Shown piece by piece: positions 1-64,000 of a stretch of 64,000 nt of DNA (its first letter is position 1; the number at the start of each line of letters is the position of its first letter). This DNA comes from Granulosicoccus antarcticus IMCC3135. Lineage in GTDB: Bacteria > Pseudomonadota > Gammaproteobacteria > Granulosicoccales > Granulosicoccaceae. A program made the position numbers and the translations under genes. The notes below the pieces were generated by a model. That model was not told the origin of the DNA. It saw only the letters and a program-made list of their open reading frames with translations, and ran no database searches. The DNA is taken from positions 3,592,501-3,656,500 of the forward strand of contig NZ_CP018632.1 in NCBI RefSeq assembly GCF_002215215.1. The letters are read 5' to 3'.

Positions 1-2
1 CC

Positions 3-1058
3 AATGCTTTTACCCGAACGGCCCTGATGGGTAATCTGTTGCAGGACCCAGAGATCGCCCATGAATTCTCAGGAGCGGTTTTTATCGATCGAATGCTGCA
101 ATTTGAACGGGCATGGACCGAGGCACTAAAGACAACAGGGGCTGTTGATGAGGCTGCCGCAGACATCGCGTTGCAGGCAATGGATGCGTTTGCGCCTGAT
201 ATTGACGTTCTGGGCAGAGCCTCTGAGGTCGATGGTTTGCCTGTACCGGAATTGGTGCGGCAACTCAGAGCGGGGCTGCCCGAAAAAGCTCAGGCCGCGA
301 TCCATACGGGGGCGACCAGTCAGGACGTCATTGATACGAGCATGATCCTCACCGCCTGCTCGGTATTAAACCTGTTTGAATGGCGCGCCAGGGCACTGCT
401 GGAATGTCTGGATGATCTTGCCACGCGTTTTGCGGATAACCCCATCATGGGGCGAACCCGGATGCAGGCAGCACTACCCATTATGGCAGGTGACCGGATT
501 GAAGACTGGCGCACCCCGCTGGCTGCGCATTTTGATCAATTGCCGGAGCTCATCGAACGAATCAGTATCGTGCAGGTAGGTGGCGCGGTCGGACTTCGCG
601 CAACCTCCGGCAGCTGCGATGAAAATATCGCTACCTGCGTGGCTGAGTTGCTCAAGCTGAGAGTATTCCCTGTCTGGCACACTGATCGCTCTGTCATGCT
701 GGATATAGGCCATTGGCTGACAAAAATTACCGGAACGTTGGGGAAGGTCGGGCAGGACATTGCGCTGATGGCGCAGCAGGGCATTGACGAAATAAAGCTC
801 GATGGGGCAGGAGGTTCCTCTTCCATGCCGCACAAGCAAAATCCCATCCGGGCTGAAATACTGGTTGCATCTGCACGTGTTGTTGCTGGCCATCAGGGCA
901 TATTGGCGCAGTCCATGATTCATGAACAGGAACGCTCAGGGGCTGCCTGGGCCATCGAATGGATGACATTGCCAGCCATGTTTGAATCAACCGGGGCGAG
1001 CCTTAACAATGCGGATCATCTTTTGAGGCAGATCCGACAAATCGGATCAGGAGCGTAG
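3..1058 (+). CDS. pcaB: 3-carboxy-cis,cis-muconate cycloisomerase, 5' end cut by the window
   Basis: Cycloisomerase of the protocatechuate branch of the beta-ketoadipate pathway, converting 3-carboxy-cis,cis-muconate to 4-carboxymuconolactone in the cytoplasm. It belongs to the fumarase/aspartase superfamily: the signature GGSSSMPHKQNP lies at about bases 808-845, and the HTGATSQDVIDTS block near residues 93-105 is the other conserved substrate-binding segment. The reading frame stays open to the first bases of the window, and the upstream residues (NAFTRTAL) fit a PcaB N-terminus, so the ATG at 27 is probably not the start. The visible 343 residues approach the shorter, alphaproteobacterial-type PcaB length. 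It is convergent with pcaQ and belongs functionally with pcaDCHG downstream, although it is not in the same transcript. Confidence 0.9.
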   Translation, partial: NAFTRTALMGNLLQDPEIAHEFSGAVFIDRMLQFERAWTEALKTTGAVDEAAADIALQAMDAFAPDIDVLGRASEVDGLPVPELVRQLRAGLPEKAQAAIHTGATSQDVIDTSMILTACSVLNLFEWRARALLECLDDLATRFADNPIMGRTRMQAALPIMAGDRIEDWRTPLAAHFDQLPELIERISIVQVGGAVGLRATSGSCDENIATCVAELLKLRVFPVWHTDRSVMLDIGHWLTKITGTLGKVGQDIALMAQQGIDEIKLDGAGGSSSMPHKQNPIRAEILVASARVVAGHQGILAQSMIHEQERSGAAWAIEWMTLPAMFESTGASLNNADHLLRQIRQIGSGA

Positions 1059-1092
1059 GTGCGTACAAACTGCATAGCTGCCTTTCAACTGA

Positions 1093-3286
<2,194 letters not shown>

Positions 3287-3287
<1 letters not shown>

Positions 3288-4075
3288 TGAAGGTGCTCAA
3301 GGCAAACGGCATTGCGATGCATTGGCGTGAAGACGGGAACCCGGATGGAATGCCGGTCATCTTCGCCAATTCTCTTGGCACTGATCTGAGGATGTGGGAC
3401 GAGCTTCTGCCATTGCTGCCTAAGGAGTACCGTTATTTGCGCTATGACGTGCGTGGTCATGGCCTGACACAGGCGAGTGATGGGCCGTATTCGATGGAGT
3501 TGCTCACCGCAGATGCAGGGGCGCTGATTGATGAGTTGCAAGTGGGCCCTGTCATTTTTGTCGGCTTGTCGATCGGCGGCATGATCGGCCAGGGGCTTGC
3601 TGCATCGCGGCCCGATCTGGTCAAAGCACTGGTCTTGTCAAACACCGCTGCCCGCATGGGCACTGCCGAGATGTGGGATGCACGAATAGCGCAGATAATG
3701 CAAGGCGGGATAGAGGGTTCGGCTGATGCGATTCTGGATCGCTGGTTTGGAGCAGAGTTCCGTGAATCACCGCAGATATCTGCCTGGCGCGCCATGCTTA
3801 CACGCACGCCGCAGGCAGGATATCTGGGGTGCTGCGCTGCACTGGCAGATGCCGATTTGAGCGCATCGACCGGCACACTGCGCCTGCCAACGCTTGGCAT
3901 TGCAGGGTCTGAAGACGGGGCCAGTCCACCTGATCTTGTTGCAGCGACGTGCAAGCTGATTGAGGGCGCGGCATGCCATGTCATCTCTGGCGCAGGACAT
4001 CTTCCCTGCGTTGAGAAGCCTTGCGACTATGCGGCCATTTTATCGCCATTTCTAAAGGAGCATGCAAATGCCTGA
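3287..4075 (+). CDS. pcaD: 3-oxoadipate enol-lactonase
   Basis: Alpha/beta hydrolase of 262 residues that opens 3-oxoadipate enol-lactone to beta-ketoadipate. The nucleophile elbow GLSIGG places Ser95; Asp210 and His238 (GAGHLP) complete the expected triad. Its ATG overlaps the pobA stop by one base and its 3' end overlaps pcaC by eight bases, which indicates translational coupling. No C-terminal PcaC fusion is present, unlike the PcaL fusion of some actinobacteria. Confidence 0.93.
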
Positions 4076-4448
4076 TCGTTTTGACACCGGTATGGCCATT
4101 CGTCGGGAGGTGCTGGGCGATGCCCATGTTGATCGCACCGAAGCCAACAAGTCAGGCTTTGATGAGCCGTTCCAACGCATGATCACGGAAGGTGCCTGGG
4201 GCACATTGTGGGCGGACGATACGATCTCACGGCGTGACCGTTCCCTGCTGACACTGGCACTGCTGGCTGCGATGGGGAATTTTGAAGAAATCCCGATGCA
4301 TATCCGCGCCAGCCGCAATACCGGAGCACGTCCTGATGAAATCCTGCAGGCATTCATGCATGTGGCGGTCTATGCTGGAGTACCCAAGGCGAACCATGCC
4401 ATCAAACTTGCCAAGGAAACATTCAAGGAAATGGGAGTCGAAGTATGA
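4068..4448 (+). CDS. pcaC: 4-carboxymuconolactone decarboxylase
   Basis: Small all-helical decarboxylase (126 residues from this start) that turns 4-carboxymuconolactone into 3-oxoadipate enol-lactone. The family core [20 protein letters not shown] is clear, as is the C-terminal block containing HVAVYAGVP. Two ATGs are possible, 4062 and 4068; the second is preferred because the AAGGAG ribosome binding site at 4055-4060 is seven bases before it and only one base before the first. It overlaps pcaD upstream and shares ATGA with pcaH downstream. Confidence 0.93.
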
Positions 4449-5182
4449 GCCTGATCAAACAGACTGGCGGATTTGTTCCGCGTGATCGTAGCTGGCAGCC
4501 TGATGCGCTGACCCCGACTTACAAAACCAGCATAAAACGTAGTCCGCAGGCCGCGTTGCTGTCATTTCCGACGACGTTGAGCGAAGAAACCTCTCCTGTT
4601 TTCGGACACAATCTGATCGGCGAGCTCGATAACGATCTGATATTGAACTACGCGCATGCAGGGGAAAGCGCTATTGGCCCGCGTATTATCGTATATGGGC
4701 GTGTGCTGGACGAGATGGGGCGTGGGGTGCCGGGGGCTTTGGTGGAATTCTGGCAGGCCAACGCAGGTGGACGTTATCGCCACAAGAAAGAAAGCTACCT
4801 TGCAGCGCTTGATCCGAACTTCGGGGGATGTGGGCGGACGATTACGGCTGAGGACGGATCTTATGAATTCCGCACTGTTCAGCCGGGTCCATATCCTTGG
4901 CCTAATGGCATGAATGATTGGCGTCCGGCACATATACATTTTTCGCTTTTCGGGCATGGTTTTGCGCAACGGCTGATCACTCAGATGTATTTTGAAGGAG
5001 ACCCGCACATCAAGCTTTGCCCCATTGCGGGAGCACTCAACAACCAGAAAGCTATCGACGCGTTGACGGCGCTGCTGGACATGCACCGGACGGTTCCTAT
5101 GGACAGCCGTGCTTTCAAATTCGACATCGTGCTGCGCGGCCAACGCCAGACATACTTCGAAAACCGAAAAGAGGGTCTTTGA
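4445..5182 (+). CDS. pcaH: Protocatechuate 3,4-dioxygenase, beta subunit
   Basis: Iron-carrying subunit (245 residues) of the intradiol dioxygenase that cleaves protocatechuate to 3-carboxy-cis,cis-muconate. The four Fe(III) ligands of the family can be placed: Tyr111 (GGRYRH), Tyr150 (QPGPYPWP), His163 and His165 (RPAHIHFS). The long N-terminal arm before the dioxygenase core (about residues 1-70) is typical of the beta chain. The ATG overlaps the pcaC stop (ATGA) and pcaG starts two bases after its stop, as expected for subunits made in equal amounts. Confidence 0.95.
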
Positions 5183-5184
5183 TC

Positions 5185-5799
5185 ATGGTGCAAAAACTTG
5201 AATACCTGCGCGAGAGTCCTAGTCAGACTGCCGGGCCCTATGTACATATCGGATGCATGCCGAACTTTACGGGTATTGATGCTTACGGTGGAGACCTCGG
5301 TACGCACATGAAGACGGGCCCTGTACAAGGGCAGGAGATTACGATCACCGGTATCGTTTATGACGGCATGAATACGCCGTTGCGCGATGCGATGATTGAA
5401 ATCTGGCAACCTGATGCAGCAGGTCTGTTCCCGTCGGCTAATGAAACCCGTGGTCAGCCCGATCCGAACTTCACCGGATGGGGCCGTTCACCGGGAGACT
5501 CGAGCACAGGTGAGTTTGCGTTTCATACGGTAAAACCTGGTGCGGTACCTTATCCTGATGGGCGGATGCAAGCGCCACATATCACCGCATGGGTTGTCGC
5601 ACGTGGCATCAACATCGGCCTGCATACCCGTATCTACTTTGAGGATGAAGTCGATTCCAATGCGGCGGATCCGATTCTGAGTCGCATTGAACATCCAAGC
5701 CGTATTCCTACCTTGCTGGCAAAAAAGACTGGTGAGGGCGCGTACCGGTTCGACATCTATCTACAAGGTCCCAACGAGACCATCTTCTTTGACATATGA
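5185..5799 (+). CDS. pcaG: Protocatechuate 3,4-dioxygenase, alpha subunit
   Basis: Alpha subunit (204 residues) of protocatechuate 3,4-dioxygenase, which shapes the substrate pocket but does not hold the iron. It has the intradiol dioxygenase fold (IEIWQPDAAG, PDPNFTGWGR, and HTVKPGAVPYPDG) with APHITAWVVARG where the beta chain has its His-x-His iron ligands. The open frame runs upstream into pcaH, but the ATG at 5185 with GAGGG about nine bases upstream gives the normal family length. Its TGA overlaps an ATG at 5796, an alternative start for the next gene. Confidence 0.94.
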   Translation: MVQKLEYLRESPSQTAGPYVHIGCMPNFTGIDAYGGDLGTHMKTGPVQGQEITITGIVYDGMNTPLRDAMIEIWQPDAAGLFPSANETRGQPDPNFTGWGRSPGDSSTGEFAFHTVKPGAVPYPDGRMQAPHITAWVVARGINIGLHTRIYFEDEVDSNAADPILSRIEHPSRIPTLLAKKTGEGAYRFDIYLQGPNETIFFDI

Positions 5800-5807
5800 G
5801 GTCCTCA

Positions 5808-6632
5808 ATGAGCAATCCATGCATTATCTGCGTCGCCATCACCGGATCTCTCCCGACAAAAGAAAACAATCCGGCAGTGCCTATCACGATATCCGAACAA
5901 ATTGAAAGCACGCAGGAGGCCTTTGAGGCTGGGGCATCAATCGCCCACTGCCATGTGCGCGACGAGGCAGGCAAACCGACGTCTGATCCGGATCGTTTTG
6001 CCCGGCTCAAGGAGGGGCTGGAAAAGCATTGCCCTGGCATGATCGTGCAACTTTCCACGGGTGGGCGTTCTGGTGCCGGAAAGGAGCGCGGAGGAATGCT
6101 GTCGTTGTCGCCGGATATGGCATCCTTGTCCGTGGGTTCCAACAATTTCCCCACGCGTGTCTACGAGAACAGCCCTGACCTGGTGGACTGGTTGGCCTCC
6201 GAAATGATCACCCATGACGTTAAACCCGAGATCGAAGCGTTCGATCTGGGTCATATCGTTCAGGCAACGCGGATGGCCGCCGACGGGCGTCTGAAGGGGC
6301 CACTTTATGTGCAGTTCGTTATGGGTGTGAAGAATTCGATGCCTGCCGATGAGCCTATTTTCGACTTCTACATCGAAACACTGAAACGCCTTGCACCTGA
6401 TGCACAATGGTGTGCAGCAGGAATCGGACCGGCACAGCTGAAGATCAATGAATGGTCGATTGCGAAGGGTGGACACACCCGAACGGGACTGGAAGACAAC
6501 GTGCGATTGGACCGCGACACCCTGGCGCCGTCCAACGCCGCGCTGGTTCGTCGAGCGGTCGATCTATGCGAAAAACATGAACGCCCCGTCGCCACATGGC
6601 AACAAGCACGGGATATCCTGAATTTGCAGTAA
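5808..6632 (+). CDS. Beta-keto acid cleavage enzyme (BKACE, DUF849)
   Basis: Zinc-dependent enzyme of 274 residues in the DUF849/3-keto-5-aminohexanoate cleavage family, which condenses a beta-keto acid with acetyl-CoA to give acetoacetate and a new acyl-CoA. The metal site is visible as His47 and His49 (AHCHVRD) and Glu229 (GLEDN). Other landmarks are QLSTGG near residue 81 and MASLSVGSNNFP near 104. ATG 5808 has GAGGT five bases upstream; ATG 5796, overlapping the pcaG stop, is the alternative. As last gene of the pobA-pca operon its likely substrate is beta-ketoadipate, giving succinyl-CoA and acetoacetate (inference; beta-ketoadipate-active BKACEs are known). Confidence 0.88.
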   Translation: MSNPCIICVAITGSLPTKENNPAVPITISEQIESTQEAFEAGASIAHCHVRDEAGKPTSDPDRFARLKEGLEKHCPGMIVQLSTGGRSGAGKERGGMLSLSPDMASLSVGSNNFPTRVYENSPDLVDWLASEMITHDVKPEIEAFDLGHIVQATRMAADGRLKGPLYVQFVMGVKNSMPADEPIFDFYIETLKRLAPDAQWCAAGIGPAQLKINEWSIAKGGHTRTGLEDNVRLDRDTLAPSNAALVRRAVDLCEKHERPVATWQQARDILNLQ

Positions 6633-6634
6633 AT

Positions 6635-7534
6635 TCAGGCTGTTTTTCCTTCTTTCATTTTTACCAGGCCGGCAAGCAGGGTGTTGAGGGGTACGTCGAC
6701 GGACAATTCGGCACCGCGCGTTGCGACATAACCGTTGAGTGCATCAATCTCAGTGCGTCGTCCTGCCTCGATATCTTGCAGCATCGAAGGCTTGTGCGCA
6801 CCATGGGCGCCAAGCGCGAATTCTATCTGTCTGGCAACCGCCGTTCTATCCGTTTCTATCCCTTCCGTCTGTCCAAGAAGCAGAACTTCTGCTGCAATAC
6901 TGTCGGCCAATTCCTGACCTATGAAGTTTGCGATATCACCCACTGTGCCCTCGCCAAGTGCAGCAGTTGCATTCATTGCACAGTTAAAAGCAGCTTTTTG
7001 CCAGACTTGCGACAGAGCGGAGGTTGTTTGCTCCATGCCGCCTCTCGCCAGTGAACCTGCCAGCGCGGCGGCGGGGCCGTTGTCCTCAAGCGCGTTGAAC
7101 GGCGTGTAGGCCATGCCATGGCTTGCCACGTGACCCGGTCCGATCAAATCACCAGGCGTCATCGTGCAGCCAAACAAAATCTGCGCTGCGGGGACCATTG
7201 ACAGTAACCTTTCAATATTGCCCAAACCGTTTTGCAAGGTCAGCACGCAGGCGCCTGCATCGATTATCGCTTTGATGCTTTGCAGGGCTGAGTGCGAGTG
7301 CAGTGTCTTGGTTAACAGGATTACCACATCCACTTGAGAGGACTGCTCAGGTTCCATCGCGGGGATCATCAGGTGCTCAGTGCAATCATCCCAGTCGACA
7401 CGTAAGCCACTATCGCGGATTGCGGCAAGGTGGGCGATGTTCTTGTCTAGCAAGGTCACGTCAAACCCGGCCTTGTAGAGCGTTGCACCCATGACCGATC
7501 CCAATGCACCGGCACCTAAAATGGCAATTTTCAT
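6635..7534 (-). CDS. Ketopantoate reductase (ApbA/PanE) family protein
   Basis: NAD(P)-dependent 2-ketoacid reductase family protein of 299 residues. The N-terminal Rossmann motif ILGAGALGSVMGATL and the conserved block TLQNGLGN near residue 100 identify it, and the C-terminal helical domain is complete. The start at 7534 places the GxGxxG motif at residue 7; the longer open frame upstream has no family similarity. It is convergent with the BKACE gene, with a two-base gap, and lies downstream of an IclR gene on the same strand. A real role in pantothenate synthesis seems less likely than reduction of an alpha-keto acid in the neighbouring aromatic route (inference). Confidence 0.8.
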   Translation of the reverse strand: MKIAILGAGALGSVMGATLYKAGFDVTLLDKNIAHLAAIRDSGLRVDWDDCTEHLMIPAMEPEQSSQVDVVILLTKTLHSHSALQSIKAIIDAGACVLTLQNGLGNIERLLSMVPAAQILFGCTMTPGDLIGPGHVASHGMAYTPFNALEDNGPAAALAGSLARGGMEQTTSALSQVWQKAAFNCAMNATAALGEGTVGDIANFIGQELADSIAAEVLLLGQTEGIETDRTAVARQIEFALGAHGAHKPSMLQDIEAGRRTEIDALNGYVATRGAELSVDVPLNTLLAGLVKMKEGKTA

Positions 7535-7617
7535 CACTGAATTTTCTCTCTGCGAATAGACATTGGAGCACTCCCGGACTTGGCACAAGAGTGGCTGTTC
7601 AAGAAGGTTGGGCGTCG

Positions 7618-8340
7618 TCAAGCCCTTACCAGTAAGGCCTTGATTCGTTCTGCCATCGCCAGAAGTACCGGGAGGCTACGCACCACCATCGGGTCATCGA
7701 AGCGATGGAGCATGCCAAATGTGCTCAGCGTAAATACAATCTCGCCACTGGCACTCTTTACGGGAACTGACAATGCGCCGATATCAGGTTCGTTCTCACC
7801 CCGGTTGCACGCATATCCGCAGGTCTCGATTTGATCCAGATCCAGCGATTCACTTGTCTGGCCATCTTGCAACCACTGGGCTCGCTGCGCAGACTCCATG
7901 CCTGCCAGCCACAGCTTGCCCTGCGCCGATGATGCCATCGGTAAAACCGTTCCAACGCTGATGTTGACTGATATTGAACGACTGGATGCGGCAACTGCAA
8001 TACAGGTCGGACCGCTTCGTCCCAGGCGGCTGACCATGACCGACTCGTTCAGACCAAGCGCCAGCTCCTCAATGAGCGGGCTGATGCGTGCGGCGATCCG
8101 GTTCGAGGCCTTGGCCACAGAGCCCAGCTCCTCCATCACAGGTCCGAGCGAGAAACTGCCTCTGCGATAAGTGACAACAGCGCCTGCCTCTTCCAGACTG
8201 AGCAGCAGTCTGTGCGCTGTCGCATGTGTCATTCCCAACTCGGAGGCAACCGTCTTTGCGGAGATGTCCGGTCGTTCTTTTGTGATCAGGCGCAGGATGC
8301 TAAAGGCCTTCAATATGGAGCCGTTCAGAGGTGTACTCAT
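7618..8340 (-). CDS. IclR-family transcriptional regulator
   Basis: IclR-type regulator of 240 residues: winged helix-turn-helix at about residues 8-70 (KTVASELGMTHATAHRLLLSLEEAG) and the C-terminal ligand-binding domain. The start at 8340 is chosen because AAGGA lies just upstream and the HTH then begins at the expected place; the longer open frame crosses the AT-rich intergenic region. It diverges from the decarboxylase-TRAP-dehydrogenase operon and so probably controls it, perhaps in response to a hydroxy-aromatic acid (inference). Confidence 0.85.
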   Translation of the reverse strand: MSTPLNGSILKAFSILRLITKERPDISAKTVASELGMTHATAHRLLLSLEEAGAVVTYRRGSFSLGPVMEELGSVAKASNRIAARISPLIEELALGLNESVMVSRLGRSGPTCIAVAASSRSISVNISVGTVLPMASSAQGKLWLAGMESAQRAQWLQDGQTSESLDLDQIETCGYACNRGENEPDIGALSVPVKSASGEIVFTLSTFGMLHRFDDPMVVRSLPVLLAMAERIKALLVRA

Positions 8341-8428
8341 GCGTTTTCCTTTCAGGGGCGGCAATGGGTTTATTGGACGAAGCAGTAACTTGACAGAAGT
8401 ACGTGAATATTGGATACTTTTTTTTTGA

Positions 8429-8455
8429 GATATATATATTATTATATAAGATATC
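8429..8455. promoter_or_regulatory. AT-rich imperfect palindrome in the IclR/decarboxylase spacer
   Basis: The 231-base spacer between the divergent IclR and decarboxylase genes has an A/T-only core flanked by GATAT and ATATC, preceded by a run of nine T. It could be the IclR operator and the decarboxylase operon promoter. Low-complexity A/T sequence makes such palindromes easy to find by chance. Confidence 0.25.
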
Positions 8456-8571
8456 ACGAGCGAAAGTTGAACCATGCTGCAGTGCTGTCCGGTCATAGGT
8501 AGTCGGTGCATAGGATGCTTTCAGTTATCTCCACTCAGTATCTACACACTTCTTAAACAGGTTGAGGCGCA

Positions 8572-10296
8572 ATGCCAGAGGATGACAAGAACGACTCGAT
8601 AACGGCTGGTGGCGCGATATTCGGTAAGCTCAAGGCTCTTGGCGTCGACTATGTTTTTGCCAATTCGGGTACCGATTTTCCTCCCATTATCGAAGGCCTG
8701 ATTGAAGCCACGCACAGCGGAGTAGACCTGCCAGTTCCTGTGACGGTGCCACATGAAATGGCTGCTGTGAGTATGGCGCATGGTTTTTTCCAGATTTCAG
8801 GGCGCATGCAGGCCGTCATGCTGCACACGAACGTAGGTCTTTCCAACGGCGCGACGGGTGCGATCAACGCATCGTGTGATCACATCCCGATGATGCTGAT
8901 GTCCGGGCGCACTCCCGTCATGGAAAAGGACCGTTTTGGCGCGCGTACCGTGCCGATTGGCTGGGGTCAGGAAATGTTCGACCAGACAGCTTTGGTACGT
9001 GAGGCTTCGAAATGGGACTATGAATTGCGCTTTCCCGAGCAGGTCTCTGAGCTCTTTGATCGAGGCTGGGCGATCGCAAATTCCACCCCTAAGGGGCCGA
9101 TCTACCTGAGCTTGCCACGTGAAGTGCTGTGCGGACAGACTCCCCGCGAAGGGTTGGATCAGTCCTCGATCATGGCACCAGTTGTGGCCGCACCGGATCC
9201 TGTGTCGCTCAAACGAGCCGCCGAATTACTGGCAGGGGCCAAAACACCTCTCATCATCAGTCAGCGTGGTGCAGGTAGTGAATCTGCATTCAATGCATTG
9301 GCAGAATTTGTACAGGACTGGGCAATACCGTTGTCGCACTACTGGGCTAACCAGTTGTCAATTGCGGTGTCAAATCCGATGCAAGTTGGCGTGGCTCCTG
9401 AGGCGCTGTTAGCACAGGCTGATGTAATTCTGGTAATCAATAGTCTTGCACCCTGGTGGCCCGACAAGGTGACACTGCAGCAGAATGTGCGTGTGATCCA
9501 CCTAGGCCCGGATCCGCTGTTCACCCGAACTCCCGTGCGCAACTTTCGCGCTGATGTAACATTGGTCGGGGAAACCGCACCCAGTATTCATGCGCTGATC
9601 GAGACGATGTCAAGCTGTCAGCGCGACGAGTCGTTGATTGCAACCCGCCGTGAGAAAATTACCGCGCTATCACATGAAAACCGCGAAGCCGTGTTCAAAG
9701 CTGCAGAGAGTGGCCGTCTCGGTCCAATGAGCAAGGAGTGGGTCAGCCTGTGTCTGGGGCGTGCGATAAAAGGACGTAAGGCGTCAGTGTTTCACGAACT
9801 AGGGTGCCCGCTACTGCCGCTCGATCTTGATCAGCATCTGAGCTATTTTCAAGAACCTCATTCGGGTGGCCTTGGCTGGGGATTCCCCGCTGCGCTCGGC
9901 GCACAACTTGCGGATAGAGAGCGTTTGATTTTCGCCACAATGGGCGACGGCAGCTATATGTTCGCCAACCCCACCGTCTGCCATCAGATCGCCGAGGCGA
10001 TGGAATTGCCTGTCATCGTGCTGGTATTGAACAATGAGGAATGGGGCGCTGTCCGCAGCTCTGTGGAAGGGTTGTACAGTAAAGGTCATGCGGTCAAATC
10101 CAATCAGGTGCCGTTGACTTCACTCAAACCCAGCCCCGACTTCACGCGCACCGCCGAGGCGAGCCGCGCTTATACCGAGACGGTGACACAAGGCGCAGAC
10201 CTGCCCGACGCACTTGATCGTGCGATTCGCGTGGCCACCGAAGAGAAGCGGCATGTACTACTCAATATCGCGATAGAGCCGGCAGCCGCACACTAA
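8572..10296 (+). CDS. Benzoylformate-decarboxylase-like ThDP enzyme
   Basis: Thiamine-diphosphate enzyme of 574 residues with the three-domain layout of acetolactate synthase and benzoylformate decarboxylase. Visible landmarks are the cofactor-activating Glu62 (VPHEMAAVSMAHG), His85 (LHTNVGLSNG, aligned with the active-site LHS segment of benzoylformate decarboxylase), and the ThDP/Mg motif GDGS at 458-461 with the paired Asn about 27 residues later (VLNNEEWG). The linked alpha-hydroxy acid dehydrogenase and TRAP transporter suggest decarboxylation of an aryl-glyoxylate such as 4-hydroxybenzoylformate to the aldehyde (inference). A general acetolactate synthase role is unlikely, as no regulatory subunit is present. 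GAGG precedes the ATG. Confidence 0.8.
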   Translation: MPEDDKNDSITAGGAIFGKLKALGVDYVFANSGTDFPPIIEGLIEATHSGVDLPVPVTVPHEMAAVSMAHGFFQISGRMQAVMLHTNVGLSNGATGAINASCDHIPMMLMSGRTPVMEKDRFGARTVPIGWGQEMFDQTALVREASKWDYELRFPEQVSELFDRGWAIANSTPKGPIYLSLPREVLCGQTPREGLDQSSIMAPVVAAPDPVSLKRAAELLAGAKTPLIISQRGAGSESAFNALAEFVQDWAIPLSHYWANQLSIAVSNPMQVGVAPEALLAQADVILVINSLAPWWPDKVTLQQNVRVIHLGPDPLFTRTPVRNFRADVTLVGETAPSIHALIETMSSCQRDESLIATRREKITALSHENREAVFKAAESGRLGPMSKEWVSLCLGRAIKGRKASVFHELGCPLLPLDLDQHLSYFQEPHSGGLGWGFPAALGAQLADRERLIFATMGDGSYMFANPTVCHQIAEAMELPVIVLVLNNEEWGAVRSSVEGLYSKGHAVKSNQVPLTSLKPSPDFTRTAEASRAYTETVTQGADLPDALDRAIRVATEEKRHVLLNIAIEPAAAH

Positions 10297-10360
10297 AAAG
10301 AATCTTGACCGCCAGGGCTTTTCGCCTTGATCCATTAAGCATGTGTAGGGAGAACAATAC

Positions 10361-11401
10361 ATGATGACTCGAAGAACGACTATCGCCGCCATGGTGCTTG
10401 GTCTGGCCGCATTCGGCGCACAAGGTGCGCTGGCCGCCGATCATGAATTCAAGCTTCACCAGTTTCTGGGTGCCAACGCACCTGCTCAAACAAAGATGTT
10501 GCAGCCTTGGGCAGATGCTGTCGCCGAGGCTTCGGGCGGTAAGGTCCATATTGAAATATTTCCATCGATGACCCTGGGTGGGCGCCCTCCGGAGCTGATC
10601 TCACAGGTGCGTGACGGCGTAGTAGATCTGGTCTGGACGGTAAACGGCTACACACCAGGCCTTTTCCCGCGAACCGAAGTATTCGAACTACCGACTGTCT
10701 ACACAAACGATCCGGCCGCAACCAACATGGCATTGGCCGACATTTTCGAGAGCGATCTGAAGGAAGAATACAAGGGTGTTGAAGTCATGTTCCTGCATGT
10801 CCACGCAGGCCAGGGCATCCATATGCGCGATACCGCAGTACGCAGTCCTGCTGATATGGCTGGCAAAAAAATGCGTATTCCCACTCGGACAGGCGGATGG
10901 ATCATAGAGGCACTGGGTGCATCACCGGCCGCAATGCCCGTGCCTGAGCTTCCACCAGCCTTGCAAAAAGGCGTAGTGGATGGCGCATTCATTCCGTGGG
11001 AAATCATTCCTCCGCTCAAGATCCAGGAGCAGACTCAATATCAGATCGAAGGCGCAGATGAAGCCCGCTTCGGCAACACTGTGTTTCAGGTGTCCATGAA
11101 CCAGGCGCGTTGGGATGGCCTTCCTGAAGAAATTCAACAGGCGTTCCGTTCAGCATCTGGTGGCGACTGGCCGGAGAAGGTCGGTGAAATCTGGCGTGAA
11201 GCCGATGATTTTGGCATCAAGATGGCGGTCGACAGCGGCAATGAACACATCATGCTGACCGAGGAGGAGACCGCAGCCTTCGATAAGGCGCTGCTACCGG
11301 TGGTTGATCGCTGGATAGAGGAGGTAGACGCCAAGGGGATCGACGGGGCCGCATTGGTTGAAAAGGCTCGTGCCGCCACTCAAGCCCATTCAACACGTTA
11401 A
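10361..11401 (+). CDS. dctP: TRAP transporter substrate-binding protein (DctP family)
   Basis: Periplasmic receptor of a tripartite ATP-independent transporter, 346 residues. A signal peptide with an Arg pair and hydrophobic core ends at AALAADHEF-like residues (about 1-27). The family's binding core is present: the conserved Arg lies in GKKMRIPTRTGG, followed by GASPAAMPVPELPPALQKGVVDG. The ligand is probably an organic acid; context points to a (hydroxy)mandelate-type compound (inference). Its TAA overlaps the ATG of the small permease, so the three TRAP genes form one unit. Confidence 0.9.
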   Translation: MMTRRTTIAAMVLGLAAFGAQGALAADHEFKLHQFLGANAPAQTKMLQPWADAVAEASGGKVHIEIFPSMTLGGRPPELISQVRDGVVDLVWTVNGYTPGLFPRTEVFELPTVYTNDPAATNMALADIFESDLKEEYKGVEVMFLHVHAGQGIHMRDTAVRSPADMAGKKMRIPTRTGGWIIEALGASPAAMPVPELPPALQKGVVDGAFIPWEIIPPLKIQEQTQYQIEGADEARFGNTVFQVSMNQARWDGLPEEIQQAFRSASGGDWPEKVGEIWREADDFGIKMAVDSGNEHIMLTEEETAAFDKALLPVVDRWIEEVDAKGIDGAALVEKARAATQAHSTR

Positions 11402-11922
11402 TGGCACACGTGGCACATAACGGCAGTAACGGGTTTACCGTTGCTGCTCGCCACATTGTCAGCATCTGGGCATTGTTGGGTGGCGCCGTGTTGCTTGCGG
11501 TGATCGCGATCAACATGCTCTCGGTAATCGGGTCGGTATTTGGACGACCCTTTCCCGGTGACTTTGAGTTGACCGAGATGGGAGTTGCTATCGCCGCATT
11601 CGCCTTCCTGCCTTACTGTCAGGTGACGGGGGCGAATGTTACAGCCGACATCTTCACATCGCGTGCTTCACCGCGCTGGATTGCCTTTCTAACGCTTCTG
11701 GGGGCTGTTGTCGCACTTGTATTCAGCGTACTTCTTATCTGGCGCATGTATTTCGGGATGCTTGACCAGAAGACGTATGACTATATGACGGCCATCCTGC
11801 AAGTTCCTCAGTGGATCGCCTTTTTGCCAATTCTGATCTCTCTCGCGCTACTCGCGCTGGCAGCCATGACCACCATTGTAGAAGAAGGATACATCGTGAA
11901 GAAAGGTCGCCCTCATGTCTGA
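11401..11922 (+). CDS. dctQ: TRAP transporter small permease (DctQ family)
   Basis: Inner-membrane protein of 173 residues with four predicted transmembrane segments (about residues 20-43, 57-75, 96-115 and 137-157). The family segment FPGDFELTEMGVAIAAFAFLPYCQ is recognisable. It starts on the last base of the dctP stop and overlaps dctM by eight bases, indicating coupled translation. It partners with the large permease. Confidence 0.88.
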   Translation: MAHVAHNGSNGFTVAARHIVSIWALLGGAVLLAVIAINMLSVIGSVFGRPFPGDFELTEMGVAIAAFAFLPYCQVTGANVTADIFTSRASPRWIAFLTLLGAVVALVFSVLLIWRMYFGMLDQKTYDYMTAILQVPQWIAFLPILISLALLALAAMTTIVEEGYIVKKGRPHV

Positions 11923-13270
11923 AGCCATGATGCTAGGCCTTGGTGGTTTTGTGGTCCTTGTTGCGCTGATTGCCGTGCGTATGCCCATTGCCTACGCGAT
12001 GATGCTTGTGGGTGCTATTGGCACGATGATTATCAATGGTCCTACGTTGGTGCTGAGCCAACTCAAGACTCTCGCCTATGGACAGTTCTCTGTCTATGAT
12101 CTGTCGGTTGTTCCCATGTTCGTGCTCATGGGGGCGATTGCATCCAAAACAGGATTATCCAAGGCGCTGTTTCGGGCTGCTAACGCCTGGCTCGGTTGGT
12201 TGCCCGGAGGCACGGCGATGGCGGCAATTGCAGGCTGCGCTGGATTCGGTGCGGTCTGCGGCTCGTCCCTGGCGACGGCCTCTACCATGGGTAAAGTCGC
12301 CTTGCCAGAGCTGCGCCGATACAACTACTCGGGTGCGCTTGCGACAGGAACGCTTGCAGCAGGTGGTGTGCTTGGCATTCTAATCCCGCCCTCGGTGGTA
12401 CTCATCATCTATTCGATTATCGTCGAGGCCAATATCGTCACGATGTTCATGGCGGCCTTCATTCCCGGCATCCTGGCGGTTATTCTGTTCCTTCTGACGA
12501 TTGCCATCTATGTGGCTATCTATCCTGAGGCCGGACCAAAAGGTGGCATGCCGGAACGCCGGGAGTTCACCGAAGCCACTGTCGGCATGATCCCCGTTTT
12601 GATCATCTTCGGATTGGTGATCGGCGGTATCTACGCAGGCCTGTTCAATCCAACACCGGCTGCAGCCGTTGGTGTTGCTCTGGTGATTATTTTCGGTTTC
12701 ATTCAGCGCACACTCGACTGGACGAGCATGCGCGAAGCGCTACTAGAGACAGCATCAACCACGGGCATGATCTATCTGATCCTGTTGGGGGCAGAATTGC
12801 TCAAGATATTCATGTCTCGCTCTGGTCTGCCACAGGAGGCGGCTCTGTGGGTGGCTAGCTCTGGTCTGGCCCCAATGATGATTCTTGTCCTGTTACTGGT
12901 TGCCCTCATCGTGTTGGGATGCCTGATGGATTCCTTATCGATGATTCTGTTGGTGATTCCGTTTTTCTGGCCTGTGCTTGTTGAAGTCAATGGCGGCATC
13001 TACCAGATGGCAGATGGAGCCGGCTACGGCATGAGTACGGAGGATCTGAAAGTCTGGTTTGGCATTCTTGCGCTCATTGTCGTTGAACTTGGTCTCATCA
13101 CACCCCCAGTCGGGATGAACGTTTTTGTGATTTCGTCGCTGGCCAAAGACGTCCCCATGATCGAAACATTCAAAGGCGTTCTGCCATTTTTCGGGGCTGA
13201 AATAGTTCGTATCAGCCTGCTGGTCGCCTTTCCTGCGATCGCGCTCTGGCTTCCGCACGCTTTACAATAG
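11915..13270 (+). CDS. dctM: TRAP transporter large permease (DctM family)
   Basis: Sodium-coupled transport subunit, 451 residues, with about a dozen hydrophobic segments. Characteristic pieces include the GFGAVCGSSLATASTMGKVALPEL region (residues 108-131), GTLAAGGVLGILIPPSVVLIIY soon after, and the C-terminal ITPPVGMNVFVISS motif. It is complete and directly followed, two bases on, by the hydroxy-acid dehydrogenase gene. That links uptake with oxidation of the same substrate. Confidence 0.92.
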   Translation: MSEAMMLGLGGFVVLVALIAVRMPIAYAMMLVGAIGTMIINGPTLVLSQLKTLAYGQFSVYDLSVVPMFVLMGAIASKTGLSKALFRAANAWLGWLPGGTAMAAIAGCAGFGAVCGSSLATASTMGKVALPELRRYNYSGALATGTLAAGGVLGILIPPSVVLIIYSIIVEANIVTMFMAAFIPGILAVILFLLTIAIYVAIYPEAGPKGGMPERREFTEATVGMIPVLIIFGLVIGGIYAGLFNPTPAAAVGVALVIIFGFIQRTLDWTSMREALLETASTTGMIYLILLGAELLKIFMSRSGLPQEAALWVASSGLAPMMILVLLLVALIVLGCLMDSLSMILLVIPFFWPVLVEVNGGIYQMADGAGYGMSTEDLKVWFGILALIVVELGLITPPVGMNVFVISSLAKDVPMIETFKGVLPFFGAEIVRISLLVAFPAIALWLPHALQ

Positions 13271-13272
13271 GA

Positions 13273-14400
13273 ATGAGTAGCTGCGTGAAAATTGAAGATT
13301 TTCGTCGTCGTGCCAGACGCCGCTTGCCCCGAATGGTATTCGATTATCTGGAAGGTGGTGCGGCAGGCGAGCGAGGTCTTTCGCGCAACCGTGAAGCGTT
13401 CTCCAAGCATCTATTCGAAGCACGGCGTCTGACTGACGTGAGCCATCGTGATGCCTCAGCGAGTCTGTTTGGCAAGCGTTATCCGTTACCGCTCGCCATC
13501 GCACCCACCGGCATCAATGGGGTGCTTCGTCCCGGGGGTGATCTCATGCTGGCACGGGCAGCCGCCCGTCATGGCATCCCGTTTTGCTTATCCACGGCCT
13601 CCACCTCGACCATCGAGGAGGTGGCTACAGCATCGGATGGCGAAAAGTGGTTTCAGCTATACGTACTGCACCGAGAGCAGGGGATGCTCTTTGTGAAACG
13701 AGCGCTCGATGCCGGTTACACCACACTGATTCTTACCGTGGATGTGGCCGTCAACGGTAAGCGTGAGCGCGATATGCGATCAGGATTCAAAGTGCCGTTC
13801 AGGCTTTCACCGCGTATCGCTCTTGATGCGGCATTACATCCGCTCTGGTCTGCTTCACAAATACGTCACGGTCTACCAGAGCTTGCAAACTTTGCTACAG
13901 CACAAGCGACAGATGCATCGTCTCAGGCCGCACTGATGAATCGCCAGATGGATGCAAGTTTTGACTGGGCCGCCTTTGCACAATTGCGAAATGCCTGGCC
14001 GCACAAACTCATTCTCAAGGGATTGAATTCCCTGGCAGAGGTGGGGCTGGCGGAGAGGGCCGGTGCCGATGCGGTCATACTTTCCAACCACGGTGGTCGT
14101 CAGCTCGAGGATGTCGCAGCGCCTATTGACACACTGCGGGCAGTCGCCGGTAAGTGCAAAATGCCACTATTGCTCGACAGTGGCATTCGCTCAGGGGCTG
14201 ATGTAGTCAAGGGGATGGCTGCCGGTGCGCAACTGTGCCTGCTGGGTCGTGCAACTCTTTATGGCCTGGCAGCCGATGGAGAAGCAGGCGTTTGCGACGT
14301 TATCAAAATGATCGCCTCCGAAATTGATACAACGCTTGCTCTGACCGGTTATCCACGGGTGAGCGAGATTGGCCCCGAGGCGCTGCTTGCTGCGCATTAA
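13273..14400 (+). CDS. FMN-dependent alpha-hydroxy acid dehydrogenase, mandelate/lactate dehydrogenase type
   Basis: TIM-barrel flavoenzyme of 375 residues oxidising an alpha-hydroxy acid to the alpha-keto acid. The signature SNHGGRQLED puts the catalytic base at His273; FMN phosphate-binding segments LDSGIRSG and LLGRATLYGL follow, and the N-terminal FDYLEGGA and PLAIAPTGINGV blocks are intact. Lactate dehydrogenase (LldD) is the sequence alternative. Because a benzoylformate-decarboxylase-like gene opens the same operon, a mandelate-type substrate is the better guess. It follows dctM after two bases with an ATG whose own ribosome binding site is weak, so coupling is likely. Confidence 0.82.
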   Translation: MSSCVKIEDFRRRARRRLPRMVFDYLEGGAAGERGLSRNREAFSKHLFEARRLTDVSHRDASASLFGKRYPLPLAIAPTGINGVLRPGGDLMLARAAARHGIPFCLSTASTSTIEEVATASDGEKWFQLYVLHREQGMLFVKRALDAGYTTLILTVDVAVNGKRERDMRSGFKVPFRLSPRIALDAALHPLWSASQIRHGLPELANFATAQATDASSQAALMNRQMDASFDWAAFAQLRNAWPHKLILKGLNSLAEVGLAERAGADAVILSNHGGRQLEDVAAPIDTLRAVAGKCKMPLLLDSGIRSGADVVKGMAAGAQLCLLGRATLYGLAADGEAGVCDVIKMIASEIDTTLALTGYPRVSEIGPEALLAAH

Positions 14401-14860
14401 AAACCGTTCGCGCTTGGAATTTCAAACATCGATAGTCAGTGTGGACGAGCGCAGTTTGAAGCCAACACAGTCTCTATAGATAGTGGTTTTTGATTTCAAC
14501 AATGGAGTTTTATGGATCGTCCTGAAATGCTCGGCGACAGAGACGCGTTAGATGCACACCATCACAAGTTGAAGATGCGAGTATTGCGCCGCTATCGGAT
14601 ATCGTACGCCGCCTTCATGCAACTCCCAGAAAGTGCCAAATGACGTACTAATGTGTTCTATTTCCCCACAGCTCATCTGCAAAGTGCTGTGCGCGAGCAA
14701 AGCAATCAGGATATTGCCGCCAGTATCATCGGTCACGTTCAACCGTGGGTTCGAGTCCGTCGAAGAGCTCAAGGGGCGCTGTCTGGCCGAGACCGGTTTT
14801 GAACCACCGATTGCGCCGGTATTCAAGCAGAACTACGCCAAGGCGAGTGAGGTCTGAGCC
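14401..14860. other. Non-coding or decayed stretch with unassigned short frames
   Basis: No intact gene is visible. A 43-codon frame on the plus strand (14512-14643, beginning MDRPEMLGDRDAL) has no recognised relative. A second frame ending at 14857 carries FNRGFESVEELKGRC and FEPPIAPVFKQNYAKASEV, which look protein-like and may be the tail of a lost gene. Together with the fragments that follow, the stretch reads as the start of a degraded operon. Confidence 0.4.
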
Positions 14861-15121
14861 ATGACAGAGGAGTTTGATGACAATTATTCACGTGCACGAT
14901 TTCATAGTGCGCTGGATAACGCCATCAGGCTGGCACCGGCGGCGCGAGCAGCCGGTATACCCGTCATCTTTACTGAAGTGAAATACGGCAGAACGGGTGA
15001 TCACCTTGAAAAACGCCGGGATACACCAGCATTGTTGTTGTCGCACTCGGCTACCGAGACGCGGAAAAAGACTTCAACGCCACTCTACCCAAATCACGTT
15101 TGCCCTATTCGGACGTTCTGA
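14861..15121 (+). pseudogene. Isochorismatase-like amidohydrolase remnant
   Basis: The frame begins MTEEFDDNYSRA, the start typical of N-carbamoylsarcosine amidase-type cysteine hydrolases. It then jumps to LDNAIRLAPAARAAGIPVIFTEVKYG, normally found about 35-40 residues further into the fold. The segment with the catalytic Asp (the ALLVIDF-like strand) is missing, and the frame loses similarity after about residue 55. An internal deletion plus 3' loss is the simplest reading. It is followed by other remnants. Confidence 0.6.
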
Positions 15122-15132
15122 CGGAAGTCTGA
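15019..15132 (+). pseudogene. Nitroreductase-type C-terminal remnant
   Basis: In a different frame from the preceding fragment, the plus strand encodes [20 protein letters not shown] followed by [13 protein letters not shown] and a stop. The pattern of a small hydrophobic strand, LGY, then an R-rich short tail of about 20 residues is how nitroreductase-family proteins end. Nothing of the flavin-binding N-terminal part is present. Assignment rests on about 35 residues. Confidence 0.4.
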
Positions 15133-15167
15133 GTGAAGTTGTTCACTATTGATAACAAGGAAGCGAC

Positions 15168-15302
15168 ATGACCAGCTTTTCAAATGACAAGACGATGTTT
15201 ACAGCGGCAGTAGTCCGCGACACTGGCGGGCCGTTCAAACTCGAACAAGTCTCTAAAAACGAGCCTCAAGGCGATGAGGTGCTGGTAGGCTCAGCTGAGT
15301 GA
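15168..15302 (+). pseudogene. Aryl-alcohol dehydrogenase N-terminal remnant
   Basis: Forty-four codons after a good ribosome binding site (AAGGAA) encode a typical zinc alcohol dehydrogenase N-terminus: FTAAVVRDTGGPFKLEQVS, then a degenerate GDEVLV. This is the style of benzyl-alcohol/aryl-alcohol dehydrogenases. The frame stops inside the 3' end of the neighbouring IclR gene, before the first zinc ligand. It suggests the locus once had an aromatic alcohol dehydrogenase, consistent with the aromatic genes upstream. Confidence 0.65.
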
Positions 15303-16082
15303 GGTAGTCTCTTTGTTGTCGCCCAGTTTTAGGGAAATTCGTTGCGACGTTTCCAGCAACTTGGGAATCCAGCTGATTAGTGTGTCGCGTGAAACACGAA
15401 ATACCGGCGCTGAAATACTGATTGCCGCAATAACGTGACCGTTCATGCCGAATACTGGTGCCGCGATGCAGTGGATTTCCATCTGGTGTTCGCAATCATC
15501 CATCGCAAACCCTTGCTGTCTGATCTTGTCGAGCTCGGCTGAAAATCTGTCTGTTTCACAAATCGTATTCTCAGTAAAGCGATCAAGCGACATCCGTGGT
15601 ATCAGGGCCTCAGTGATTTCTGACTCAGTAAAGGCGAGGATTGCCTTACCCAGCCCGGTGCAATGCAGTGGACCTCGGTTCCCTAGTTGAGAGATCATCT
15701 GAATTGTTTGTTGCGAATCGACTCGATCAACATAGAGAAGCTTTGTATCGTCGCGCTGCCCGACCAGAACATTCTCCTTCACGAAAGCTCCAAGTGTCTC
15801 GATCTCCGGCCTGACTGCATCACGGATCTTCAGACCGTGAACGGCCTTTAAGGATAAGGCGGACAGCCGCAGTCCAAGCCGGTAGCCGTTTTCTTCCGCA
15901 TTGAATTCCAGCAAGCATTCATCTGTTAACGAGGTCAAAACCCGATGCAGAGTGCTTTTAGGAAACTTGAGTTCTCGCATCAGGGAAGTAAACGAGCATG
16001 CTTTGCGATGGCGTGCAACTTCTTCCAGTACAAGAATAGAACGGGTCAATGGTGAAACTGTACCTTCGCCGCGCTTTGGCAT
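15291..16082 (-). CDS. IclR-family transcriptional regulator
   Basis: IclR regulator of 263 residues: winged helix-turn-helix at about residues 10-70 (FTSLMRELKFPKSTLHRVLTSL) and the GAF-like effector domain, including GPLHCTGLGKAILAF and the C-terminal AAPVFGMNGHVIAAISIS block. It diverges from the enolase-superfamily/aldolase/dehydrogenase operon across 200 bases that contain a strong palindrome, and so is its likely local regulator. Its 3' end overlaps the alcohol dehydrogenase remnant on the opposite strand. Confidence 0.88.
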   Translation of the reverse strand: MPKRGEGTVSPLTRSILVLEEVARHRKACSFTSLMRELKFPKSTLHRVLTSLTDECLLEFNAEENGYRLGLRLSALSLKAVHGLKIRDAVRPEIETLGAFVKENVLVGQRDDTKLLYVDRVDSQQTIQMISQLGNRGPLHCTGLGKAILAFTESEITEALIPRMSLDRFTENTICETDRFSAELDKIRQQGFAMDDCEHQMEIHCIAAPVFGMNGHVIAAISISAPVFRVSRDTLISWIPKLLETSQRISLKLGDNKETTSLS

Positions 16083-16142
16083 TTTTCCTTCCTTATTTCT
16101 TGACAGACAGATTGACAGGTTTTATGGTCTTGGTGGCGTACC

Positions 16143-16171
16143 CTTATGAGGAACTAGAGTTCCTTCATAAG
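16143..16171. promoter_or_regulatory. Palindromic operator, probably for the divergent IclR regulator
   Basis: CTTATGAGGAACT-AG-AGTTCC(T)TCATAAG is an almost perfect 13-base inverted repeat broken by one extra T on the right arm. A further GGAACT copy starts two bases on. It sits about 60 bases upstream of the IclR start and about 70 upstream of the small frame at 16238. This is the clearest operator-like sequence in the left half of the window. Confidence 0.65.
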
Positions 16172-16237
16172 GAACTCGCATGTTATCACCTCGTGGCTTT
16201 GGATGGCGCGCGGCAATCAAATCCATTGGGAGGATTC

Positions 16238-16288
16238 ATGGGAAACCAATTCAAAGCAACGTTGGCGTTATGGGTGCTGCCGGCATGA
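16238..16288 (+). CDS. Possible 16-residue leader peptide coupled to the enolase-superfamily gene
   Basis: A strong ribosome binding site (GGGAGGA, 16228-16234) precedes an ATG that opens a 16-codon frame (MGNQFKATLALWVLPA). Its stop overlaps the ATG at 16285 of the next gene as ATGA. The next gene's own ATG lacks an evident ribosome binding site, so the small frame may serve to load ribosomes by coupling. It could equally be a chance frame if translation of the enzyme starts further upstream. Confidence 0.3.
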   Translation: MGNQFKATLALWVLPA

Positions 16289-17451
16289 ACCGTTCTGTAG
16301 CAACGGATACGTCCGTGAAAATAAGCAAGATCGATGTCTGGTCTTTCCGTGAACCGATCGAGCGGGTGGTTGCCACCTCCTTTGGAAGGATGACGGACCG
16401 TCGGTGTGTTCTGGTGCGGATTGAAGATCGCGATGGTTGTTTTGGTTTTGGTGAAATCTTTGCCAACTGGCCCGTCGCCGCTCCGGAGAATCGAGCTCGA
16501 TTGCTTGCAGAGGATCTAGCGTGGTTGTTGCTGGGGCGGGAGATTTCGTCCCCAACTGAGATGTTCGACTATCTTGTTTTGACGACTCGGCTGGTGGCGC
16601 TTCAAGCGGGGGAGTTCGGGCCGTTTCAACAAGCCATTGCGGGGCTGGATATCGCCATCAATGACCTGTTTGCGCGCAAGGCCGATATGTCATTGGCACG
16701 GTATCTCGCCGCCGATACGGCCCCAGCGGTGCCTGTCTACGCCAGCGGGATTCACATCGACAGTGCGGATGAGATGATCGCCGCTGCCCGGCAAGTCGGA
16801 TTCACTCGCTTTAAGGTCAAGGTCGGTTTCGACACTGACGCGGAACCCGCAAAGCTGACGCGACTGGTCGAAACGCTGCGCAAGGGTGAAACCTTGATGG
16901 TAGATGCAAACCAGGCGTGGAATTTTGATCAGGCTCGAAATTTTGCTCATGCGACCCAATCGCTCGGGCTTGGTTGGATCGAAGAGCCAATGCCCGTTGA
17001 CGCGAATCCGGCCCAATGGCGTGATCTGGCGACGGTAACTGATACGCCCCTTGCGGGGGGTGAAAACCTTGCGGGTTTCGCAGCGTTTGAACAGGCAATC
17101 GACGAGCGTGTTCTGTCTATTATCCAACCGGATGTAGCCAAATGGGGCGGCGTCTCCGGGTGTTTGGCAGTAGGGTTCGCGGCAAAAGCGCAGGGTAAAA
17201 CATATTGTCCTCATTTTCTCGGCGGTGGTGTTGGTCTGATGGCTTCTGCCCATGTTCTGGCGGCTTGCGCTGGGGGATGGCTTGAGACAGATGTAAATGA
17301 CAGCGTCCTACGAAGCGCTTTTGATGGCCTTGATGGGTCTCAAATCACGAATGGCACCCGCCAAATAGACACATCGCCCGGGATGGGAATCACCTTCCTT
17401 CCTGCTGCGATTACTCCCTTTTTGACATCGCATTATGAGGTTTCACAATGA
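16285..17451 (+). CDS. Mandelate racemase/muconate lactonizing (enolase superfamily) enzyme
   Basis: Enolase-superfamily enzyme of 388 residues, mandelate-racemase subgroup. The catalytic set can be read: Lys177-x-Lys179 (FKVKVGF), metal ligands Asp207, Glu233 and Glu260 (MVDANQAW, WIEEP, GGEN), and the Asp283/His310 dyad (QPDVAKWGG, CPHFLGGG). Spacing matches mandelate racemase closely. Such enzymes are racemases or acid-sugar dehydratases; the HpaI-type aldolase next door favours a dehydratase making a 2-keto-3-deoxy acid (inference). The frame is open to an ATG at 16180, but conserved sequence starts near residue 10 from the chosen start. The stop overlaps the aldolase start. Confidence 0.82.
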   Translation: MNRSVATDTSVKISKIDVWSFREPIERVVATSFGRMTDRRCVLVRIEDRDGCFGFGEIFANWPVAAPENRARLLAEDLAWLLLGREISSPTEMFDYLVLTTRLVALQAGEFGPFQQAIAGLDIAINDLFARKADMSLARYLAADTAPAVPVYASGIHIDSADEMIAAARQVGFTRFKVKVGFDTDAEPAKLTRLVETLRKGETLMVDANQAWNFDQARNFAHATQSLGLGWIEEPMPVDANPAQWRDLATVTDTPLAGGENLAGFAAFEQAIDERVLSIIQPDVAKWGGVSGCLAVGFAAKAQGKTYCPHFLGGGVGLMASAHVLAACAGGWLETDVNDSVLRSAFDGLDGSQITNGTRQIDTSPGMGITFLPAAITPFLTSHYEVSQ

Positions 17452-18251
17452 CACATGTTTTTCCGACAAATCCTTTCAGAACCGCCTTGGCTAAGCAGGG
17501 GCGTCCCTTGGTCGGGATCTGGTCAGTTCTCAATTCATCTAATGTTGTCGAAGGTCTGGCACATTCAGGATTCGACTGGATGTTGATCGATAACGAACAC
17601 GCGCCCACGGACCTTGGAGATACTCTGTCTCACTTGCGGGCCATCGCTGGATCGGACACGGCTCCCATTGTGCGTTTGCCATGGAATGATCCGGTCATGA
17701 TAAAAAAGTACCTTGATATCGGAGCCCAGACCTTGATGCTGCCGTTTGTTCAGTCGGTTGAGGAGGCCAAGGCCGCAGTTGCCGCCACACGATATGCACC
17801 GCAAGGCCATCGTGGTATAGCCATGATGCATCGTGCCAGCAGGTATGGCCGCATCCGCGATTACATTGATCGGGCAAACGATGAACGTTTCCTGATAGTA
17901 CAGATTGAAACCCCCACAGCCTTGGATGTTGCTGAAGATATTGCTGCAGTCGAGGGCGTTGATGCGGTGTTTTTTGGGCCGGGTGACCTATCGACGTTGA
18001 TGGGACATCGCGGCAACCCGACACACCAGGATGTTCTGGAGGCCATGGAGGCGAAGTGCCGCCTTCTGCACAAGGCTGGAAAAACCGTTGGTATTCTTGC
18101 TCCTAACGCCGAGGCGGCAGAACGGTTTATCCAGTTCGGATTTGATTTTGTGTCGGTCGCGACAGACGGTGCGATTATTTTTAACGCAGCTGACGGGATC
18201 GCAGCACGTTTCGTCTCTCTGTCCGAGGCGAATACAGCCAAGGAGGCGTAA
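17448..18251 (+). CDS. HpcH/HpaI-family class II pyruvate aldolase
   Basis: Metal-dependent aldolase of 267 residues in the 4-hydroxy-2-oxoheptanedioate / 2-keto-3-deoxy-acid aldolase family. It cleaves a 2-keto-4-hydroxy acid to pyruvate (or an oxo-acid) plus an aldehyde. Visible active-site residues are His51 (DNEHAP), Arg76 (IVRLPW), and the metal ligands Glu154 (QIETPTAL) and Asp180 (FFGPGDLS). It shares ATGA with the upstream dehydratase-like gene, and an aldehyde dehydrogenase gene follows. The three fit dehydration, cleavage and aldehyde oxidation. Confidence 0.87.
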   Translation: MTHVFPTNPFRTALAKQGRPLVGIWSVLNSSNVVEGLAHSGFDWMLIDNEHAPTDLGDTLSHLRAIAGSDTAPIVRLPWNDPVMIKKYLDIGAQTLMLPFVQSVEEAKAAVAATRYAPQGHRGIAMMHRASRYGRIRDYIDRANDERFLIVQIETPTALDVAEDIAAVEGVDAVFFGPGDLSTLMGHRGNPTHQDVLEAMEAKCRLLHKAGKTVGILAPNAEAAERFIQFGFDFVSVATDGAIIFNAADGIAARFVSLSEANTAKEA

Positions 18252-18376
18252 CTAAACATCATTTCCGATCGACAGTGGTTTGAAATCATTTCTGTTTTGA
18301 TTCTCGACCATTTCGTCGATTTGAATGTTTGGTACGCAGCCCCATCCCCGCTGAATACAACTGACAAAAAGAGCAG

Positions 18377-19822
18377 ATGATAGATACAATTAATTCAATC
18401 GAATGCCAGTTCATTGATGGCAAGTTTCAGGATGGGAGCGGCGAGCAAAAAATCGATGTGATCGATCCGGCCACGGGGCTGGCTTTTGCCTCCTTCAACG
18501 AGGCGGGAGCAGAAGATCTCGATCACGCACTCACTTCGTCGTTCGATGCTTTCAAGGCCTGGCGGATTGTATCTGCGCGAAAAAGACAAGATATTTTATT
18601 GCGGGCGGGCGATTTGATTCTGGAGCGCGCGGAAGAGATTGCTGTCGATCTAACTCGTGAATCCGGCAAGCCTCTGGCGGAGTCAAGAGTCGAAGTTGCA
18701 ACATCGGTTGAGATACTTAGGTTTTATGCCGAAGAAGCCAAGCGAATCTATGGGCGCACAGTCCCATCGGCGACTCCGGGTCTGGCGCAACGTGTGGTTC
18801 AGGAACCTGTTGGGCCAGTCATAGCCTTTGTTGCATGGAATTTTCCAGCTGTGAACTTCATGCGGAAAGTCGCAGCAGCGATTGCTGCCGGATGTTCGAT
18901 TATCATCAAGCCTTCAGAGGAAACGCCGGTAACCGGAGCCAGAATCGCAGGAGCGTTTCGCGATGCCGGGTTGCCCGACGGCGTGTTGAATGTCGTTTAT
19001 GGTTCGCCGGACGTAATTTCTCGGCATCTTTGTGCTTCATCCATACCACGTAAGCTGACATTTACTGGCAGCGTTGCGGTGGGTAGGCAACTCATCAAGC
19101 TTGCTTCAGAAAATCTCTTGCGCACAACGATGGAACTAGGCGGTCATGCGCCGTTCATCGTTTTCAAGGATGCCGATATAGATCTTGCAGCGAAACTGCT
19201 GATTGCCGGGAAGTTTCGCAATGGCGGACAAGTTTGCGTCGCACCGTCGCGGTTCCTTGTCCATAGCAGTATCCACAATACATTCGTTGGAAAAGTGATT
19301 GAACAAGCCGGCTCCGTTCGTGTGGGCCCCGGTTCGGATGAAACCACGACAATGGGGCCGCTAGCGAATGCTCGCAGAGTGGAGCAATGCACTCTTCTGG
19401 TGGACGATGCCCTTTCTAAAGGTGCAAAGGTCGCCTGGGCTGGAACGATTCCCGAGAGCGATGGATATTACTTTGCACCGACGATCCTGGAGGATGTTCC
19501 CGAGAATGCCCAAATCCTGATAGATGAGCCGTTTGGTCCTATTGCTCCGATTGTGTCATTTACCACCGCCGATGAAGCCTTTGAGATTGCGAACCGTTTG
19601 CCGTATGGCTTGGCTGCTTATGCCTTTACATCTGATCAGAAATTGATCCGCCGGATCGGAGAAGAAATGCAGGCGGGTATGACGGCAATCAATACACTTC
19701 AGGTTGCTGCGCCGGAAATGCCGTTTGTTGGATTAGGTTGGAGTGGCTGGGGATCCGACGGTGGCCCAGAGGGGTTGGCGGCGTTCTTGACGACACGTAT
19801 TGTCAACGAAGCAATCGTTTGA
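18377..19822 (+). CDS. NAD(P)-dependent aldehyde dehydrogenase
   Basis: Aldehyde dehydrogenase of 481 residues, complete. Catalytic Cys287 (NGGQVCVAPSR), general-base Glu253 (MELGGHAPF), Asn155 (AWNFP) and the nucleotide-binding FTGSVAVG motif are all present. The succinate-semialdehyde/lactaldehyde dehydrogenase branch is the closest by feel. Its substrate may be the aldehyde released by the neighbouring aldolase, or an aromatic aldehyde from the decarboxylase upstream; sequence alone does not decide. It lies 125 bases after the aldolase on the same strand and may have its own promoter. Confidence 0.88.
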   Translation: MIDTINSIECQFIDGKFQDGSGEQKIDVIDPATGLAFASFNEAGAEDLDHALTSSFDAFKAWRIVSARKRQDILLRAGDLILERAEEIAVDLTRESGKPLAESRVEVATSVEILRFYAEEAKRIYGRTVPSATPGLAQRVVQEPVGPVIAFVAWNFPAVNFMRKVAAAIAAGCSIIIKPSEETPVTGARIAGAFRDAGLPDGVLNVVYGSPDVISRHLCASSIPRKLTFTGSVAVGRQLIKLASENLLRTTMELGGHAPFIVFKDADIDLAAKLLIAGKFRNGGQVCVAPSRFLVHSSIHNTFVGKVIEQAGSVRVGPGSDETTTMGPLANARRVEQCTLLVDDALSKGAKVAWAGTIPESDGYYFAPTILEDVPENAQILIDEPFGPIAPIVSFTTADEAFEIANRLPYGLAAYAFTSDQKLIRRIGEEMQAGMTAINTLQVAAPEMPFVGLGWSGWGSDGGPEGLAAFLTTRIVNEAIV

Positions 19823-19863
19823 TACAGCCATTGTCCCTGCTACTGTTTTCAGACCGCTTCGGC

Positions 19864-20499
19864 TTATCGGGCACTGGCAGCCAGCAATACGCCGGCGCCG
19901 ATAAACAAGCCGCCGGTTGCCTTGTTGAACCATTGCAGACGACCCGGTTGCTGCCACCACTGTGATGTGCGATGTCCGAAACTGGCGTACAGCATAAGCA
20001 AGCTCATCTCGATAACTACAAAGGTTATTACGAACAGGCAGTACTGCGTGAACATATGACCATTGGTATCGATGAACTGAGGAAAGAGCGCTGTAAAGAA
20101 GACGATGGATTTGGGATTACTGGCACCCACCAGAAAGCCACTGAGCCAGTGACTCCAGCGTGATGGCGAATCAGTGGAAGGCGCAGCGGTGTCTGTACGA
20201 CCGTCAGAATCAATCGTTTTAGTCATCAGCGCACGTAATCCCAGATAGATCAGATACGCCGCACCACACCACTTGACGGTACTGAATGCCAGTTCGGAGC
20301 TGGCCAGGATTAGCCCAAGGCCACTGAACGACAGGGTGATTATGCAGACGATCGCGCAGGTGCTACCAATGACAGCATAAAGAGCTGCTTCCATGCCTAT
20401 GGTTATCGCCTTGCTAATGCCCAGTAGCACGCTGGGTCCTGGTGATGCTGTCAGTACCAACATGGCGAGCGCAAACATCAGCCAAGTCATTGGGTCCAT
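19864..20499 (-). CDS. LysE/RhtB-family exporter
   Basis: Inner-membrane amino-acid exporter family, 211 residues, about six hydrophobic segments. The N-terminal family signature LTASPGPSVLLGISKAITIG (residues 15-34) and the central FLVGASNPKSIVFFTALFPQF block are clear. The start at 20499 (MDPMTW) gives normal family length and places the signature correctly; the open frame extends 17 codons upstream without similarity. It is convergent with the aldehyde dehydrogenase gene and unrelated to it by function. Confidence 0.85.
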   Translation of the reverse strand: MDPMTWLMFALAMLVLTASPGPSVLLGISKAITIGMEAALYAVIGSTCAIVCIITLSFSGLGLILASSELAFSTVKWCGAAYLIYLGLRALMTKTIDSDGRTDTAAPSTDSPSRWSHWLSGFLVGASNPKSIVFFTALFPQFIDTNGHMFTQYCLFVITFVVIEMSLLMLYASFGHRTSQWWQQPGRLQWFNKATGGLFIGAGVLLAASAR

Positions 20500-20819
20500 A
20501 TGTGTAATTCTCAAAGATTGGTCAAAAGCAGGGCGCGCAGATCCTTTCAAAGGTCAGCCAGCAAACGGTTACGCGATCAGGCGCGATTCTGTCGTATTGA
20601 TCTATATGAATGCAAGCTTTACATCGGAGAATTTTCGTTGCATGCCGGGATCGGGATGGCGTCGGAAACAGTGGAAAATTACCAATCTCTGGGTTGATTT
20701 TTGATCGCTTAAAAGAGTAATAATCACGCCAGTGAACAAGACGGCCAGGCTGATCTCTTCACGCATGCCGTTATGCCTTAACGGTTCCAGTGGGCCAGTG
20801 TTCCAGAGACATCGTAATC

Positions 20820-22538
20820 ATGATCATGTACAAAATGGCGGACAGAGGCGGGAGTGACTACCCCGTCACAACAAGCAAGGTGAGTCTCGTTGCCGCTGCA
20901 GTAGCCATCCTGCTGGCTGCACCACTGGCGCAAGCGCAACCGGTGGTTACAGGGTCTGAAATATCCTGGCCGGACGATGGCTGGTATCAAGTTCAGAGCG
21001 CCGATGGGCTGACCAATATCTGTGAGGGCACTCGATCCTGCCAGGTTGAGCCAGGTTCCTACATCGTGATCAATCACACGACGGGTCAGCGCTTCACCCA
21101 TGTTCTGGTTCCCGAGGCGCCGATGGCGGAAGTCGTTTCGGTTGAAGGCAATACGATTTCATGGCCTGACGATGGTTGGTACCAGGTACAGTCGGCAAGC
21201 ACCTATGAGTCAATTTGCCAAGGCGGACTTTCGTGTACGGTGGATGACGGAGTCTATATTGTGATCAACCACACTACTGGCGAACGCTTTACCGACATTG
21301 TCGTTAACGGTGGAACTGAGATTGATGAGCCGCCGGTTTTATCTACCGTTGACCTGCTTGATATATCGCAAGATTTGATTGTCACGGCTGCCGGTTTCCA
21401 GCTCGACGAGCTTGCGGTGGTAGTAGACGATTTTGCGTTCATCATCGGACAACAAACAACGATCCAGTGGCCAGACAGTAGTTGGTACCAGGTGCAGAAT
21501 GCCGACACCTACGCATCAGTGTGTAATGGTGGGGCAGAATGCAATATTTTGCCCGGTAGCTATACGGTCATCAATCACTCAACCGGCGAACGTAGCCCGC
21601 TGCTCGTGCCTTATGTCAGCCCGGATGACCAAACTGAGGCGACCCAGCTGGAGAATACCTCTGCGACTTTCCCGCTGCCCCAGGATCCTGACAACATCAG
21701 CACGGAGTTGACAATAAAGCGAACGTACTACAGCTGTGAAAACGGTGGCAGTTTCGTACTGGAAAAAGGTAACGGGAATGAAGCTACCTTTACTGACTCA
21801 TTCGGAAGTGTTATCGGTGGAATATCCGATAAAAATGGCTATGTATTTGACCAATGTCGAATGAGCTTGCAGAACGGTCTGCTACCGGACGGAACCTATG
21901 AACTGAATGGCAATCTGCAAACCAATATCATCTACAGCTACGGTGACTCACAAAGCACAAACGTTTTTGATGAGTTTTCGATTATCGGAGATAACGGCGT
22001 AGAGTACCGAGCTAATGGACAGACAAAGGATACTGACGGCTACGACTTCAATTATCTGCGCAGCGCCACAATTGCCGACTTTCGGGAAAAGTTGCCTGGT
22101 GTTCCGACAGAGGAGACGATTTCCGATGTCACATTCAACTATGAGACCTTGAATAACACCACGGTTCTTGCCGCTCCCTGGAAGACACTTGAGGTCAATG
22201 GCATCGTTCGCAATGCGCAAACCGGCGATCAGAAAGTGACTATCACGACAGCGCCCGTATTGAGCTGGGGCTCTGAACCCTTCATGCCCTTCAACGGTTC
22301 AATAGCGATGTTGGCAGAAGATGGTAGTTCTCTGTATCAGAATGCCAACCCTTTTGTCGATCCTGAAGATTTCTGGGCGCTCTTTGCTGACTTTAACTAC
22401 ACAGCGGCAAATGGAGATCAGGCGCAACTGCAACAGGAAAGTTATTCCTTTCCATTCGGATACGGCGAGCTCAGTTGTTTTTATTACCGATCTGATCTGA
22501 CAGGAAGGCTCGATTGCCCTGATAATTATCTGCAATAG
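20820..22538 (+). CDS. Secreted protein with three WPDDGWYQVQ-type repeats
   Basis: Unrecognised protein of about 572 residues. After an N-terminal extension comes a signal-peptide-like stretch (SLVAAAVAILLAAPLAQAQP). Then come three repeats of about 50 residues, each with W-P-D-x-x-W-Y-Q-V-Q, a Cys pair, and Y-x-V-I-N-H-x-T-G-E/Q-R. The remaining 300 residues are Asp/Asn/Tyr-rich and beta-strand-like, with a few Cys. An exported, disulfide-containing beta protein is likely; function is unknown. Starts at 20790 (GTG), 20820, 20826 or 20835 are possible. A hairpin follows the stop. Confidence 0.7.
   Translation: MIMYKMADRGGSDYPVTTSKVSLVAAAVAILLAAPLAQAQPVVTGSEISWPDDGWYQVQSADGLTNICEGTRSCQVEPGSYIVINHTTGQRFTHVLVPEAPMAEVVSVEGNTISWPDDGWYQVQSASTYESICQGGLSCTVDDGVYIVINHTTGERFTDIVVNGGTEIDEPPVLSTVDLLDISQDLIVTAAGFQLDELAVVVDDFAFIIGQQTTIQWPDSSWYQVQNADTYASVCNGGAECNILPGSYTVINHSTGERSPLLVPYVSPDDQTEATQLENTSATFPLPQDPDNISTELTIKRTYYSCENGGSFVLEKGNGNEATFTDSFGSVIGGISDKNGYVFDQCRMSLQNGLLPDGTYELNGNLQTNIIYSYGDSQSTNVFDEFSIIGDNGVEYRANGQTKDTDGYDFNYLRSATIADFREKLPGVPTEETISDVTFNYETLNNTTVLAAPWKTLEVNGIVRNAQTGDQKVTITTAPVLSWGSEPFMPFNGSIAMLAEDGSSLYQNANPFVDPEDFWALFADFNYTAANGDQAQLQQESYSFPFGYGELSCFYYRSDLTGRLDCPDNYLQ
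20961..21110 (+). repeat. Internal protein repeat, copy 1
   Basis: Codes for a 50-residue unit beginning ISWPDDGWYQVQSA with Cys at its positions 21 and 27 and ending in the VINHTTGQRF block. It is closely similar to copy 2 and more distantly to copy 3. Strong similarity at the protein level suggests recent duplication of copies 1 and 2. Confidence 0.85.
21156..21305 (+). repeat. Internal protein repeat, copy 2
   Basis: Second unit, beginning ISWPDDGWYQVQSA, with the two Cys at the same positions as in copy 1 and the VINHTTGERF block. Confidence 0.85.
21462..21608 (+). repeat. Internal protein repeat, copy 3
   Basis: Third unit (IQWPDSSWYQVQNA ... VINHSTGER), separated from copy 2 by about 50 residues of non-repeat sequence. 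The Cys pair is retained. Confidence 0.82.
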
Positions 22539-22553
22539 CCGAGGCGCTATTCT

Positions 22554-22579
22554 CCCTGAATCGAAGTTGCGATTCAGGG
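22554..22579 (+). terminator. Hairpin after the repeat-protein gene
   Basis: CCCTGAATCG-AAGTTG-CGATTCAGGG forms a perfect 10-bp stem with a 6-base loop, 15 bases after the stop. It lacks a following T-run, so it may act as a weak or assisted terminator or as an mRNA 3'-end stabiliser. Confidence 0.55.
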
Positions 22580-22600
22580 GGAATCCGTCACAGACTCGCA

Positions 22601-22768
22601 GTGGCGTTTACAGATGAGGCTGTCTTGACCGGTGATAACCCTGAGAACCTGACGCTGGATCTGGCCTGCGAAAAAGTATTCGCAGCCAGTCAGAGAAAAG
22701 TTCTGACCCGGGGGGCATATGCCGAGTTGGAAGAGGAAGTTGCTGAAGGTCACAGGGACTTCTGGTGA
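22601..22768 (+). CDS. Possible small protein, 55 residues, unrecognised
   Basis: GTG-initiated frame (VAFTDEAVLTGDNPENLTLD...). Composition looks coding: charged, with a heptad-like EKVFAASQRKVL and AELEEEVAE. It has no convincing ribosome binding site and no recognised relative, so it may be the tail of a lost gene. A 67-residue frame on the opposite strand over the same bases looks less protein-like. Confidence 0.25.
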   Translation: MAFTDEAVLTGDNPENLTLDLACEKVFAASQRKVLTRGAYAELEEEVAEGHRDFW

Positions 22769-22811
22769 GATACGCGGAGCGTTGCAGCTCAGCCAGGTGC
22801 AGATCTGTCAA

Positions 22812-23654
22812 CTACTCTTCTTTTTTGCTTCCGCCTGCGCCTGCTCCTGAAGGCGGTTGAATCATCTTCATGTCGATGTCACGAAATTTCTGCACGTTCG
22901 GCAGCGCTACGTTGATGCGGTCCACTTCTTGTACATCGAATTGCATCTTGTCAAAGCGAATGTCCTCGAGGTGTCCACCGATGGTGTTGTCCTCGTTTTG
23001 AAAATGAAAATGCAAGCCCGGGATGCTGATGGTGCCAAGATAGGCGGGTGTGTAGATGCCGACGATGGTACCAACGGTATGCTCCAGGTTGTACATCTGT
23101 CGACTTCCCAGGTATTCGAAGAAGTCCACATTCTCATCTTCGACTCCGTGGGCGGAGGCCAGACGCGTAAACGAGAATTCGCCCTTCGCCTTGAATACGT
23201 GCAGAGTGTTGGCTGATGAGATATTGTCCAAAACCGCTTGTTCGAGCGCTTTGAAAGAGCTGATGTCCGTGATCGTGACAGTTCGGGTCGGTTCGAAGTT
23301 GATCATGGACATGTAAGGAGCTTGCAGATCATCTGGGGCAACTGTGGCGGTACCATCGGCGGCAATCGAGTACACGATTCCGTCAACGGCTGTCAGCTCG
23401 CCATTCAAGTGGTTGCTGACGCCAACACCCAGAGTGCCTAGTGATTTCATCTCGGCAGCCGTTATCTGGCCTTCATAGATGGTGTTCATCAGTGTCAGTG
23501 GCAGCCCGTACTGTTCGATGGCTTTCCTGTCGCCAGTGCTGGCAGTGATCTCTGCATGGTCGTCTGACTCATGTGCGGTGGCGTTTGCGCTAGAGAGTAG
23601 TGTGGCGATCGTACTAACGACTGCCAGTAGAGTGTGCCTGTGTTTGAGCATCAT
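22812..23654 (-). CDS. Acetolactate decarboxylase with signal peptide
   Basis: Zinc enzyme of 280 residues converting 2-acetolactate to acetoin. The family core is clear: GTLGVGVSNHLNGELTAVDG (residues 73-92, with the conserved Glu86), Arg164, and the zinc ligands His215 and His217 (PGLHFHF) and His228 (GGHLED). The first 26 residues form a signal peptide with cleavage near ANATA-HES, so the mature enzyme should be periplasmic or secreted, as in some Gram-positive AlsD proteins but unusual beside cytosolic BudA. No acetolactate synthase pair or budA-type regulator is adjacent. The C-terminus is a Gly/Lys/Glu-rich tail. Confidence 0.85.
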   Translation of the reverse strand: MMLKHRHTLLAVVSTIATLLSSANATAHESDDHAEITASTGDRKAIEQYGLPLTLMNTIYEGQITAAEMKSLGTLGVGVSNHLNGELTAVDGIVYSIAADGTATVAPDDLQAPYMSMINFEPTRTVTITDISSFKALEQAVLDNISSANTLHVFKAKGEFSFTRLASAHGVEDENVDFFEYLGSRQMYNLEHTVGTIVGIYTPAYLGTISIPGLHFHFQNEDNTIGGHLEDIRFDKMQFDVQEVDRINVALPNVQKFRDIDMKMIQPPSGAGAGGSKKEE

Positions 23655-23716
23655 GTGAGTTCTCGGATTGAGGTGATCGATGTGGGCGTGACGTTTGTGA
23701 TGAAGGCAGAACGTGC

Positions 23717-24328
23717 CTATCGAATCTCAGTGGCGAAATGCATGGCATCTTCCAGGCTTCCGGCCACGGCATCGTTCAGTAATGCACCTGTCTTTTGAGC
23801 GTAAGGTTGGGAGAAATGTATCTCCATCAGCGCCGCCTCGTTTTCCCAGCGCTCATAGACCATCAGGGTGTCGTCACTACCGTCGATGGTATACAGATCA
23901 AAGACGACGTTGCCCGGCTCCTGACGAGCCTGTTTGATGTGCTCGGCGAACTGTTCCAGCACTTGATCCCGGAAGCCTGCCCGCAGTTTGAAGATGAAGA
24001 ACACTGCAAACTCGTCGCTGCCGCCATCGGTATTGGCAGGCAGGGTGCTGGCTGGTGCCGTCTCGCCGAGGTTGAACTGCTCGACCTGAGTGCCGGAGCT
24101 TGCCAGAAACTCGAACAGTTGCTGTGTGTGCGGCATGGCAGCATGGGTATCCTGGTCCAGCAGGCGCTCGTAGGCAAAGAATGTGTTCGAATCCGCACGA
24201 GTGACGAAGAGCCTGGCTTGTTCGAAACCGGGTTCCTGTAATGCACCGGCACTGGCTATGGCGAACGATGCCTTGAAGCCGCTGACCTGCTCGGATGGTA
24301 CGGTGAATTTTATGACACGGTTGATCAT
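23717..24328 (-). CDS. Double antibiotic-biosynthesis-monooxygenase (ABM) domain protein
   Basis: Protein of 203 residues with two ferredoxin-like ABM-type halves. The second (residues about 105-200) is the more typical: FAVFFIFKLRAG, VFDLYTIDGSDDTLMVYERWENEAAL and HFSQPY. The first half repeats the pattern loosely (KFTVPSEQVSG, QARLFVTRADSNTFFAYERLLDQ). Such domains often degrade or oxidise small quinones, haem or aldehydes. The start at 24328 (MINRVIKF) begins the first domain; the open frame upstream has no domain-like sequence. It lies 60 bases upstream of the acetolactate decarboxylase on the same strand and could share its transcript. Confidence 0.68.
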   Translation of the reverse strand: MINRVIKFTVPSEQVSGFKASFAIASAGALQEPGFEQARLFVTRADSNTFFAYERLLDQDTHAAMPHTQQLFEFLASSGTQVEQFNLGETAPASTLPANTDGGSDEFAVFFIFKLRAGFRDQVLEQFAEHIKQARQEPGNVVFDLYTIDGSDDTLMVYERWENEAALMEIHFSQPYAQKTGALLNDAVAGSLEDAMHFATEIR

Positions 24329-24773
24329 GAGGGTATTCTCGAAGTGTTGGCAGTGGGTGACGTGAGTCTTGAACGGGTAGTGTCGCGGCGGGGCTTGTGC
24401 TGATTGTTGATCAAATGCCCGTTGTGATCTCATCTCCCATGGCACGTTGAGAGGCAGAGATGACCTGCGAGAAATACTATCGACATACCCAGTCAGGAGT
24501 AACCACGAACTACGGGATTCACTATCCCGAGAAACGAAAGAATCAAGCATCGACAGTGCGTATGGATGCGTAGGTGGAGCCGGTTATTTCGGTCTGCTAG
24601 CCTCGATATCAGAGAAATGAGCCCAAAGAACGCGAGGCTCCATGTGATCTTGATGCTGATTCCACTGATGAGCGGCAAGGGTCGCGAGGGGCACGGAACC
24701 CATGTCAACGACCACTCGGTCAATGATTCTCGGACTTCATAGGTACTGCGGTTTTTCCGGCGCAGTAATGACC
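24329..24773. other. Intergenic stretch with no supported gene
   Basis: About 445 bases between the ABM protein and a broken acetyltransferase gene. Frames up to about 115 codons are open on the minus strand but show no domain, no ribosome binding site and an unusual Arg/Leu/Ser-rich composition. I see nothing functional here; it may contain more of the decayed neighbourhood of the acetyltransferase remnant. Confidence 0.5.
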
Positions 24774-25092
24774 TCAGCGGCGCTCGTAGTGCACGCAGTC
24801 GAAAGGCCAGGCTTCGATGAGCCAAGTCGACATGCTCTCCCATAGAATTTTGTCAAGTTGGGCCCGGGATGCGATAACCCATGACTTCACCCTGGCGTCG
24901 TAGCCTTCTTCCTGGGACGGGTAAACATAGACAGCACCGACAATCTCGTCGCCATCAAGTACCGAAAATGCTGGACATCCACGCTTCATGGTCGCGCTCG
25001 TTGTGTTGCGGCCCGAGTGTCTCTAACCGAAAGTGCTCAGTTCCAAGCTCAAGTGGAATATCAAAATCATCCGGCACGAAGGGCGTGGTCAT
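24774..25092 (-). pseudogene. GNAT-family acetyltransferase, internally deleted
   Basis: Two overlapping minus-strand frames are the ends of one gene. The 5' part (from ATG 25092) gives the family start: RLETLGPQHNERDHEAWMSSI. The 3' part, in another frame, gives FSVLDGDEIVGAVYVYPSQ, DARVKSWVIASRAQLDK and the terminal AWPFDCVHYERR. The frames meet near 24975-24985. About 35-40 residues normally lying between are absent, and their loss causes the frameshift. Nothing intact remains of the acetyl-CoA site start, so the product should be inactive. Confidence 0.75.
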
Positions 25093-25351
25093 AAAGGTAT
25101 CCTGTCTCAGAAGAGTAAAATCGACATCACGTGTCACAGCAAAATAGTTTCAATTCTGCAAGCGTAAGCTCATCGTCATGTCCATACCCATTGTGCGGTG
25201 AACGCGATGCAGTTTAGCCCATACCGTACCATGCATTGAATTCGCAACGCAGGCCTCAATGACGCATGAATGAATTAGAGATTCGATGCCAGGACGATCG
25301 TCTTCTTGCATCAACATCGCCCTGAAGGAACTGAACGAGAGGAGAAGGACT

Positions 25352-25702
25352 GTGACAGCACAACTAAAAATCTGCGATGAAAATGCCGAGCACATAGGTA
25401 GGCCGATTTTCGACAAGATTATTCGCTCATTCCAGAATTCAGATCGTGAGGAGCTACTGCAGTACTTTCCCTACTTGCACGAATGGATGACAGTAGAGAT
25501 TTTTGACGAGGCAGTAGAAGTCCAGAACCGCCTGGGGAAATTGCTTTCAAGCAAATATTCAAGCCATTCAATAGAAAACGATAACCACGTGCTGGTCTGG
25601 AAGGTCAACTACGAGAACGATGAAAACACAGTGCATTGGAAGTTGTTTCTCATCGATAACCAAAATGAAGTTCTGGTCAACGGTTTTGCGTTCGACCGAT
25701 AA
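25352..25702 (+). CDS. Hypothetical protein, 116 residues
   Basis: Soluble, acidic protein with no domain I recognise. GTG at 25352 is preferred as start because GGAGAAGG lies just upstream; an ATG at 25286 would add 22 residues of less protein-like sequence. The C-terminal part alternates short hydrophobic strands (HVLVWKVNYE, VHWKLFLIDN, EVLVNGFAFDR), in the manner of a small alpha+beta fold. No co-transcribed neighbour is evident. Confidence 0.55.
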   Translation: MTAQLKICDENAEHIGRPIFDKIIRSFQNSDREELLQYFPYLHEWMTVEIFDEAVEVQNRLGKLLSSKYSSHSIENDNHVLVWKVNYENDENTVHWKLFLIDNQNEVLVNGFAFDR

Positions 25703-25856
25703 CCACCCCTGATTGATCTTCAGTCCGTTGAGAAGTCGCCGGTCAATTCAATAGCACATCTACAGGCAATTATCGCAATGTGATAGGCGAACCTTCTATG
25801 CCTGTATCATCTGTGGCTGTTATAGGGCTTAAGATTCTTCACTCAGGGATGGCACG

Positions 25857-26852
25857 ATGAGAGTTCCACTCAGTATTTTTCTTTTTGTTGCTTGCATGGG
25901 CACCGCCTATGCGGATGAGCTGCTCGGCGTTTCAACTATTGAGGTTGAGGGCGCTGGTTCTGGCCAAGCATTGTCATTATCGGTTTGGTATCCAGCAACA
26001 AGCGGAACTCCGGAAGAGATCGGCGGCAGCGCCGTATTCATGGGAGTGTCTGCAGTGCAAAATGCACCGATCGTCAGCGGAAAGCTCCCGCTTGTGCTCG
26101 TCTCACATGGTGGCCTGCGATCTGCTGACAACTCGGGGGCCTGGTTGGCTTCGGCATTGGCGCAGGCTGGCCGGATTGCCGTTGAGATCAATGGATTGCG
26201 CCCACATTCGGCAACGGAGGCGGTGGACGAGATCTGGCAACGTCCTGATGACATTAGCCGAGCACTGGATGCCATTCTGGAAAACGCTGATTACTCAGCG
26301 CGTGTGGACTTGCAGGACATCTCTGTCGTTGGGTATGCGCTGGGTGGTACGGCTGCGCTTGCACTGGCTGGCGGAGAGTTCGATGCGCCAAGCTTCATTC
26401 AATCTTGCGCTGACTCGCTCAAGAATCCCCCTGATTGCGCCTGGTACAACGCACAGAATGTATCGCTGGATACGGTTGATCAGGTTCAGCTAATTGCGCC
26501 TCGACGTGACACACGGGTAAAGCTTGCGGTAGCGATCAACCCTGAATACGCTGCTGCATTTTCGAATGGCGGTGACACCATTGAAGCGCAGTCGCTGCTT
26601 ATCAATCTGGGAAGGGATGAGCAGAGCAGCAGTGCTATTCAGACGAAGAAAGTCACTCACTCAGTCGCCCAGGAAGCAAACCTGTTTGATGGATTCGGTC
26701 TGTGCACACCAGCTGGGCCGACCATTCTTGTTGATGATGGAGGCAATCCCGACCTATGCGGCTATTCAAGAGAAGAGAGGGTGCTTGCTCATCTGGAAGT
26801 CGTGGATAAGGTCGAGTCGTTTCTTCTGTCAGTGAACGATAAAGGAGAATAG
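25857..26852 (+). CDS. Exported alpha/beta-hydrolase-fold protein lacking the nucleophile serine
   Basis: Dienelactone-hydrolase/PAF-acetylhydrolase-like protein of 331 residues with signal peptide (cleavage near AYA-DE, residue 19). Fold markers are LSVWYPATSG (41-50), the oxyanion-side LVLVSHGG (79-86) and the strand before the nucleophile elbow, SVVGYALGGTAAL. Where active members have G-x-S-x-G, this protein has Gly159-Tyr-Ala161-Leu-Gly163, so the nucleophile is Ala. Several Cys are present in the mature part. Either the protein is a non-catalytic binding member or it uses another residue; the rest of the frame is intact, so it is not an obvious pseudogene. Confidence 0.72.
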   Translation: MRVPLSIFLFVACMGTAYADELLGVSTIEVEGAGSGQALSLSVWYPATSGTPEEIGGSAVFMGVSAVQNAPIVSGKLPLVLVSHGGLRSADNSGAWLASALAQAGRIAVEINGLRPHSATEAVDEIWQRPDDISRALDAILENADYSARVDLQDISVVGYALGGTAALALAGGEFDAPSFIQSCADSLKNPPDCAWYNAQNVSLDTVDQVQLIAPRRDTRVKLAVAINPEYAAAFSNGGDTIEAQSLLINLGRDEQSSSAIQTKKVTHSVAQEANLFDGFGLCTPAGPTILVDDGGNPDLCGYSREERVLAHLEVVDKVESFLLSVNDKGE

Positions 26853-26904
26853 GTCACAGAATCAAACAGAACAGCACCGAGTTCATCCCTCCAGTACGGG
26901 TGTA

Positions 26905-27648
26905 TCAGTAAGCGTTCTTGTGAACCCAGCCTTTGAAGACTGTCATGACAAGAATCTTGATATCGAGAAACAGACTCCAGTTCTTTACATAGTGACGATC
27001 GTGTTCGATGCGCGACACCATGTCACTGACTCGGCGAGTTTCGCCGCGAAAACCATTGATCTGAGCCCATCCGGTGATACCCGGCTTGACGCAATAGCGA
27101 GAAGGCAGAGCAGGGATGACATATTTGAAGTCTTCGTCCAGCTTCAGAGGGTGGGGGCGAGGACCGACCATGGACATTGATCCCTGAATCACGTTGAACA
27201 GTTGTGGCAGCTCGTCAAGGCTGGTCTTGCGTAGGAAAGCGCCTACGCGGGTAATGCGTGGATCATCTTTCTGAGCCTGCTTGAACTCTTGTGAGCCGCT
27301 TTGATACATTGTGCGAAATTTGTAGACCATGATGATTTCACGATTACGACCACTGCGTGCCTGGCAGAAGAGTGCCGGTCCTGTGCTGTCGAGTTTCACG
27401 GCGATGGAGATCAAAGCCATGAGAGGGAACAGAATGAGCAGTGCGACAGAGCCGAAGACAAAATCCTCCAGCCGCTTCATTGCTGCATTGACTCCAGTGA
27501 TGGGTTGCAATGTCGAAGTATCACTGTGAGCCAGAGTACCGAGATGTTGCTCTTCGACAGGCTGCTCAGCGATGTGTGATGCGTTAGCACTTTCAGCATT
27601 GATGATTGAAGTATTGATTTTGCTTTTAGTTGCGCTGGCGCTAGACAC
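26905..27648 (-). CDS. Polyprenyl-phosphate sugar-1-phosphate transferase
   Basis: Bacterial sugar transferase (WbaP/ExoY/PssY type), 247 residues, starting exopolysaccharide or O-antigen repeat synthesis by loading a sugar phosphate on undecaprenyl phosphate. After an N-terminal unstructured region of about 55 residues comes one membrane segment (VFGSVALLILFPLMALISIAV). The catalytic domain follows with GRNREIIMVYKFRTM, FLRKTSLDELPQLFNVIQG, MSMVGPRPH and KPGITGWAQINGFRGET. All the family motifs are intact. A Gfo/Idh/MocA oxidoreductase gene lies 270 bases upstream on the same strand. Confidence 0.9.
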   Translation of the reverse strand: MSSASATKSKINTSIINAESANASHIAEQPVEEQHLGTLAHSDTSTLQPITGVNAAMKRLEDFVFGSVALLILFPLMALISIAVKLDSTGPALFCQARSGRNREIIMVYKFRTMYQSGSQEFKQAQKDDPRITRVGAFLRKTSLDELPQLFNVIQGSMSMVGPRPHPLKLDEDFKYVIPALPSRYCVKPGITGWAQINGFRGETRRVSDMVSRIEHDRHYVKNWSLFLDIKILVMTVFKGWVHKNAY

Positions 27649-27918
27649 CTGATTCTCCGTTTATCCGATTAGGACATGACACCGCAGGCACTTGGGGTGT
27701 GCAGTGTTGAAAGACTTGATTTGAAACTGATCGTACCGCGCCAGTGCATTTTGACTAGTGACATCGGTCGCGTGTGATTACGATATGTGAATGTTATTAC
27801 AGAGTCTGCTTGCAGTGCTGCAAAATGGCATAGGGACACATTGTTTCACTTGTAGGGGGCAAGTCCAGCGGTTTCTGGTAGTCAGTGTAGTGCCTGGGGA
27901 TCGGTCGTTCCAGGGCAA

Positions 27919-28923
27919 TTACCGATCGTCAGCAGGAAACCTGACACCCGTCTGGCGCCTGACTTCGTCAAGAACAGTCAGTACCTTGGTCGAGAGCGCA
28001 TGAGTATTTACAGCAGATTCCTTGAGCCCGGACGAGATTGTTTCACCCAGGTGCTGCGCAATGTAGAAAATTGAATTGGGATCCTGCGGGGCCGATATCT
28101 CAGTCTCTTCCCCCTTTTTATCGACAAACTTCAAGCTGGTGAGCGTAGAAATATTGTCTATTACGATAGTGCCGTCTTCACCCTGAATTTCACTACTGTT
28201 TGTTGTGGCACAGGTTTTAGAGTGAGTGATGTTTACGTGAAACTGCGGATACTTCAGGATGACAATGCCTGCCGCATCGACCCCAGAATCGAGCAGATCT
28301 GCGTAAGCATGGACTTGTTCTGGAGACCCGAAAAGATGAACAAATGGATGTATGCAATAGACCCCCAGATCCATAACGGAGCCATTCGATAGCATGCGGT
28401 TGAACGTATTGGGGTTATTGCCATCCAGATATCCTTGATATCGACTGGATATTTTGGAGTAGGTCGAGGTGCATTGTCGGATTCGCCCGACCCTCGAAAG
28501 GTTGTCTACCAGTATGCTGAAATTCGGACATAGCAAAGACTTCATGGCGTCCATAAGCAACACATTGTTTGCCTTCGCCAGTGCAATAAGTGACAGCAGT
28601 TCCCTGGTATTGGATGTCATCGGTTTCTCAACGATGACATGTTTTCCAGCTTTGATACAAGCGGCTGCTTGTGGAAAGTGAATAGCATTAGGCGATGCCA
28701 GATAGACAACATCCACCTTGTCGTCGTTCAGCATGTCGGCGATGTTTTCATGGATAACTACATCTGAATCGTATCCGTTTGCACTTCGAAAACAGAGCCC
28801 TGATTGAGTTTTTCTGGACACGATTGAATGCAGATGGAAGTAGCCTGATCGCTCGGCTGCATCAATGAACCTGGGTACGATGAAGTTTGTCCCGACTACC
28901 GCCAGGTTATATTTTTTGTTCAT
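27919..28923 (-). CDS. Gfo/Idh/MocA-family oxidoreductase
   Basis: NAD(P)-dependent sugar or cyclitol oxidoreductase-like protein, 334 residues. The N-terminal Rossmann domain includes LAVVGTNFIVPRFIDAA in place of a classical GxGxxG, and YLASPNAIHFPQAAACIKAGKHVIVEKPMTSN carries the conserved EKP Lys. The C-terminal domain has DLGVYCIHPFVHLFG. Proximity to the sugar transferase suggests a role in nucleotide-sugar or polysaccharide metabolism (inference). Confidence 0.85.
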   Translation of the reverse strand: MNKKYNLAVVGTNFIVPRFIDAAERSGYFHLHSIVSRKTQSGLCFRSANGYDSDVVIHENIADMLNDDKVDVVYLASPNAIHFPQAAACIKAGKHVIVEKPMTSNTRELLSLIALAKANNVLLMDAMKSLLCPNFSILVDNLSRVGRIRQCTSTYSKISSRYQGYLDGNNPNTFNRMLSNGSVMDLGVYCIHPFVHLFGSPEQVHAYADLLDSGVDAAGIVILKYPQFHVNITHSKTCATTNSSEIQGEDGTIVIDNISTLTSLKFVDKKGEETEISAPQDPNSIFYIAQHLGETISSGLKESAVNTHALSTKVLTVLDEVRRQTGVRFPADDR

Positions 28924-29181
28924 GTCTCATTCTGGTTAGATACGCTGAAAATTGTCATGATCACTGAGGGGGTAGCTGGTGAAGTTGCGTTGACCTAAAT
29001 CCATTGTTCGGCGTTCCTGTGGCTCTCTGTCCGAAAATGACAGGTAGTTCAAGGTGTACACTAATACGCTCTCTGCGTACGATGCTTCAAACTGGCCAAC
29101 CACCCGGTGGATTGCTGCCCAAGGCTGCGAAGGGTTGCTATTTTTCTTTCGAAAGCAACGTTAGTATAAAAACTATACGAT

Positions 29182-29730
29182 ATGAATCAGATCAATATCA
29201 GGTATTACAAGACCAAGGTAGGGGAAGTGATCCTGGGCTCCTTTGACAACAAGCTTTGTATGCTTGATTGGCGATACAGAAGGATGAGAGAAGCTGTGGA
29301 TAGACGAATAAAGAAGGGGCTTGCAGCTGAGTTTGTAGAAAGCGAGGATGATCTTATAGATCAGACTATTGAGCAGCTCGATGAATACCTGCGTGGAGAT
29401 AGAAGCCAATTCGACATCCCCTTGTTGATGGTAGGAACAGAATTTCAGAAAAGTGTCTGGGGCGCTCTGCTGGATATTCCGTATGGGCTCACCTCAACCT
29501 ATCTGCAATTGGCAATCAATTTGAACAACAAAAAGGCGGTTCGAGCGGTGGCTAGTGCCAACGGTGCCAATGCCATTAGCGTCATTATTCCTTGTCATCG
29601 CATCATTGGAAGTAATGGAGATCTCGTTGGTTACGCGGGTGGCCTGCCTGTAAAAAAGCAGCTGTTAGAGCTGGAGCGAAAGGACATGGCTTCTACTAAT
29701 AGTGAGCAATATCAATTCAATTGGGAGTGA
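29182..29730 (+). CDS. ogt: Methylated-DNA--protein-cysteine methyltransferase
   Basis: DNA repair suicide enzyme (182 residues) removing methyl groups from O6-methylguanine. The catalytic motif IPCHRII places the acceptor at Cys138. The DNA-binding helix region TEFQKSVWGALLDIPYGLTSTY and the Asn hinge (VASANGAN) are conserved. It also has the degenerate N-terminal ribonuclease-H-like domain common to Ogt. It stands alone, downstream of a short AT-rich spacer. Confidence 0.92.
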   Translation: MNQINIRYYKTKVGEVILGSFDNKLCMLDWRYRRMREAVDRRIKKGLAAEFVESEDDLIDQTIEQLDEYLRGDRSQFDIPLLMVGTEFQKSVWGALLDIPYGLTSTYLQLAINLNNKKAVRAVASANGANAISVIIPCHRIIGSNGDLVGYAGGLPVKKQLLELERKDMASTNSEQYQFNWE

Positions 29731-29784
29731 GTTCGACCATTCCCAATCAGGCATCAGTTCCAAGAGCATTCAAACTGCATTGAA

Positions 29785-30762
29785 CTAGCGGAAAGACACC
29801 GACTTGGCAACCGTATCCACCTGCGCAATCAGAGGCTCGAGCAGGTCGGGGGCACCCATCGCAGCCAGGCGCAGATAATTATTGTCGGGTCTGGCCCACA
29901 AGTAATGGATGGCCAGCATATCTGGCGCCCTGGCCTCTACCCGGAACGCATCACCACCCGCTGATTCCACTATCTCGCCAGTACTGACCTCGGCGTCTTG
30001 AAGATCAGCTGTTTGCGCCAGCATCATCTCGGAGGCTGCCTGCAAATCACCAAGCTCAAAGCTACTCAGAGAGTTGGTAATGATGATGAAGGGTTTCTTG
30101 CCACTGGGGTCAGTACCTTCAAACGTACTGATCGAAGCGGCCGAGCCAGCCATAACCTGATTGTGGACAAACGGTGCCGCGTCCTGGTATTTAAAAATCA
30201 ACTGCCCCAACTGCTCTTCAAGGCTGGCGGGTGTTCCAAGAGTGACTGACTGCAGCGCATCGATAGCCTCGCTCTCGCTGAGCGAATCATCAATGACATT
30301 GATGGTGATCATCGCGGTCATATTGCCATCGAGCACCATCAGATACTTGCCCACTTCCAACCCTTGGGCGGACTGAACACCTTGCACCAGATTGACAGCT
30401 TCACCATTGATGTCAATGGATGAGACTCCTGTGACAGTGATGCCTTGCGAGGCCAATGCAGAAGCCGCGCTGTCTTGACTTTCGAAGATTGTCGAGATCT
30501 CGGAGTAGGCCTCCTTTGGCATTTCCACGACCAGAATGCTGTTAGAGGTTTTCAGTTGCTGGAAGCCTGCAAAGGTGTCAGAAATCTCAAAGCCTTCGGG
30601 GGGATCCATGCTGACTGTCGTGCCTGGAACCTGTACGGTTTCGGCATGTGCGGCAGATATGCCCAGCAGGCTGGCCAGCAGCAATGCAAGAATCACAATC
30701 GGCGAGGCGACTGCATGTTTGGCAAATTCAGGGAGGGTATCTCGTGTTGGCATCATGCTCAT
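29785..30762 (-). CDS. Hypothetical exported protein
   Basis: Protein of 325 residues with a long signal sequence: charged first 18 residues, hydrophobic core VILALLLASLLGISA, cleavage near AHA-ETV. The mature protein is acidic and shows two halves with similar beta/alpha patterns (ETVQVPGTTVSMDPPEGFEI ... ; FVHNQVMAGSAASISTFEG ...). I do not recognise the family. The start at 30762 is preferred because AGGACA is upstream and the signal sequence follows at once. Confidence 0.6.
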   Translation of the reverse strand: MSMMPTRDTLPEFAKHAVASPIVILALLLASLLGISAAHAETVQVPGTTVSMDPPEGFEISDTFAGFQQLKTSNSILVVEMPKEAYSEISTIFESQDSAASALASQGITVTGVSSIDINGEAVNLVQGVQSAQGLEVGKYLMVLDGNMTAMITINVIDDSLSESEAIDALQSVTLGTPASLEEQLGQLIFKYQDAAPFVHNQVMAGSAASISTFEGTDPSGKKPFIIITNSLSSFELGDLQAASEMMLAQTADLQDAEVSTGEIVESAGGDAFRVEARAPDMLAIHYLWARPDNNYLRLAAMGAPDLLEPLIAQVDTVAKSVSFR

Positions 30763-30874
30763 TGTGCTGTCCTGTTTTGTTCCTGATACGTCGGGTGCTG
30801 ACGAACGGCTGAACAAAATCTAACATATGAGACCTATCCTCGTCCTTCTTGCCGCGATGAATACTGCACATTCG

Positions 30875-31717
30875 CTATAACGTCAATTCACCATCAATCA
30901 GAACGTGACTCTGACCACCAATCAAGACACGACCTGCTTCACCTCGGCGTATATAGACTCGACCCTGCCTGTCGATACTCGTACCCTGAGCAATGATCAG
31001 ATCCCGCTCCAGCTCGCCTATTGATTGCATCCAGTGCGCAATAGCGGCATTCAGAGAGCCTGTGATCGGATCCTCGCTCATGCCGCTTGAGGGGGCGAGC
31101 ATTCTGACTTCATGGTCACATTCGTGATTAGATGTGTGAGGGCCAATCAGGCCAATGGGCTTGTGCGTTGCCCAATTGACAGCAGCGGCGTTTGCTGCCA
31201 ACACCGCTGCTGCAGATCGTAACTGAAAGACCTGCCACACCGGCCCATTATTCAGTTTCGCAGTTCGAACAATATCTGCCGCTTGCAGACCGAGTGCTTC
31301 TGCCAATTGTTTCGCATCGGCAGGGGGCAGTTCATCGATTGCTGTCGGCGGTGCGACGAATGCTGGTACCTCGCCCTGGAGGTCTATTTCAACCAAACCT
31401 ACACCGCAGTCTTGTATGACCGAGCCTGCATTTTTGGGTGTACCACCTGCGCGTAACCACGCAGCACAGCTACCGAGCGTCGGGTGTCCGGCAAAGGGCA
31501 TCTCTCGTACCGGCGTAAAGATGCGCAAGCTGTAGTCTGCCTGCTCATTATCGGGTGGAAACAAAAACGTTGTTTCAGCCAGATTGGTCCAGCGGGCAAA
31601 CACTTGCATCTGCTCGTCGGTGAGTCCATCCGCATCAAGTACGACTGCCAGCGCATTGCCACGTGTTGGAGTTGCCGTGAAAACATCCACCTGCATGAAT
31701 CTTCGTACTCGTGTCAT
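30875..31717 (-). CDS. PhzF-family isomerase-like protein
   Basis: Member of the PhzF/diaminopimelate-epimerase fold family, 280 residues. Characteristic segments are QVDVFTATPTRGNALAVVLD (N-terminus), the catalytic-Glu region LAETTFLFPP near residue 46, RIFTPVREMPFAGHPTLGSC, and the C-terminal EDPITGSLNAAIAHW. Most family members outside phenazine clusters have no known substrate, and no phenazine genes are near. The start at 31717 (MTRVRRF) has GGAAGAG just upstream; the open frame begins 20 codons earlier. Confidence 0.85.
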   Translation of the reverse strand: MTRVRRFMQVDVFTATPTRGNALAVVLDADGLTDEQMQVFARWTNLAETTFLFPPDNEQADYSLRIFTPVREMPFAGHPTLGSCAAWLRAGGTPKNAGSVIQDCGVGLVEIDLQGEVPAFVAPPTAIDELPPADAKQLAEALGLQAADIVRTAKLNNGPVWQVFQLRSAAAVLAANAAAVNWATHKPIGLIGPHTSNHECDHEVRMLAPSSGMSEDPITGSLNAAIAHWMQSIGELERDLIIAQGTSIDRQGRVYIRRGEAGRVLIGGQSHVLIDGELTL

Positions 31718-31879
31718 CAGCGTCTCTTCCAGGGTGTTCAAGCGGCTGGTTGAGCATATCAGAACGCTGTCGCACAATATGGATTACCATCATCTGTTAC
31801 TTGCACATCTTTAAACACAGGAATTAGTTGATTTTCCTCTATCAGTAACTCAATGGGTTTCAACGTTAGTGGATAATAA

Positions 31880-32278
31880 ATGATAGAAAGTCAGCGCCCA
31901 GAATTTGCACGATGCTTGTTGGCCATGCTTGTCTGGTTTTTCTTAAGCACCAGCTCCGGGATATTGGTGGCATTTATTGGTCCCGGTGCGGCAGCTATCG
32001 TTGCAGGGTTATTGTTGAGTGTGTGTGGAATGACTTTGCACCTACTTCTCTGGGCGATAGGACGTACACCTCATTGGTCCTATGCGGGACTGGTTTTTGG
32101 CTCTGTGACAACAATATTGTTATTGATCGCTAGTGGTAGCAGTTCGTGGCAGCTGGTCGTAGTCCTGATCTTGTTCGTGTCGTTTTCGATACTGAGCGGC
32201 GTTATCTATCCGATCGCAAACCGGGTGCTGGGGAGTTCGCCGAAGTGCGGTTCCAGTGATGAATCACATGAGCGTTGA
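31880..32278 (+). CDS. Small membrane protein, four predicted transmembrane segments
   Basis: Protein of 132 residues with hydrophobic stretches at about residues 12-35, 38-60, 66-85 and 90-112, and a short hydrophilic Ser/Cys-rich tail. I do not recognise the family. It is flanked by convergent genes and has no clear operon partner. Confidence 0.6.
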   Translation: MIESQRPEFARCLLAMLVWFFLSTSSGILVAFIGPGAAAIVAGLLLSVCGMTLHLLLWAIGRTPHWSYAGLVFGSVTTILLLIASGSSSWQLVVVLILFVSFSILSGVIYPIANRVLGSSPKCGSSDESHER

Positions 32279-32397
32279 ATAGTGGGCGCTCGTCCAATAG
32301 ATAGGATGAGTTCTCGGGGTGTGGGTTTTTTGCGCTGTTTTCGGTTGTCTGCTATTAGTGCACCAAGGCGGTTATGTTCTATGAGGACGAGGCAGCG

Positions 32398-32631
32398 CTA
32401 TGCGCTTGGACACCCCTCCACTCCATTGATCTTTTTCCAGAATGGGGTGTTTGTAGACATTTCACAGCGAACCAGATTTGATGTGCCGCCGACATCGAAA
32501 CATTCAACAGCTCCCATATCTCTCATGCTCCCATCAGGAGCTCTGCACTGGCACTCGGGTTTTGCCAGAGCGTAAGATGAGCAGCAAAATGCTAAGGTAA
32601 GTAATACGATCGGTGTACGTGATCTATTCAT
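32398..32631 (-). CDS. Small exported cysteine-rich protein
   Basis: Protein of 77 residues: signal peptide (MNRSRTPIVLLTLAFCCSSYALA) followed by a short mature domain with ECQCRAPDGS, an ECFDVGG segment and single later Cys residues, giving four or five Cys that could form two disulfides. Similar tiny CxCRAP-type proteins occur in proteobacteria without known function. The start at 32631 is chosen because the signal peptide begins there; the open frame upstream is longer but not protein-like. Confidence 0.6.
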   Translation of the reverse strand: MNRSRTPIVLLTLAFCCSSYALAKPECQCRAPDGSMRDMGAVECFDVGGTSNLVRCEMSTNTPFWKKINGVEGCPSA

Positions 32632-32756
32632 AGACGGTACTCCCTGGCGACGTTGTGTCGCGGCGTGCAAAAGTGAATGCATCGTGGAATACCATACGAA
32701 AAAAAGTCGGTTATTGTTATTCCCCATACGGGTAAGAGAAAAAATTCACTTTGTAG

Positions 32757-32830
32757 GTGATATCAGGCTGCTCTGGTGGCGGCAAGACAACATTATGGAG
32801 CATCTCCTACCTTGCAGCGAGGCTCGTGGC
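32757..32830 (+). pseudogene. Possible P-loop ATPase N-terminal remnant
   Basis: In frame with and upstream of the alcohol dehydrogenase, bases 32757-32795 encode a Walker A-like start, ISGCSGGGKTTL, as found at the N-terminus of small AAA-type ATPases (consensus ISGxxGxGKTTL). Sequence after it quickly loses family likeness. It is best read as the stub of a lost gene rather than part of the dehydrogenase. The evidence is about 15 residues only. Confidence 0.3.
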
Positions 32831-32867
32831 GGTTGATAATGAGCGTTGCACCTTTGGGGGAAATGAG

Positions 32868-33857
32868 ATGTTGGCAACACGGCTTTTCAAGGTCGGAGAT
32901 ATTCGCACTGTCGAGGTGGCAGAGCCTGTGCCTGGTCCAGGCGACATTGTGGTGAAGGTAGAAGCCGCCGGCATTTGCGGTACCGACCGGCATTTGTTCA
33001 AGGGTGAATTTCCATCGGTTGCTGGTACGACATTGGGCCATGAGTTCTGCGGCATTGTGGTGGATGCAGGAGCCTCCGAGCTGGCTGTTGGGACAAGAGT
33101 GACCTGTGATCCCAACACCTGGTGTGGGGCCTGTTACCAATGCCAGAGAGGACGAGTCAATCTATGCACCAACAACATTGCCACAGGTATTGGCCGAGAT
33201 GGAGGATTCGCAGAGTACTGTGCTTTCCCGGCGCATAAAGCGCATGTTCTGCCTCTGGATCTAGATCCACTTTTCGGTGCCTTCTGTGAACCGCTGGCCT
33301 GCACCCTACATGGCATGGATATCGGGGCAGCAAAGTCTGGTGAACGAGTATTGGTTATTGGCGGAGGGGTGATCGGGCTACTGGCTGTTCAGTTGGCAAA
33401 GCTAGCCGGATGCGAAGTGATGCTTCTAACACGCTCTGCAAGCAAGCAGCAGCTGGGGCGAGCCCTAGGCGCTGATCTGGTTGCCGCAACAGAGCCCGAG
33501 GCACTAGAGCAGTGGCCAGAGGGCGCTGACCTTGTGGTGGAGTGTGCCGGTGTCAGTGCAACGGTTGCCATGTCACCACGACTGACACGATCTGGCGGAC
33601 GCATTATGGTATTGGGTGTTCTAGCAGATGGCGTAAAAGTTTCCATTGAGCCTTTTGATCTGCTATTTCGGGAAATCCAGATGCACTTCAGTTTCCTGAA
33701 TCCGTTTACACATGCCCGTGCATCGCGAATGATTGCAGAAGGTGTGATCGACGTTTCAGCCCTGATTACTCGCAGGATATCTTTACAGGAAGCGAGTGAT
33801 GTCATTGCTAATGCCGCACCTGAGGGTGAGGTGCGGGCTATTGTTGTGCCGGGGTAG
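32868..33857 (+). CDS. Zinc-dependent alcohol/polyol dehydrogenase
   Basis: Medium-chain dehydrogenase/reductase of 329 residues, sorbitol/threonine-dehydrogenase branch. The catalytic zinc site is visible (AAGICGTDRH with Cys; GHEFCG with His-Glu). The structural zinc Cys cluster (CGACYQCQRGRVNLC) and the nucleotide-binding VIGGGVIGLLAVQLAK are also intact. The start at 32868 gives a normal N-terminus; the upstream part of the open frame is foreign to the family. The substrate cannot be told. It is convergent with the exbB-exbD-exbD operon. Confidence 0.88.
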   Translation: MLATRLFKVGDIRTVEVAEPVPGPGDIVVKVEAAGICGTDRHLFKGEFPSVAGTTLGHEFCGIVVDAGASELAVGTRVTCDPNTWCGACYQCQRGRVNLCTNNIATGIGRDGGFAEYCAFPAHKAHVLPLDLDPLFGAFCEPLACTLHGMDIGAAKSGERVLVIGGGVIGLLAVQLAKLAGCEVMLLTRSASKQQLGRALGADLVAATEPEALEQWPEGADLVVECAGVSATVAMSPRLTRSGGRIMVLGVLADGVKVSIEPFDLLFREIQMHFSFLNPFTHARASRMIAEGVIDVSALITRRISLQEASDVIANAAPEGEVRAIVVPG

Positions 33858-33872
33858 TGGGTGCTAGAAAAC

Positions 33873-34262
33873 CTAACGCTGTTGCGTAATCAGCGTCATG
33901 GAATCAAAGCCTGCCTGACGCAGCAGGGCGGTCAGCTGCACCAGCCGCTGCGCATCCAGTCGGGCATCAGGCTTGATACCCACCTTGCCACCGGTTTGCG
34001 CATAGAGAGCTAGCTGCTTGATCAAGGCTTCATCGGTGAGCAATTCAGCATTGATCATGGCAACGCCTGCCTGATTCACTGACACAATCAACAAACCTTC
34101 TTCAACGGGGTTTTGCGAGTCCACTTTGGCAGACTCCAGGCTATCAGCAGGCGTCAAAGAGCCTGTCAGCATGAAGAACACCAGCAGGAGAAAGACAACA
34201 TTAATCAGTGGTGTGAGATCCAGCTGCGGTGTTTTGCGGGGAGCCTCATCGCGAAAGATCAT
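33873..34262 (-). CDS. ExbD/TolR-family protein with Asn at the proton-path position
   Basis: ExbD-type component of an inner-membrane proton motor, 129 residues with one transmembrane helix. The membrane motif reads LTPLINVVFLLLVFFML, so Asn21 replaces the Asp that carries protons in canonical ExbD/TolR; the codon is AAT. The periplasmic domain is complete. Its start overlaps the end of the other exbD by four bases, forming an exbB-exbD-exbD operon. It may pair with the Asp-bearing ExbD as a heterodimer (inference). Confidence 0.85.
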   Translation of the reverse strand: MIFRDEAPRKTPQLDLTPLINVVFLLLVFFMLTGSLTPADSLESAKVDSQNPVEEGLLIVSVNQAGVAMINAELLTDEALIKQLALYAQTGGKVGIKPDARLDAQRLVQLTALLRQAGFDSMTLITQQR

Positions 34263-34678
34263 GGCAACAACGATTCCATGGTCACGCGAGTCAGTCCGAC
34301 TCTCTCTGCCAGGGCAATCAGCTCCAGTAGCTCTTGAACCCGAGTGCCCTCGGCAACACTGATCGACAGGGCGCGACCAGCATCAATGATATCTAGCTGC
34401 TTGAGTGCCTCAATCAGACCGGTGCGATCAAGCACTTGGCCGTCCAGTTCGAAATTGTCATTCCCCAACAAGCGAACACGGCTTGCAAGTTCTGTACTTG
34501 CCGTAGCCGACGACTGATTGCCCGCCGATTGAACAGAAAAACTGGTTTCCACATTGAAGTTGCTGGCCAGCATGAAAAACAGCAACAGGATGAACACCAC
34601 ATCAATCAGTGGTGTAAGGCTGATGAGAGAGCCTGTCCGAGGCTGATAAAACTGGAAGCTCACCTCATCAGTCATCAT
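34259..34678 (-). CDS. exbD: ExbD/TolR-family protein with canonical Asp
   Basis: ExbD-type protein of 139 residues with a single membrane helix, LTPLIDVVFILLLFFMLA, retaining the essential Asp26. The start at 34678 follows AGGAG five bases upstream inside the end of exbB; the next Met is also possible. The open frame reaches further back but overlaps exbB completely. It is the middle gene of the three. Confidence 0.87.
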   Translation of the reverse strand: MMTDEVSFQFYQPRTGSLISLTPLIDVVFILLLFFMLASNFNVETSFSVQSAGNQSSATASTELASRVRLLGNDNFELDGQVLDRTGLIEALKQLDIIDAGRALSISVAEGTRVQELLELIALAERVGLTRVTMESLLP

Positions 34679-35384
34679 CAGTCTCCTGCAAGGCACTGAC
34701 CGCAGGCTCATTGGCCTTTGAAGCTTCGTGCAGGCTCTTATCAAACGTGGTGAAGATCCGAGTCGAACAATCTTCCATGGTATGCGCACAGCGCTCCACG
34801 CGACGTTCCAGCCATTGATGAGCGACCAGTGCGGGGATGGCGACTATCAAGCCAACAGCGGTGGTCAGCAAAGCCTGCCAGATGCCGCCAGAGAGCAGGG
34901 CAGGATCAACCTGATTGCCTGCAGACTCCAGGCGTCGAAAGGCTTCAATCATGCCTATGACCGTGCCCAGCAAGCCCAGCAAAGGACTTAAGCTGGCGAT
35001 CAATTCCAAAGCACGTAACCACGAGCGTAAACGTTCCAGATGATTGCGGGCAATGCGTGTGACCTCTTCACGGACAGTAGCCTCTTTCTTGTCCGCGAGC
35101 AGGCCCCGCATGCCTGCATTCATCACACGACCAACCGGATGATCCGGCACCGCTTTCAGGTTATCAAATGCCTGTTGCCAGTGACCCTTACGCCATTCGC
35201 GCAGGCTGGCATACAGTTTACTGCTCTTACCAGTGTCAAGCCTGTGAAACTGCAGCGACTTGCCAATGAAAATGGCAGTTGCCAGAGCTGCCATCAGCAG
35301 CAATACCAGAACAACAGGCCCGCCACGTTGAGCAAGCTGCTGTAGCAGGTTAAGAAAATCCAGGGTTGAGTCTGTGTCAGCCAT
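34668..35384 (-). CDS. exbB: ExbB/TolQ/MotA-family proton channel protein
   Basis: Polytopic component of the motor, 238 residues. Three membrane segments are visible: about 22-42, and the paired segments in LIASLSPLLGLLGTVIGMIEAF (about 128-149) and SGGIWQALLTTAVGLIVAIPALVAH (about 166-190). The last two are the family signature. It is the first gene of the operon and overlaps exbD. No tonB gene or TonB-dependent receptor lies in the window, so the powered system is unknown. Confidence 0.9.
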   Translation of the reverse strand: MADTDSTLDFLNLLQQLAQRGGPVVLVLLLMAALATAIFIGKSLQFHRLDTGKSSKLYASLREWRKGHWQQAFDNLKAVPDHPVGRVMNAGMRGLLADKKEATVREEVTRIARNHLERLRSWLRALELIASLSPLLGLLGTVIGMIEAFRRLESAGNQVDPALLSGGIWQALLTTAVGLIVAIPALVAHQWLERRVERCAHTMEDCSTRIFTTFDKSLHEASKANEPAVSALQETDDD

Positions 35385-35663
35385 TAGTGATTGTCAGCGC
35401 TTCGCCGCTTTGATTGGGAGGAGTCTAGCATTAGCAGTTGTGACTGGAAAAACCGCAAACCCCACATTCTTTGCACATTCGATAACCACAATTCATATCT
35501 ACTCCGCTGAAGGCATTTAGCGCTCTGATCGACAAACGCCTATTCAGTCACAGATAGCCAGCCATCAAGATGCCCTTCGGTCTTGCATGCCTTCAAGCAT
35601 GCACACAGGCAGACGATACTGAAATAAGGATAGGCAGAATTGCCAATTACACGAGTTATCTCA

Positions 35664-36803
35664 ATGAAAAAATTAGTCAGCCTGCTTTTCGCCGGCGCTG
35701 TGATACTGGGTGCCTATGTGCTGTCCTTTGGCATGCCAGCGTCACTGACCGGGCTCTTGCCCGGTGCATCAGAAACGGTGGCTGAAAAAGCAGGCCCCGG
35801 GGCTCCGGCTGGCAGGCCACAACGTCCAGGGGGTGGCGCGACGACTGTCGTGGTCGAACCTCTCAAGCAAGAGCCCTATACCGATATTCTGCGCGCCATC
35901 GGCAGTACGGTTGCGCAGCGCAGTGTCAATGTCGTTGCCATCGTTGCCGGCGAAGTGACGGAGTCGTTGATAGAGGCCAATGCTGAAGTGGCTGCAGGAG
36001 ACATCCTGGTCGAGCTGGATAACCGGACCGAGATCCTCAATCTGGAGATTGCGCAAGCCGAGCTGGATCAGGCCCAGCAGACCGTCGAGCGTTATAAAGG
36101 CCTGTTGACAAACTCTTACGTGACAGCCGTTGATGTTGCCGATGCTAATGTTGCGGTGCGTTTGGCTGAGGCGGCTGTTGGCCTGGCCAAAATTGCTCTG
36201 GAAGACCGGACCATTCGTGCCCCAATTGACGGTCGTCTGGGCTTGAGTGATGTGGAGGTCGGTGACCGGATCAGCGCCGAGCAGGTGATTGTCACCATTG
36301 ATGATACGGAAACACTCCTGATCGAATTCGAACTTCCGGAGAGATCCATCGGTCTGTTGGAAAAAGGCCGCGCCGTCCTGGCAAACACACCGGTTTTCAC
36401 CGGTCGGACGTTTGAAGGTGAGATCTTTGCTTTTGACAGTCGCCTGGATAGCGTGACGCGTAGCGTGACAGTACGTGCACGGATCGACAATCCTGATCGC
36501 AAGTTGTGGTCTGGCATGACCTTCGCCATACGCCTGGTCAATGAAATCGAGAAGCTGCCGGCAGTGCCTGCAACCGCCATTACCTGGAGTCGTGCCGGTT
36601 CTGCCGTATGGACAGACACGGACGGCGTTGCTGCTCGTGTGCCTGTCACTATTCTGTATCGCGAAGGTGATCGGGTCTGGATTGAAACTGACATCGCCGA
36701 GGGCAGCTCCATTGTTACCGAAGGTGCGCAAAAATTACGTGAAGGTGGAGCGTTGCTTGTGGATGGAGCCGAAAGAAGGCCACGGCCCGAGGAACCGGCA
36801 TGA
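35664..36803 (+). CDS. RND efflux periplasmic adaptor (membrane fusion protein)
   Basis: HlyD/AcrA-family adaptor of 379 residues: N-terminal membrane anchor (KKLVSLLFAGAVILGAYVLSF), a Pro/Gly-rich linker, split lipoyl domain (AIVAGEVTESLIEANAEVAAGDILVELDN and APIDGRLGLSDVEVGDRI), a short coiled coil between, and a beta-barrel region. The Met at 35664 is chosen as start because the anchor begins there; a TTG-started frame opens 24 bases earlier. It shares ATGA with the pump gene. No outer-membrane channel gene is adjacent, so the pump must use one from elsewhere. Confidence 0.92.
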   Translation: MKKLVSLLFAGAVILGAYVLSFGMPASLTGLLPGASETVAEKAGPGAPAGRPQRPGGGATTVVVEPLKQEPYTDILRAIGSTVAQRSVNVVAIVAGEVTESLIEANAEVAAGDILVELDNRTEILNLEIAQAELDQAQQTVERYKGLLTNSYVTAVDVADANVAVRLAEAAVGLAKIALEDRTIRAPIDGRLGLSDVEVGDRISAEQVIVTIDDTETLLIEFELPERSIGLLEKGRAVLANTPVFTGRTFEGEIFAFDSRLDSVTRSVTVRARIDNPDRKLWSGMTFAIRLVNEIEKLPAVPATAITWSRAGSAVWTDTDGVAARVPVTILYREGDRVWIETDIAEGSSIVTEGAQKLREGGALLVDGAERRPRPEEPA

Positions 36804-39800
36804 CCGATAGCAACCTGCACCGGGTGGGACGATCCGGTTTTGCGGATCTGTTTGTCGCGCGCCCCATTCTGGGCATGGTCCTCAACTTTCTGGTGCTGAT
36901 CGCAGGGCTTGCGGCACTCAGCAGTGTCGATGTGCGTGAAATGCCCGATGTCGACCAGCCCGTTCTGTCGGTACGCACAGACTACGAAGGCGCCGTTCCT
37001 GCCACGGTAGACCAGGACGTCACACAAGTGCTGGAGGATGCCTTGAGCGCCCTTGATGGCGTCTCCTATATGGAGTCGCAGTCATCAACCGGTTCCAGCA
37101 GAATCACAATCGATCTGTCCGATGGTACAGACGTGGATATCGCCGCCAGTGAGGCGCGTGAAATCGTGTCGGCAACGCTGGGTCAGCTACCCGATGATAT
37201 CGATGATCCGCAAGTCACCAAAAGCGACACCAATTCAGACGCCATCATTCGTCTCGCCATTCTGGGTGATGCCACCCTGGACGAGTTGACAGCGTTGGCT
37301 GAGGGGGTGATCTATGATCGCTTGTCGCTTATTGATGGCATCGCGGAGGTCACTGTGCAAGGCAACCGTGCAGACGAGTTCCGTGTCACGCTTGATATTC
37401 CATCGCTCATGAGTCGTGGACTAACCATCTTTGACGTGTCTGACGCCTTGTCAGCCTTGCGTGATGACACCCCGCTGGGCTCTATTGAAGGTAGCTCTCA
37501 GGCGTTGGCGCTGCGCGTTGGCAATCCGGACATAACGATCGAAACGGTTGAACAGATCCCGGTCGACGCAACGACGCGCGTCTCGGACATCGCATTTGTT
37601 CAATTGACGGCTGAAGATAACGACGTCACAGCCCGCGTCAATGGCGTTACAGCCATTGGTCTGGATATCACACGCCAGTCTGTCGGTAATACATTATCGA
37701 TTTCAAAAGCTGTCCGCATTGCGGTAGCCGAACTGCAAGATGACATGCCAGAGGGGGTGGATTTACTCATTACCACCGACGACGGCGTGTTCATTGAAAA
37801 CTCGATCTCTGAGGTCATAAAGTCAATCTTGCTGGCAACTGTAATCGTGATCGCGGTCATTTTTGCTTTCTTGCGCTCCTTCCGGGCCACCATCATTCCG
37901 GCAGTTACCATCCCGGTGGCATTGGTCGGTACGTTGGCGGCTATCTGGCTGACAGGCTTCTCGGTCAATACCATCAGTCTGTTGGCGCTGGTTCTTGCCA
38001 CGGGACTGGTGGTGGACGATGCCATCGTCGTGATCGAAAATATCGTGCGCAAACGCAAGGCGGGCATGGGTGCGTTTGCAGCCGCTGCCGAAGGCACTAA
38101 CGAAGTGTTCTTCGCCGTGATATCAACAACGGCGACGCTTGCAGCCGTTTTCATCCCTATCTCATTCCTGCCGGGTCAGGCCGGCGGCGTTTTCTCCGAA
38201 TTCGGCTTTGTGCTGGCGTTTGCGGTTACCTTGTCGTCCATTACCGCGTTGACGCTCGCCCCTGTAATGGCAGCCTTGCTGGATCCGGGAAAACCCGATG
38301 CCAAACAGAGTGCTGAACCCCAGCGTCCGGGTCTGCTCGCACAAGGGTTTGAACGGATCATGGATTGGGCCATCCGAACTCCCGTGCTGGTACTGGCCAT
38401 AGCTATCGCATTCGCACTTATTGCAGGTGGTGCGGCGAACACACTGACATCCGAAATCACGCCCAGTGAAGATCGTGGATTCTTTCTGATCCAGGCGCGA
38501 GGACCGAGCGACACAACAACGGAATACCTGGACACGCAGGTCGCGCAGATCGAGGACATTCTGGCGCCTTATCGCGCCAGTGGCGAGATCGCCAGCGTGC
38601 AGAGCATCATCGGTATTCAAGGCGGCACGAGTGCCATTATCATCGTGCGCTTGCCCGATTGGGCCGATCGTGATCGCTCGCAGCAGGACACGGTTGCCGA
38701 AATCAACAAGCAACTGTCGTCGGTGCCAGGCGTTCAGGTCTCGGCACGCACAACCAACAGCCTGAACATCCGTGGCGCCGGTCAGGGGCTGACCTTCGCG
38801 GTGACGGGCAAGAATGTAGGTGACATGACTGCGGCGGCTGAAGATCTGGTCGCAGCCATGGGCGGGGATCAGGCCTTTGTCAATCCACAGCTTTCCAACG
38901 ACAGCGTTGAGGCGCAACTCGAGTTGCGCGTAGACGATGAGATGGCTGGCGCATTTGGTCTGACGGAAGCTGAAATAACGGAGACGGTCAGCGCATTGGT
39001 GCAGGGCAGCGTTGCCGTCAGCGTCTTTCAGGACGACACAGAGACGGATGTCAATCTGGTGCCTGGTGGTCCGCCCATTAATGACCCGTCCGATCTGGAG
39101 TCACTGTTTCTGCGCCTGCCAGGTGGGGAATACGTGCCGCTTTCGGTGGTCGCAACGCTTGATACCATCGTGAGTTCCTCGCAAATCGAAAGACAAGGGG
39201 GTTCGTTGGCTGTGTCAGTCCAAGCCAACCTGGGTAGCGGTGTCGACATCGGCACGGCTATGGCGCAGCTGGATTCACTGGCAGCAGAGATGCTACCAGC
39301 CGGTATGGGCATCACCTACACGGGTGAGGCGGCTACGCTTGCAGATGGTCAGGCAGGATTCTATCTGGTCTTTGGCGTGGCGTTAGTGGTGGTATTCCTC
39401 GTCTTGTCAGCACAATTTGAAAGTTTTGTCAGCGCCATTGTCATCTTGCTGACCGTGCCATTCGGTCTGGCCGCAGCGTTGATGGCTATTTCACTGACCG
39501 GTGGCTCCTTGAATTACTACAGTCAGATAGGTCTGGTCATGCTGATTGGGGTCATGGCCAAGAATGGTATTCTGATCGTCGAATTCGCCAATCAGTTACG
39601 CGAGGCCGGCCAGGACATAGATTCCGCTATTCGTGATGCGCTGCGATTGCGTATACGGCCTGTCATGATGACGATGGTCTCGACCGTCTGTGGTGGCCTG
39701 CCTTTGATCTTCACCTCGGGTGCCGGTGCCGAGGCGCGCATCGCCGTGGGTTGGGTCATTGTGGGTGGGTTGGGCTTTGCAACAACCTTCACCCTGTTCC

Positions 39801-39904
39801 TGACACCGGTCTTCTACCGCTGGATTGCCGTTTGGGGAAATGAGCCGGGTAAGTCGGCAAAACGTCTGAGCAAGGAGCGTCAGGTTCCGGTTAGCGTCGC
39901 TTGA
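36800..39904 (+). CDS. RND-family multidrug efflux transporter
   Basis: AcrB/MdtBC-type inner-membrane pump of 1034 residues, the full family length. It shows the N-terminal helix (FVARPILGMVLNFLVLIAGL), two large periplasmic loops, and the proton-relay Asp pair in LATGLVVDDAIVVIENIVR (TM4). The C-terminal half ends with SQIGLVMLIGVMAKNGILIVEFANQ and LGFATTFTLFLTPVFYRW. It is fully open with no sign of damage. The substrate is not predictable; no local repressor of the usual TetR type adjoins it. Confidence 0.94.
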   Translation: MTDSNLHRVGRSGFADLFVARPILGMVLNFLVLIAGLAALSSVDVREMPDVDQPVLSVRTDYEGAVPATVDQDVTQVLEDALSALDGVSYMESQSSTGSSRITIDLSDGTDVDIAASEAREIVSATLGQLPDDIDDPQVTKSDTNSDAIIRLAILGDATLDELTALAEGVIYDRLSLIDGIAEVTVQGNRADEFRVTLDIPSLMSRGLTIFDVSDALSALRDDTPLGSIEGSSQALALRVGNPDITIETVEQIPVDATTRVSDIAFVQLTAEDNDVTARVNGVTAIGLDITRQSVGNTLSISKAVRIAVAELQDDMPEGVDLLITTDDGVFIENSISEVIKSILLATVIVIAVIFAFLRSFRATIIPAVTIPVALVGTLAAIWLTGFSVNTISLLALVLATGLVVDDAIVVIENIVRKRKAGMGAFAAAAEGTNEVFFAVISTTATLAAVFIPISFLPGQAGGVFSEFGFVLAFAVTLSSITALTLAPVMAALLDPGKPDAKQSAEPQRPGLLAQGFERIMDWAIRTPVLVLAIAIAFALIAGGAANTLTSEITPSEDRGFFLIQARGPSDTTTEYLDTQVAQIEDILAPYRASGEIASVQSIIGIQGGTSAIIIVRLPDWADRDRSQQDTVAEINKQLSSVPGVQVSARTTNSLNIRGAGQGLTFAVTGKNVGDMTAAAEDLVAAMGGDQAFVNPQLSNDSVEAQLELRVDDEMAGAFGLTEAEITETVSALVQGSVAVSVFQDDTETDVNLVPGGPPINDPSDLESLFLRLPGGEYVPLSVVATLDTIVSSSQIERQGGSLAVSVQANLGSGVDIGTAMAQLDSLAAEMLPAGMGITYTGEAATLADGQAGFYLVFGVALVVVFLVLSAQFESFVSAIVILLTVPFGLAAALMAISLTGGSLNYYSQIGLVMLIGVMAKNGILIVEFANQLREAGQDIDSAIRDALRLRIRPVMMTMVSTVCGGLPLIFTSGAGAEARIAVGWVIVGGLGFATTFTLFLTPVFYRWIAVWGNEPGKSAKRLSKERQVPVSVA

Positions 39905-39928
39905 TTTCAGGGCAGCAATTGATGTGAG

Positions 39929-40929
39929 TCATCCCTTCAGATCCAGCACGAAACGAATCGTGCTGGTGCTGCCACGAAATTCTGCCTCTACATCAAACAC
40001 CCGCTCTTCTCCTGCCTCGAGTGTCGTCTGCCAGGGGGAGTTCCATCGATCCATTCCCAATGGCAGCCCGCCTTCATCCAGAAAGACGATGTTGATACCG
40101 GGCATCTCCAGCGGCACTGTGGACTGATTCACCACCCGTACCTGTAGGCCGTTTTCTGTCACCTCGAAAGTCAAGGGAATCATCGTGGGTGTGGGAATGA
40201 CGAATTCCCGGTCAAAGTAATCCAGCTGCTCGATCGCAATGCCGCCGATGACCTGTGCAGAGTTATCCAGGTTTGCTCGGAAGTAGCCAAAGTCGCCAAC
40301 ACCCAGGCATGGACTTGATTCAGGTATGTCACGCCAAGGTGAGCTGGTACCGCTGGCACCTCGGACAAATGCGGAGTCGGCAATGTAGTCGCTGAGGTGT
40401 TCGCCTTGAACATTCAGCAAGGAGATACCCGTGGCCCTTATATGGCAGTGCGTGCTGGCTGAATTGTTCCTGACAATGCCGACTGCCAGATCGCTGTCCA
40501 GTATGGAGGTGCGATTGCCTCGTAGCAGGTAGATACCCACCATCTCCAGATCTTCTGCATGCTTGGTCAGGGTATAGGGGATGATTCGTCTCAGTTCGCT
40601 GTTCAGCATCGTTCCCGTGCCAAGCACAGGACCGCTCACCAAGGCCGTGTTGTTGGAACGTGTATAGAACAGGCCATCTGGTGTGTCTTTGGAGAAGCTG
40701 GTTTCTGCCAGATCAGCGTCGGTGAAATCGAAAATAGACTGGGGGCCTGCGCTATAGGCTACTGGGGTGGGGTTCTCCTCCGGCCCAGTTCCGCTTGAGT
40801 TGGATTCAGATTCAATCCGCTGGTATCGAGTGTCACTTCTTCCGGTTCGGTGCTGCATGCTGAAAGCAATATCGATAGTGTGCAAATCGTGCCGAGTACG
40901 TGAACAGTGCTTCCCCGCAGTCTTTTCAT
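39929..40929 (-). pseudogene. Lipoprotein gene broken by a single frameshift
   Basis: A lipoprotein signal starts at 40929 (MKRLRGSTVHVLGTICTLSILLSAC, lipobox LLSAC) but its frame ends after about 56 codons. The remaining 270 or so residues, beginning NPTPVAYSAGPQSIFDF, continue in the -1 frame to the stop at 39929. The frames can be joined near 40765-40785, where C- and G-runs occur. One missing base would restore a protein of about 333 residues. The body has no recognised domain. A real mutation and a sequencing error are both possible. Confidence 0.65.
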
Positions 40930-41080
40930 TACGCGTATCAATGTCCGATTTCATAGAGTGATATCTCGTTCATTCTAACGTTCATCGGTTTCCATGCCGC
41001 CGTATCGCCAGCTGCCGTTGCCATTCTTGTGACCTATGTTCCACTGACAGTGTGTGTCAGTACTGCAATCTGCAGGGTGT

Positions 41081-42364
41081 CTATTCCTTGATTGCGTAAT
41101 AGCGTCCTCGAATCAAGATCGTTTTGTTGTCAAGACGATAGAACGTGCGACGGTAAACCTTGCCATCCTCCGCATTGAGCACGATGCTGTAATCATCAAT
41201 TTTGTATTCGCCAACATTGGCGGCACCGCACTTGTTGCCTTTCTTGCTGATGCTGCTTGAGCCTGACGTTGCCGTCGAGTTGACGATGGATGAATCTCCA
41301 CTGGAGTCGCATGAACTGGCAGCAATGGTCGAGCTGATTCCCGGAACAGAGGCTCCCATCATGGACGAGCTGGACGTTTTGAACCGGCCGTCTTTTGAGA
41401 GCCAGTAGTGTGAGCTGCCTGTCGCCGTATAATCAGAATTTGTCCAGAAGTTGCTCCATTCGCCGGATAATCTGAGATTCTCTTGCGCAGGCTTCATCGA
41501 GACGGGCGTGGAGTCCCTCAAATTGAACCACTTGCCAGTGGACGATATGCCACGCACCTGAATACGTTTTCCTTCTCGTCGCCATTGCCTCCAGTGTTTA
41601 GGATAGTTTTTCTTGTCAGCGGTGACATCCAGATAGTCGACGGGAGTGGCAGGATTGAATCGTGCGGTATTGTCCTTGTACAGAACCAGAATATCGTATT
41701 TATTGAGTTGTCCCAGAAAGAGAACATCCACTACATTCCTGAGGTCAGGGCTTTTCTTCGTGGTTTGTAAGGGCGCGGCGCTGGAATCCGTTTTTACGGG
41801 TTTTTTCTGCGGCTCGTTTTTCTGCGGCTCGTTTTTCTGTGGCTCGTTTTTCTGTGGCTCGTTTTTCGCCTGATTCTGTTGCCTGGTCGGGGGCTTGCTC
41901 TGCTTGTTGCCATTGGCTGCAACCGGATATGAACCCTTGGCAATGACAACCTTGTTACCATGGCCCATCAAGGCCGGTTTGAATCTATTGCCGCCGTAAT
42001 GGCTGACACGATTCTTGTCTCCGGCCAGCACGATCTTGCTAACGCGATTGATTGTTGCGACGTTTTTGTCGCCACCGATCCAAAGCGATACGGCTGAGCC
42101 GTCTGTGGTGCCGCTTTGTGTCACGGTATTGTTGTTTCCAGCGATCTTTATTTCGCGTGCGCTGTCAAAGGTGACGGTAATGTCGTTGCCGGGGAGCCAG
42201 ATTTCATCGCAATTTCCGTGTATGCGGATAGTGGAATTATCATTGACAGTGTTGAGCCTGTCATCGCAACCATATTCGAGCGTTGTTTGAGCAAACAGAG
42301 GCGTTTGCACAGTCGTCGTGCAGGCAATGAAGATCATTGCTGCTGACAGAGTCTTGTTTTTCAT
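41081..42364 (-). CDS. Exported DUF3060-type protein with a NEPQK repeat linker
   Basis: Protein of 427 residues from ATG 42364. It has a signal peptide (KNKTLSAAMIFIACTTTVQTPLFAQ), then a repetitive beta region of the DUF3060 kind (IRIHGNCDEIWLPGNDITVT, EIKIAGNNNTVTQSG, KIVLAGDKNRVSHYG). A low-complexity linker with four NEPQK units follows, then a C-terminal Ser-rich domain with GEWSNFWTNSDYTATGSSHYW and YYAIKE at the end. It is likely surface or periplasmic. Function is unknown. The DUF3060 assignment rests on the x-I-x-G-x-x-N-x-V pattern. Confidence 0.65.
   Translation of the reverse strand: MKNKTLSAAMIFIACTTTVQTPLFAQTTLEYGCDDRLNTVNDNSTIRIHGNCDEIWLPGNDITVTFDSAREIKIAGNNNTVTQSGTTDGSAVSLWIGGDKNVATINRVSKIVLAGDKNRVSHYGGNRFKPALMGHGNKVVIAKGSYPVAANGNKQSKPPTRQQNQAKNEPQKNEPQKNEPQKNEPQKKPVKTDSSAAPLQTTKKSPDLRNVVDVLFLGQLNKYDILVLYKDNTARFNPATPVDYLDVTADKKNYPKHWRQWRREGKRIQVRGISSTGKWFNLRDSTPVSMKPAQENLRLSGEWSNFWTNSDYTATGSSHYWLSKDGRFKTSSSSMMGASVPGISSTIAASSCDSSGDSSIVNSTATSGSSSISKKGNKCGAANVGEYKIDDYSIVLNAEDGKVYRRTFYRLDNKTILIRGRYYAIKE
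41805..41866. repeat. 15-bp minisatellite coding for NEPQK repeats
   Basis: Four tandem copies of TTCTGYGGCTCGTTT (plus-strand sense), differing only at C/T in the sixth position, inside the DUF3060 gene. Being a multiple of three, copy-number change alters linker length without breaking the frame. Confidence 0.85.
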
Positions 42365-42673
42365 GTCGTGATTTTCCTTGCTGGAGGGGTGGAGTGCATG
42401 CATGTACTCCACTGCTGTTCAATTTCACCCAGACGCCGAGATAATGGACCGGTACGTCGTTGAATTATTGCAGAGAAAGCTGACTGGGCGCTTAATATCT
42501 TGTTTTCCAATTGGCAATACACGTCGTTGAAAGAGCTCTCAATGACTAAATGACATGCACATGGTGGCGCCTCGCAGGGCAGAGCGAGAGGTCACTGTTT
42601 GGGTGACACTTGGGAAGTGTCGCTAGGATTAATATTGAATTATTCTTGTAGTGTTTAGTCGTATCGTAGAAAC
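42365..42673. other. Intergenic stretch between the DUF3060 gene and the IS element
   Basis: No gene is visible. A perfect 7-bp hairpin GACACTT-GGG-AAGTGTC lies at 42605-42621, and the last 60 bases are AT-rich (promoter-like or the target of the IS insertion). Confidence 0.5.
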
Positions 42674-43312
42674 CCACGTCCTCCGGACGTGGTCAGAGGG
42701 CTGAGGCTTTGCCGATAGTCCGACTCAATGGTAAACCTCTCGTGAGCTATCCCCATAGCCTCATTCGAGGAATACCAATGAGTCGTTTTAAGAAGCTATC
42801 ACACACGATATGGCACTGCCAATATCATGTGGTTTGGACACCCAAGTATCGGTACCGGGTTCTTGCCGGTTCGGTGAAACAAGAAGTATCCAGTTGTATT
42901 AGGGCTTTTTCGGAGCAGAAGAAGTGCGAAGTGGTGGAGTTGAACGTGCAGATCGACCACGTTCACTTGATCGTGTCGATACCGCCGAAGCTGTCGGTAT
43001 CGGATTATGTCGGAATGGTGAAGGGGAGGACGGCAATACGAGTTCTCCAGCGTTTCAAAGAGTTACGGACAAAGCCGTATTGGGGCAATCACTTCTGGAC
43101 AAAGGGGTACTGCGTTGACACGGTGGGTTTGGATCTGGAAAAGATCCAGGCTTATGTTCGGTATCAAGATAAGAAGGATCAACAAATAGAGCAGCGCCAG
43201 CTCGGGCTGTAGTTATGTAAATGCTGGGGGGTTGGCTTCCTGGTCGTCTCTGACGGCCAGGCATACCGGGCCCCTATGGGGCCGACTCAAGCCCCTGCGC
43301 TCCGCGTAGGGA
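42674..43312 (+). mobile_element. IS200/IS605-type insertion sequence (TnpA only)
   Basis: The single transposase gene is flanked by subterminal hairpins as expected for this family. On the left is CCACGTCC-TCC-GGACGTGG at 42674-42692. On the right are GGCCCC-TAT-GGGGCC at 43269-43283 and CCCTGCGC-TCC-GCGTAGGG ending at 43311. These elements have no terminal inverted repeats or target duplication, so the exact ends cannot be fixed; coordinates mark the outer hairpins. Confidence 0.72.
42778..43212 (+). CDS. tnpA: IS200-like Y1 transposase
   Basis: Single-strand transposase of 144 residues, complete. The HUH metal motif is IDHVHLIVSIPPK, and the nucleophilic Tyr lies in the helix KIQAYVRYQDKK. 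The N-terminal HTIWHCQYHVVWTPKYRYRVL is highly typical. The start at 42778 follows GAGGAA at a good distance, though the frame is open for 23 more codons upstream. No TnpB gene accompanies it, as in the IS200 group. Confidence 0.92.
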   Translation: MSRFKKLSHTIWHCQYHVVWTPKYRYRVLAGSVKQEVSSCIRAFSEQKKCEVVELNVQIDHVHLIVSIPPKLSVSDYVGMVKGRTAIRVLQRFKELRTKPYWGNHFWTKGYCVDTVGLDLEKIQAYVRYQDKKDQQIEQRQLGL

Positions 43313-43572
43313 TCTTTTAGTATTGCAAGTCTGGTATTTACAGCCGTTCAGTATCTGATCAGTATTTCTGTACATGATGTCATTGTCGGCAGTGCGAAAG
43401 GTGGGGGCGGTATTTATATCTGCAGTTAAGTGCACAGGGTTACATCTACAGCACTTACAATTCACTCACTTTCACGAAACAACGCTCCATGTCGTTCAAG
43501 TGTTGCATCGACATTCCGATATGGCTCTTGAATCTGAATCTGAATGCTGACCAGTAAAAGGATAGACAAACC

Positions 43573-44181
43573 ATGAAAGTAATCAGTACGACACTCATCG
43601 CAGCTTTGATCTTGGTAGGTTGCTCGTCTTCGGACTCTGACAATGACAACGATCCTGTAGATACGGGTGATACCGTAATCGATGATGGCGGCATGGACAG
43701 CAGGTAGAGGGTATCCTGCTGGCATCAACAACTACTCTTGATGACGGCAGGGTCGAGATTGATTATACGTGTAATGGGGAAGGGGCTTTGACCAGCATCG
43801 GTCGTGGTCGAAGCATCGTTGACTTTCACAGGTGACTACTTTGATTGGGACAATCCCGTGAGTGAGAATGATAACGATTACCCAGTGAGTGATCTTGGCT
43901 CACCAGTGGCCATTTCTGCGACAGAAGATTCCGCCTCGGATGTAGAGATGCTGGAAAATACTCCGAAGGATAATGAGGCGCAATGGCAGAACGGTGAACT
44001 GACCATTACGGCTGAGGACGGCAGTATCGTCAGCTTGCGTCCATCCAGTGAAGACAAGATGCTGGTAGAGATCGAGTTGAATGATTCGGGAGATATTCAG
44101 ATGCGTAACTGGTCGGAAGGCTTCAGTGTTGATTGTCCCAGCCTTGTTGACGGTTGCGGTGACAACGCCCTGAAGTTCTGA
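43573..44181 (+). pseudogene. Lipoprotein gene with two compensating frameshifts
   Basis: Starts with a lipoprotein signal (MKVISTTLIAALILVGCSSS; lipobox ILVGC) and an Asp-rich linker, and stops at 43705. The next 30 codons continue sensibly in the -1 frame (VEGILLASTTTLDDGRVEID). The original frame resumes near 43800 (VVEASLTFTGDYFDWDNPVS) and runs to 44181. Joined, the product would be about 200 residues, acidic, with a Cys pair near the end. The family is not recognised. Two nearby indels make decay more likely than error. Confidence 0.6.
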
Positions 44182-44182
44182 C

Positions 44183-44310
44183 TACCAGATCGCTGTTCTG
44201 TATCGTTCCCGAGCCAAACACTGACCGCTCAACAGGGCCGTGTTGTTGGAACGTATATAGAACAGGCCATCCGGTTCGGAGCTGCCTGGTGTGTGTCAGT
44301 ATCGTTATCT
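44183..44310 (-). repeat. Diverged partial duplicate of the 40.5-kb lipoprotein gene
   Basis: The plus-strand text at about 44203-44275 closely follows 40608-40680, including the shared 16-base GGCCGTGTTGTTGGAACG-type core and TATAGAACAGGCCATC. Shorter similarities match 44183-44206 to 40482-40505 and 44288-44310 to the spacer near 41050. It is a remnant of a paralogue, oriented like the 39.9-40.9 kb gene, with internal deletion. Confidence 0.7.
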
Positions 44311-44325
44311 ACAGGATGAAGGCGC

Positions 44326-45348
44326 TTACTCTGCCAGGCACTGCAATAGTTGGTTTTCCCAGTCATCGTCAATCGTGCTGTCGATGATCTCGATATGGCT
44401 TTCTGCACAATCCTGGAGGGCTATCTCGGTCAGCGAACCGGACGCCATGTTGTAGCCATACATGCCTTTATCTGTCAGGAAAAATGCTTTCATTCGCATA
44501 GCTTCAATCCCACTGAGGAAACTGAAAAGACGATCGTGATGAAAGATCTTGTCAGCCTTGAAACGCCAGCCGACGCTACAATAACCCTCGCCTTTATTCT
44601 CTGCCTTGAGGTAACCGTTGGCAGGCAATGGCTTATCGGCTTCCAATACAGGTGGAATATGGGCTTCGTGGTGGTGGTGGTGACTTTCTGTTTGGCCGCT
44701 GGCAAAAACCGAGAGATCGGCCTTGCGATCAAGAATCGAAGGGTCCAGTTGACCGTTGGAGGCGAACATGACGCTCGCTGAGGGACGTCCATTCCGCTGC
44801 ACGTAGGTTTGCAGTCTTTCAGCATCGTCTGGCAGGTACAACTCACTCTTGTTGCCAATAACAATATTCGCGATGGCAATTTGCTGATTGAAGGTTTCGT
44901 TGTCTGTGTACCGCTGATCCAGCAGATGACGAGCATCCACCAGTGTCAGAACCTGCTGCACACTCAGCACCTCTCGATACATGTCTGAAAGAACCTGCAA
45001 GACCTCTTGCGGGTGACCGAGCCCGGTGGGTTCGATCAGTAAGCGATCGGGTCTGGAGCGGGTCAGCAAGGAATTGAGCCCAACCTGCATAGGCAAGCCG
45101 GCTGTACAGCACATACAACCCCCGGGTACTTCTCGAACGTAGACCCCATTGTCTTCGCTGTATTGCCCCCGCAGCAGGCCGCCATCGACACCGATTTCGC
45201 CAAATTCGTTGATTAATACTGCCCAGCGCTGCTGGGCAGGTTTGGTTTTCAGCAGGTGTAGAATGGCAGTCGTTTTGCCAACACCCAGAAAGCCGGTAAT
45301 GATGTTCGTAGGGACGCTACGTATTGCATTTGTACTCTTGCCCATCAC
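44326..45348 (-). CDS. COG0523 (CobW/ZigA-like) GTPase, putative zinc chaperone
   Basis: G3E GTPase of 340 residues. Walker A GFLGVGKTT (residues 19-27), the family metal motif GGCMCCT (Cys78, Cys80, Cys81), and the base-binding NKSE are present. A histidine run ESHHHHHEAH (residues 221-230) separates it from the C-terminal CobW domain. Subgroup COG0523 members under Zur control load or spare zinc; the next genes (znuA, DUF1826) support that role. It is complete. MMGKS or MGKS may be the N-terminus. Confidence 0.88.
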   Translation of the reverse strand: MMGKSTNAIRSVPTNIITGFLGVGKTTAILHLLKTKPAQQRWAVLINEFGEIGVDGGLLRGQYSEDNGVYVREVPGGCMCCTAGLPMQVGLNSLLTRSRPDRLLIEPTGLGHPQEVLQVLSDMYREVLSVQQVLTLVDARHLLDQRYTDNETFNQQIAIANIVIGNKSELYLPDDAERLQTYVQRNGRPSASVMFASNGQLDPSILDRKADLSVFASGQTESHHHHHEAHIPPVLEADKPLPANGYLKAENKGEGYCSVGWRFKADKIFHHDRLFSFLSGIEAMRMKAFFLTDKGMYGYNMASGSLTEIALQDCAESHIEIIDSTIDDDWENQLLQCLAE

Positions 45349-45387
45349 TCATTTATCATCAAACAATGGGCCTCACCTTAACATCGT

Positions 45388-46344
45388 TCAAACGCAGCCA
45401 GCGAGTGCTGTGGCGAGCTTTCGTAACAGTTGCGGATATAGATCAGGCCCGGTTTCAATGTATGTACCCAGCGGATCAATTTCGCTCGATCGCGCCTCGG
45501 TGCCTTCGAGAACGGTTTCAACCAGGCTAGGGTTGAACTGAGGTTCGGTCAGCACACAAGTGACATTGGCTTCTGCAACGCGATCCTGAATCTGCTGGAT
45601 GCGTGCAACGCCGGGACTGGTCGCATCGCCCAGGGATATGGCGCCTGAGGCGGGGAAGTCAAATGCATCCTCAAAGTAATGGTAGGCATCGTGAAAGACG
45701 ATAAAGTGGCGACCACGAACCGGTGCGAGTGAAGCTTCCACATCCTTTTTCGCAGCTGTAATCGCAGCCTTGCCTGACATTGCATTGGCTGAGTAAACGG
45801 CTGCGTTTTCCGGGTCTGCTTTTGATAGTTCGTCTGCAATGGAGTCCAGCCAGATCATCGCATTTGATGGGTCTAGCCATGCGTGGGGGTCAGTGTTGCT
45901 GTGTTGTGATTCAGTGTCTTCGGTGTGTTCTTCACCTTCACCTTCGTCCTTTTCATGCTCGTCCTCTTCGTGTTCGTCTGCCTCGAACAGCGCACTGTCT
46001 CGTTTGATCAGTGTTGTGCTGCCGAGCACCTTCACCAATTCCACTTGCACCGCATCTCGAGCCAGTGTGTCAATCGTATCAGCGAGCCATGGCGTCAATC
46101 CGGAGCTGACCCAGAACACGATATCCGCATTTTCCAGAGATCTTGCCTCTGAAGGTCGCATTGAATAACCATGGGGTGATGCACCTGGCGATACAACGAG
46201 CTCTGGTTTGCCGAGTGTCCCCATCACTTGCGCAACCAGAGAGTGTACAGGTGCAATATCGACGGCAACAGCGGGCACATCGGCGTGGCCGATAGTGGCG
46301 GTGATCAGTGATGCTAGCGCCACGGGCAGGACAGTTTTGTTCAT
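45388..46344 (-). CDS. znuA: Zinc ABC transporter substrate-binding protein
   Basis: Periplasmic zinc-binding protein of cluster A-I, 318 residues. A signal peptide ends near GHA-DVP. Zn ligands are expected at His in ASPHGYSMRPSEA, His in DPHAWLDPSN, and His in FIVFHDAYHYFEDAF. The flexible acidic/His loop (EADEHEEDEHEKDEGEGEE and neighbours, about residues 122-148) is typical of ZnuA. No znuB or znuC is present in the window, so the transporter must be completed elsewhere. It is followed by a COG0523 gene on the same strand. Confidence 0.92.
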   Translation of the reverse strand: MNKTVLPVALASLITATIGHADVPAVAVDIAPVHSLVAQVMGTLGKPELVVSPGASPHGYSMRPSEARSLENADIVFWVSSGLTPWLADTIDTLARDAVQVELVKVLGSTTLIKRDSALFEADEHEEDEHEKDEGEGEEHTEDTESQHSNTDPHAWLDPSNAMIWLDSIADELSKADPENAAVYSANAMSGKAAITAAKKDVEASLAPVRGRHFIVFHDAYHYFEDAFDFPASGAISLGDATSPGVARIQQIQDRVAEANVTCVLTEPQFNPSLVETVLEGTEARSSEIDPLGTYIETGPDLYPQLLRKLATALAGCV

Positions 46345-46378
46345 TGGGTATTCCGGTATAGATCAGTTTTAATGAGTA

Positions 46379-46927
46379 TTATCGAGGCGTGTCGGCGTCT
46401 TCGTCTGCGTCGCCAAACCATCGTGGCAGCGATTCGTCGAAGCGTTTCCAGGCTTCCATGCCCAATGCCATTTCAATATCGTTGAGCAAGCAGCGATCGA
46501 GAGTCTTTTGCGTATGTGCCGGTTCGAGGTCCTGGCCGATAAAAACGATCTCCTGACGCCGGTCTCCATACTCACCGTCGAACTCGGCTTCGATCTGGGT
46601 GCGCTGTTCAGGATCGTCCGGCCAATGCTCGCAAGGTACATCGGCCCACCAGGTACCAACTGGGCCGTGCCGCACTATGCCACCTGCCTGCGACCATTCA
46701 CCGGCAGCATGAGGGCTTGAGGCCAACCACCCTGGCGAGCTAATCGCGCGTTCAAAGTCGAAGCGTCCTGTGGCAATGATGTTGTCCAGCGGTACGTCGC
46801 CGAAGCGCACGTGCACGATGTTGGCGTGGCGGTTGAGCTGGCGCAGTGCATGATCGAGCCGCTTGCGTTCCACGCTTGTGATCAAGTCAATCTTGTTGAG
46901 TATGATCACGTCTGCAAACTCTACCAC
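46379..46927 (-). pseudogene. COG0523 GTPase lacking its N-terminal nucleotide-binding half
   Basis: The frame opens five bases after the DUF1826 stop with GTG and begins directly in the middle of the GTPase domain (VEFADVIILNKIDLI, the NKxD guanine-binding motif). It runs through the complete C-terminal CobW domain of ZigA type (GRFDFERAISSPGWLA, RRQEIVFIGQDL). The Walker A, switch regions and CxCC motif, about 150 residues, are absent. There is no ribosome binding site. A deletion fused DUF1826 to this tail, so the gene should be dead even though its remaining frame is open. Confidence 0.72.
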
Positions 46928-46985
46928 GGGGCTTAATCAGGCCATAGCGGGTCAAGCGTCACCAGGGTGCGGCGTTCCTCGCTAG

Positions 46986-48567
46986 CCTGAATATTTCATC
47001 GGCCTCAAGTAATGCAACTACGTCACCTTGTTGAGCATAAATCAGTGCCGATAGCACCAAAAGTGACTATTTTTTTGAGTTTCGGGTACAGGCCCCCTTT
47101 CCCCCATCTCGGCTGGCCAGAGATTTCATAGCCAATGGCTACGCTGCTTCTAGACGTTGCAACGCAATCAGAAAATTCTCTTTTTCTAACGCCGCGCTAC
47201 TCAGCTTTATCACAATCCGTCGCGTGTTTCTGATCACCACGGCACCGATATGGACCAGGCGCTGGCGCAACGTCCATACCTGGGCCCTGGCCAGTGAGGT
47301 TCCTGCCAATCCTTTCTCTCGCACCGTCTGCCATAACACATACCCCAGTGAGGAGAACATCACGCGCAGCTGGTTGCTCCACCAAGCTGTGCAACTTGTA
47401 CGGTCAGCAAATAGACCCATCTGCAGCTCTTTGTGCCGATTTTCCATGGTCCCACGTTCGCAATAGACCTCGCTATAGAGCTGTTCAGCTTCGCCAACCA
47501 GATCCGTGACGATAAAGCGTTGATTGGGTCCTATCTCGTTGTATTCCATTTTGGCAATGACTCGGCGGGGGCGAACCCAGCTACCCGCCTGGTAGTCAAT
47601 ATCCTTGAATACCTTGAGTGCAGGAATATCCACATCCTTGTGCTCGAACCACAGCCAGCAACTGCTCAGTGTCTCCCGGCTGACCTGACACTCGCTCATC
47701 AGCACCTTGTTGGTTGTATAACCCACAATATAGCGAACATCATGACGCTCACACCAGCTCAGCAATAGCGGCCGGTAAAAGCCCCCATCGCCACGAAAAA
47801 CGATGTTCACCTGCGGCCAATGGGCTCGAATGCCTTTAACCAGCAGCGACAGCACCGCTGCCGAATGAGTGGCGTCAGGGCGATTGATGGGGCGTAGGTA
47901 ACTGACCAACAGCTTCTCTCCACAGTACACGTAGAGCGGCAGAAAGCCATAGCCATCGTAGTGTGTGTTGTATGCCCGACCTTGCTGTTCACCGTGAACA
48001 CGATCATCAGTGCCATCAAAGTCGAGAATCAAAGACTTGGGAGGCTCATCAAACGAGGCGATGAATCGCTCCAGAATCAATCGATGCATCTCAAACACCG
48101 TTTTTCTCGCTTGTACCGTTGAATGCTGAGCGATAGCAGCTTCCATTCGGCAGAGTGTGGGAGCGCTACCCATGGGCTCAAGCACTCCGACCGCACTTTG
48201 CAAAGCGGCGTCATGACGCAACTGTTGATGGTCATTCAAATCGGCAAAGCCTGCCGCTATAGCGAAAATACGTTGACGCACAAGCGCATCCCACTGGTGT
48301 GTCACGCCACTCTGATCGCGAGGGTCGTGCATAAGCCTGGAAGCCGCCTTGCACAGTCCGAGGCGATCATCGGCTGCCCGCAGCAGTTCAACCCCTCCAA
48401 TGCCACTGACATCTCCACCGCTGAAATCCAGTTGGATGCTACGTTTTTTCAGCTTGCGTTTGAGGGTACAATTTGACACTGGCGGGGCGCTCCTGTTTTT
48501 GATTGTAAAGCTTTGATCGGCCTACAATTTTACAGGTGCTCCGCCAACTCTTGGTGAAATATTCAGG
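46986..48567 (-). mobile_element. IS1380-family insertion sequence, complete with ends and target duplication
   Basis: Element of 1582 bp. Both ends carry the inverted repeat CCTGAATATTTCA (identical for 13 bases), starting CCT as in this family. It is flanked by the direct repeat CTAG at 46982-46985 and 48568-48571, a 4-bp target duplication of the size known for IS1380. It is inserted in the 3' part of a DUF1826 gene, with the transposase in the same direction as that gene. Confidence 0.9.
47139..48479 (-). CDS. IS1380-family transposase
   Basis: DDE transposase of 446 residues, intact. Catalytic-domain landmarks are LILDFDGTDDRVHGEQQGRA (first Asp), YDGYGFLPLYVYCGEKLLVSYLRP, IVFRGDGGFYRP (second Asp) and the C-terminal CERGTMENRHKELQMGLFADRTSC (Glu), all in family order. 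Full length and intact ends suggest recent activity. No passenger gene is present. Confidence 0.92.
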   Translation of the reverse strand: MSNCTLKRKLKKRSIQLDFSGGDVSGIGGVELLRAADDRLGLCKAASRLMHDPRDQSGVTHQWDALVRQRIFAIAAGFADLNDHQQLRHDAALQSAVGVLEPMGSAPTLCRMEAAIAQHSTVQARKTVFEMHRLILERFIASFDEPPKSLILDFDGTDDRVHGEQQGRAYNTHYDGYGFLPLYVYCGEKLLVSYLRPINRPDATHSAAVLSLLVKGIRAHWPQVNIVFRGDGGFYRPLLLSWCERHDVRYIVGYTTNKVLMSECQVSRETLSSCWLWFEHKDVDIPALKVFKDIDYQAGSWVRPRRVIAKMEYNEIGPNQRFIVTDLVGEAEQLYSEVYCERGTMENRHKELQMGLFADRTSCTAWWSNQLRVMFSSLGYVLWQTVREKGLAGTSLARAQVWTLRQRLVHIGAVVIRNTRRIVIKLSSAALEKENFLIALQRLEAA

Positions 48568-49148
48568 CTAGAGGCGATCGCTGGTGAACGGTGTATGGCA
48601 CCCAAACCGTCGTTGTCCTGCCAGAGCGCACCTTTGAGCAGTACGAGCTCACCGATGGAGGCGCGCTGACAAGGGCTCTGCATAGTCTCTGAACTGGACA
48701 GTTCGTGCCGATCGACTCCCTGGTCCTCAAGCCACTCTGTGCCTGGGCCCTCGTAGGTGCAGAGCAACCGCAATGGGACTCGGTCGATGTGCCAACGCGG
48801 ACACATCGTATGTTCGATGCGCGTACACCGAAAACCGACACTCGGGCAATTCACCAGTTCGCAGAGGATCTCGGACAGCAAGGTTATATCGTTTATCAAT
48901 GCCTCGCGACCGGCGCCTAGTGGAAAATCGGACAGCTTGACCCGACTAGACTGGCTCAGTGTTTCCATCGCCCGTAACTTTTCAAGACCCGCTATGCCAT
49001 CAAGATAGGTCGATATCTGCGGGTCGATAGTACGCTGCCAGCTGCATACCTGGACGCTCGGTTCAAAGATTCTGGCCAGCTCAGCGATCTCTGAGACACG
49101 ATGCCAGCTCTTCAGTTCGTGATCCACAACTGACTTCAAAGCGTGCAT

Positions 49149-49571
49149 GACAGACTTCCGTCAATGCCCTGTACGCCGGGACCGGCATAAACAGGACCCC
49201 GGCCAGATGAATTGATTACATCAGTGAGCTTTGAGAGGCAGACGGGTGAGAGAACGCGTACACAAAGGATCGACATGGGTATCTTGATTCGCCTAAAGTA
49301 ATGTTATAACGTAACTGTTGGCGAACGTATCATGACAAACTGAGTTGCGCAACACACTGGATCTTTTGTCAGGATAATCACTGTGTAAGTGCCCGCTGGA
49401 ACTTCACAGGCGGGGGCGTGGCTTGAAGCAGCTGTTTGCGCTATTTCTTTCTCACTTGGTATTCATCAAACAATCAATCCTTGACAGAGGATTGGTTGCA
49501 GCAGTCATTGATGATCATCTTCTTTATGACGCGTTCGTATTGCATACAGCGCACGATCACATTGTCGACAA
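49149..49571. other. Intergenic region with candidate Zur site
   Basis: About 420 bases between the DUF1826 gene and the tandem racemase gene, both on the minus strand, so it should hold the DUF1826 promoter and the end of the racemase transcript. Apart from the Zur-like dyad (listed separately) I see no gene. Confidence 0.5.
49300..49317. promoter_or_regulatory. Candidate Zur box
   Basis: AATGTTATAACGTAACTG resembles the gammaproteobacterial Zur operator: a TGTTATA half-site followed by the imperfect GTAAC(T) partner. It lies about 150 bases upstream of the DUF1826 start and could govern the DUF1826-COG0523-znuA-COG0523 series. No equally good site was seen directly before znuA or the first COG0523 gene. 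Confidence 0.45.
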
Positions 49572-51014
49572 TTACTTCCCGTATTCGCAGGCAAGCTGCA
49601 CGCATTTCCTGGCCAACACATCGGTAGGGTCGATGGGTATCGCGCCCAGAATTTCACGTGTACCGGAGACGATCAACGGAAGTTCAGTGCAACCAAGAAT
49701 AACGGCCTCCGCACCGTTTTCAACCAGATAATCGAAAGCCTGTCGTATTTGTTGCTTGCACAAACCGTCGATGAATCCTGCCTTCACGCCCTCGCGGCCG
49801 TAGATGGAGTCCATGACTAATGCCTGATGTGCATCGTCCGGAATCAGGTAGTCAAGCCTCGCCTCGTCCAGTGCCTGCTGATAGAGGCCACTCTGGATGG
49901 TTCCGTTGGTTGCCAGGATGCCCACCCTGTTGATGCGTGGTGACATCTGTCTGATCGCATCGGTGGTTGCGGACAGAATGCTGATAATGGGCACATCCAG
50001 ATGCCGCTGGATACGATCAACGTATGCATGTGCCGTATTGCAGGGGATGGCAAGAATATCAGCTCCACCACGCTCAAGTTTTTTACAGGTCGAATAGAGT
50101 GCAACGGTAGGGTCGGTGCCACCACCGACCAGATTTTCAGTGCGGTCGGGAATCTGAGGGTTCTGTTCAACCAGTATCTTGATATGATCCTGGTCGCGAG
50201 CAGCGTTCGTTCCTTTCACCAGTTTGGACATGAAGTCCACGGTAGCGGCTGGACCGATGCCACCAACAATACCCACCTTGAACTTGCGCTTACTACCAAC
50301 TTCGGTCAATGCGAGCGCATGCCTTGCATAGAGCGTCGCGGTGTTGATCGCCGTCATCGAATCGGGAAAGCTAAGCTGCTCGAAAAGCAAAGGCAGTTCG
50401 GTCAACCCCGGCACGAATACCGTGGCACCCTGTTCCTGCAGATCGGATAGCGCCGCGTTGATGGGCCCCAGAATCTCCGGCCCGCGATTGCCTGATTTGA
50501 AACCGTTCTCTCCATAGATGGAATGCATGACTGCGGTTTCCATCATTTCCGATGGGAAAACCACACATTTGTCTTCACCGAATAAAGACTGGAACAGTCC
50601 ATTCTTGCGTACATAGGGCGTTGTGATAACGCCGATCCTGGCGTGTTGAGAACCAGGTTTTTCGACGGCCTCCTTGATCGCTTCGGTCATGCTGATCAGC
50701 TTGAGATTCAGCTCATCTTCCAGCTCCGACAGAAAGCAGTGCGTAATGAAGCATGGCAGTAGTGCGGCGCTACAGCCGTCTCTTTCCATGCGCGATAAGG
50801 CGTCGAACACATAGAGCTTGCGATGGGTTGGACTGTAGTTCGGGTTCATCGGCGACAGGGGTTCGCGCATCGGCTTCTGTTCAAAGACCAGCTCGCGGTG
50901 ATCGCCCTCTGATTTGATGGGAGTTTCCTGCACGATCCGATTAAGCAGATCGGCGCCGGCAAGCGCACCCAAACCACCGACGATGCCAAGCCTGAGCGAA
51001 TGTTGTTTTTTCAC
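49572..51014 (-). CDS. Tandem aspartate/glutamate racemase-family fusion
   Basis: Protein of 480 residues made of two Asp/Glu racemase domains in line (about 7-240 and 245-478). The second has both catalytic Cys: Cys325 (IPCNTAH) and Cys442 (GCTELP). The first keeps Cys88 (LPCFITH) but has Gly-Leu204-Thr-Glu where the second Cys should be. Members of this superfamily racemise through the two Cys, so the N-terminal half is probably inactive or modified. Family enzymes normally dimerise from two separate chains, so fusion may fix an active/inactive pair (inference). The substrate is unknown. Confidence 0.82.
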   Translation of the reverse strand: MKKQHSLRLGIVGGLGALAGADLLNRIVQETPIKSEGDHRELVFEQKPMREPLSPMNPNYSPTHRKLYVFDALSRMERDGCSAALLPCFITHCFLSELEDELNLKLISMTEAIKEAVEKPGSQHARIGVITTPYVRKNGLFQSLFGEDKCVVFPSEMMETAVMHSIYGENGFKSGNRGPEILGPINAALSDLQEQGATVFVPGLTELPLLFEQLSFPDSMTAINTATLYARHALALTEVGSKRKFKVGIVGGIGPAATVDFMSKLVKGTNAARDQDHIKILVEQNPQIPDRTENLVGGGTDPTVALYSTCKKLERGGADILAIPCNTAHAYVDRIQRHLDVPIISILSATTDAIRQMSPRINRVGILATNGTIQSGLYQQALDEARLDYLIPDDAHQALVMDSIYGREGVKAGFIDGLCKQQIRQAFDYLVENGAEAVILGCTELPLIVSGTREILGAIPIDPTDVLARKCVQLACEYGK

Positions 51015-51251
51015 GGGATTACTTCAGCCTCGATCATTTTTGCCTGATCAAGGTAGTGTACTGCTTCAGCGCACTAATCTGAATTATTCAGTACCGAGGC
51101 ACAATACGGAAATCTATGCCTGCCAGCACTCCAATATCCACATTAATATCCACATTGTTTGAAATATTTCCTTTTAGTCTCTCTACCTGCATGGCTTAGT
51201 AAGGCTCTGCCTTGCCAATTTCGTCGTGATCATTATTGCCTGGAGAATGAA

Positions 51252-52445
51252 TTGAAGAAACGGATCGTTGGAGCTTGCATGACCGGCTTGGCTTCCTGCA
51301 TGCTCACTGCGGGTTTTGCTCATGCACACCATGGTGTCAACGGGCAGTTCGATACTTCGCAGACAATCGAAGTCAGTGGCGTGGTCACCAAGGTCAGATT
51401 TGTTAATCCCCACTCTTACGTCTATTTCGATGTGACTGGAGATGATGGCAGTGTTGATGAGTGGCGTTGTGAGCTGACTTCGGGCAGTCTGCTAAAGCGT
51501 AAAGGCTGGACGGTCGACATGTTTGCCGATGGTGTCGAGATCACTATTCATGGGGCGCCCGCTCGCAAAGAGTCTACAGCTTGTTTTACCCAGACAATCA
51601 CGTTTGCTGGTGGTCATACAATAGGCCGGCAGGATAGTTTGGATGAGTCGGGCAGAGCGATCCGGAAATCCAGTGAGCAAGAGGTGCCTGAAGCCGATAT
51701 TGCGAGTCTTGATAGCCAGAGTCCACAATTAACTGGAAACTGGGTGTCCGAACGCCAGGAGCGTCGACCGAGGGGTAAGAACGGTGCGCCACCGTCTTTT
51801 TCGGACGGTCCTGACGGCAGACCAGAGCGGGTCGACTCTGTCGAAGCCAGATCTGCAGTCGGCGAAAAGGCTGTGCCTCCTCGACCGCCTGCTGGCAATG
51901 GTGGCGGAGCAACGCAGCTTGAGCTGACTGTGTTGGGCAGGGCCGCAGTCGAAGGCTTTGTACGCGAAGACAATCCGCGTTTCCACTGTCAGGCAACGAA
52001 CATCCTGGTGGACTGGTGGTTCGATCAATTGGTCAACAGGATTGAACAGACCGGAGATGACATCAAGCTGACGTATGGTTTTATGGATATTGCTCGAACC
52101 ATCCATCTGGATCTGGATGAGCATCCTGAGGGCATTGTACCCAGTATTGCGGGGCACTCTATTGGCAAGTGGAAAGACGGCGTGTTGATTGTGGATACGG
52201 TCGGCTTTGCAGAGGGTTATCTTCATGTGCCGCCAAACGAAGATGGTGTCGCCAGAAACAGTACTGAACTGCATATAGTGGAGCGATTCACGCTGAGCGA
52301 AGACGGCACTACACTGACACGCGATTATGTTGCCGATGACTCACTCTATCTGGTCGGAACCTTCTCCGGACAGGATGCCGTCAAGCGAACTGACGTTGCC
52401 TATGAAGCCTACAATTGTGAAGACCTGACCGGCGATACCTATTGA
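51252..52445 (+). CDS. Exported DUF6152-type protein
   Basis: Protein of about 397 residues. It has a signal peptide (KKRIVGACMTGLASCMLTAGFAHA) followed by HHGVNGQFDTSQTIEVSGVVTKVRFVNPHSYVYFDV. This HHG...F-D-x-x-K/Q...G-x-V-x-x-V-x-x-x-N-P-H-x-x-x-x-x-V pattern is typical of the small DUF6152 domain. A long, Pro/Gly-rich linker and a C-terminal beta domain (GHSIGKWKDGVLIVDTVGF, LTLSEDG-type strands) follow, as in proteins annotated from plant-symbiont and marine bacteria. TTG at 51252 with GGAGA upstream is the proposed start; an ATG-started frame opens at 51159. Function is unknown. Confidence 0.65.
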   Translation: MKKRIVGACMTGLASCMLTAGFAHAHHGVNGQFDTSQTIEVSGVVTKVRFVNPHSYVYFDVTGDDGSVDEWRCELTSGSLLKRKGWTVDMFADGVEITIHGAPARKESTACFTQTITFAGGHTIGRQDSLDESGRAIRKSSEQEVPEADIASLDSQSPQLTGNWVSERQERRPRGKNGAPPSFSDGPDGRPERVDSVEARSAVGEKAVPPRPPAGNGGGATQLELTVLGRAAVEGFVREDNPRFHCQATNILVDWWFDQLVNRIEQTGDDIKLTYGFMDIARTIHLDLDEHPEGIVPSIAGHSIGKWKDGVLIVDTVGFAEGYLHVPPNEDGVARNSTELHIVERFTLSEDGTTLTRDYVADDSLYLVGTFSGQDAVKRTDVAYEAYNCEDLTGDTY

Positions 52446-52503
52446 TAGGCGGTGGGTTTGAATACGGATTTGTGTGCGGTCAGGCAGTCGAGAATTTCTA
52501 CGT

Positions 52504-54234
52504 CTAAACAACGCTAGCGGCGCAATAATATTCTGCCCGCTCAGCGACGCCAGGCCAATGCTTGAACGGTGTGTCCTCATCTGTCTGCTGTCGGAAGTCG
52601 TAGAAGGGGTTGTCTACACGTGTAGAGTAGGCATCGTGATTTAACTGGTCTGACTCATTTGATTCACCAGGTTCTCCTTGCCACTTTGGTGGTTTTGCAG
52701 TCTCACTGATATCACGAATGTCCAGTCCATCTTTGTTAACGACGCGAAACCGGAAGCGGGTTGGATCTAGTTGGCGTACAAGCTCGAATGATTCACGGCT
52801 GTTACGTAACGCCTTTTCGATCTCGTTGACAGTCTGTTCTGTGGCTTGCTGCCGAATGAACTGTTCCTCGTGCGCTGTTTCCAGATGACTTACGTGTTCA
52901 ATACGATATCCCCCTTCATGTACAGCCGTATGATGCTTGCTGCATAAGCAGATGCCGTTGTCTACGCATGTAGAGCCGCCGTCGGCCCAGTGCTGGATAT
53001 GGTGGATTTGTAAATGCCGTGTTTGTGTGCACCCAGGGTACTGGCAATGTTGATCCCGGTTCTTGATGGCGCGGGCCATGGCTGGTGGCCAGAGGCGTGA
53101 TTTGCGGCCGATATCCAGAGGTTCGCCGTGTTGGTGTGTGATTGTAGAAATGCTGCAATCGCAAGCCAGTCGACGAGCGGTTTCGATGGCAATCGGGCCT
53201 GCTCCGTTTACGTTAGGGCGTTTTGTCGGTATTGGGCTTGAACTTGGCTGCTGGTCTTGTTCAGCGGGCTTGCTGGCTGGTAACTCTGTTGCATCCACCG
53301 ATACAATGACTTGATAACGATCAGCGGTGGCCATTTCCCTGCCAGCGTTCTGCAGGCTATTCTCTGCCATGAGGATTGCTGCATCGGCGCGACGTTGTGT
53401 CATGGAAGCGTCAGACTCTTCGAGTTGTGCCAAGGATTGCTCGACACTGTTGAGAAATGCCTGGGCAACCTCGGGTGGCAGTGACAGCTTGATGAGAGTG
53501 TTGCCATTGCTTGCCGAGCTCCATCTGAATGATCGTGCTTCGATCTGTTGCAAGCTTCTGGCATTCTCGCCATCGGCCATATTTTGCTCGGCATCCTGCT
53601 GCCAACGGTATTCGTTGACCAGGCGTTCTACATCAGAGACTGATGCGTCCAAGGCTGTGTGACACAGCAGTGCTTCGTTGTCTGTATCTGCTACGCGTGA
53701 GAGTAGGCGTACGATTGACCAGGTGAGTTTGCCAGCTCTGAACAATGCCTGAGTGATCGGGAGGCTGCGTAGTTTACGGCCGACCCTCAGATATTCCCAC
53801 CCCAGCTGAAGGCTGATGCTCAACTCAAGGTTCATCCAGGCTACGCAGTGACGGGAGCCGGAAGTTTTCCAGCCCTCCAGGTCGTCAAATCGGACCAGTA
53901 ATTCGAGTTGATCAGCCATGTCCGAGGATATGTCTTCTCCGATCTGTTTCAATCGACGGGCTATGGCAGGTGCTTCGGCGGGCATCGCCATGTCGGGCAG
54001 CGCAATGCCGGGACGCTCGGGGTTGGTACGCTCAGAGTCGGGAGGAATGGCGGAGCCGTCTGTGAGTGACATGAAAAGACGGAGGTTGCGGCCGAAGGAT
54101 TCACGCGCGTCGGCATCGAAGGAGTCTGAGCCGAATGAGGTGTGGTTTACGTGGGGTTTGGCTTTTCCATTGCTGTGTTCATAATTTGTATTATCGTTGT
54201 ATTTTCTATCTGTTTTTCTGGTTGAATCTTCCAT
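52504..54234 (-). CDS. DUF222 / HNH endonuclease domain protein
   Basis: Protein of 576 residues in the 13E12-like family. The DUF222 region (about residues 95-330) includes FRAGKLTWSIVRLLSRVADTDNEALL. A C-terminal HNH nuclease motif follows: CQYPGCTQTRHLQIHHIQHWADGG, then CLCSKHHTAVHEGGY. The zinc Cys pairs and catalytic His are present. These genes are multicopy in many genomes and behave as selfish or intron-derived units, with function unproved. The last 80 residues are hydrophilic and polar. The upstream gap is AT-rich. Confidence 0.88.
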   Translation of the reverse strand: MEDSTRKTDRKYNDNTNYEHSNGKAKPHVNHTSFGSDSFDADARESFGRNLRLFMSLTDGSAIPPDSERTNPERPGIALPDMAMPAEAPAIARRLKQIGEDISSDMADQLELLVRFDDLEGWKTSGSRHCVAWMNLELSISLQLGWEYLRVGRKLRSLPITQALFRAGKLTWSIVRLLSRVADTDNEALLCHTALDASVSDVERLVNEYRWQQDAEQNMADGENARSLQQIEARSFRWSSASNGNTLIKLSLPPEVAQAFLNSVEQSLAQLEESDASMTQRRADAAILMAENSLQNAGREMATADRYQVIVSVDATELPASKPAEQDQQPSSSPIPTKRPNVNGAGPIAIETARRLACDCSISTITHQHGEPLDIGRKSRLWPPAMARAIKNRDQHCQYPGCTQTRHLQIHHIQHWADGGSTCVDNGICLCSKHHTAVHEGGYRIEHVSHLETAHEEQFIRQQATEQTVNEIEKALRNSRESFELVRQLDPTRFRFRVVNKDGLDIRDISETAKPPKWQGEPGESNESDQLNHDAYSTRVDNPFYDFRQQTDEDTPFKHWPGVAERAEYYCAASVV

Positions 54235-54635
54235 GAATTCATGCCCTCTTTGAAGATATAAATATACTTGTTTGGTGGTGTGTCGTCAAATATTTATACT
54301 GTATAAATATATAGCTTAAAGTGGCGTTGTTTGAAGTGGTGTGTAGGTCTTTGTCAGTAGCTTCGGTGATTGAATTGACGAACTCCAGTTTCTATGTTGC
54401 ATACAAGTGATTTTTCACACTTCATACTTTCGTTTAGGTGGTTTGCAGTTGTCTGGTTTGTAGGGTAGGTTTCTGTTAGTTTCTGGGTCTATGGTGCAGT
54501 GACCAAAATGCTGTATGAATCGCTCGTGTCGATTACAGGCAGAATTGCCTCGGCAGAGCCAGACCGATTGAGCGTCAGTTCTTCAGTACGAAGTGTCAAA
54601 CTAACTTAACTAAACCTTCTGAAAGGAATCGCATT
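54235..54635. other. AT-rich divergent spacer of the HNH and hcp genes
   Basis: About 400 bases of low-GC sequence that must hold the promoters of both neighbours. It includes a perfect AT-rich palindrome (separate entry). I see no coding frame with support. The low GC suggests a recently acquired segment or strong promoters. Confidence 0.5.
54290..54310. promoter_or_regulatory. Perfect 21-base AT-rich palindrome
   Basis: ATATTTATA-CTG-TATAAATAT, nine-base perfect arms, 56 bases upstream of the HNH gene start. It could be a regulator site or overlapping promoter elements. All bases except the CTG centre are A/T, so the chance level is not negligible. Confidence 0.4.
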
Positions 54636-55136
54636 ATGGCTGAAACTATTTTTGTCGAAATTCCCGAGGTTACAGGCGATGCCGATGACGATAAGCACAA
54701 AGGTTGGATCGTTGTCCACAGCATGAGTTTTTCAGTGGAAAGAATGATTGACATGAACGATCTAAGTTCAAATCAACGGAGTCATGCCAATACGCGATTC
54801 AACCAGATCGAGCTCGTCTCAAGCCTGGGCACTGCATCGAACAATTTGATGTCGGCAGTTGTGAGCGGTAAGAGCTATCGAGAGATAAAACTGCATGTTT
54901 GTCGCCCTTCTAAACATTCAGGGAATGTTCTTGAGGCGTACTCCAACTGGACGTTAAAGGACGCGATTATTGATAGATACGAGCTCCAGGTGGACAACGG
55001 TGGTACTCCAGAAGAAGCTTGGGCGATTGCCTATTCCAAGATTGAGCACGAGTACAAAAGTATCGACAAAAAAAATGGTAACTTGGAAAAAGTAAACACA
55101 TTTAAATGGAATCTATCAACAGGTAAAGCTGAATAA
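54636..55136 (+). CDS. hcp: Type VI secretion system tube protein (Hcp family)
   Basis: Hcp-like protein of 166 residues, the expected size, which stacks as hexameric rings in the T6SS tube and may carry effectors. Family features are the DDDKHKGWIVVHSMSFSVER strand pair near residues 17-36, SGKSYREIKLHVCRPSK, and the C-terminal EKVNTFKWNLSTGK. A strong ribosome binding site (AAAGGA) precedes the ATG. No other T6SS gene (tssB/C, vgrG, clpV) is in the window, so it is an orphan copy, common for Hcp linked to effectors. No effector is obvious downstream. Confidence 0.88.
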   Translation: MAETIFVEIPEVTGDADDDKHKGWIVVHSMSFSVERMIDMNDLSSNQRSHANTRFNQIELVSSLGTASNNLMSAVVSGKSYREIKLHVCRPSKHSGNVLEAYSNWTLKDAIIDRYELQVDNGGTPEEAWAIAYSKIEHEYKSIDKKNGNLEKVNTFKWNLSTGKAE

Positions 55137-55146
55137 GCCAGCTCGC

Positions 55147-55462
55147 TTAGTCATTGTCATTCGCGTTATTTGCTTCTTCTCTGGAATAGACCTCCACCTG
55201 GCCTTTGACAATGAATTGAAAATTTCTATTCAAGGCTTTGCGGTAAGTAGCCTTAAAACCAGACGAACGATACCCGCCATCAAAACTGGTAGGTGGCAGG
55301 CCAGATGCGATGGAGTCAGATTGAGAGACTCCAAAATAGCTGTCTATTTGTTCTTCATCGCCAAAGGTGGAAAATACCTCGATCTCTGCGCCGGAGCCAT
55401 AAGAGGGTAGAAATAATTGAAGCTGCTGTCGAAAGAGTGGCAAGCAATATATACTTCAACAT
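55147..55462 (-). pseudogene. MipA/OmpV-family outer-membrane protein, truncated
   Basis: A signal-peptide-like start (MLKYILLATLSTAASIISTL) opens at 55462. In another frame the same region leads into YFGVSQSDSIASGLPPTSF and later YRKALNRNFQFIVKGQVEVY. That is the penultimate and last beta strands of MipA/OmpV family proteins (normally about 250 residues). The middle of the barrel, some 150 residues, is missing, and the frame changes at the junction near 55400. It lies on the opposite strand to hcp. The assignment of the C-terminal part is moderate. Confidence 0.5.
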
Positions 55463-55485
55463 GCTTTTGAGAGAATAATTCACGG

Positions 55486-56541
55486 TCAAGTGATTGTTGA
55501 TGGCTGGATGACAATAACCGACTTTCCGCATGTCATACCTGCTTCCATTTCGCGCATCGCAGTTTGAGCCTCATTAAGGTTAAAACACTTGCCAACTGTT
55601 GGTGTCACTGCGCCAGATTCAATGAACTCTCTTAGTCTTGTAATATTCTTGAGGCTGACGCTGCTGACGAACATCGTCAGGCGTTGTTTGTAGAAAATAG
55701 ACATCAGGCTGGTGCCTATTTGACGGCCTATGCCACCGGTAATTCGATTGCCCCCTTCGCCACCAACGAAAACCAAGGTTCCAGTAAGGGTTAGTAATTT
55801 ACGTAAACTGGAGACCTTGTTGCGACCACCTATGTCGATGATAAGATCATATTGATGCGTCGGATCTTCAAGATAGTCCGTACTATAATCAACAATATGA
55901 TCGGCGCCGAGCGAGAGAACCAAATTGGATTTGGATGCACTCGCAACACCGGTAACTTCAGCCCCCATTGCTTTTGCAAGCTGCACCGCGAATGTTCCAA
56001 CCCCACCTGAAGCGCCAACAATCAGGACACGTTCTCCCGCTTTGAGTTGTCCAATATCGCTAAGGGCTTCAAGTGCGGTAACGCCCGATACAGTCGCTGC
56101 AGCGGCAGCCTCGAAACTTAAATCTGCCGGTTTGATAGCCAGTGTATCTTCACTAGCCGTGGCGTATTCGGCAAAGGAGCCGTTGGCAATGCCGAACACC
56201 TCATCACCGACAGCAAGTCGGCTCACGCTTTTACCAATTGCCGCGACTCGTCCCGCAACATCAAGCCCGGGAGTTGCTTGTTTTGGTTTGGAAAAGCCGA
56301 AGCCGAGAATTCTGATCAAATAGGGGGTGCCGGTCATCAGGTGCCAGGTACCTCTATCAAGCCCAGCACTATGCACCTCGATCAAGACCTCCTTATCCCC
56401 GAAGGTTGGACGATCAATAGTGGTGTGTTCGAGCACCTCGGAAGATCCGTATCGATGCTGAACAATCGCTTGCATGGTGAGGTGATCATGCGTTTTAGAT
56501 TGTCTGGTTGATTGATTGGGGGCTGCTGCAGTTTTTTGCAT
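55486..56541 (-). CDS. NADPH:quinone-oxidoreductase-type MDR protein
   Basis: Zinc-free medium-chain dehydrogenase/reductase of 351 residues, reticulon-4-interacting/zeta-crystallin branch. The nucleotide-binding segment VLIVGASGGVGTFAVQLAKAMG (about residues 174-195) and AATVSGVTALEAL are clear, and zinc-ligand Cys are absent. The start at 56541 has CCGGAG seven bases upstream; the catalytic domain begins at MQAIVQHRYG, residue 23. It diverges from a TetR gene with two palindromic operators between, so it is probably induced by an electrophilic or quinone-like compound. Confidence 0.88.
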   Translation of the reverse strand: MQKTAAAPNQSTRQSKTHDHLTMQAIVQHRYGSSEVLEHTTIDRPTFGDKEVLIEVHSAGLDRGTWHLMTGTPYLIRILGFGFSKPKQATPGLDVAGRVAAIGKSVSRLAVGDEVFGIANGSFAEYATASEDTLAIKPADLSFEAAAAATVSGVTALEALSDIGQLKAGERVLIVGASGGVGTFAVQLAKAMGAEVTGVASASKSNLVLSLGADHIVDYSTDYLEDPTHQYDLIIDIGGRNKVSSLRKLLTLTGTLVFVGGEGGNRITGGIGRQIGTSLMSIFYKQRLTMFVSSVSLKNITRLREFIESGAVTPTVGKCFNLNEAQTAMREMEAGMTCGKSVIVIQPSTIT

Positions 56542-56568
56542 GACTTTGCTCCGGATGTTTTATTGCAA

Positions 56569-56585
56569 ACCGTACTTAGTACGGT
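56569..56585. promoter_or_regulatory. TetR operator, copy 1
   Basis: Perfect palindrome ACCGTAC-TTA-GTACGGT in the spacer of the divergent tetR and oxidoreductase genes, 28 bases upstream of the oxidoreductase start. The core CGTAC-NNN-GTACG is repeated at 56603. Confidence 0.8.
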
Positions 56586-56602
56586 ATTTAATCATAAACA
56601 TC

Positions 56603-56615
56603 CGTACAATGTACG
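56603..56615. promoter_or_regulatory. TetR operator, copy 2
   Basis: Second CGTAC-AAT-GTACG palindrome; centre-to-centre distance to copy 1 is 32 bases, three helical turns, so two dimers would bind on the same DNA face. It lies 59 bases before the tetR start and suits autorepression. Confidence 0.75.
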
Positions 56616-56673
56616 TTTATTCAGATAGCGGAGAGTTTTTCAAGTCGATGCAAAACGAGGCACAGATGAAATC

Positions 56674-57354
56674 ATGAGCGCCAAAGTGACCGGAAAAAAA
56701 GCTTCTAAACGTGAGCCATTAACACGCAGCCGCATTGTAGAGGCGGCGATCAAGCTTGCCGATATCAGCGGCGTTGATGCAGTAACTATCCGAAAGTTAG
56801 CGGACTCGCTCAACGCAAAACCGATGTCTATCTACCATCATCTGTCGAACAAAGAGATGATCGTCGATTGCATGGTTGACACAGTGTTTAGTGAAATCAC
56901 ACTCCCAAGAGCTGATGCCCATTGGAAAGAGGCAATTTATGAACGCTCTGCCTCAGCCCGAGCGGTATTAGCGGGGCATCCGTGGGCCGTTCCGCTTATG
57001 GAGTCAAGAAGAAGTCCGGGGCCAGCCACGTTGAAACAACATGATGCGGTGATCGGATGTCTACGCAACGGAGGCTTGTCGATAGCAATGACCGCACACG
57101 CTTATGCGTTGATAGATGCATTCGTCTATGGATTCGCAATACAGGAGGCGAGCCTTCCGGCAACGTCAGGGCCAGAGATGGCAGAGCTTGCAGAGTCAGT
57201 CATGGAAGCTGCGCCAATGGAGGATTATCCGAACCTCATGGAATTCGCTAGCGAACACGTGATGCAGCCTGGATATGACTTCGGGCGTGAATTCGAATTC
57301 GGTCTTGATCTGATCCTCGACAGTCTGGAGTCGATGGCAAAAGCGGATGCTTGA
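56674..57354 (+). CDS. TetR-family transcriptional repressor
   Basis: TetR-like regulator of 226 residues. The N-terminal HTH (about residues 17-62: IVEAAIKLADISGVDAVTIRKLADSLNAKPMSIYHHLSNKEMI) is typical of the TetR_C branch of tetracycline-repressor-like proteins. It is followed by an all-helical ligand domain ending AFVYGFAIQEASLP and further helices. It diverges from the quinone-oxidoreductase-type gene and almost certainly binds the two CGTACnnnGTACG palindromes between them. Confidence 0.9.
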   Translation: MSAKVTGKKASKREPLTRSRIVEAAIKLADISGVDAVTIRKLADSLNAKPMSIYHHLSNKEMIVDCMVDTVFSEITLPRADAHWKEAIYERSASARAVLAGHPWAVPLMESRRSPGPATLKQHDAVIGCLRNGGLSIAMTAHAYALIDAFVYGFAIQEASLPATSGPEMAELAESVMEAAPMEDYPNLMEFASEHVMQPGYDFGREFEFGLDLILDSLESMAKADA

Positions 57355-57420
57355 GCCGATCGACTCTCTGAAGTCTAGTTGAGGCATGCCCGGGCTGATT
57401 TCAGCAGCGGGACAAGAGTC

Positions 57421-58248
57421 TTACTCAGCAGCCCCAATATCAATCAGGTGTCTCGCCATGCCGCGTACGTTCAGTTCTATCCATTGCTCGTAGGAGGCCC
57501 AATCCTTGTATTCATCCATGGTGATGCTGCTTGCCAGTTCGTCGACGGACTTTCCGGATTTCAGACCTGACAAGACCTGTTCACGAAGTTCTTCCAGATA
57601 GATTCGTCCATCCGTGACATCTGCCTTGTCACCCAGGGGGCCATGTCCACCTGCCAGAATCTCGAAGTCCAGGGCTTCGACGATGCGCACCTGATTGGTC
57701 CAGTCGTCGACATTGGCGTTCGCGAAGTCGCGAAAAGGTAGGCGTTTGGCCGCGACGGCATCGACAACGAAGCTGACATTCTCCGGTCGAACGACCATGG
57801 CCATCAGATCGTCACCATGGCCCGGTCCGAGAGGTGTCAATTCGATTGTCTTTCCACCTGTCTCGATGATGGTGGCATCCTCCACGCGCAGGGTAGGGGT
57901 GATGCCGTCTATTCGGTCGGGAGCGTTTTTGTGAGCGATAACATCAGCTACCTCGCCAAAGGCTGCGCCACCGGATGCATGATCAGCGTGGCTATGACTA
58001 TAGATGAGGTGGGTAATGGGTTTTTCTGTGAGTTTGCCAATTTCCGATCGAAGCCATAAGGCAGCCTCTGCATTAATCGGATCTGTTACTACAACTCCGT
58101 CATCGGTGATGACGAAAATGGAATTGTGAAACTGGTTCTGAAAACGGTATACGTCCCCTGCAATGTTGCTTATGGCTCGATCCTGGGCGAAGGAGGCGCC
58201 TGAGGGCAAGACGAGGGTGAGGAGAATGGCAGAAAGCAGGCGAGGCAT
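57421..58248 (-). CDS. Exported metallo-beta-lactamase-fold hydrolase
   Basis: MBL-superfamily protein of 275 residues with signal peptide (cleavage near SFA-QDR, residue 21). The zinc motif HSHADH (residues 85-90) is followed by a later His in LGPGHGDDLM, Asp in VVDAVAA and His in AGGHGPLGD, giving a full binuclear site. This branch includes quinoprotein-relay and SoxH-like hydrolases as well as true lactamases; no specific substrate can be inferred. It stands alone. Confidence 0.85.
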   Translation of the reverse strand: MPRLLSAILLTLVLPSGASFAQDRAISNIAGDVYRFQNQFHNSIFVITDDGVVVTDPINAEAALWLRSEIGKLTEKPITHLIYSHSHADHASGGAAFGEVADVIAHKNAPDRIDGITPTLRVEDATIIETGGKTIELTPLGPGHGDDLMAMVVRPENVSFVVDAVAAKRLPFRDFANANVDDWTNQVRIVEALDFEILAGGHGPLGDKADVTDGRIYLEELREQVLSGLKSGKSVDELASSITMDEYKDWASYEQWIELNVRGMARHLIDIGAAE

Positions 58249-58537
58249 GGTGGGTCAGTCCTTCTATTGGTGATTGTTGTGAGCAGAGATCCTACTGCGA
58301 GCGTTTCGTGGTGATTCGCGGCGAGACGCGCGATGATTTCGTAGGATTTCTGCAAGGCTGTCGATTGTGACAAATTGGAATAGGATTGGTTCCTTTGTGG
58401 GTGTCTGGCTTGTCAATGCAGGACCCGTAAGCCAGCCGGGAATTTACATGAGTCCGATCAATTGAAAAATGATGGGTCAACCATGGTGGTTGAGCAGCCC
58501 AACTCGGTTAGGATAGGGCCCTGGAATCAGCCAAGGA

Positions 58538-59125
58538 ATGCATTTCATGCGAAAAATTACAAAAGTTGCTCTTGCCACCGCGTTAGCGGTCTCCGCCAGT
58601 TCTGCCCATGCGTTCGATGGTGAACGACGCGGCTTCATGATTGGTGTCGCGGGTGGCGTTCATACGACTGATATTGATGCCAAGGTCGATGGTGCGCCAG
58701 GCGGATCAGGTTCTGAGTCCGGCCTTCAGTTTCGCTTGTCGATCGGTGCTGGCATCAGTGATCACGTCACGATCTACGGTATGTACGATCTGGAACAAGA
58801 CGGCGATGCGGTCTATGGTTTGCTGGGGCCGGGTGCAACATTCTATTTCAGTGGTTCGGGCCCAAGTGCCTATCTGTTCGGTGGCGTTGGAGTGGGAGTA
58901 ATCACCATCGACAACAATGATCGGAACGATTCGAACTTCAGAGATGATTACGATTCTGCGACTGGCTCGGGTCTGGTGTTCGGTGGTGGCTATAGCATCA
59001 CGCAGAACTTTTACGTCGACGGAAGTTTGATGTACCTGGACATTACAGACGATGAAAACTTCATTACGGATATCGACTACGAGATAACCAGTCTGCGAGT
59101 CTCATTGGGCTACAACTGGTTCTGA
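58538..59125 (+). CDS. Outer-membrane beta-barrel protein
   Basis: OmpA-like/opacity-type small barrel of 195 residues (192 from the second Met at 58547). Signal peptide MRKITKVALATALAVSASSAHA is followed by alternating strands with Gly turns (GFMIGVAGGVHTTDIDAKVD, LQFRLSIGAGISDHVTIYGM, AYLFGGVGVGVITID, LRVSLGYNWF). The C-terminal aromatic Phe is the barrel assembly signal. Ca-binding-like DNNDRNDSNFRDD lies in one loop. AAGGA is placed better for the ATG at 58538, but the Met at 58547 gives the better signal peptide. Confidence 0.78.
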   Translation: MHFMRKITKVALATALAVSASSAHAFDGERRGFMIGVAGGVHTTDIDAKVDGAPGGSGSESGLQFRLSIGAGISDHVTIYGMYDLEQDGDAVYGLLGPGATFYFSGSGPSAYLFGGVGVGVITIDNNDRNDSNFRDDYDSATGSGLVFGGGYSITQNFYVDGSLMYLDITDDENFITDIDYEITSLRVSLGYNWF

Positions 59126-59131
59126 TGACTT

Positions 59132-59152
59132 GGCCGCCTTGGCAAGGCGGCC
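59132..59152. terminator. Bidirectional hairpin between convergent genes
   Basis: GGCCGCCTT-GGC-AAGGCGGCC, a perfect 9-bp GC-rich stem with a 3-base loop, in the 31-base gap between the convergent barrel and LysR genes. There is no T-run, but position and stability fit a shared terminator. Confidence 0.65.
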
Positions 59153-59156
59153 GGTA

Positions 59157-60113
59157 TTACAACACCTGTCCAGGCCACTCACCCGTGGACACCAGGTTAT
59201 GGATTTCGGCAATCAGGAAATCGGAATAGACGTCCGTCAGGCGCTTGAGAGGACGGTTGAGCGAGCTCAACAGGTCAAGCCGGCGCGTGATGGGCTCATC
59301 GACGATAGGCCTTGCCAGTAATTTGCCATCGCGTACATGCTGAAAGGCGCTCACCATTGGAAGAATGGTGGACCCCATACCTCTTTCGACGCAGGACAAG
59401 GTCGTAGGCAGGATATCAAGTTCAAGAACCACATTCATCGCAACTCCCTCGGCTTCGGCTACGGTGTCTATCAGCATTCGAAGAAAATGTTCCTGGTTTG
59501 GCAGGATCAATGGTTGCTTTAAAGCATCAGCTCGTTTGATCGGGGATGAGTCGTGTGTTGGCTCGTCACTTTTTTGAATGAAGAACAGCTCTTCCTCGAT
59601 AATCGGCCTGACTTTCACAGAGTGTGGTTGTCGCCCCCCATAGGCAATGCCAAGATCAATCTTGCCGCGACTCAGCCAGTCTTGTACATGTCCACTGTAG
59701 CCGGAGGTGATACGTAGATTCACAGCCGGGAATATCTGCAGGGTGCGGTCGATCAGATGCGCGGCCATCACATCAGCTACCGATGGTGGTAGGCCCAGAG
59801 TGAGTGATCCACTCAGATCCCGTTTGGTCCCTGAGAAGTCATCGATCAGATCATCAAATTGTTCCAGAATCGCCGTTGCTTTCGTTGCCAGCCTGATCCC
59901 CTCATCAGTGGGTACAACACCGCGCCCGTGCCGCGTTAGTAAACTGACCCCTAGCTTTTCCTCCAGCATCGTGACCTGTCGGCTGAGCGCAGGTTGCGCA
60001 ACGCCCAGCTGTTTGCCCGCTGCGGTGATGCTATTCAATTCGACAATGGTGACAAAATTGCGAAGCTGTTTCAGGTTCATCCCATGCCCGTTTGGTATTG
60101 CTGGTATATCCAT
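59157..60113 (-). CDS. LysR-type regulator next to TAXI-TRAP/pcaI genes
   Basis: LysR-type regulator of 318 residues, or 307 if started at the Met at 60080, which is just before the HTH (MNLKQLRNFVTIVELNSITA, then KQLGVAQPALSRQVTMLEEKL) and suits the family length better. The effector domain is complete. It diverges from the TAXI receptor, TRAP permease and pcaI genes and probably controls them (inference). Confidence 0.85.
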   Translation of the reverse strand: MDIPAIPNGHGMNLKQLRNFVTIVELNSITAAGKQLGVAQPALSRQVTMLEEKLGVSLLTRHGRGVVPTDEGIRLATKATAILEQFDDLIDDFSGTKRDLSGSLTLGLPPSVADVMAAHLIDRTLQIFPAVNLRITSGYSGHVQDWLSRGKIDLGIAYGGRQPHSVKVRPIIEEELFFIQKSDEPTHDSSPIKRADALKQPLILPNQEHFLRMLIDTVAEAEGVAMNVVLELDILPTTLSCVERGMGSTILPMVSAFQHVRDGKLLARPIVDEPITRRLDLLSSLNRPLKRLTDVYSDFLIAEIHNLVSTGEWPGQVL

Positions 60114-60269
60114 ATAGCATTTGTCATGTGATTAGCAAGTCGATAACCTCGCGTTAGCTTGGGGAGGCGACATTTTGTCAATGTTTACAACGCCTTCTTC
60201 CTCATAACCGGTTCCGCAGTGAGTTTTTCAGCGGGCATCTGCGTGATCAATGCAGAAAAGGAGAGTTTG

Positions 60270-61403
60270 ATGACACACAAATATTTGGGTGCGATTCTGG
60301 GTTCGGCGATGGCTATCGCGGCGCTGCCCTCGGTTGCTCAAGAATTGCCGAAAACAATGATCTGGTCATCCTATGATGTCGGCTCAGCAGGCTATGCCGA
60401 GGCCTCGGCGATTGCCGATGCTTTTGGCAAACAATTTGGAACACGAATTCGAATTCAGCCCTCGGGCAGTAGCATCGGACGTTTGCAGCCACTCTTGAAG
60501 GGCCGCGCAGACTATGCGTTTCTGGCAACTGAAGCCTTTTTCCTGAGCGATGGCGTGCATGATTTTGCTATTCCGGATTGGGGGCCAGGAGAATTGCGCG
60601 CAATAGCCGGACGACCTGCCGGTTTTGATTTGATCGCAGCAGGCGATGCCGGCATCGAAAATGTCGAAGATGCGCGTGGCAAGCGCATTGCCTTTGTCGC
60701 TGGCAACCCCTCAATCAACGTGAAATGCGAGGCTGTTCTGGCCTTTGGTGGTCTGACACTGGACGATGTGGAAGTTATCACTTTCCCAACCTACGCTTCC
60801 GCCATGTCGTCAATGACTCGCAATGAGTCTGACGCGACGTGCACCTCACCGACTACCAGTCAGCTTTACGAGCTCGCTGAGTCGCCCAGAGGTATTCACT
60901 ACCCCAGGCTAGATCCTGATAACAAGGCAGGCTGGGAATCCATGCAAAAAATGCTGCCGATCATGGGGCCCTCAGAAGAGGATGTTGCCGCCGGTTTGAA
61001 GGAGGGCGATACCATCCAGATGGCAGCCTATCGTTATCCCATCATTGCCACGACCAAGGACAAGTCGGCTGACGAGGTCTACGCGTTCATCAAGGCGCTA
61101 GATGAAAGCTATGATCTCTACAAGAACGGCACGGCAACCATGGAACGCTGGGCGCTGGAAAAGTCAGGCCACTCGCCAGTTGATGTACCTTTTCACGAAG
61201 GCGCAATTCGCTATCTCAAGGAGAAAGGGATCTGGACAGAAGAAGATGCAGCCTGGAACAAGAAGCGGGCTGAGCGCCTGGATGCGTTGGTTGCAGCCTG
61301 GGCCGAGTTCAAGCCGCTGCATGTGGACTTGAGTGAAGATGACTATGTCAAAGCATGGATGGAAAAGCAGCGTGAAGTGGTGGCTTCCCTGATCTTGCAA
61401 TGA
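60270..61403 (+). CDS. TAXI-family TRAP transporter receptor
   Basis: Periplasmic solute-binding protein of the TAXI (TRAP-associated extracytoplasmic immunogenic) type, 377 residues. It has a signal peptide (KYLGAILGSAMAIAALPSVAQ), then the typical SSYDVGSAGYAEASAIADAF and PSGSSIGRLQPLLKGRADYAF, and later FVAGNPSINVKCEAVLAFGG. The start at 60270 follows GGAGAG. The length is above the common 320-330, owing to a C-terminal extension. Together with a fused permease and pcaI it likely imports a beta-ketoadipate-pathway acid (inference). Confidence 0.87.
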   Translation: MTHKYLGAILGSAMAIAALPSVAQELPKTMIWSSYDVGSAGYAEASAIADAFGKQFGTRIRIQPSGSSIGRLQPLLKGRADYAFLATEAFFLSDGVHDFAIPDWGPGELRAIAGRPAGFDLIAAGDAGIENVEDARGKRIAFVAGNPSINVKCEAVLAFGGLTLDDVEVITFPTYASAMSSMTRNESDATCTSPTTSQLYELAESPRGIHYPRLDPDNKAGWESMQKMLPIMGPSEEDVAAGLKEGDTIQMAAYRYPIIATTKDKSADEVYAFIKALDESYDLYKNGTATMERWALEKSGHSPVDVPFHEGAIRYLKEKGIWTEEDAAWNKKRAERLDALVAAWAEFKPLHVDLSEDDYVKAWMEKQREVVASLILQ

Positions 61404-61410
61404 GTCTGCA

Positions 61411-63378
61411 ATGTCACCTGAAAATACACTCCCGATTGCTGAAGTAGTGGCTCCACCACAGCTTGAAGTCGAGCCCGTGCCATCGCTTCGCTGGAGGCGG
61501 ATTGCCATCATGGTGCTAGGTACCATCGGTGTGCTGATGGCGCTCAATCAACAGTTCCTGCTGAATCTTGCAGGGTTCCAGCCGCTTGGTAATTCCTATC
61601 TCTATTATCTGATTGGAATTTTTCTGGCAATCTCCTTTTTGCATCTACCGGTCTCGAAAGCCCATCCGAACCGACTGGTCTGGTTAAATGCACTATTGGC
61701 GATTGCGGCTTTATCCAGTTGTTTGTGGTTGGGACTACACGGCCTGGATATTCTGCAGCGAGGCTGGGAATACGACGCACCGCCGATGGCCGATGCAATG
61801 GCCTTGATCATGATTGTGCTGGTGCTCGAAGGCATACGCCGCGCTGGCGGTGGAGTCTTACTGTGTACTGCACTGCTGTTCGGTACCTTTCCGCTCTATG
61901 CGGGACACATGCCAGGCTTCTTGTGGGGATCGCAGTTCACTCCACTGGAAACCGTGCGGGCGCATGTGCTGGGTGTGGAGAGCATCATTGGTATTCCGAT
62001 GCAAGTGGTGGCTGAGCTGGTCATCGGCTTTGTGATATTCGGTTCTGTCCTGGTGGCAACCAAGGGCAGCGAGTTCTTCATGAATCTTGCCAATGCACTG
62101 CTGGGTCACAGACGCGGTGGTCCTGCAAAAGTGGCGGTTCTTGGCAGCGGCATTCTGGGTTCTCTTTCGGGCAGTGTGATCTCGAACATTCTGACCTCAG
62201 GGCCTTTTTCGATCCCGACGATGCGCCGTGTCGGCTATCCCGCACACTACGCCGCTGCTGTCGAAAGTTGTGCCTCAACCGGTGCCACGTTGATGCCGCC
62301 GGTCATGGGGACTGTGGCTTTTGTCATGGCCTCTTTCCTGGGTGTGCAATATACCGAGATTGTATTTGCCGCCATTATCCCGGCCATATTGTTCTACGTT
62401 GCGCTGTTGTTCCAGGTTGATATGTATGCGGCCAGGCGCGGGCTGGACGGTTTGCCTAGATCGGAGACGCCGGACATCTGGCCGGTCATCAGAAGTGGCT
62501 GGCCTTATTTGTTGAGCCTGGCGGTGCTCGTTTTTGTATTGATGGTTCTGCGTATGGAATCGCGCTCGCCTTATTATGCTTCTGCCGTGATGATCCTTGC
62601 GACCTCCTTCAACAAGGAGACGCGGCTGACGCTGGCACGTGCCAAGGGGCTGTTGATGGATACCTCGGTGAACGTGGCTAATCTTGTCGCGGTGCTCGCG
62701 GGCATCGGTCTGGTTGTCGGTGGATTGTCTTATACCGGGGTGGCAGGCGCTTTCTCGCGCGAACTGCTGCTATATGCGGATGGCAACGTGGCGCTGATGC
62801 TGCTTGCAGGGGCTGTGACCAGTTTCGTTCTGGGCATGGGAATGACAGTGACAGCTTGCTATATTTTTCTGTCGATCCTGCTGGCACCGGCCTTGATCGA
62901 GGCTGGCCTGAATCCTATCGCAAGTCACCTGTTCATCTTGTACTGGGGAATGCTGTCATACATCACGCCGCCAGTGGCGCTGGCTGCAATTACCGCTGCC
63001 AATATTGCCGATGCACCGCCGATGCGCACGGCGGTTTATTCCATGCGGCTCGGCATAACGCTGTTCATCCTGCCATTCATGTTTGTCTACAACCCGGCGC
63101 TGATCATGCAAGGCTCTGCCGGAGACATTCTGCTCTCTGTTGCTCTTGCAGTGATCGCTATCTGGGCGCTGACCGCGGCATTCGAACAGTGGATCTACAA
63201 GGTGGGAAAAATCGGCTTGCTCAGCCGACTTGTGATCGGCGCCAGCGGTCTTCTGATTCTGGTTCCTGAATTGAAAACCAGTTTGATCGGTTTTGTCCTG
63301 TTGGCTGGAGTCATCGGTATCAACTATTTTTTGAACGCAAACAAGCCTCACAACCGATATAAAGGGTCAACCCAATGA
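61411..63378 (+). CDS. TRAP transporter permease, DctQ-DctM fusion (4TM/12TM)
   Basis: Fused inner-membrane permease of 655 residues as usual for TAXI-type TRAP systems. The N-terminal part (residues 30-170) corresponds to the small DctQ-like subunit with four helices. The remainder is the large DctM-like subunit, including GGPAKVAVLGSGILGSLSGS, VESCASTGATLMPPVMGTVAFVMASF and LYWGMLSYITPPVALAA. It begins seven bases after the receptor's stop and ends overlapping the pcaI start (ATGA), tying transport to the CoA-transferase. Confidence 0.92.
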   Translation: MSPENTLPIAEVVAPPQLEVEPVPSLRWRRIAIMVLGTIGVLMALNQQFLLNLAGFQPLGNSYLYYLIGIFLAISFLHLPVSKAHPNRLVWLNALLAIAALSSCLWLGLHGLDILQRGWEYDAPPMADAMALIMIVLVLEGIRRAGGGVLLCTALLFGTFPLYAGHMPGFLWGSQFTPLETVRAHVLGVESIIGIPMQVVAELVIGFVIFGSVLVATKGSEFFMNLANALLGHRRGGPAKVAVLGSGILGSLSGSVISNILTSGPFSIPTMRRVGYPAHYAAAVESCASTGATLMPPVMGTVAFVMASFLGVQYTEIVFAAIIPAILFYVALLFQVDMYAARRGLDGLPRSETPDIWPVIRSGWPYLLSLAVLVFVLMVLRMESRSPYYASAVMILATSFNKETRLTLARAKGLLMDTSVNVANLVAVLAGIGLVVGGLSYTGVAGAFSRELLLYADGNVALMLLAGAVTSFVLGMGMTVTACYIFLSILLAPALIEAGLNPIASHLFILYWGMLSYITPPVALAAITAANIADAPPMRTAVYSMRLGITLFILPFMFVYNPALIMQGSAGDILLSVALAVIAIWALTAAFEQWIYKVGKIGLLSRLVIGASGLLILVPELKTSLIGFVLLAGVIGINYFLNANKPHNRYKGSTQ

Positions 63379-64000
63379 TTGACAAGCGGGTCAAGGACCT
63401 GAACGAAGCCGTCTCGCAAATAGGGGATGGTGCTGCGGTAATGATCGGAGGTTTTGGCTCTTCGGGCATCCCCTATGGTTTGATTGACGCACTGGTCGAG
63501 CAAGGCGCGCGTGAGCTGACGATCATCTCCAATAACGCGGGGGCGGGTGAAACCGGTATCGCTCGGTTATTGAAAGAAGGTCAGGTTGCCAAAGTGGTGT
63601 GTTCATACCCGCGCTCGCCCGGATCGGTCTGGTTTGAGCGTCGCTATGAGCAAGGAGAGATTGAACTGGAGGTGGTACCTCAGGGCACATTGGCTGAGCG
63701 TATCCGTGCTGCAGGGGCAGGTCTGGGTGGATTCCTGACAAAGACCAGCTACGGCACTCTGCTGGCAGAAGGCAAGGAGACCCGCCTGATCGATGGGGTC
63801 GGCTATGTTCTTGAAAAACCCTTGCCGGCTGATTTCTCACTGCTTCGGGCCGAGGCCGGAGACCGTTGGGGCAACCTGCGCTACCATGGCACAGCACGAA
63901 ATTTCAATCCGGTCATGGCAATGGCAGGCAAGGTTACGATTGCCGAAGTTCGGCACTTGTCTGGCGAGCCGCTTGATCCCGAGAGCGTGGTGACGCCCGG
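63375..64000 (+). CDS. pcaI: 3-oxoadipate CoA-transferase subunit A, cut by the window end
   Basis: The first 208 residues are visible. The family segments GGFGSSGIPYGLIDALVEQG, NNAGAGETGIARLL, GQVAKVVCSYPRSPGS and the C-terminal LRAEAGDRWGNLRYHGTARNFNP (which comes late in the A subunit) are present, so little is missing. With PcaJ it would transfer CoA from succinyl-CoA to beta-ketoadipate. The ATG overlaps the permease stop; a pcaJ gene is expected just outside the window. The catalytic Glu belongs to the B subunit, so it cannot be checked here. Confidence 0.9.
   Translation, partial: MIDKRVKDLNEAVSQIGDGAAVMIGGFGSSGIPYGLIDALVEQGARELTIISNNAGAGETGIARLLKEGQVAKVVCSYPRSPGSVWFERRYEQGEIELEVVPQGTLAERIRAAGAGLGGFLTKTSYGTLLAEGKETRLIDGVGYVLEKPLPADFSLLRAEAGDRWGNLRYHGTARNFNPVMAMAGKVTIAEVRHLSGEPLDPESVVTP

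Follow-up and report, generated by a model that had tools for sequence, protein, structure and literature searches.

The window analyzed here, a 64,000-nt stretch of the genome of the marine bacterium Granulosicoccus antarcticus IMCC3135 (NZ_CP018632.1, 3,592,501 to 3,656,500; all positions below are window coordinates), contains a five-gene operon on the forward strand. The genes encode a ThDP-dependent enzyme of the PRK08327 family (8572 to 10296), the TRAP solute-binding protein DctP (10361 to 11401), the small permease DctQ/TarQ (11401 to 11922), the large permease DctM/TarM (11915 to 13270), and an FMN-dependent dehydrogenase of the MdlB type (13273 to 14400). Successive genes are separated by 64 bases, overlap twice, and are then separated by 2 bases, a co-directional and tight spacing that fits one transcription unit and agrees with the operon proposed in the initial annotation, all five open reading frames of which were found in place. 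A candidate promoter (TTGAGA-16-TAAGAT, 8425 to 8452, forward strand) is a consensus match only, with a count not above chance, and the AT-rich block around it is partly common to Palleronia locus L032. The reverse strand carries a gene for an IclR-family regulator (7618 to ∼8343; Pfam IclR_C and HTH_IclR), whose start is taken as an internal Met of a listed frame reaching 8511, and a PanE/KPR-family dehydrogenase gene (6635 to 7534; the listed frame reaches 7621, probably an N-terminal over-call). The initial annotation omitted both of these genes and the aldehyde dehydrogenases to the left of the window. Relatives of the IclR regulator (at least 40%) are present in 27 of the 80 loci with a ThDP gene relative that form our comparison set, and no convincing palindrome was found as a shared IclR operator.

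The FMN enzyme aligns without gaps to Pseudomonas putida (S)-mandelate dehydrogenase (MDH; 6bfg, 429 bits) with 53% identity over 367 residues, whereas the next non-MDH match among solved structures, a double-length L-lactate oxidase construct, scores 273 bits. The catalytic residues Tyr26, Tyr131, Arg165, His274, and Arg277 (P. putida numbering) and the H274GGR277 block are kept, as are the MDH-specific Gly81 and the membrane-binding segment (approximately residues 177 to 215), in keeping with the mandelate-type alpha-hydroxy acid dehydrogenase proposed earlier. General annotations would instead point to the use of an aliphatic, lactate-like 2-hydroxy acid by a lactate-type dehydrogenase and an acetolactate-synthase-like enzyme, and homology does produce scores with the NCBIfam models for L-lactate dehydrogenase and with numerous acetolactate synthase models. 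All of these scores fall under the curated cut-offs, however, and the retained Gly81 and membrane segment, the aromatic neighbors of DctP, and the surrounding aromatic aldehyde dehydrogenase and pob/pca genes make such a role very improbable.

The ThDP enzyme (NCBIfam NF006203, 623 bits) has a benzoylformate decarboxylase (BFDC)-type fold in structure comparison (Z of ∼35), although the ranks barely separate BFDC (Z of 34 to 36) from pyruvate oxidase and acetolactate synthase (Z of 33.5). The equivalents of BFDC Glu47 and His70 are kept as E62 and H85, invariant across 56 aligned sequences, and that of A460 is A493. The His281 equivalent is absent, with a LAPWWPD block replacing RYHQYDP, where the local alignment may be off by a few residues. 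The enzyme fails the curated BFDC model NF005485 (125 bits against a cut-off of 493) and on these scores is outside the BFDC family; no canonical BFDC over the cut-off was found elsewhere in the genome. The fold, the retained residues, and the gene context nevertheless favor the keto-acid decarboxylase initially suggested, and the protein would be an aryl-glyoxylate, i.e., (4-hydroxy)benzoylformate, decarboxylase.

The best PDB sequence match of DctP (Pfam DctP) is 7nr2, TarP with coumarate; DctQ and DctM match their Pfam families at 1.3e-19 and 7e-80, respectively, the latter also exceeding the TIGR00786 cut-off. The 11 closest structural neighbors of the DctP model are aromatic-acid TRAP receptors or TarP (Z of 39.6 to 42.7; one title stops before the ligand), while Z is at most 33.4 from rank 16 down. 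Judged by this model, DctP groups with the TarP receptors and is predicted to bind an aromatic carboxylate, as the initial assignment of the TRAP genes to aromatic acids supposed. Coumarate, ferulate, and caffeate are ligands of TarP proteins (PMC3610893), and in Roseovarius nubinhibens a TRAP transporter beside pca is induced on 4-hydroxybenzoate (PMC12442348). Both precedents would fit a transporter that supplies 4-hydroxybenzoate or hydroxycinnamates to pob/pca, with the two enzymes acting on an internally made hydroxy acid. The TRAP genes are placed within the ThDP-MDH unit, however, and the divergent iclR/panE pair stands between them and pca, so that we consider this arrangement unlikely. 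In the literature collection searched, no paper combined mandelate, benzoylformate, and a TRAP transporter.

The PanE-type gene could account for oxidation of the other mandelate enantiomer. Among solved structures, its product matches 8wl3, annotated as a 2-dehydropantoate 2-reductase, at 161 bits, the D-mandelate dehydrogenase 3wfi at 120 bits, and Escherichia coli KPR at 72 bits; the KPR-type family comprises D-mandelate dehydrogenases (Wada 2008, as cited in PMC6303947). 8wl3 thus scores higher than 3wfi. The context of the PanE-type gene suggests a putative catabolic role as a D-(R)-mandelate dehydrogenase: PanE relatives adjoin the ThDP gene in loci L015, L020, L023, and L064 and are nearby in L016. 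With such an enzyme taking the second enantiomer, a racemase would perhaps be unneeded. The enolase-superfamily gene at 16180 to 17451, initially put forward as the racemase, did not hold up in that role, as 3ddm is the best of its matches among solved structures (299 bits), those at E<1e-20 do not include the P. putida enzyme, and it belongs to a separate, sugar-acid-like iclR-MR-HpcH-ALDH operon. Relatives of the MR (at least 35%), HpcH (at least 40%), and ALDH (at least 45% identity) genes of that operon were found in none of the 80 ThDP loci. Left of the window (L097 6364 to 7446) there is another enolase-superfamily gene, for which mandelate racemase is the third match among solved structures (179 bits). 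It was also rejected as the pathway racemase, since it is part of an ABC (OpuAC-type) gene group, at a distance of ∼17 kb from the ThDP gene, and has Lys-x-Arg at the place of Lys164-x-Lys166 in mandelate racemase.

The aldehyde step had likewise been sought in the iclR-MR-HpcH-ALDH operon, whose dehydrogenase (18377 to 19822) was rejected for this step, being only ∼30% identical to the module-type enzyme. Two closer relatives of the module-type enzyme, of the vanillin/salicylaldehyde type, are encoded shortly before the window, which begins ∼1.1 kb past the end of the nearer gene and ∼3.4 kb past that of the farther one, and this pair is the likely source of the activity. They are 58% and 43% identical to the ThDP-linked aldehyde dehydrogenase of Tritonibacter, and the first has vanillin dehydrogenase 9ihb as its best solved match (591 bits; the top score outside the vanillin/salicylaldehyde group is 321).

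Positions ∼27 to 6632 are occupied by forward-strand pob/pca genes, which supports the proposed link of the operon to this pathway: pcaB (27 to 1058; NF004631, 389 bits), which truly starts 4 bases before the window (L097 15997 to 17058); pobA for 4-hydroxybenzoate 3-monooxygenase (2106 to 3287; TIGR02360, 692 bits); and, at 3287 to 6632, pcaD, pcaC, pcaH, pcaG, and a 3-oxoadipate:acetyl-CoA acetyltransferase (BKACE) gene of the protocatechuate pathway, all over NCBIfam equivalog cut-offs. Genome-wide, no benzoate dioxygenase benA scored over the cut-off and boxB gave no match, which favors a 4-hydroxylated substrate; 4-hydroxymandelate would be the most economical one. These absences may also be compatible with other benzoate routes. 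A methoxylated substrate is possible as well given a single VanA_C-type oxygenase, encoded far from the operon.

The MDH identity, the DctP neighbors, and the ThDP fold and residues give good support to the core idea, and the operon is probably an uptake and oxidation module for mandelate-type acids, most likely 4-hydroxymandelate, that feeds pob/pca. The TarPQM-type transporter would import the aromatic 2-hydroxy acid. Its (S) form would be the substrate of the membrane-associated FMN enzyme and its (R) form, probably, that of the neighboring PanE-type enzyme, which is NAD(P) dependent, and both oxidations would give the arylglyoxylate. The PRK08327 enzyme would then decarboxylate the arylglyoxylate to the benzaldehyde, the aldehyde dehydrogenases left of the window would yield (4-hydroxy)benzoate, which PobA and the Pca enzymes would convert to 3-oxoadipate.

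Across the 80 ThDP loci, TarP-like DctP (at least 50% identity) occurs in 25, aromatic-aldehyde dehydrogenases of the left-of-window type (at least 50%) in 35, and pob/pca genes in 10, a recurrence not due to chance. Salipiger marinus has contiguous iclR, ThDP, DctPQM, MDH, PanE, ALDHa, ALDHb, and AraC genes, and in Roseivivax the ThDP gene adjoins a TarP-type TRAP transporter and pobA/pca. A Neorhizobium petrolearium plasmid groups functionally equivalent PanE, ALDH, TRAP, ThDP, and MDH genes, of which the TRAP system and PanE are more divergent (28% identity for DctP and 33% for PanE). A single Roseinatronobacter stretch carries nitrile hydratase, ABC transporter, amidase, LysR, ThDP, and ALDHa genes, and its contig starts with a fragment of an MDH gene (61%). 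The arrangement that had been called distinctive is therefore so in its gene combination but not confined to this genome, as the module also occurs in Alphaproteobacteria.

Within 10 kb of the ThDP gene, MDH is found in only 3 and PanE in only 6 of the 80 loci, and the neighbors of ThDP relatives in Sulfitobacter and Ensifer include ALDH, SDR, and 2,4'-dihydroxyacetophenone dioxygenase-like genes, so that the substrate range of the family may extend more widely over aryl-C2 compounds. In that case, the transporter and the ThDP enzyme could act mainly on arylglyoxylates and related lignin-type C2 fragments (4-hydroxybenzoylformate, phenacyl alcohols), mandelates being one entry via the dehydrogenases, and Pf-5 4-hydroxybenzoylformate decarboxylases are tied to aryl-C2 lignin fragments (PMC7760541). 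In the window, however, a dedicated MDH gene begins 2 bases past the TRAP genes, PanE is adjacent, and a dioxygenase or phenacyl-alcohol gene was not identified; we hold this broader function to be a serious but less probable alternative to the mandelate module. It is conceivable, at a little under an even chance, that the PRK08327 enzymes form an arylglyoxylate decarboxylase family of their own beside BFDC, with His70 kept and His281 replaced by a Trp-rich block, and that they anchor a mandelate/aryl-C2 pathway that handles both enantiomers without a racemase and has spread horizontally among marine Alphaproteobacteria and into this genome.

The operon is a plausible variant of the known mandelate route, with mostly different enzyme families than the textbook version, and not a new type of system. 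It shares its proposed chemistry with mdlABCD of P. putida and of the Rhizobium rhizogenes K84 and Acinetobacter soli plasmid clusters (51 to 55% identity for the MdlB type), but its decarboxylase comes from another ThDP family (23 to 25% to the mdlC type), a PanE-type dehydrogenase would stand in place of the racemase, and vanillin/salicylaldehyde-type dehydrogenases, TRAP uptake, and a pob/pca exit would be used. The bzf cluster and 4-hydroxybenzoylformate decarboxylases of Pseudomonas and Rhodococcus (6qsi and 7orx) likewise lead from arylglyoxylate through benzaldehyde to benzoate with the same decarboxylase fold, but with an MFS transporter and porin, without mandelate dehydrogenase in LLC-1, and with a decarboxylase of the canonical family (PMC7760541). 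The TarPQM transporters are closest to DctP in sequence and structure, whereas the transporter here is tied to mandelate-type enzymes and has a predicted ligand.

These results suggest that the Alphaproteobacteria carrying such ThDP genes use mandelate-type acids as a carbon source, taking them up by TRAP transporters and directing them into the beta-ketoadipate pathway via non-orthologous enzymes. They offer a testable function for a ThDP family that recurs in many Alphaproteobacteria and is curated only as "thiamine pyrophosphate-requiring protein." If this is true, the labels acetolactate synthase, lactate dehydrogenase, and ketopantoate reductase for these genes would mislead metabolic models.

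Five co-directional genes at 8572-14400 form the operon proposed in the initial annotation, encoding a ThDP enzyme (8572-10296), DctP (10361-11401), DctQ (11401-11922), DctM (11915-13270), and an FMN-dependent 2-hydroxy-acid dehydrogenase (13273-14400), with a 64-base spacing, two overlaps, and a 2-base spacing in that order. Leftward of the operon, the minus strand encodes an IclR regulator (true start probably at ∼8343) and a PanE/KPR-family dehydrogenase (6635-7534); the genes beyond this pair make up a pob/pca set, which includes PcaQ and a 3-oxoadipate:acetyl-CoA acetyltransferase. Judged by sequence and gene context, a putative mandelate-type module that would be joined to pob/pca is well supported.

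The best solved match of the FMN enzyme was the Pseudomonas putida (S)-mandelate dehydrogenase (MDH; 429 bits), followed among non-MDH structures by an L-lactate oxidase construct of double length (273 bits). The enzyme aligns with P. putida MDH at 53% identity over 367 residues with zero gaps, retaining Tyr26, Gly81, Tyr131, Arg165, and the His274-Gly-Gly-Arg277 block, and the alignment also spans the membrane segment, which is kept. Rhizobium rhizogenes K84 and Acinetobacter soli each have an FMN dehydrogenase gene adjoining an annotated benzoylformate decarboxylase (BFDC) gene, and these dehydrogenases are 51-55% identical to the window enzyme.

In NCBIfam profile searches, the ThDP enzyme failed the curated BFDC model and matched PRK08327 above cut-off (623 bits). 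Its AlphaFold model (pLDDT 88.7) has the benzoylformate-decarboxylase fold (Z ∼35), the 4-hydroxybenzoylformate decarboxylases 6qsi and 7orx scoring 34.6-34.9; since pyruvate oxidase and acetolactate synthase come next at 33.5, the fold alone does not decide the function. By profile alignment to the 1bfd sequence (agreeing with the PDB entry at 528/528 residues), BFDC Glu47, His70, Ser26, and Ala460 correspond to E62, H85, T34, and A493, and His281 has no counterpart, the segment there reading LAPWWPD. E62, H85, T34, and W295 are invariant in 56 aligned sequences.

Aromatic-acid TRAP receptors are the nearest relatives of DctP by sequence and by model, occupying ranks 1-11 of the structural comparison (Z 39.6-42.7; ligand not readable in one title). 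Rank 12 was 4p56, presumably a TRAP receptor solved with mandelate, and from rank 16 onward, including isethionate, ectoine, and pyroglutamate receptors, Z was ≤33.4. DctP is, by its sequence and predicted model, a putative aromatic-acid receptor resembling TarP, which in Rhodopseudomonas palustris has nanomolar affinity for hydroxycinnamates (PMC3610893).

The PanE-type protein scored 161 bits to 8wl3 (annotated 2-dehydropantoate 2-reductase), 120 to 3wfi, an Enterococcus D-mandelate dehydrogenase, and 72 to Escherichia coli ketopantoate reductase. In Ruegeria, Tritonibacter, Poseidonocella, and one Rhodobacteraceae MAG, a relative immediately precedes the ThDP gene; the Salipiger relative comes after MDH. 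Ketopantoate reductases and D-mandelate dehydrogenases form a single family, according to a statement in PMC6303947 citing Wada 2008. For the window's protein we propose a putative D-mandelate specificity.

The enolase-superfamily gene (16180-17451) and aldehyde dehydrogenase (ALDH; 18377-19822), earlier suggested as candidates for the racemase and aldehyde steps, required reassignment to a separate unit at 15291-19822. This comprises IclR (minus strand), enolase-superfamily, HpcH/HpaI aldolase, and ALDH genes, overlapping or tightly spaced, and looks like sugar-acid catabolism. Further right, a 582-aa ORF (20790-22538), its product probably secreted, carries three WPDxxWYQVQxA motif copies and had no Pfam or NCBIfam match.

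The ALDH adjoining the Tritonibacter ThDP gene has host relatives at C1:3587672-3589108 (58%) and C1:3590021-3591316 (43%), both shortly before position 3592501, where the window begins. In L097, the host stretch reaching left of that start, these two ALDH genes are at 11166-12611 and 13500-14921 (-) and flank an SDR gene, and an AraC regulator adjoins pcaB. The best solved matches of the pair are vanillin and salicylaldehyde dehydrogenases, the first ALDH scoring 591 bits to that group versus 321 for the best entry outside it. L097 also holds, at 6364-10750 (5-10 kb before the window), a gene resembling mandelate racemase together with an ABC transporter of the OpuAC type.

One scan gave 80 ThDP-gene loci, some below full length and many from mutually related Rhodobacteraceae, so that the counts are not independent: the ALDH of this type in 35/80, TarP-like DctP in 25/80, pob/pca in 10/80, PanE in 6/80, and MDH in 3/80. 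Salipiger marinus has the row iclR, ThDP, DctPQM, MDH, PanE, ALDHa, ALDHb, AraC (ALDHa and ALDHb being vanillin/salicylaldehyde types). In Neorhizobium petrolearium, a plasmid holds PanE, ALDH (66%), TRAP, ThDP (56%), and MDH (51%), but this DctP shares only 28% and this PanE only 33% identity with the window counterparts. The Roseivivax ThDP gene is close to a TarP-type TRAP system, pobA, and pca. Roseinatronobacter, with an MDH fragment (61% identity) at the contig start and then nitrile hydratase, ABC transporter, amidase, LysR, ThDP, and ALDHa genes, has what looks like a mandelonitrile-to-benzoate route. Loci L066 (1-13187) and L053 each combine, in a single stretch, genes for MDH, an ABC transporter, an amidase, LysR, ThDP, and ALDHa, possibly a mandelonitrile route; the alpha gene of nitrile hydratase was recognised in L066. 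At L113 and L114, which lie on plasmids, the ThDP gene adjoins genes for a 2,4'-dihydroxyacetophenone dioxygenase-family protein, an SDR, an ALDH, and a Liv-type ABC transporter. At L081, L086, and L079, TarP-like TRAP and ThDP genes precede a cobalamin-independent methionine-synthase-like gene, a possible demethylation link.

Among 48 genomes of its family, only the host has MDH at E≤1e-90, and the ThDP gene occurs in three others (E≤1e-150); the Palleronia ThDP protein is 82% identical to the window's. Horizontal acquisition is likely.

Profile search of the host genome found no benA over cut-off and boxB had no match there, which may make benzoate a dead end if the substrate is plain mandelate. 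4-Hydroxybenzoate, unlike benzoate, would meet PobA. The substrates are probably mandelate-type acids, with about an even chance for 4-hydroxymandelate specifically; methoxylated substrates are possible. The proposed pathway would be a variant of the already known mandelate pathway.
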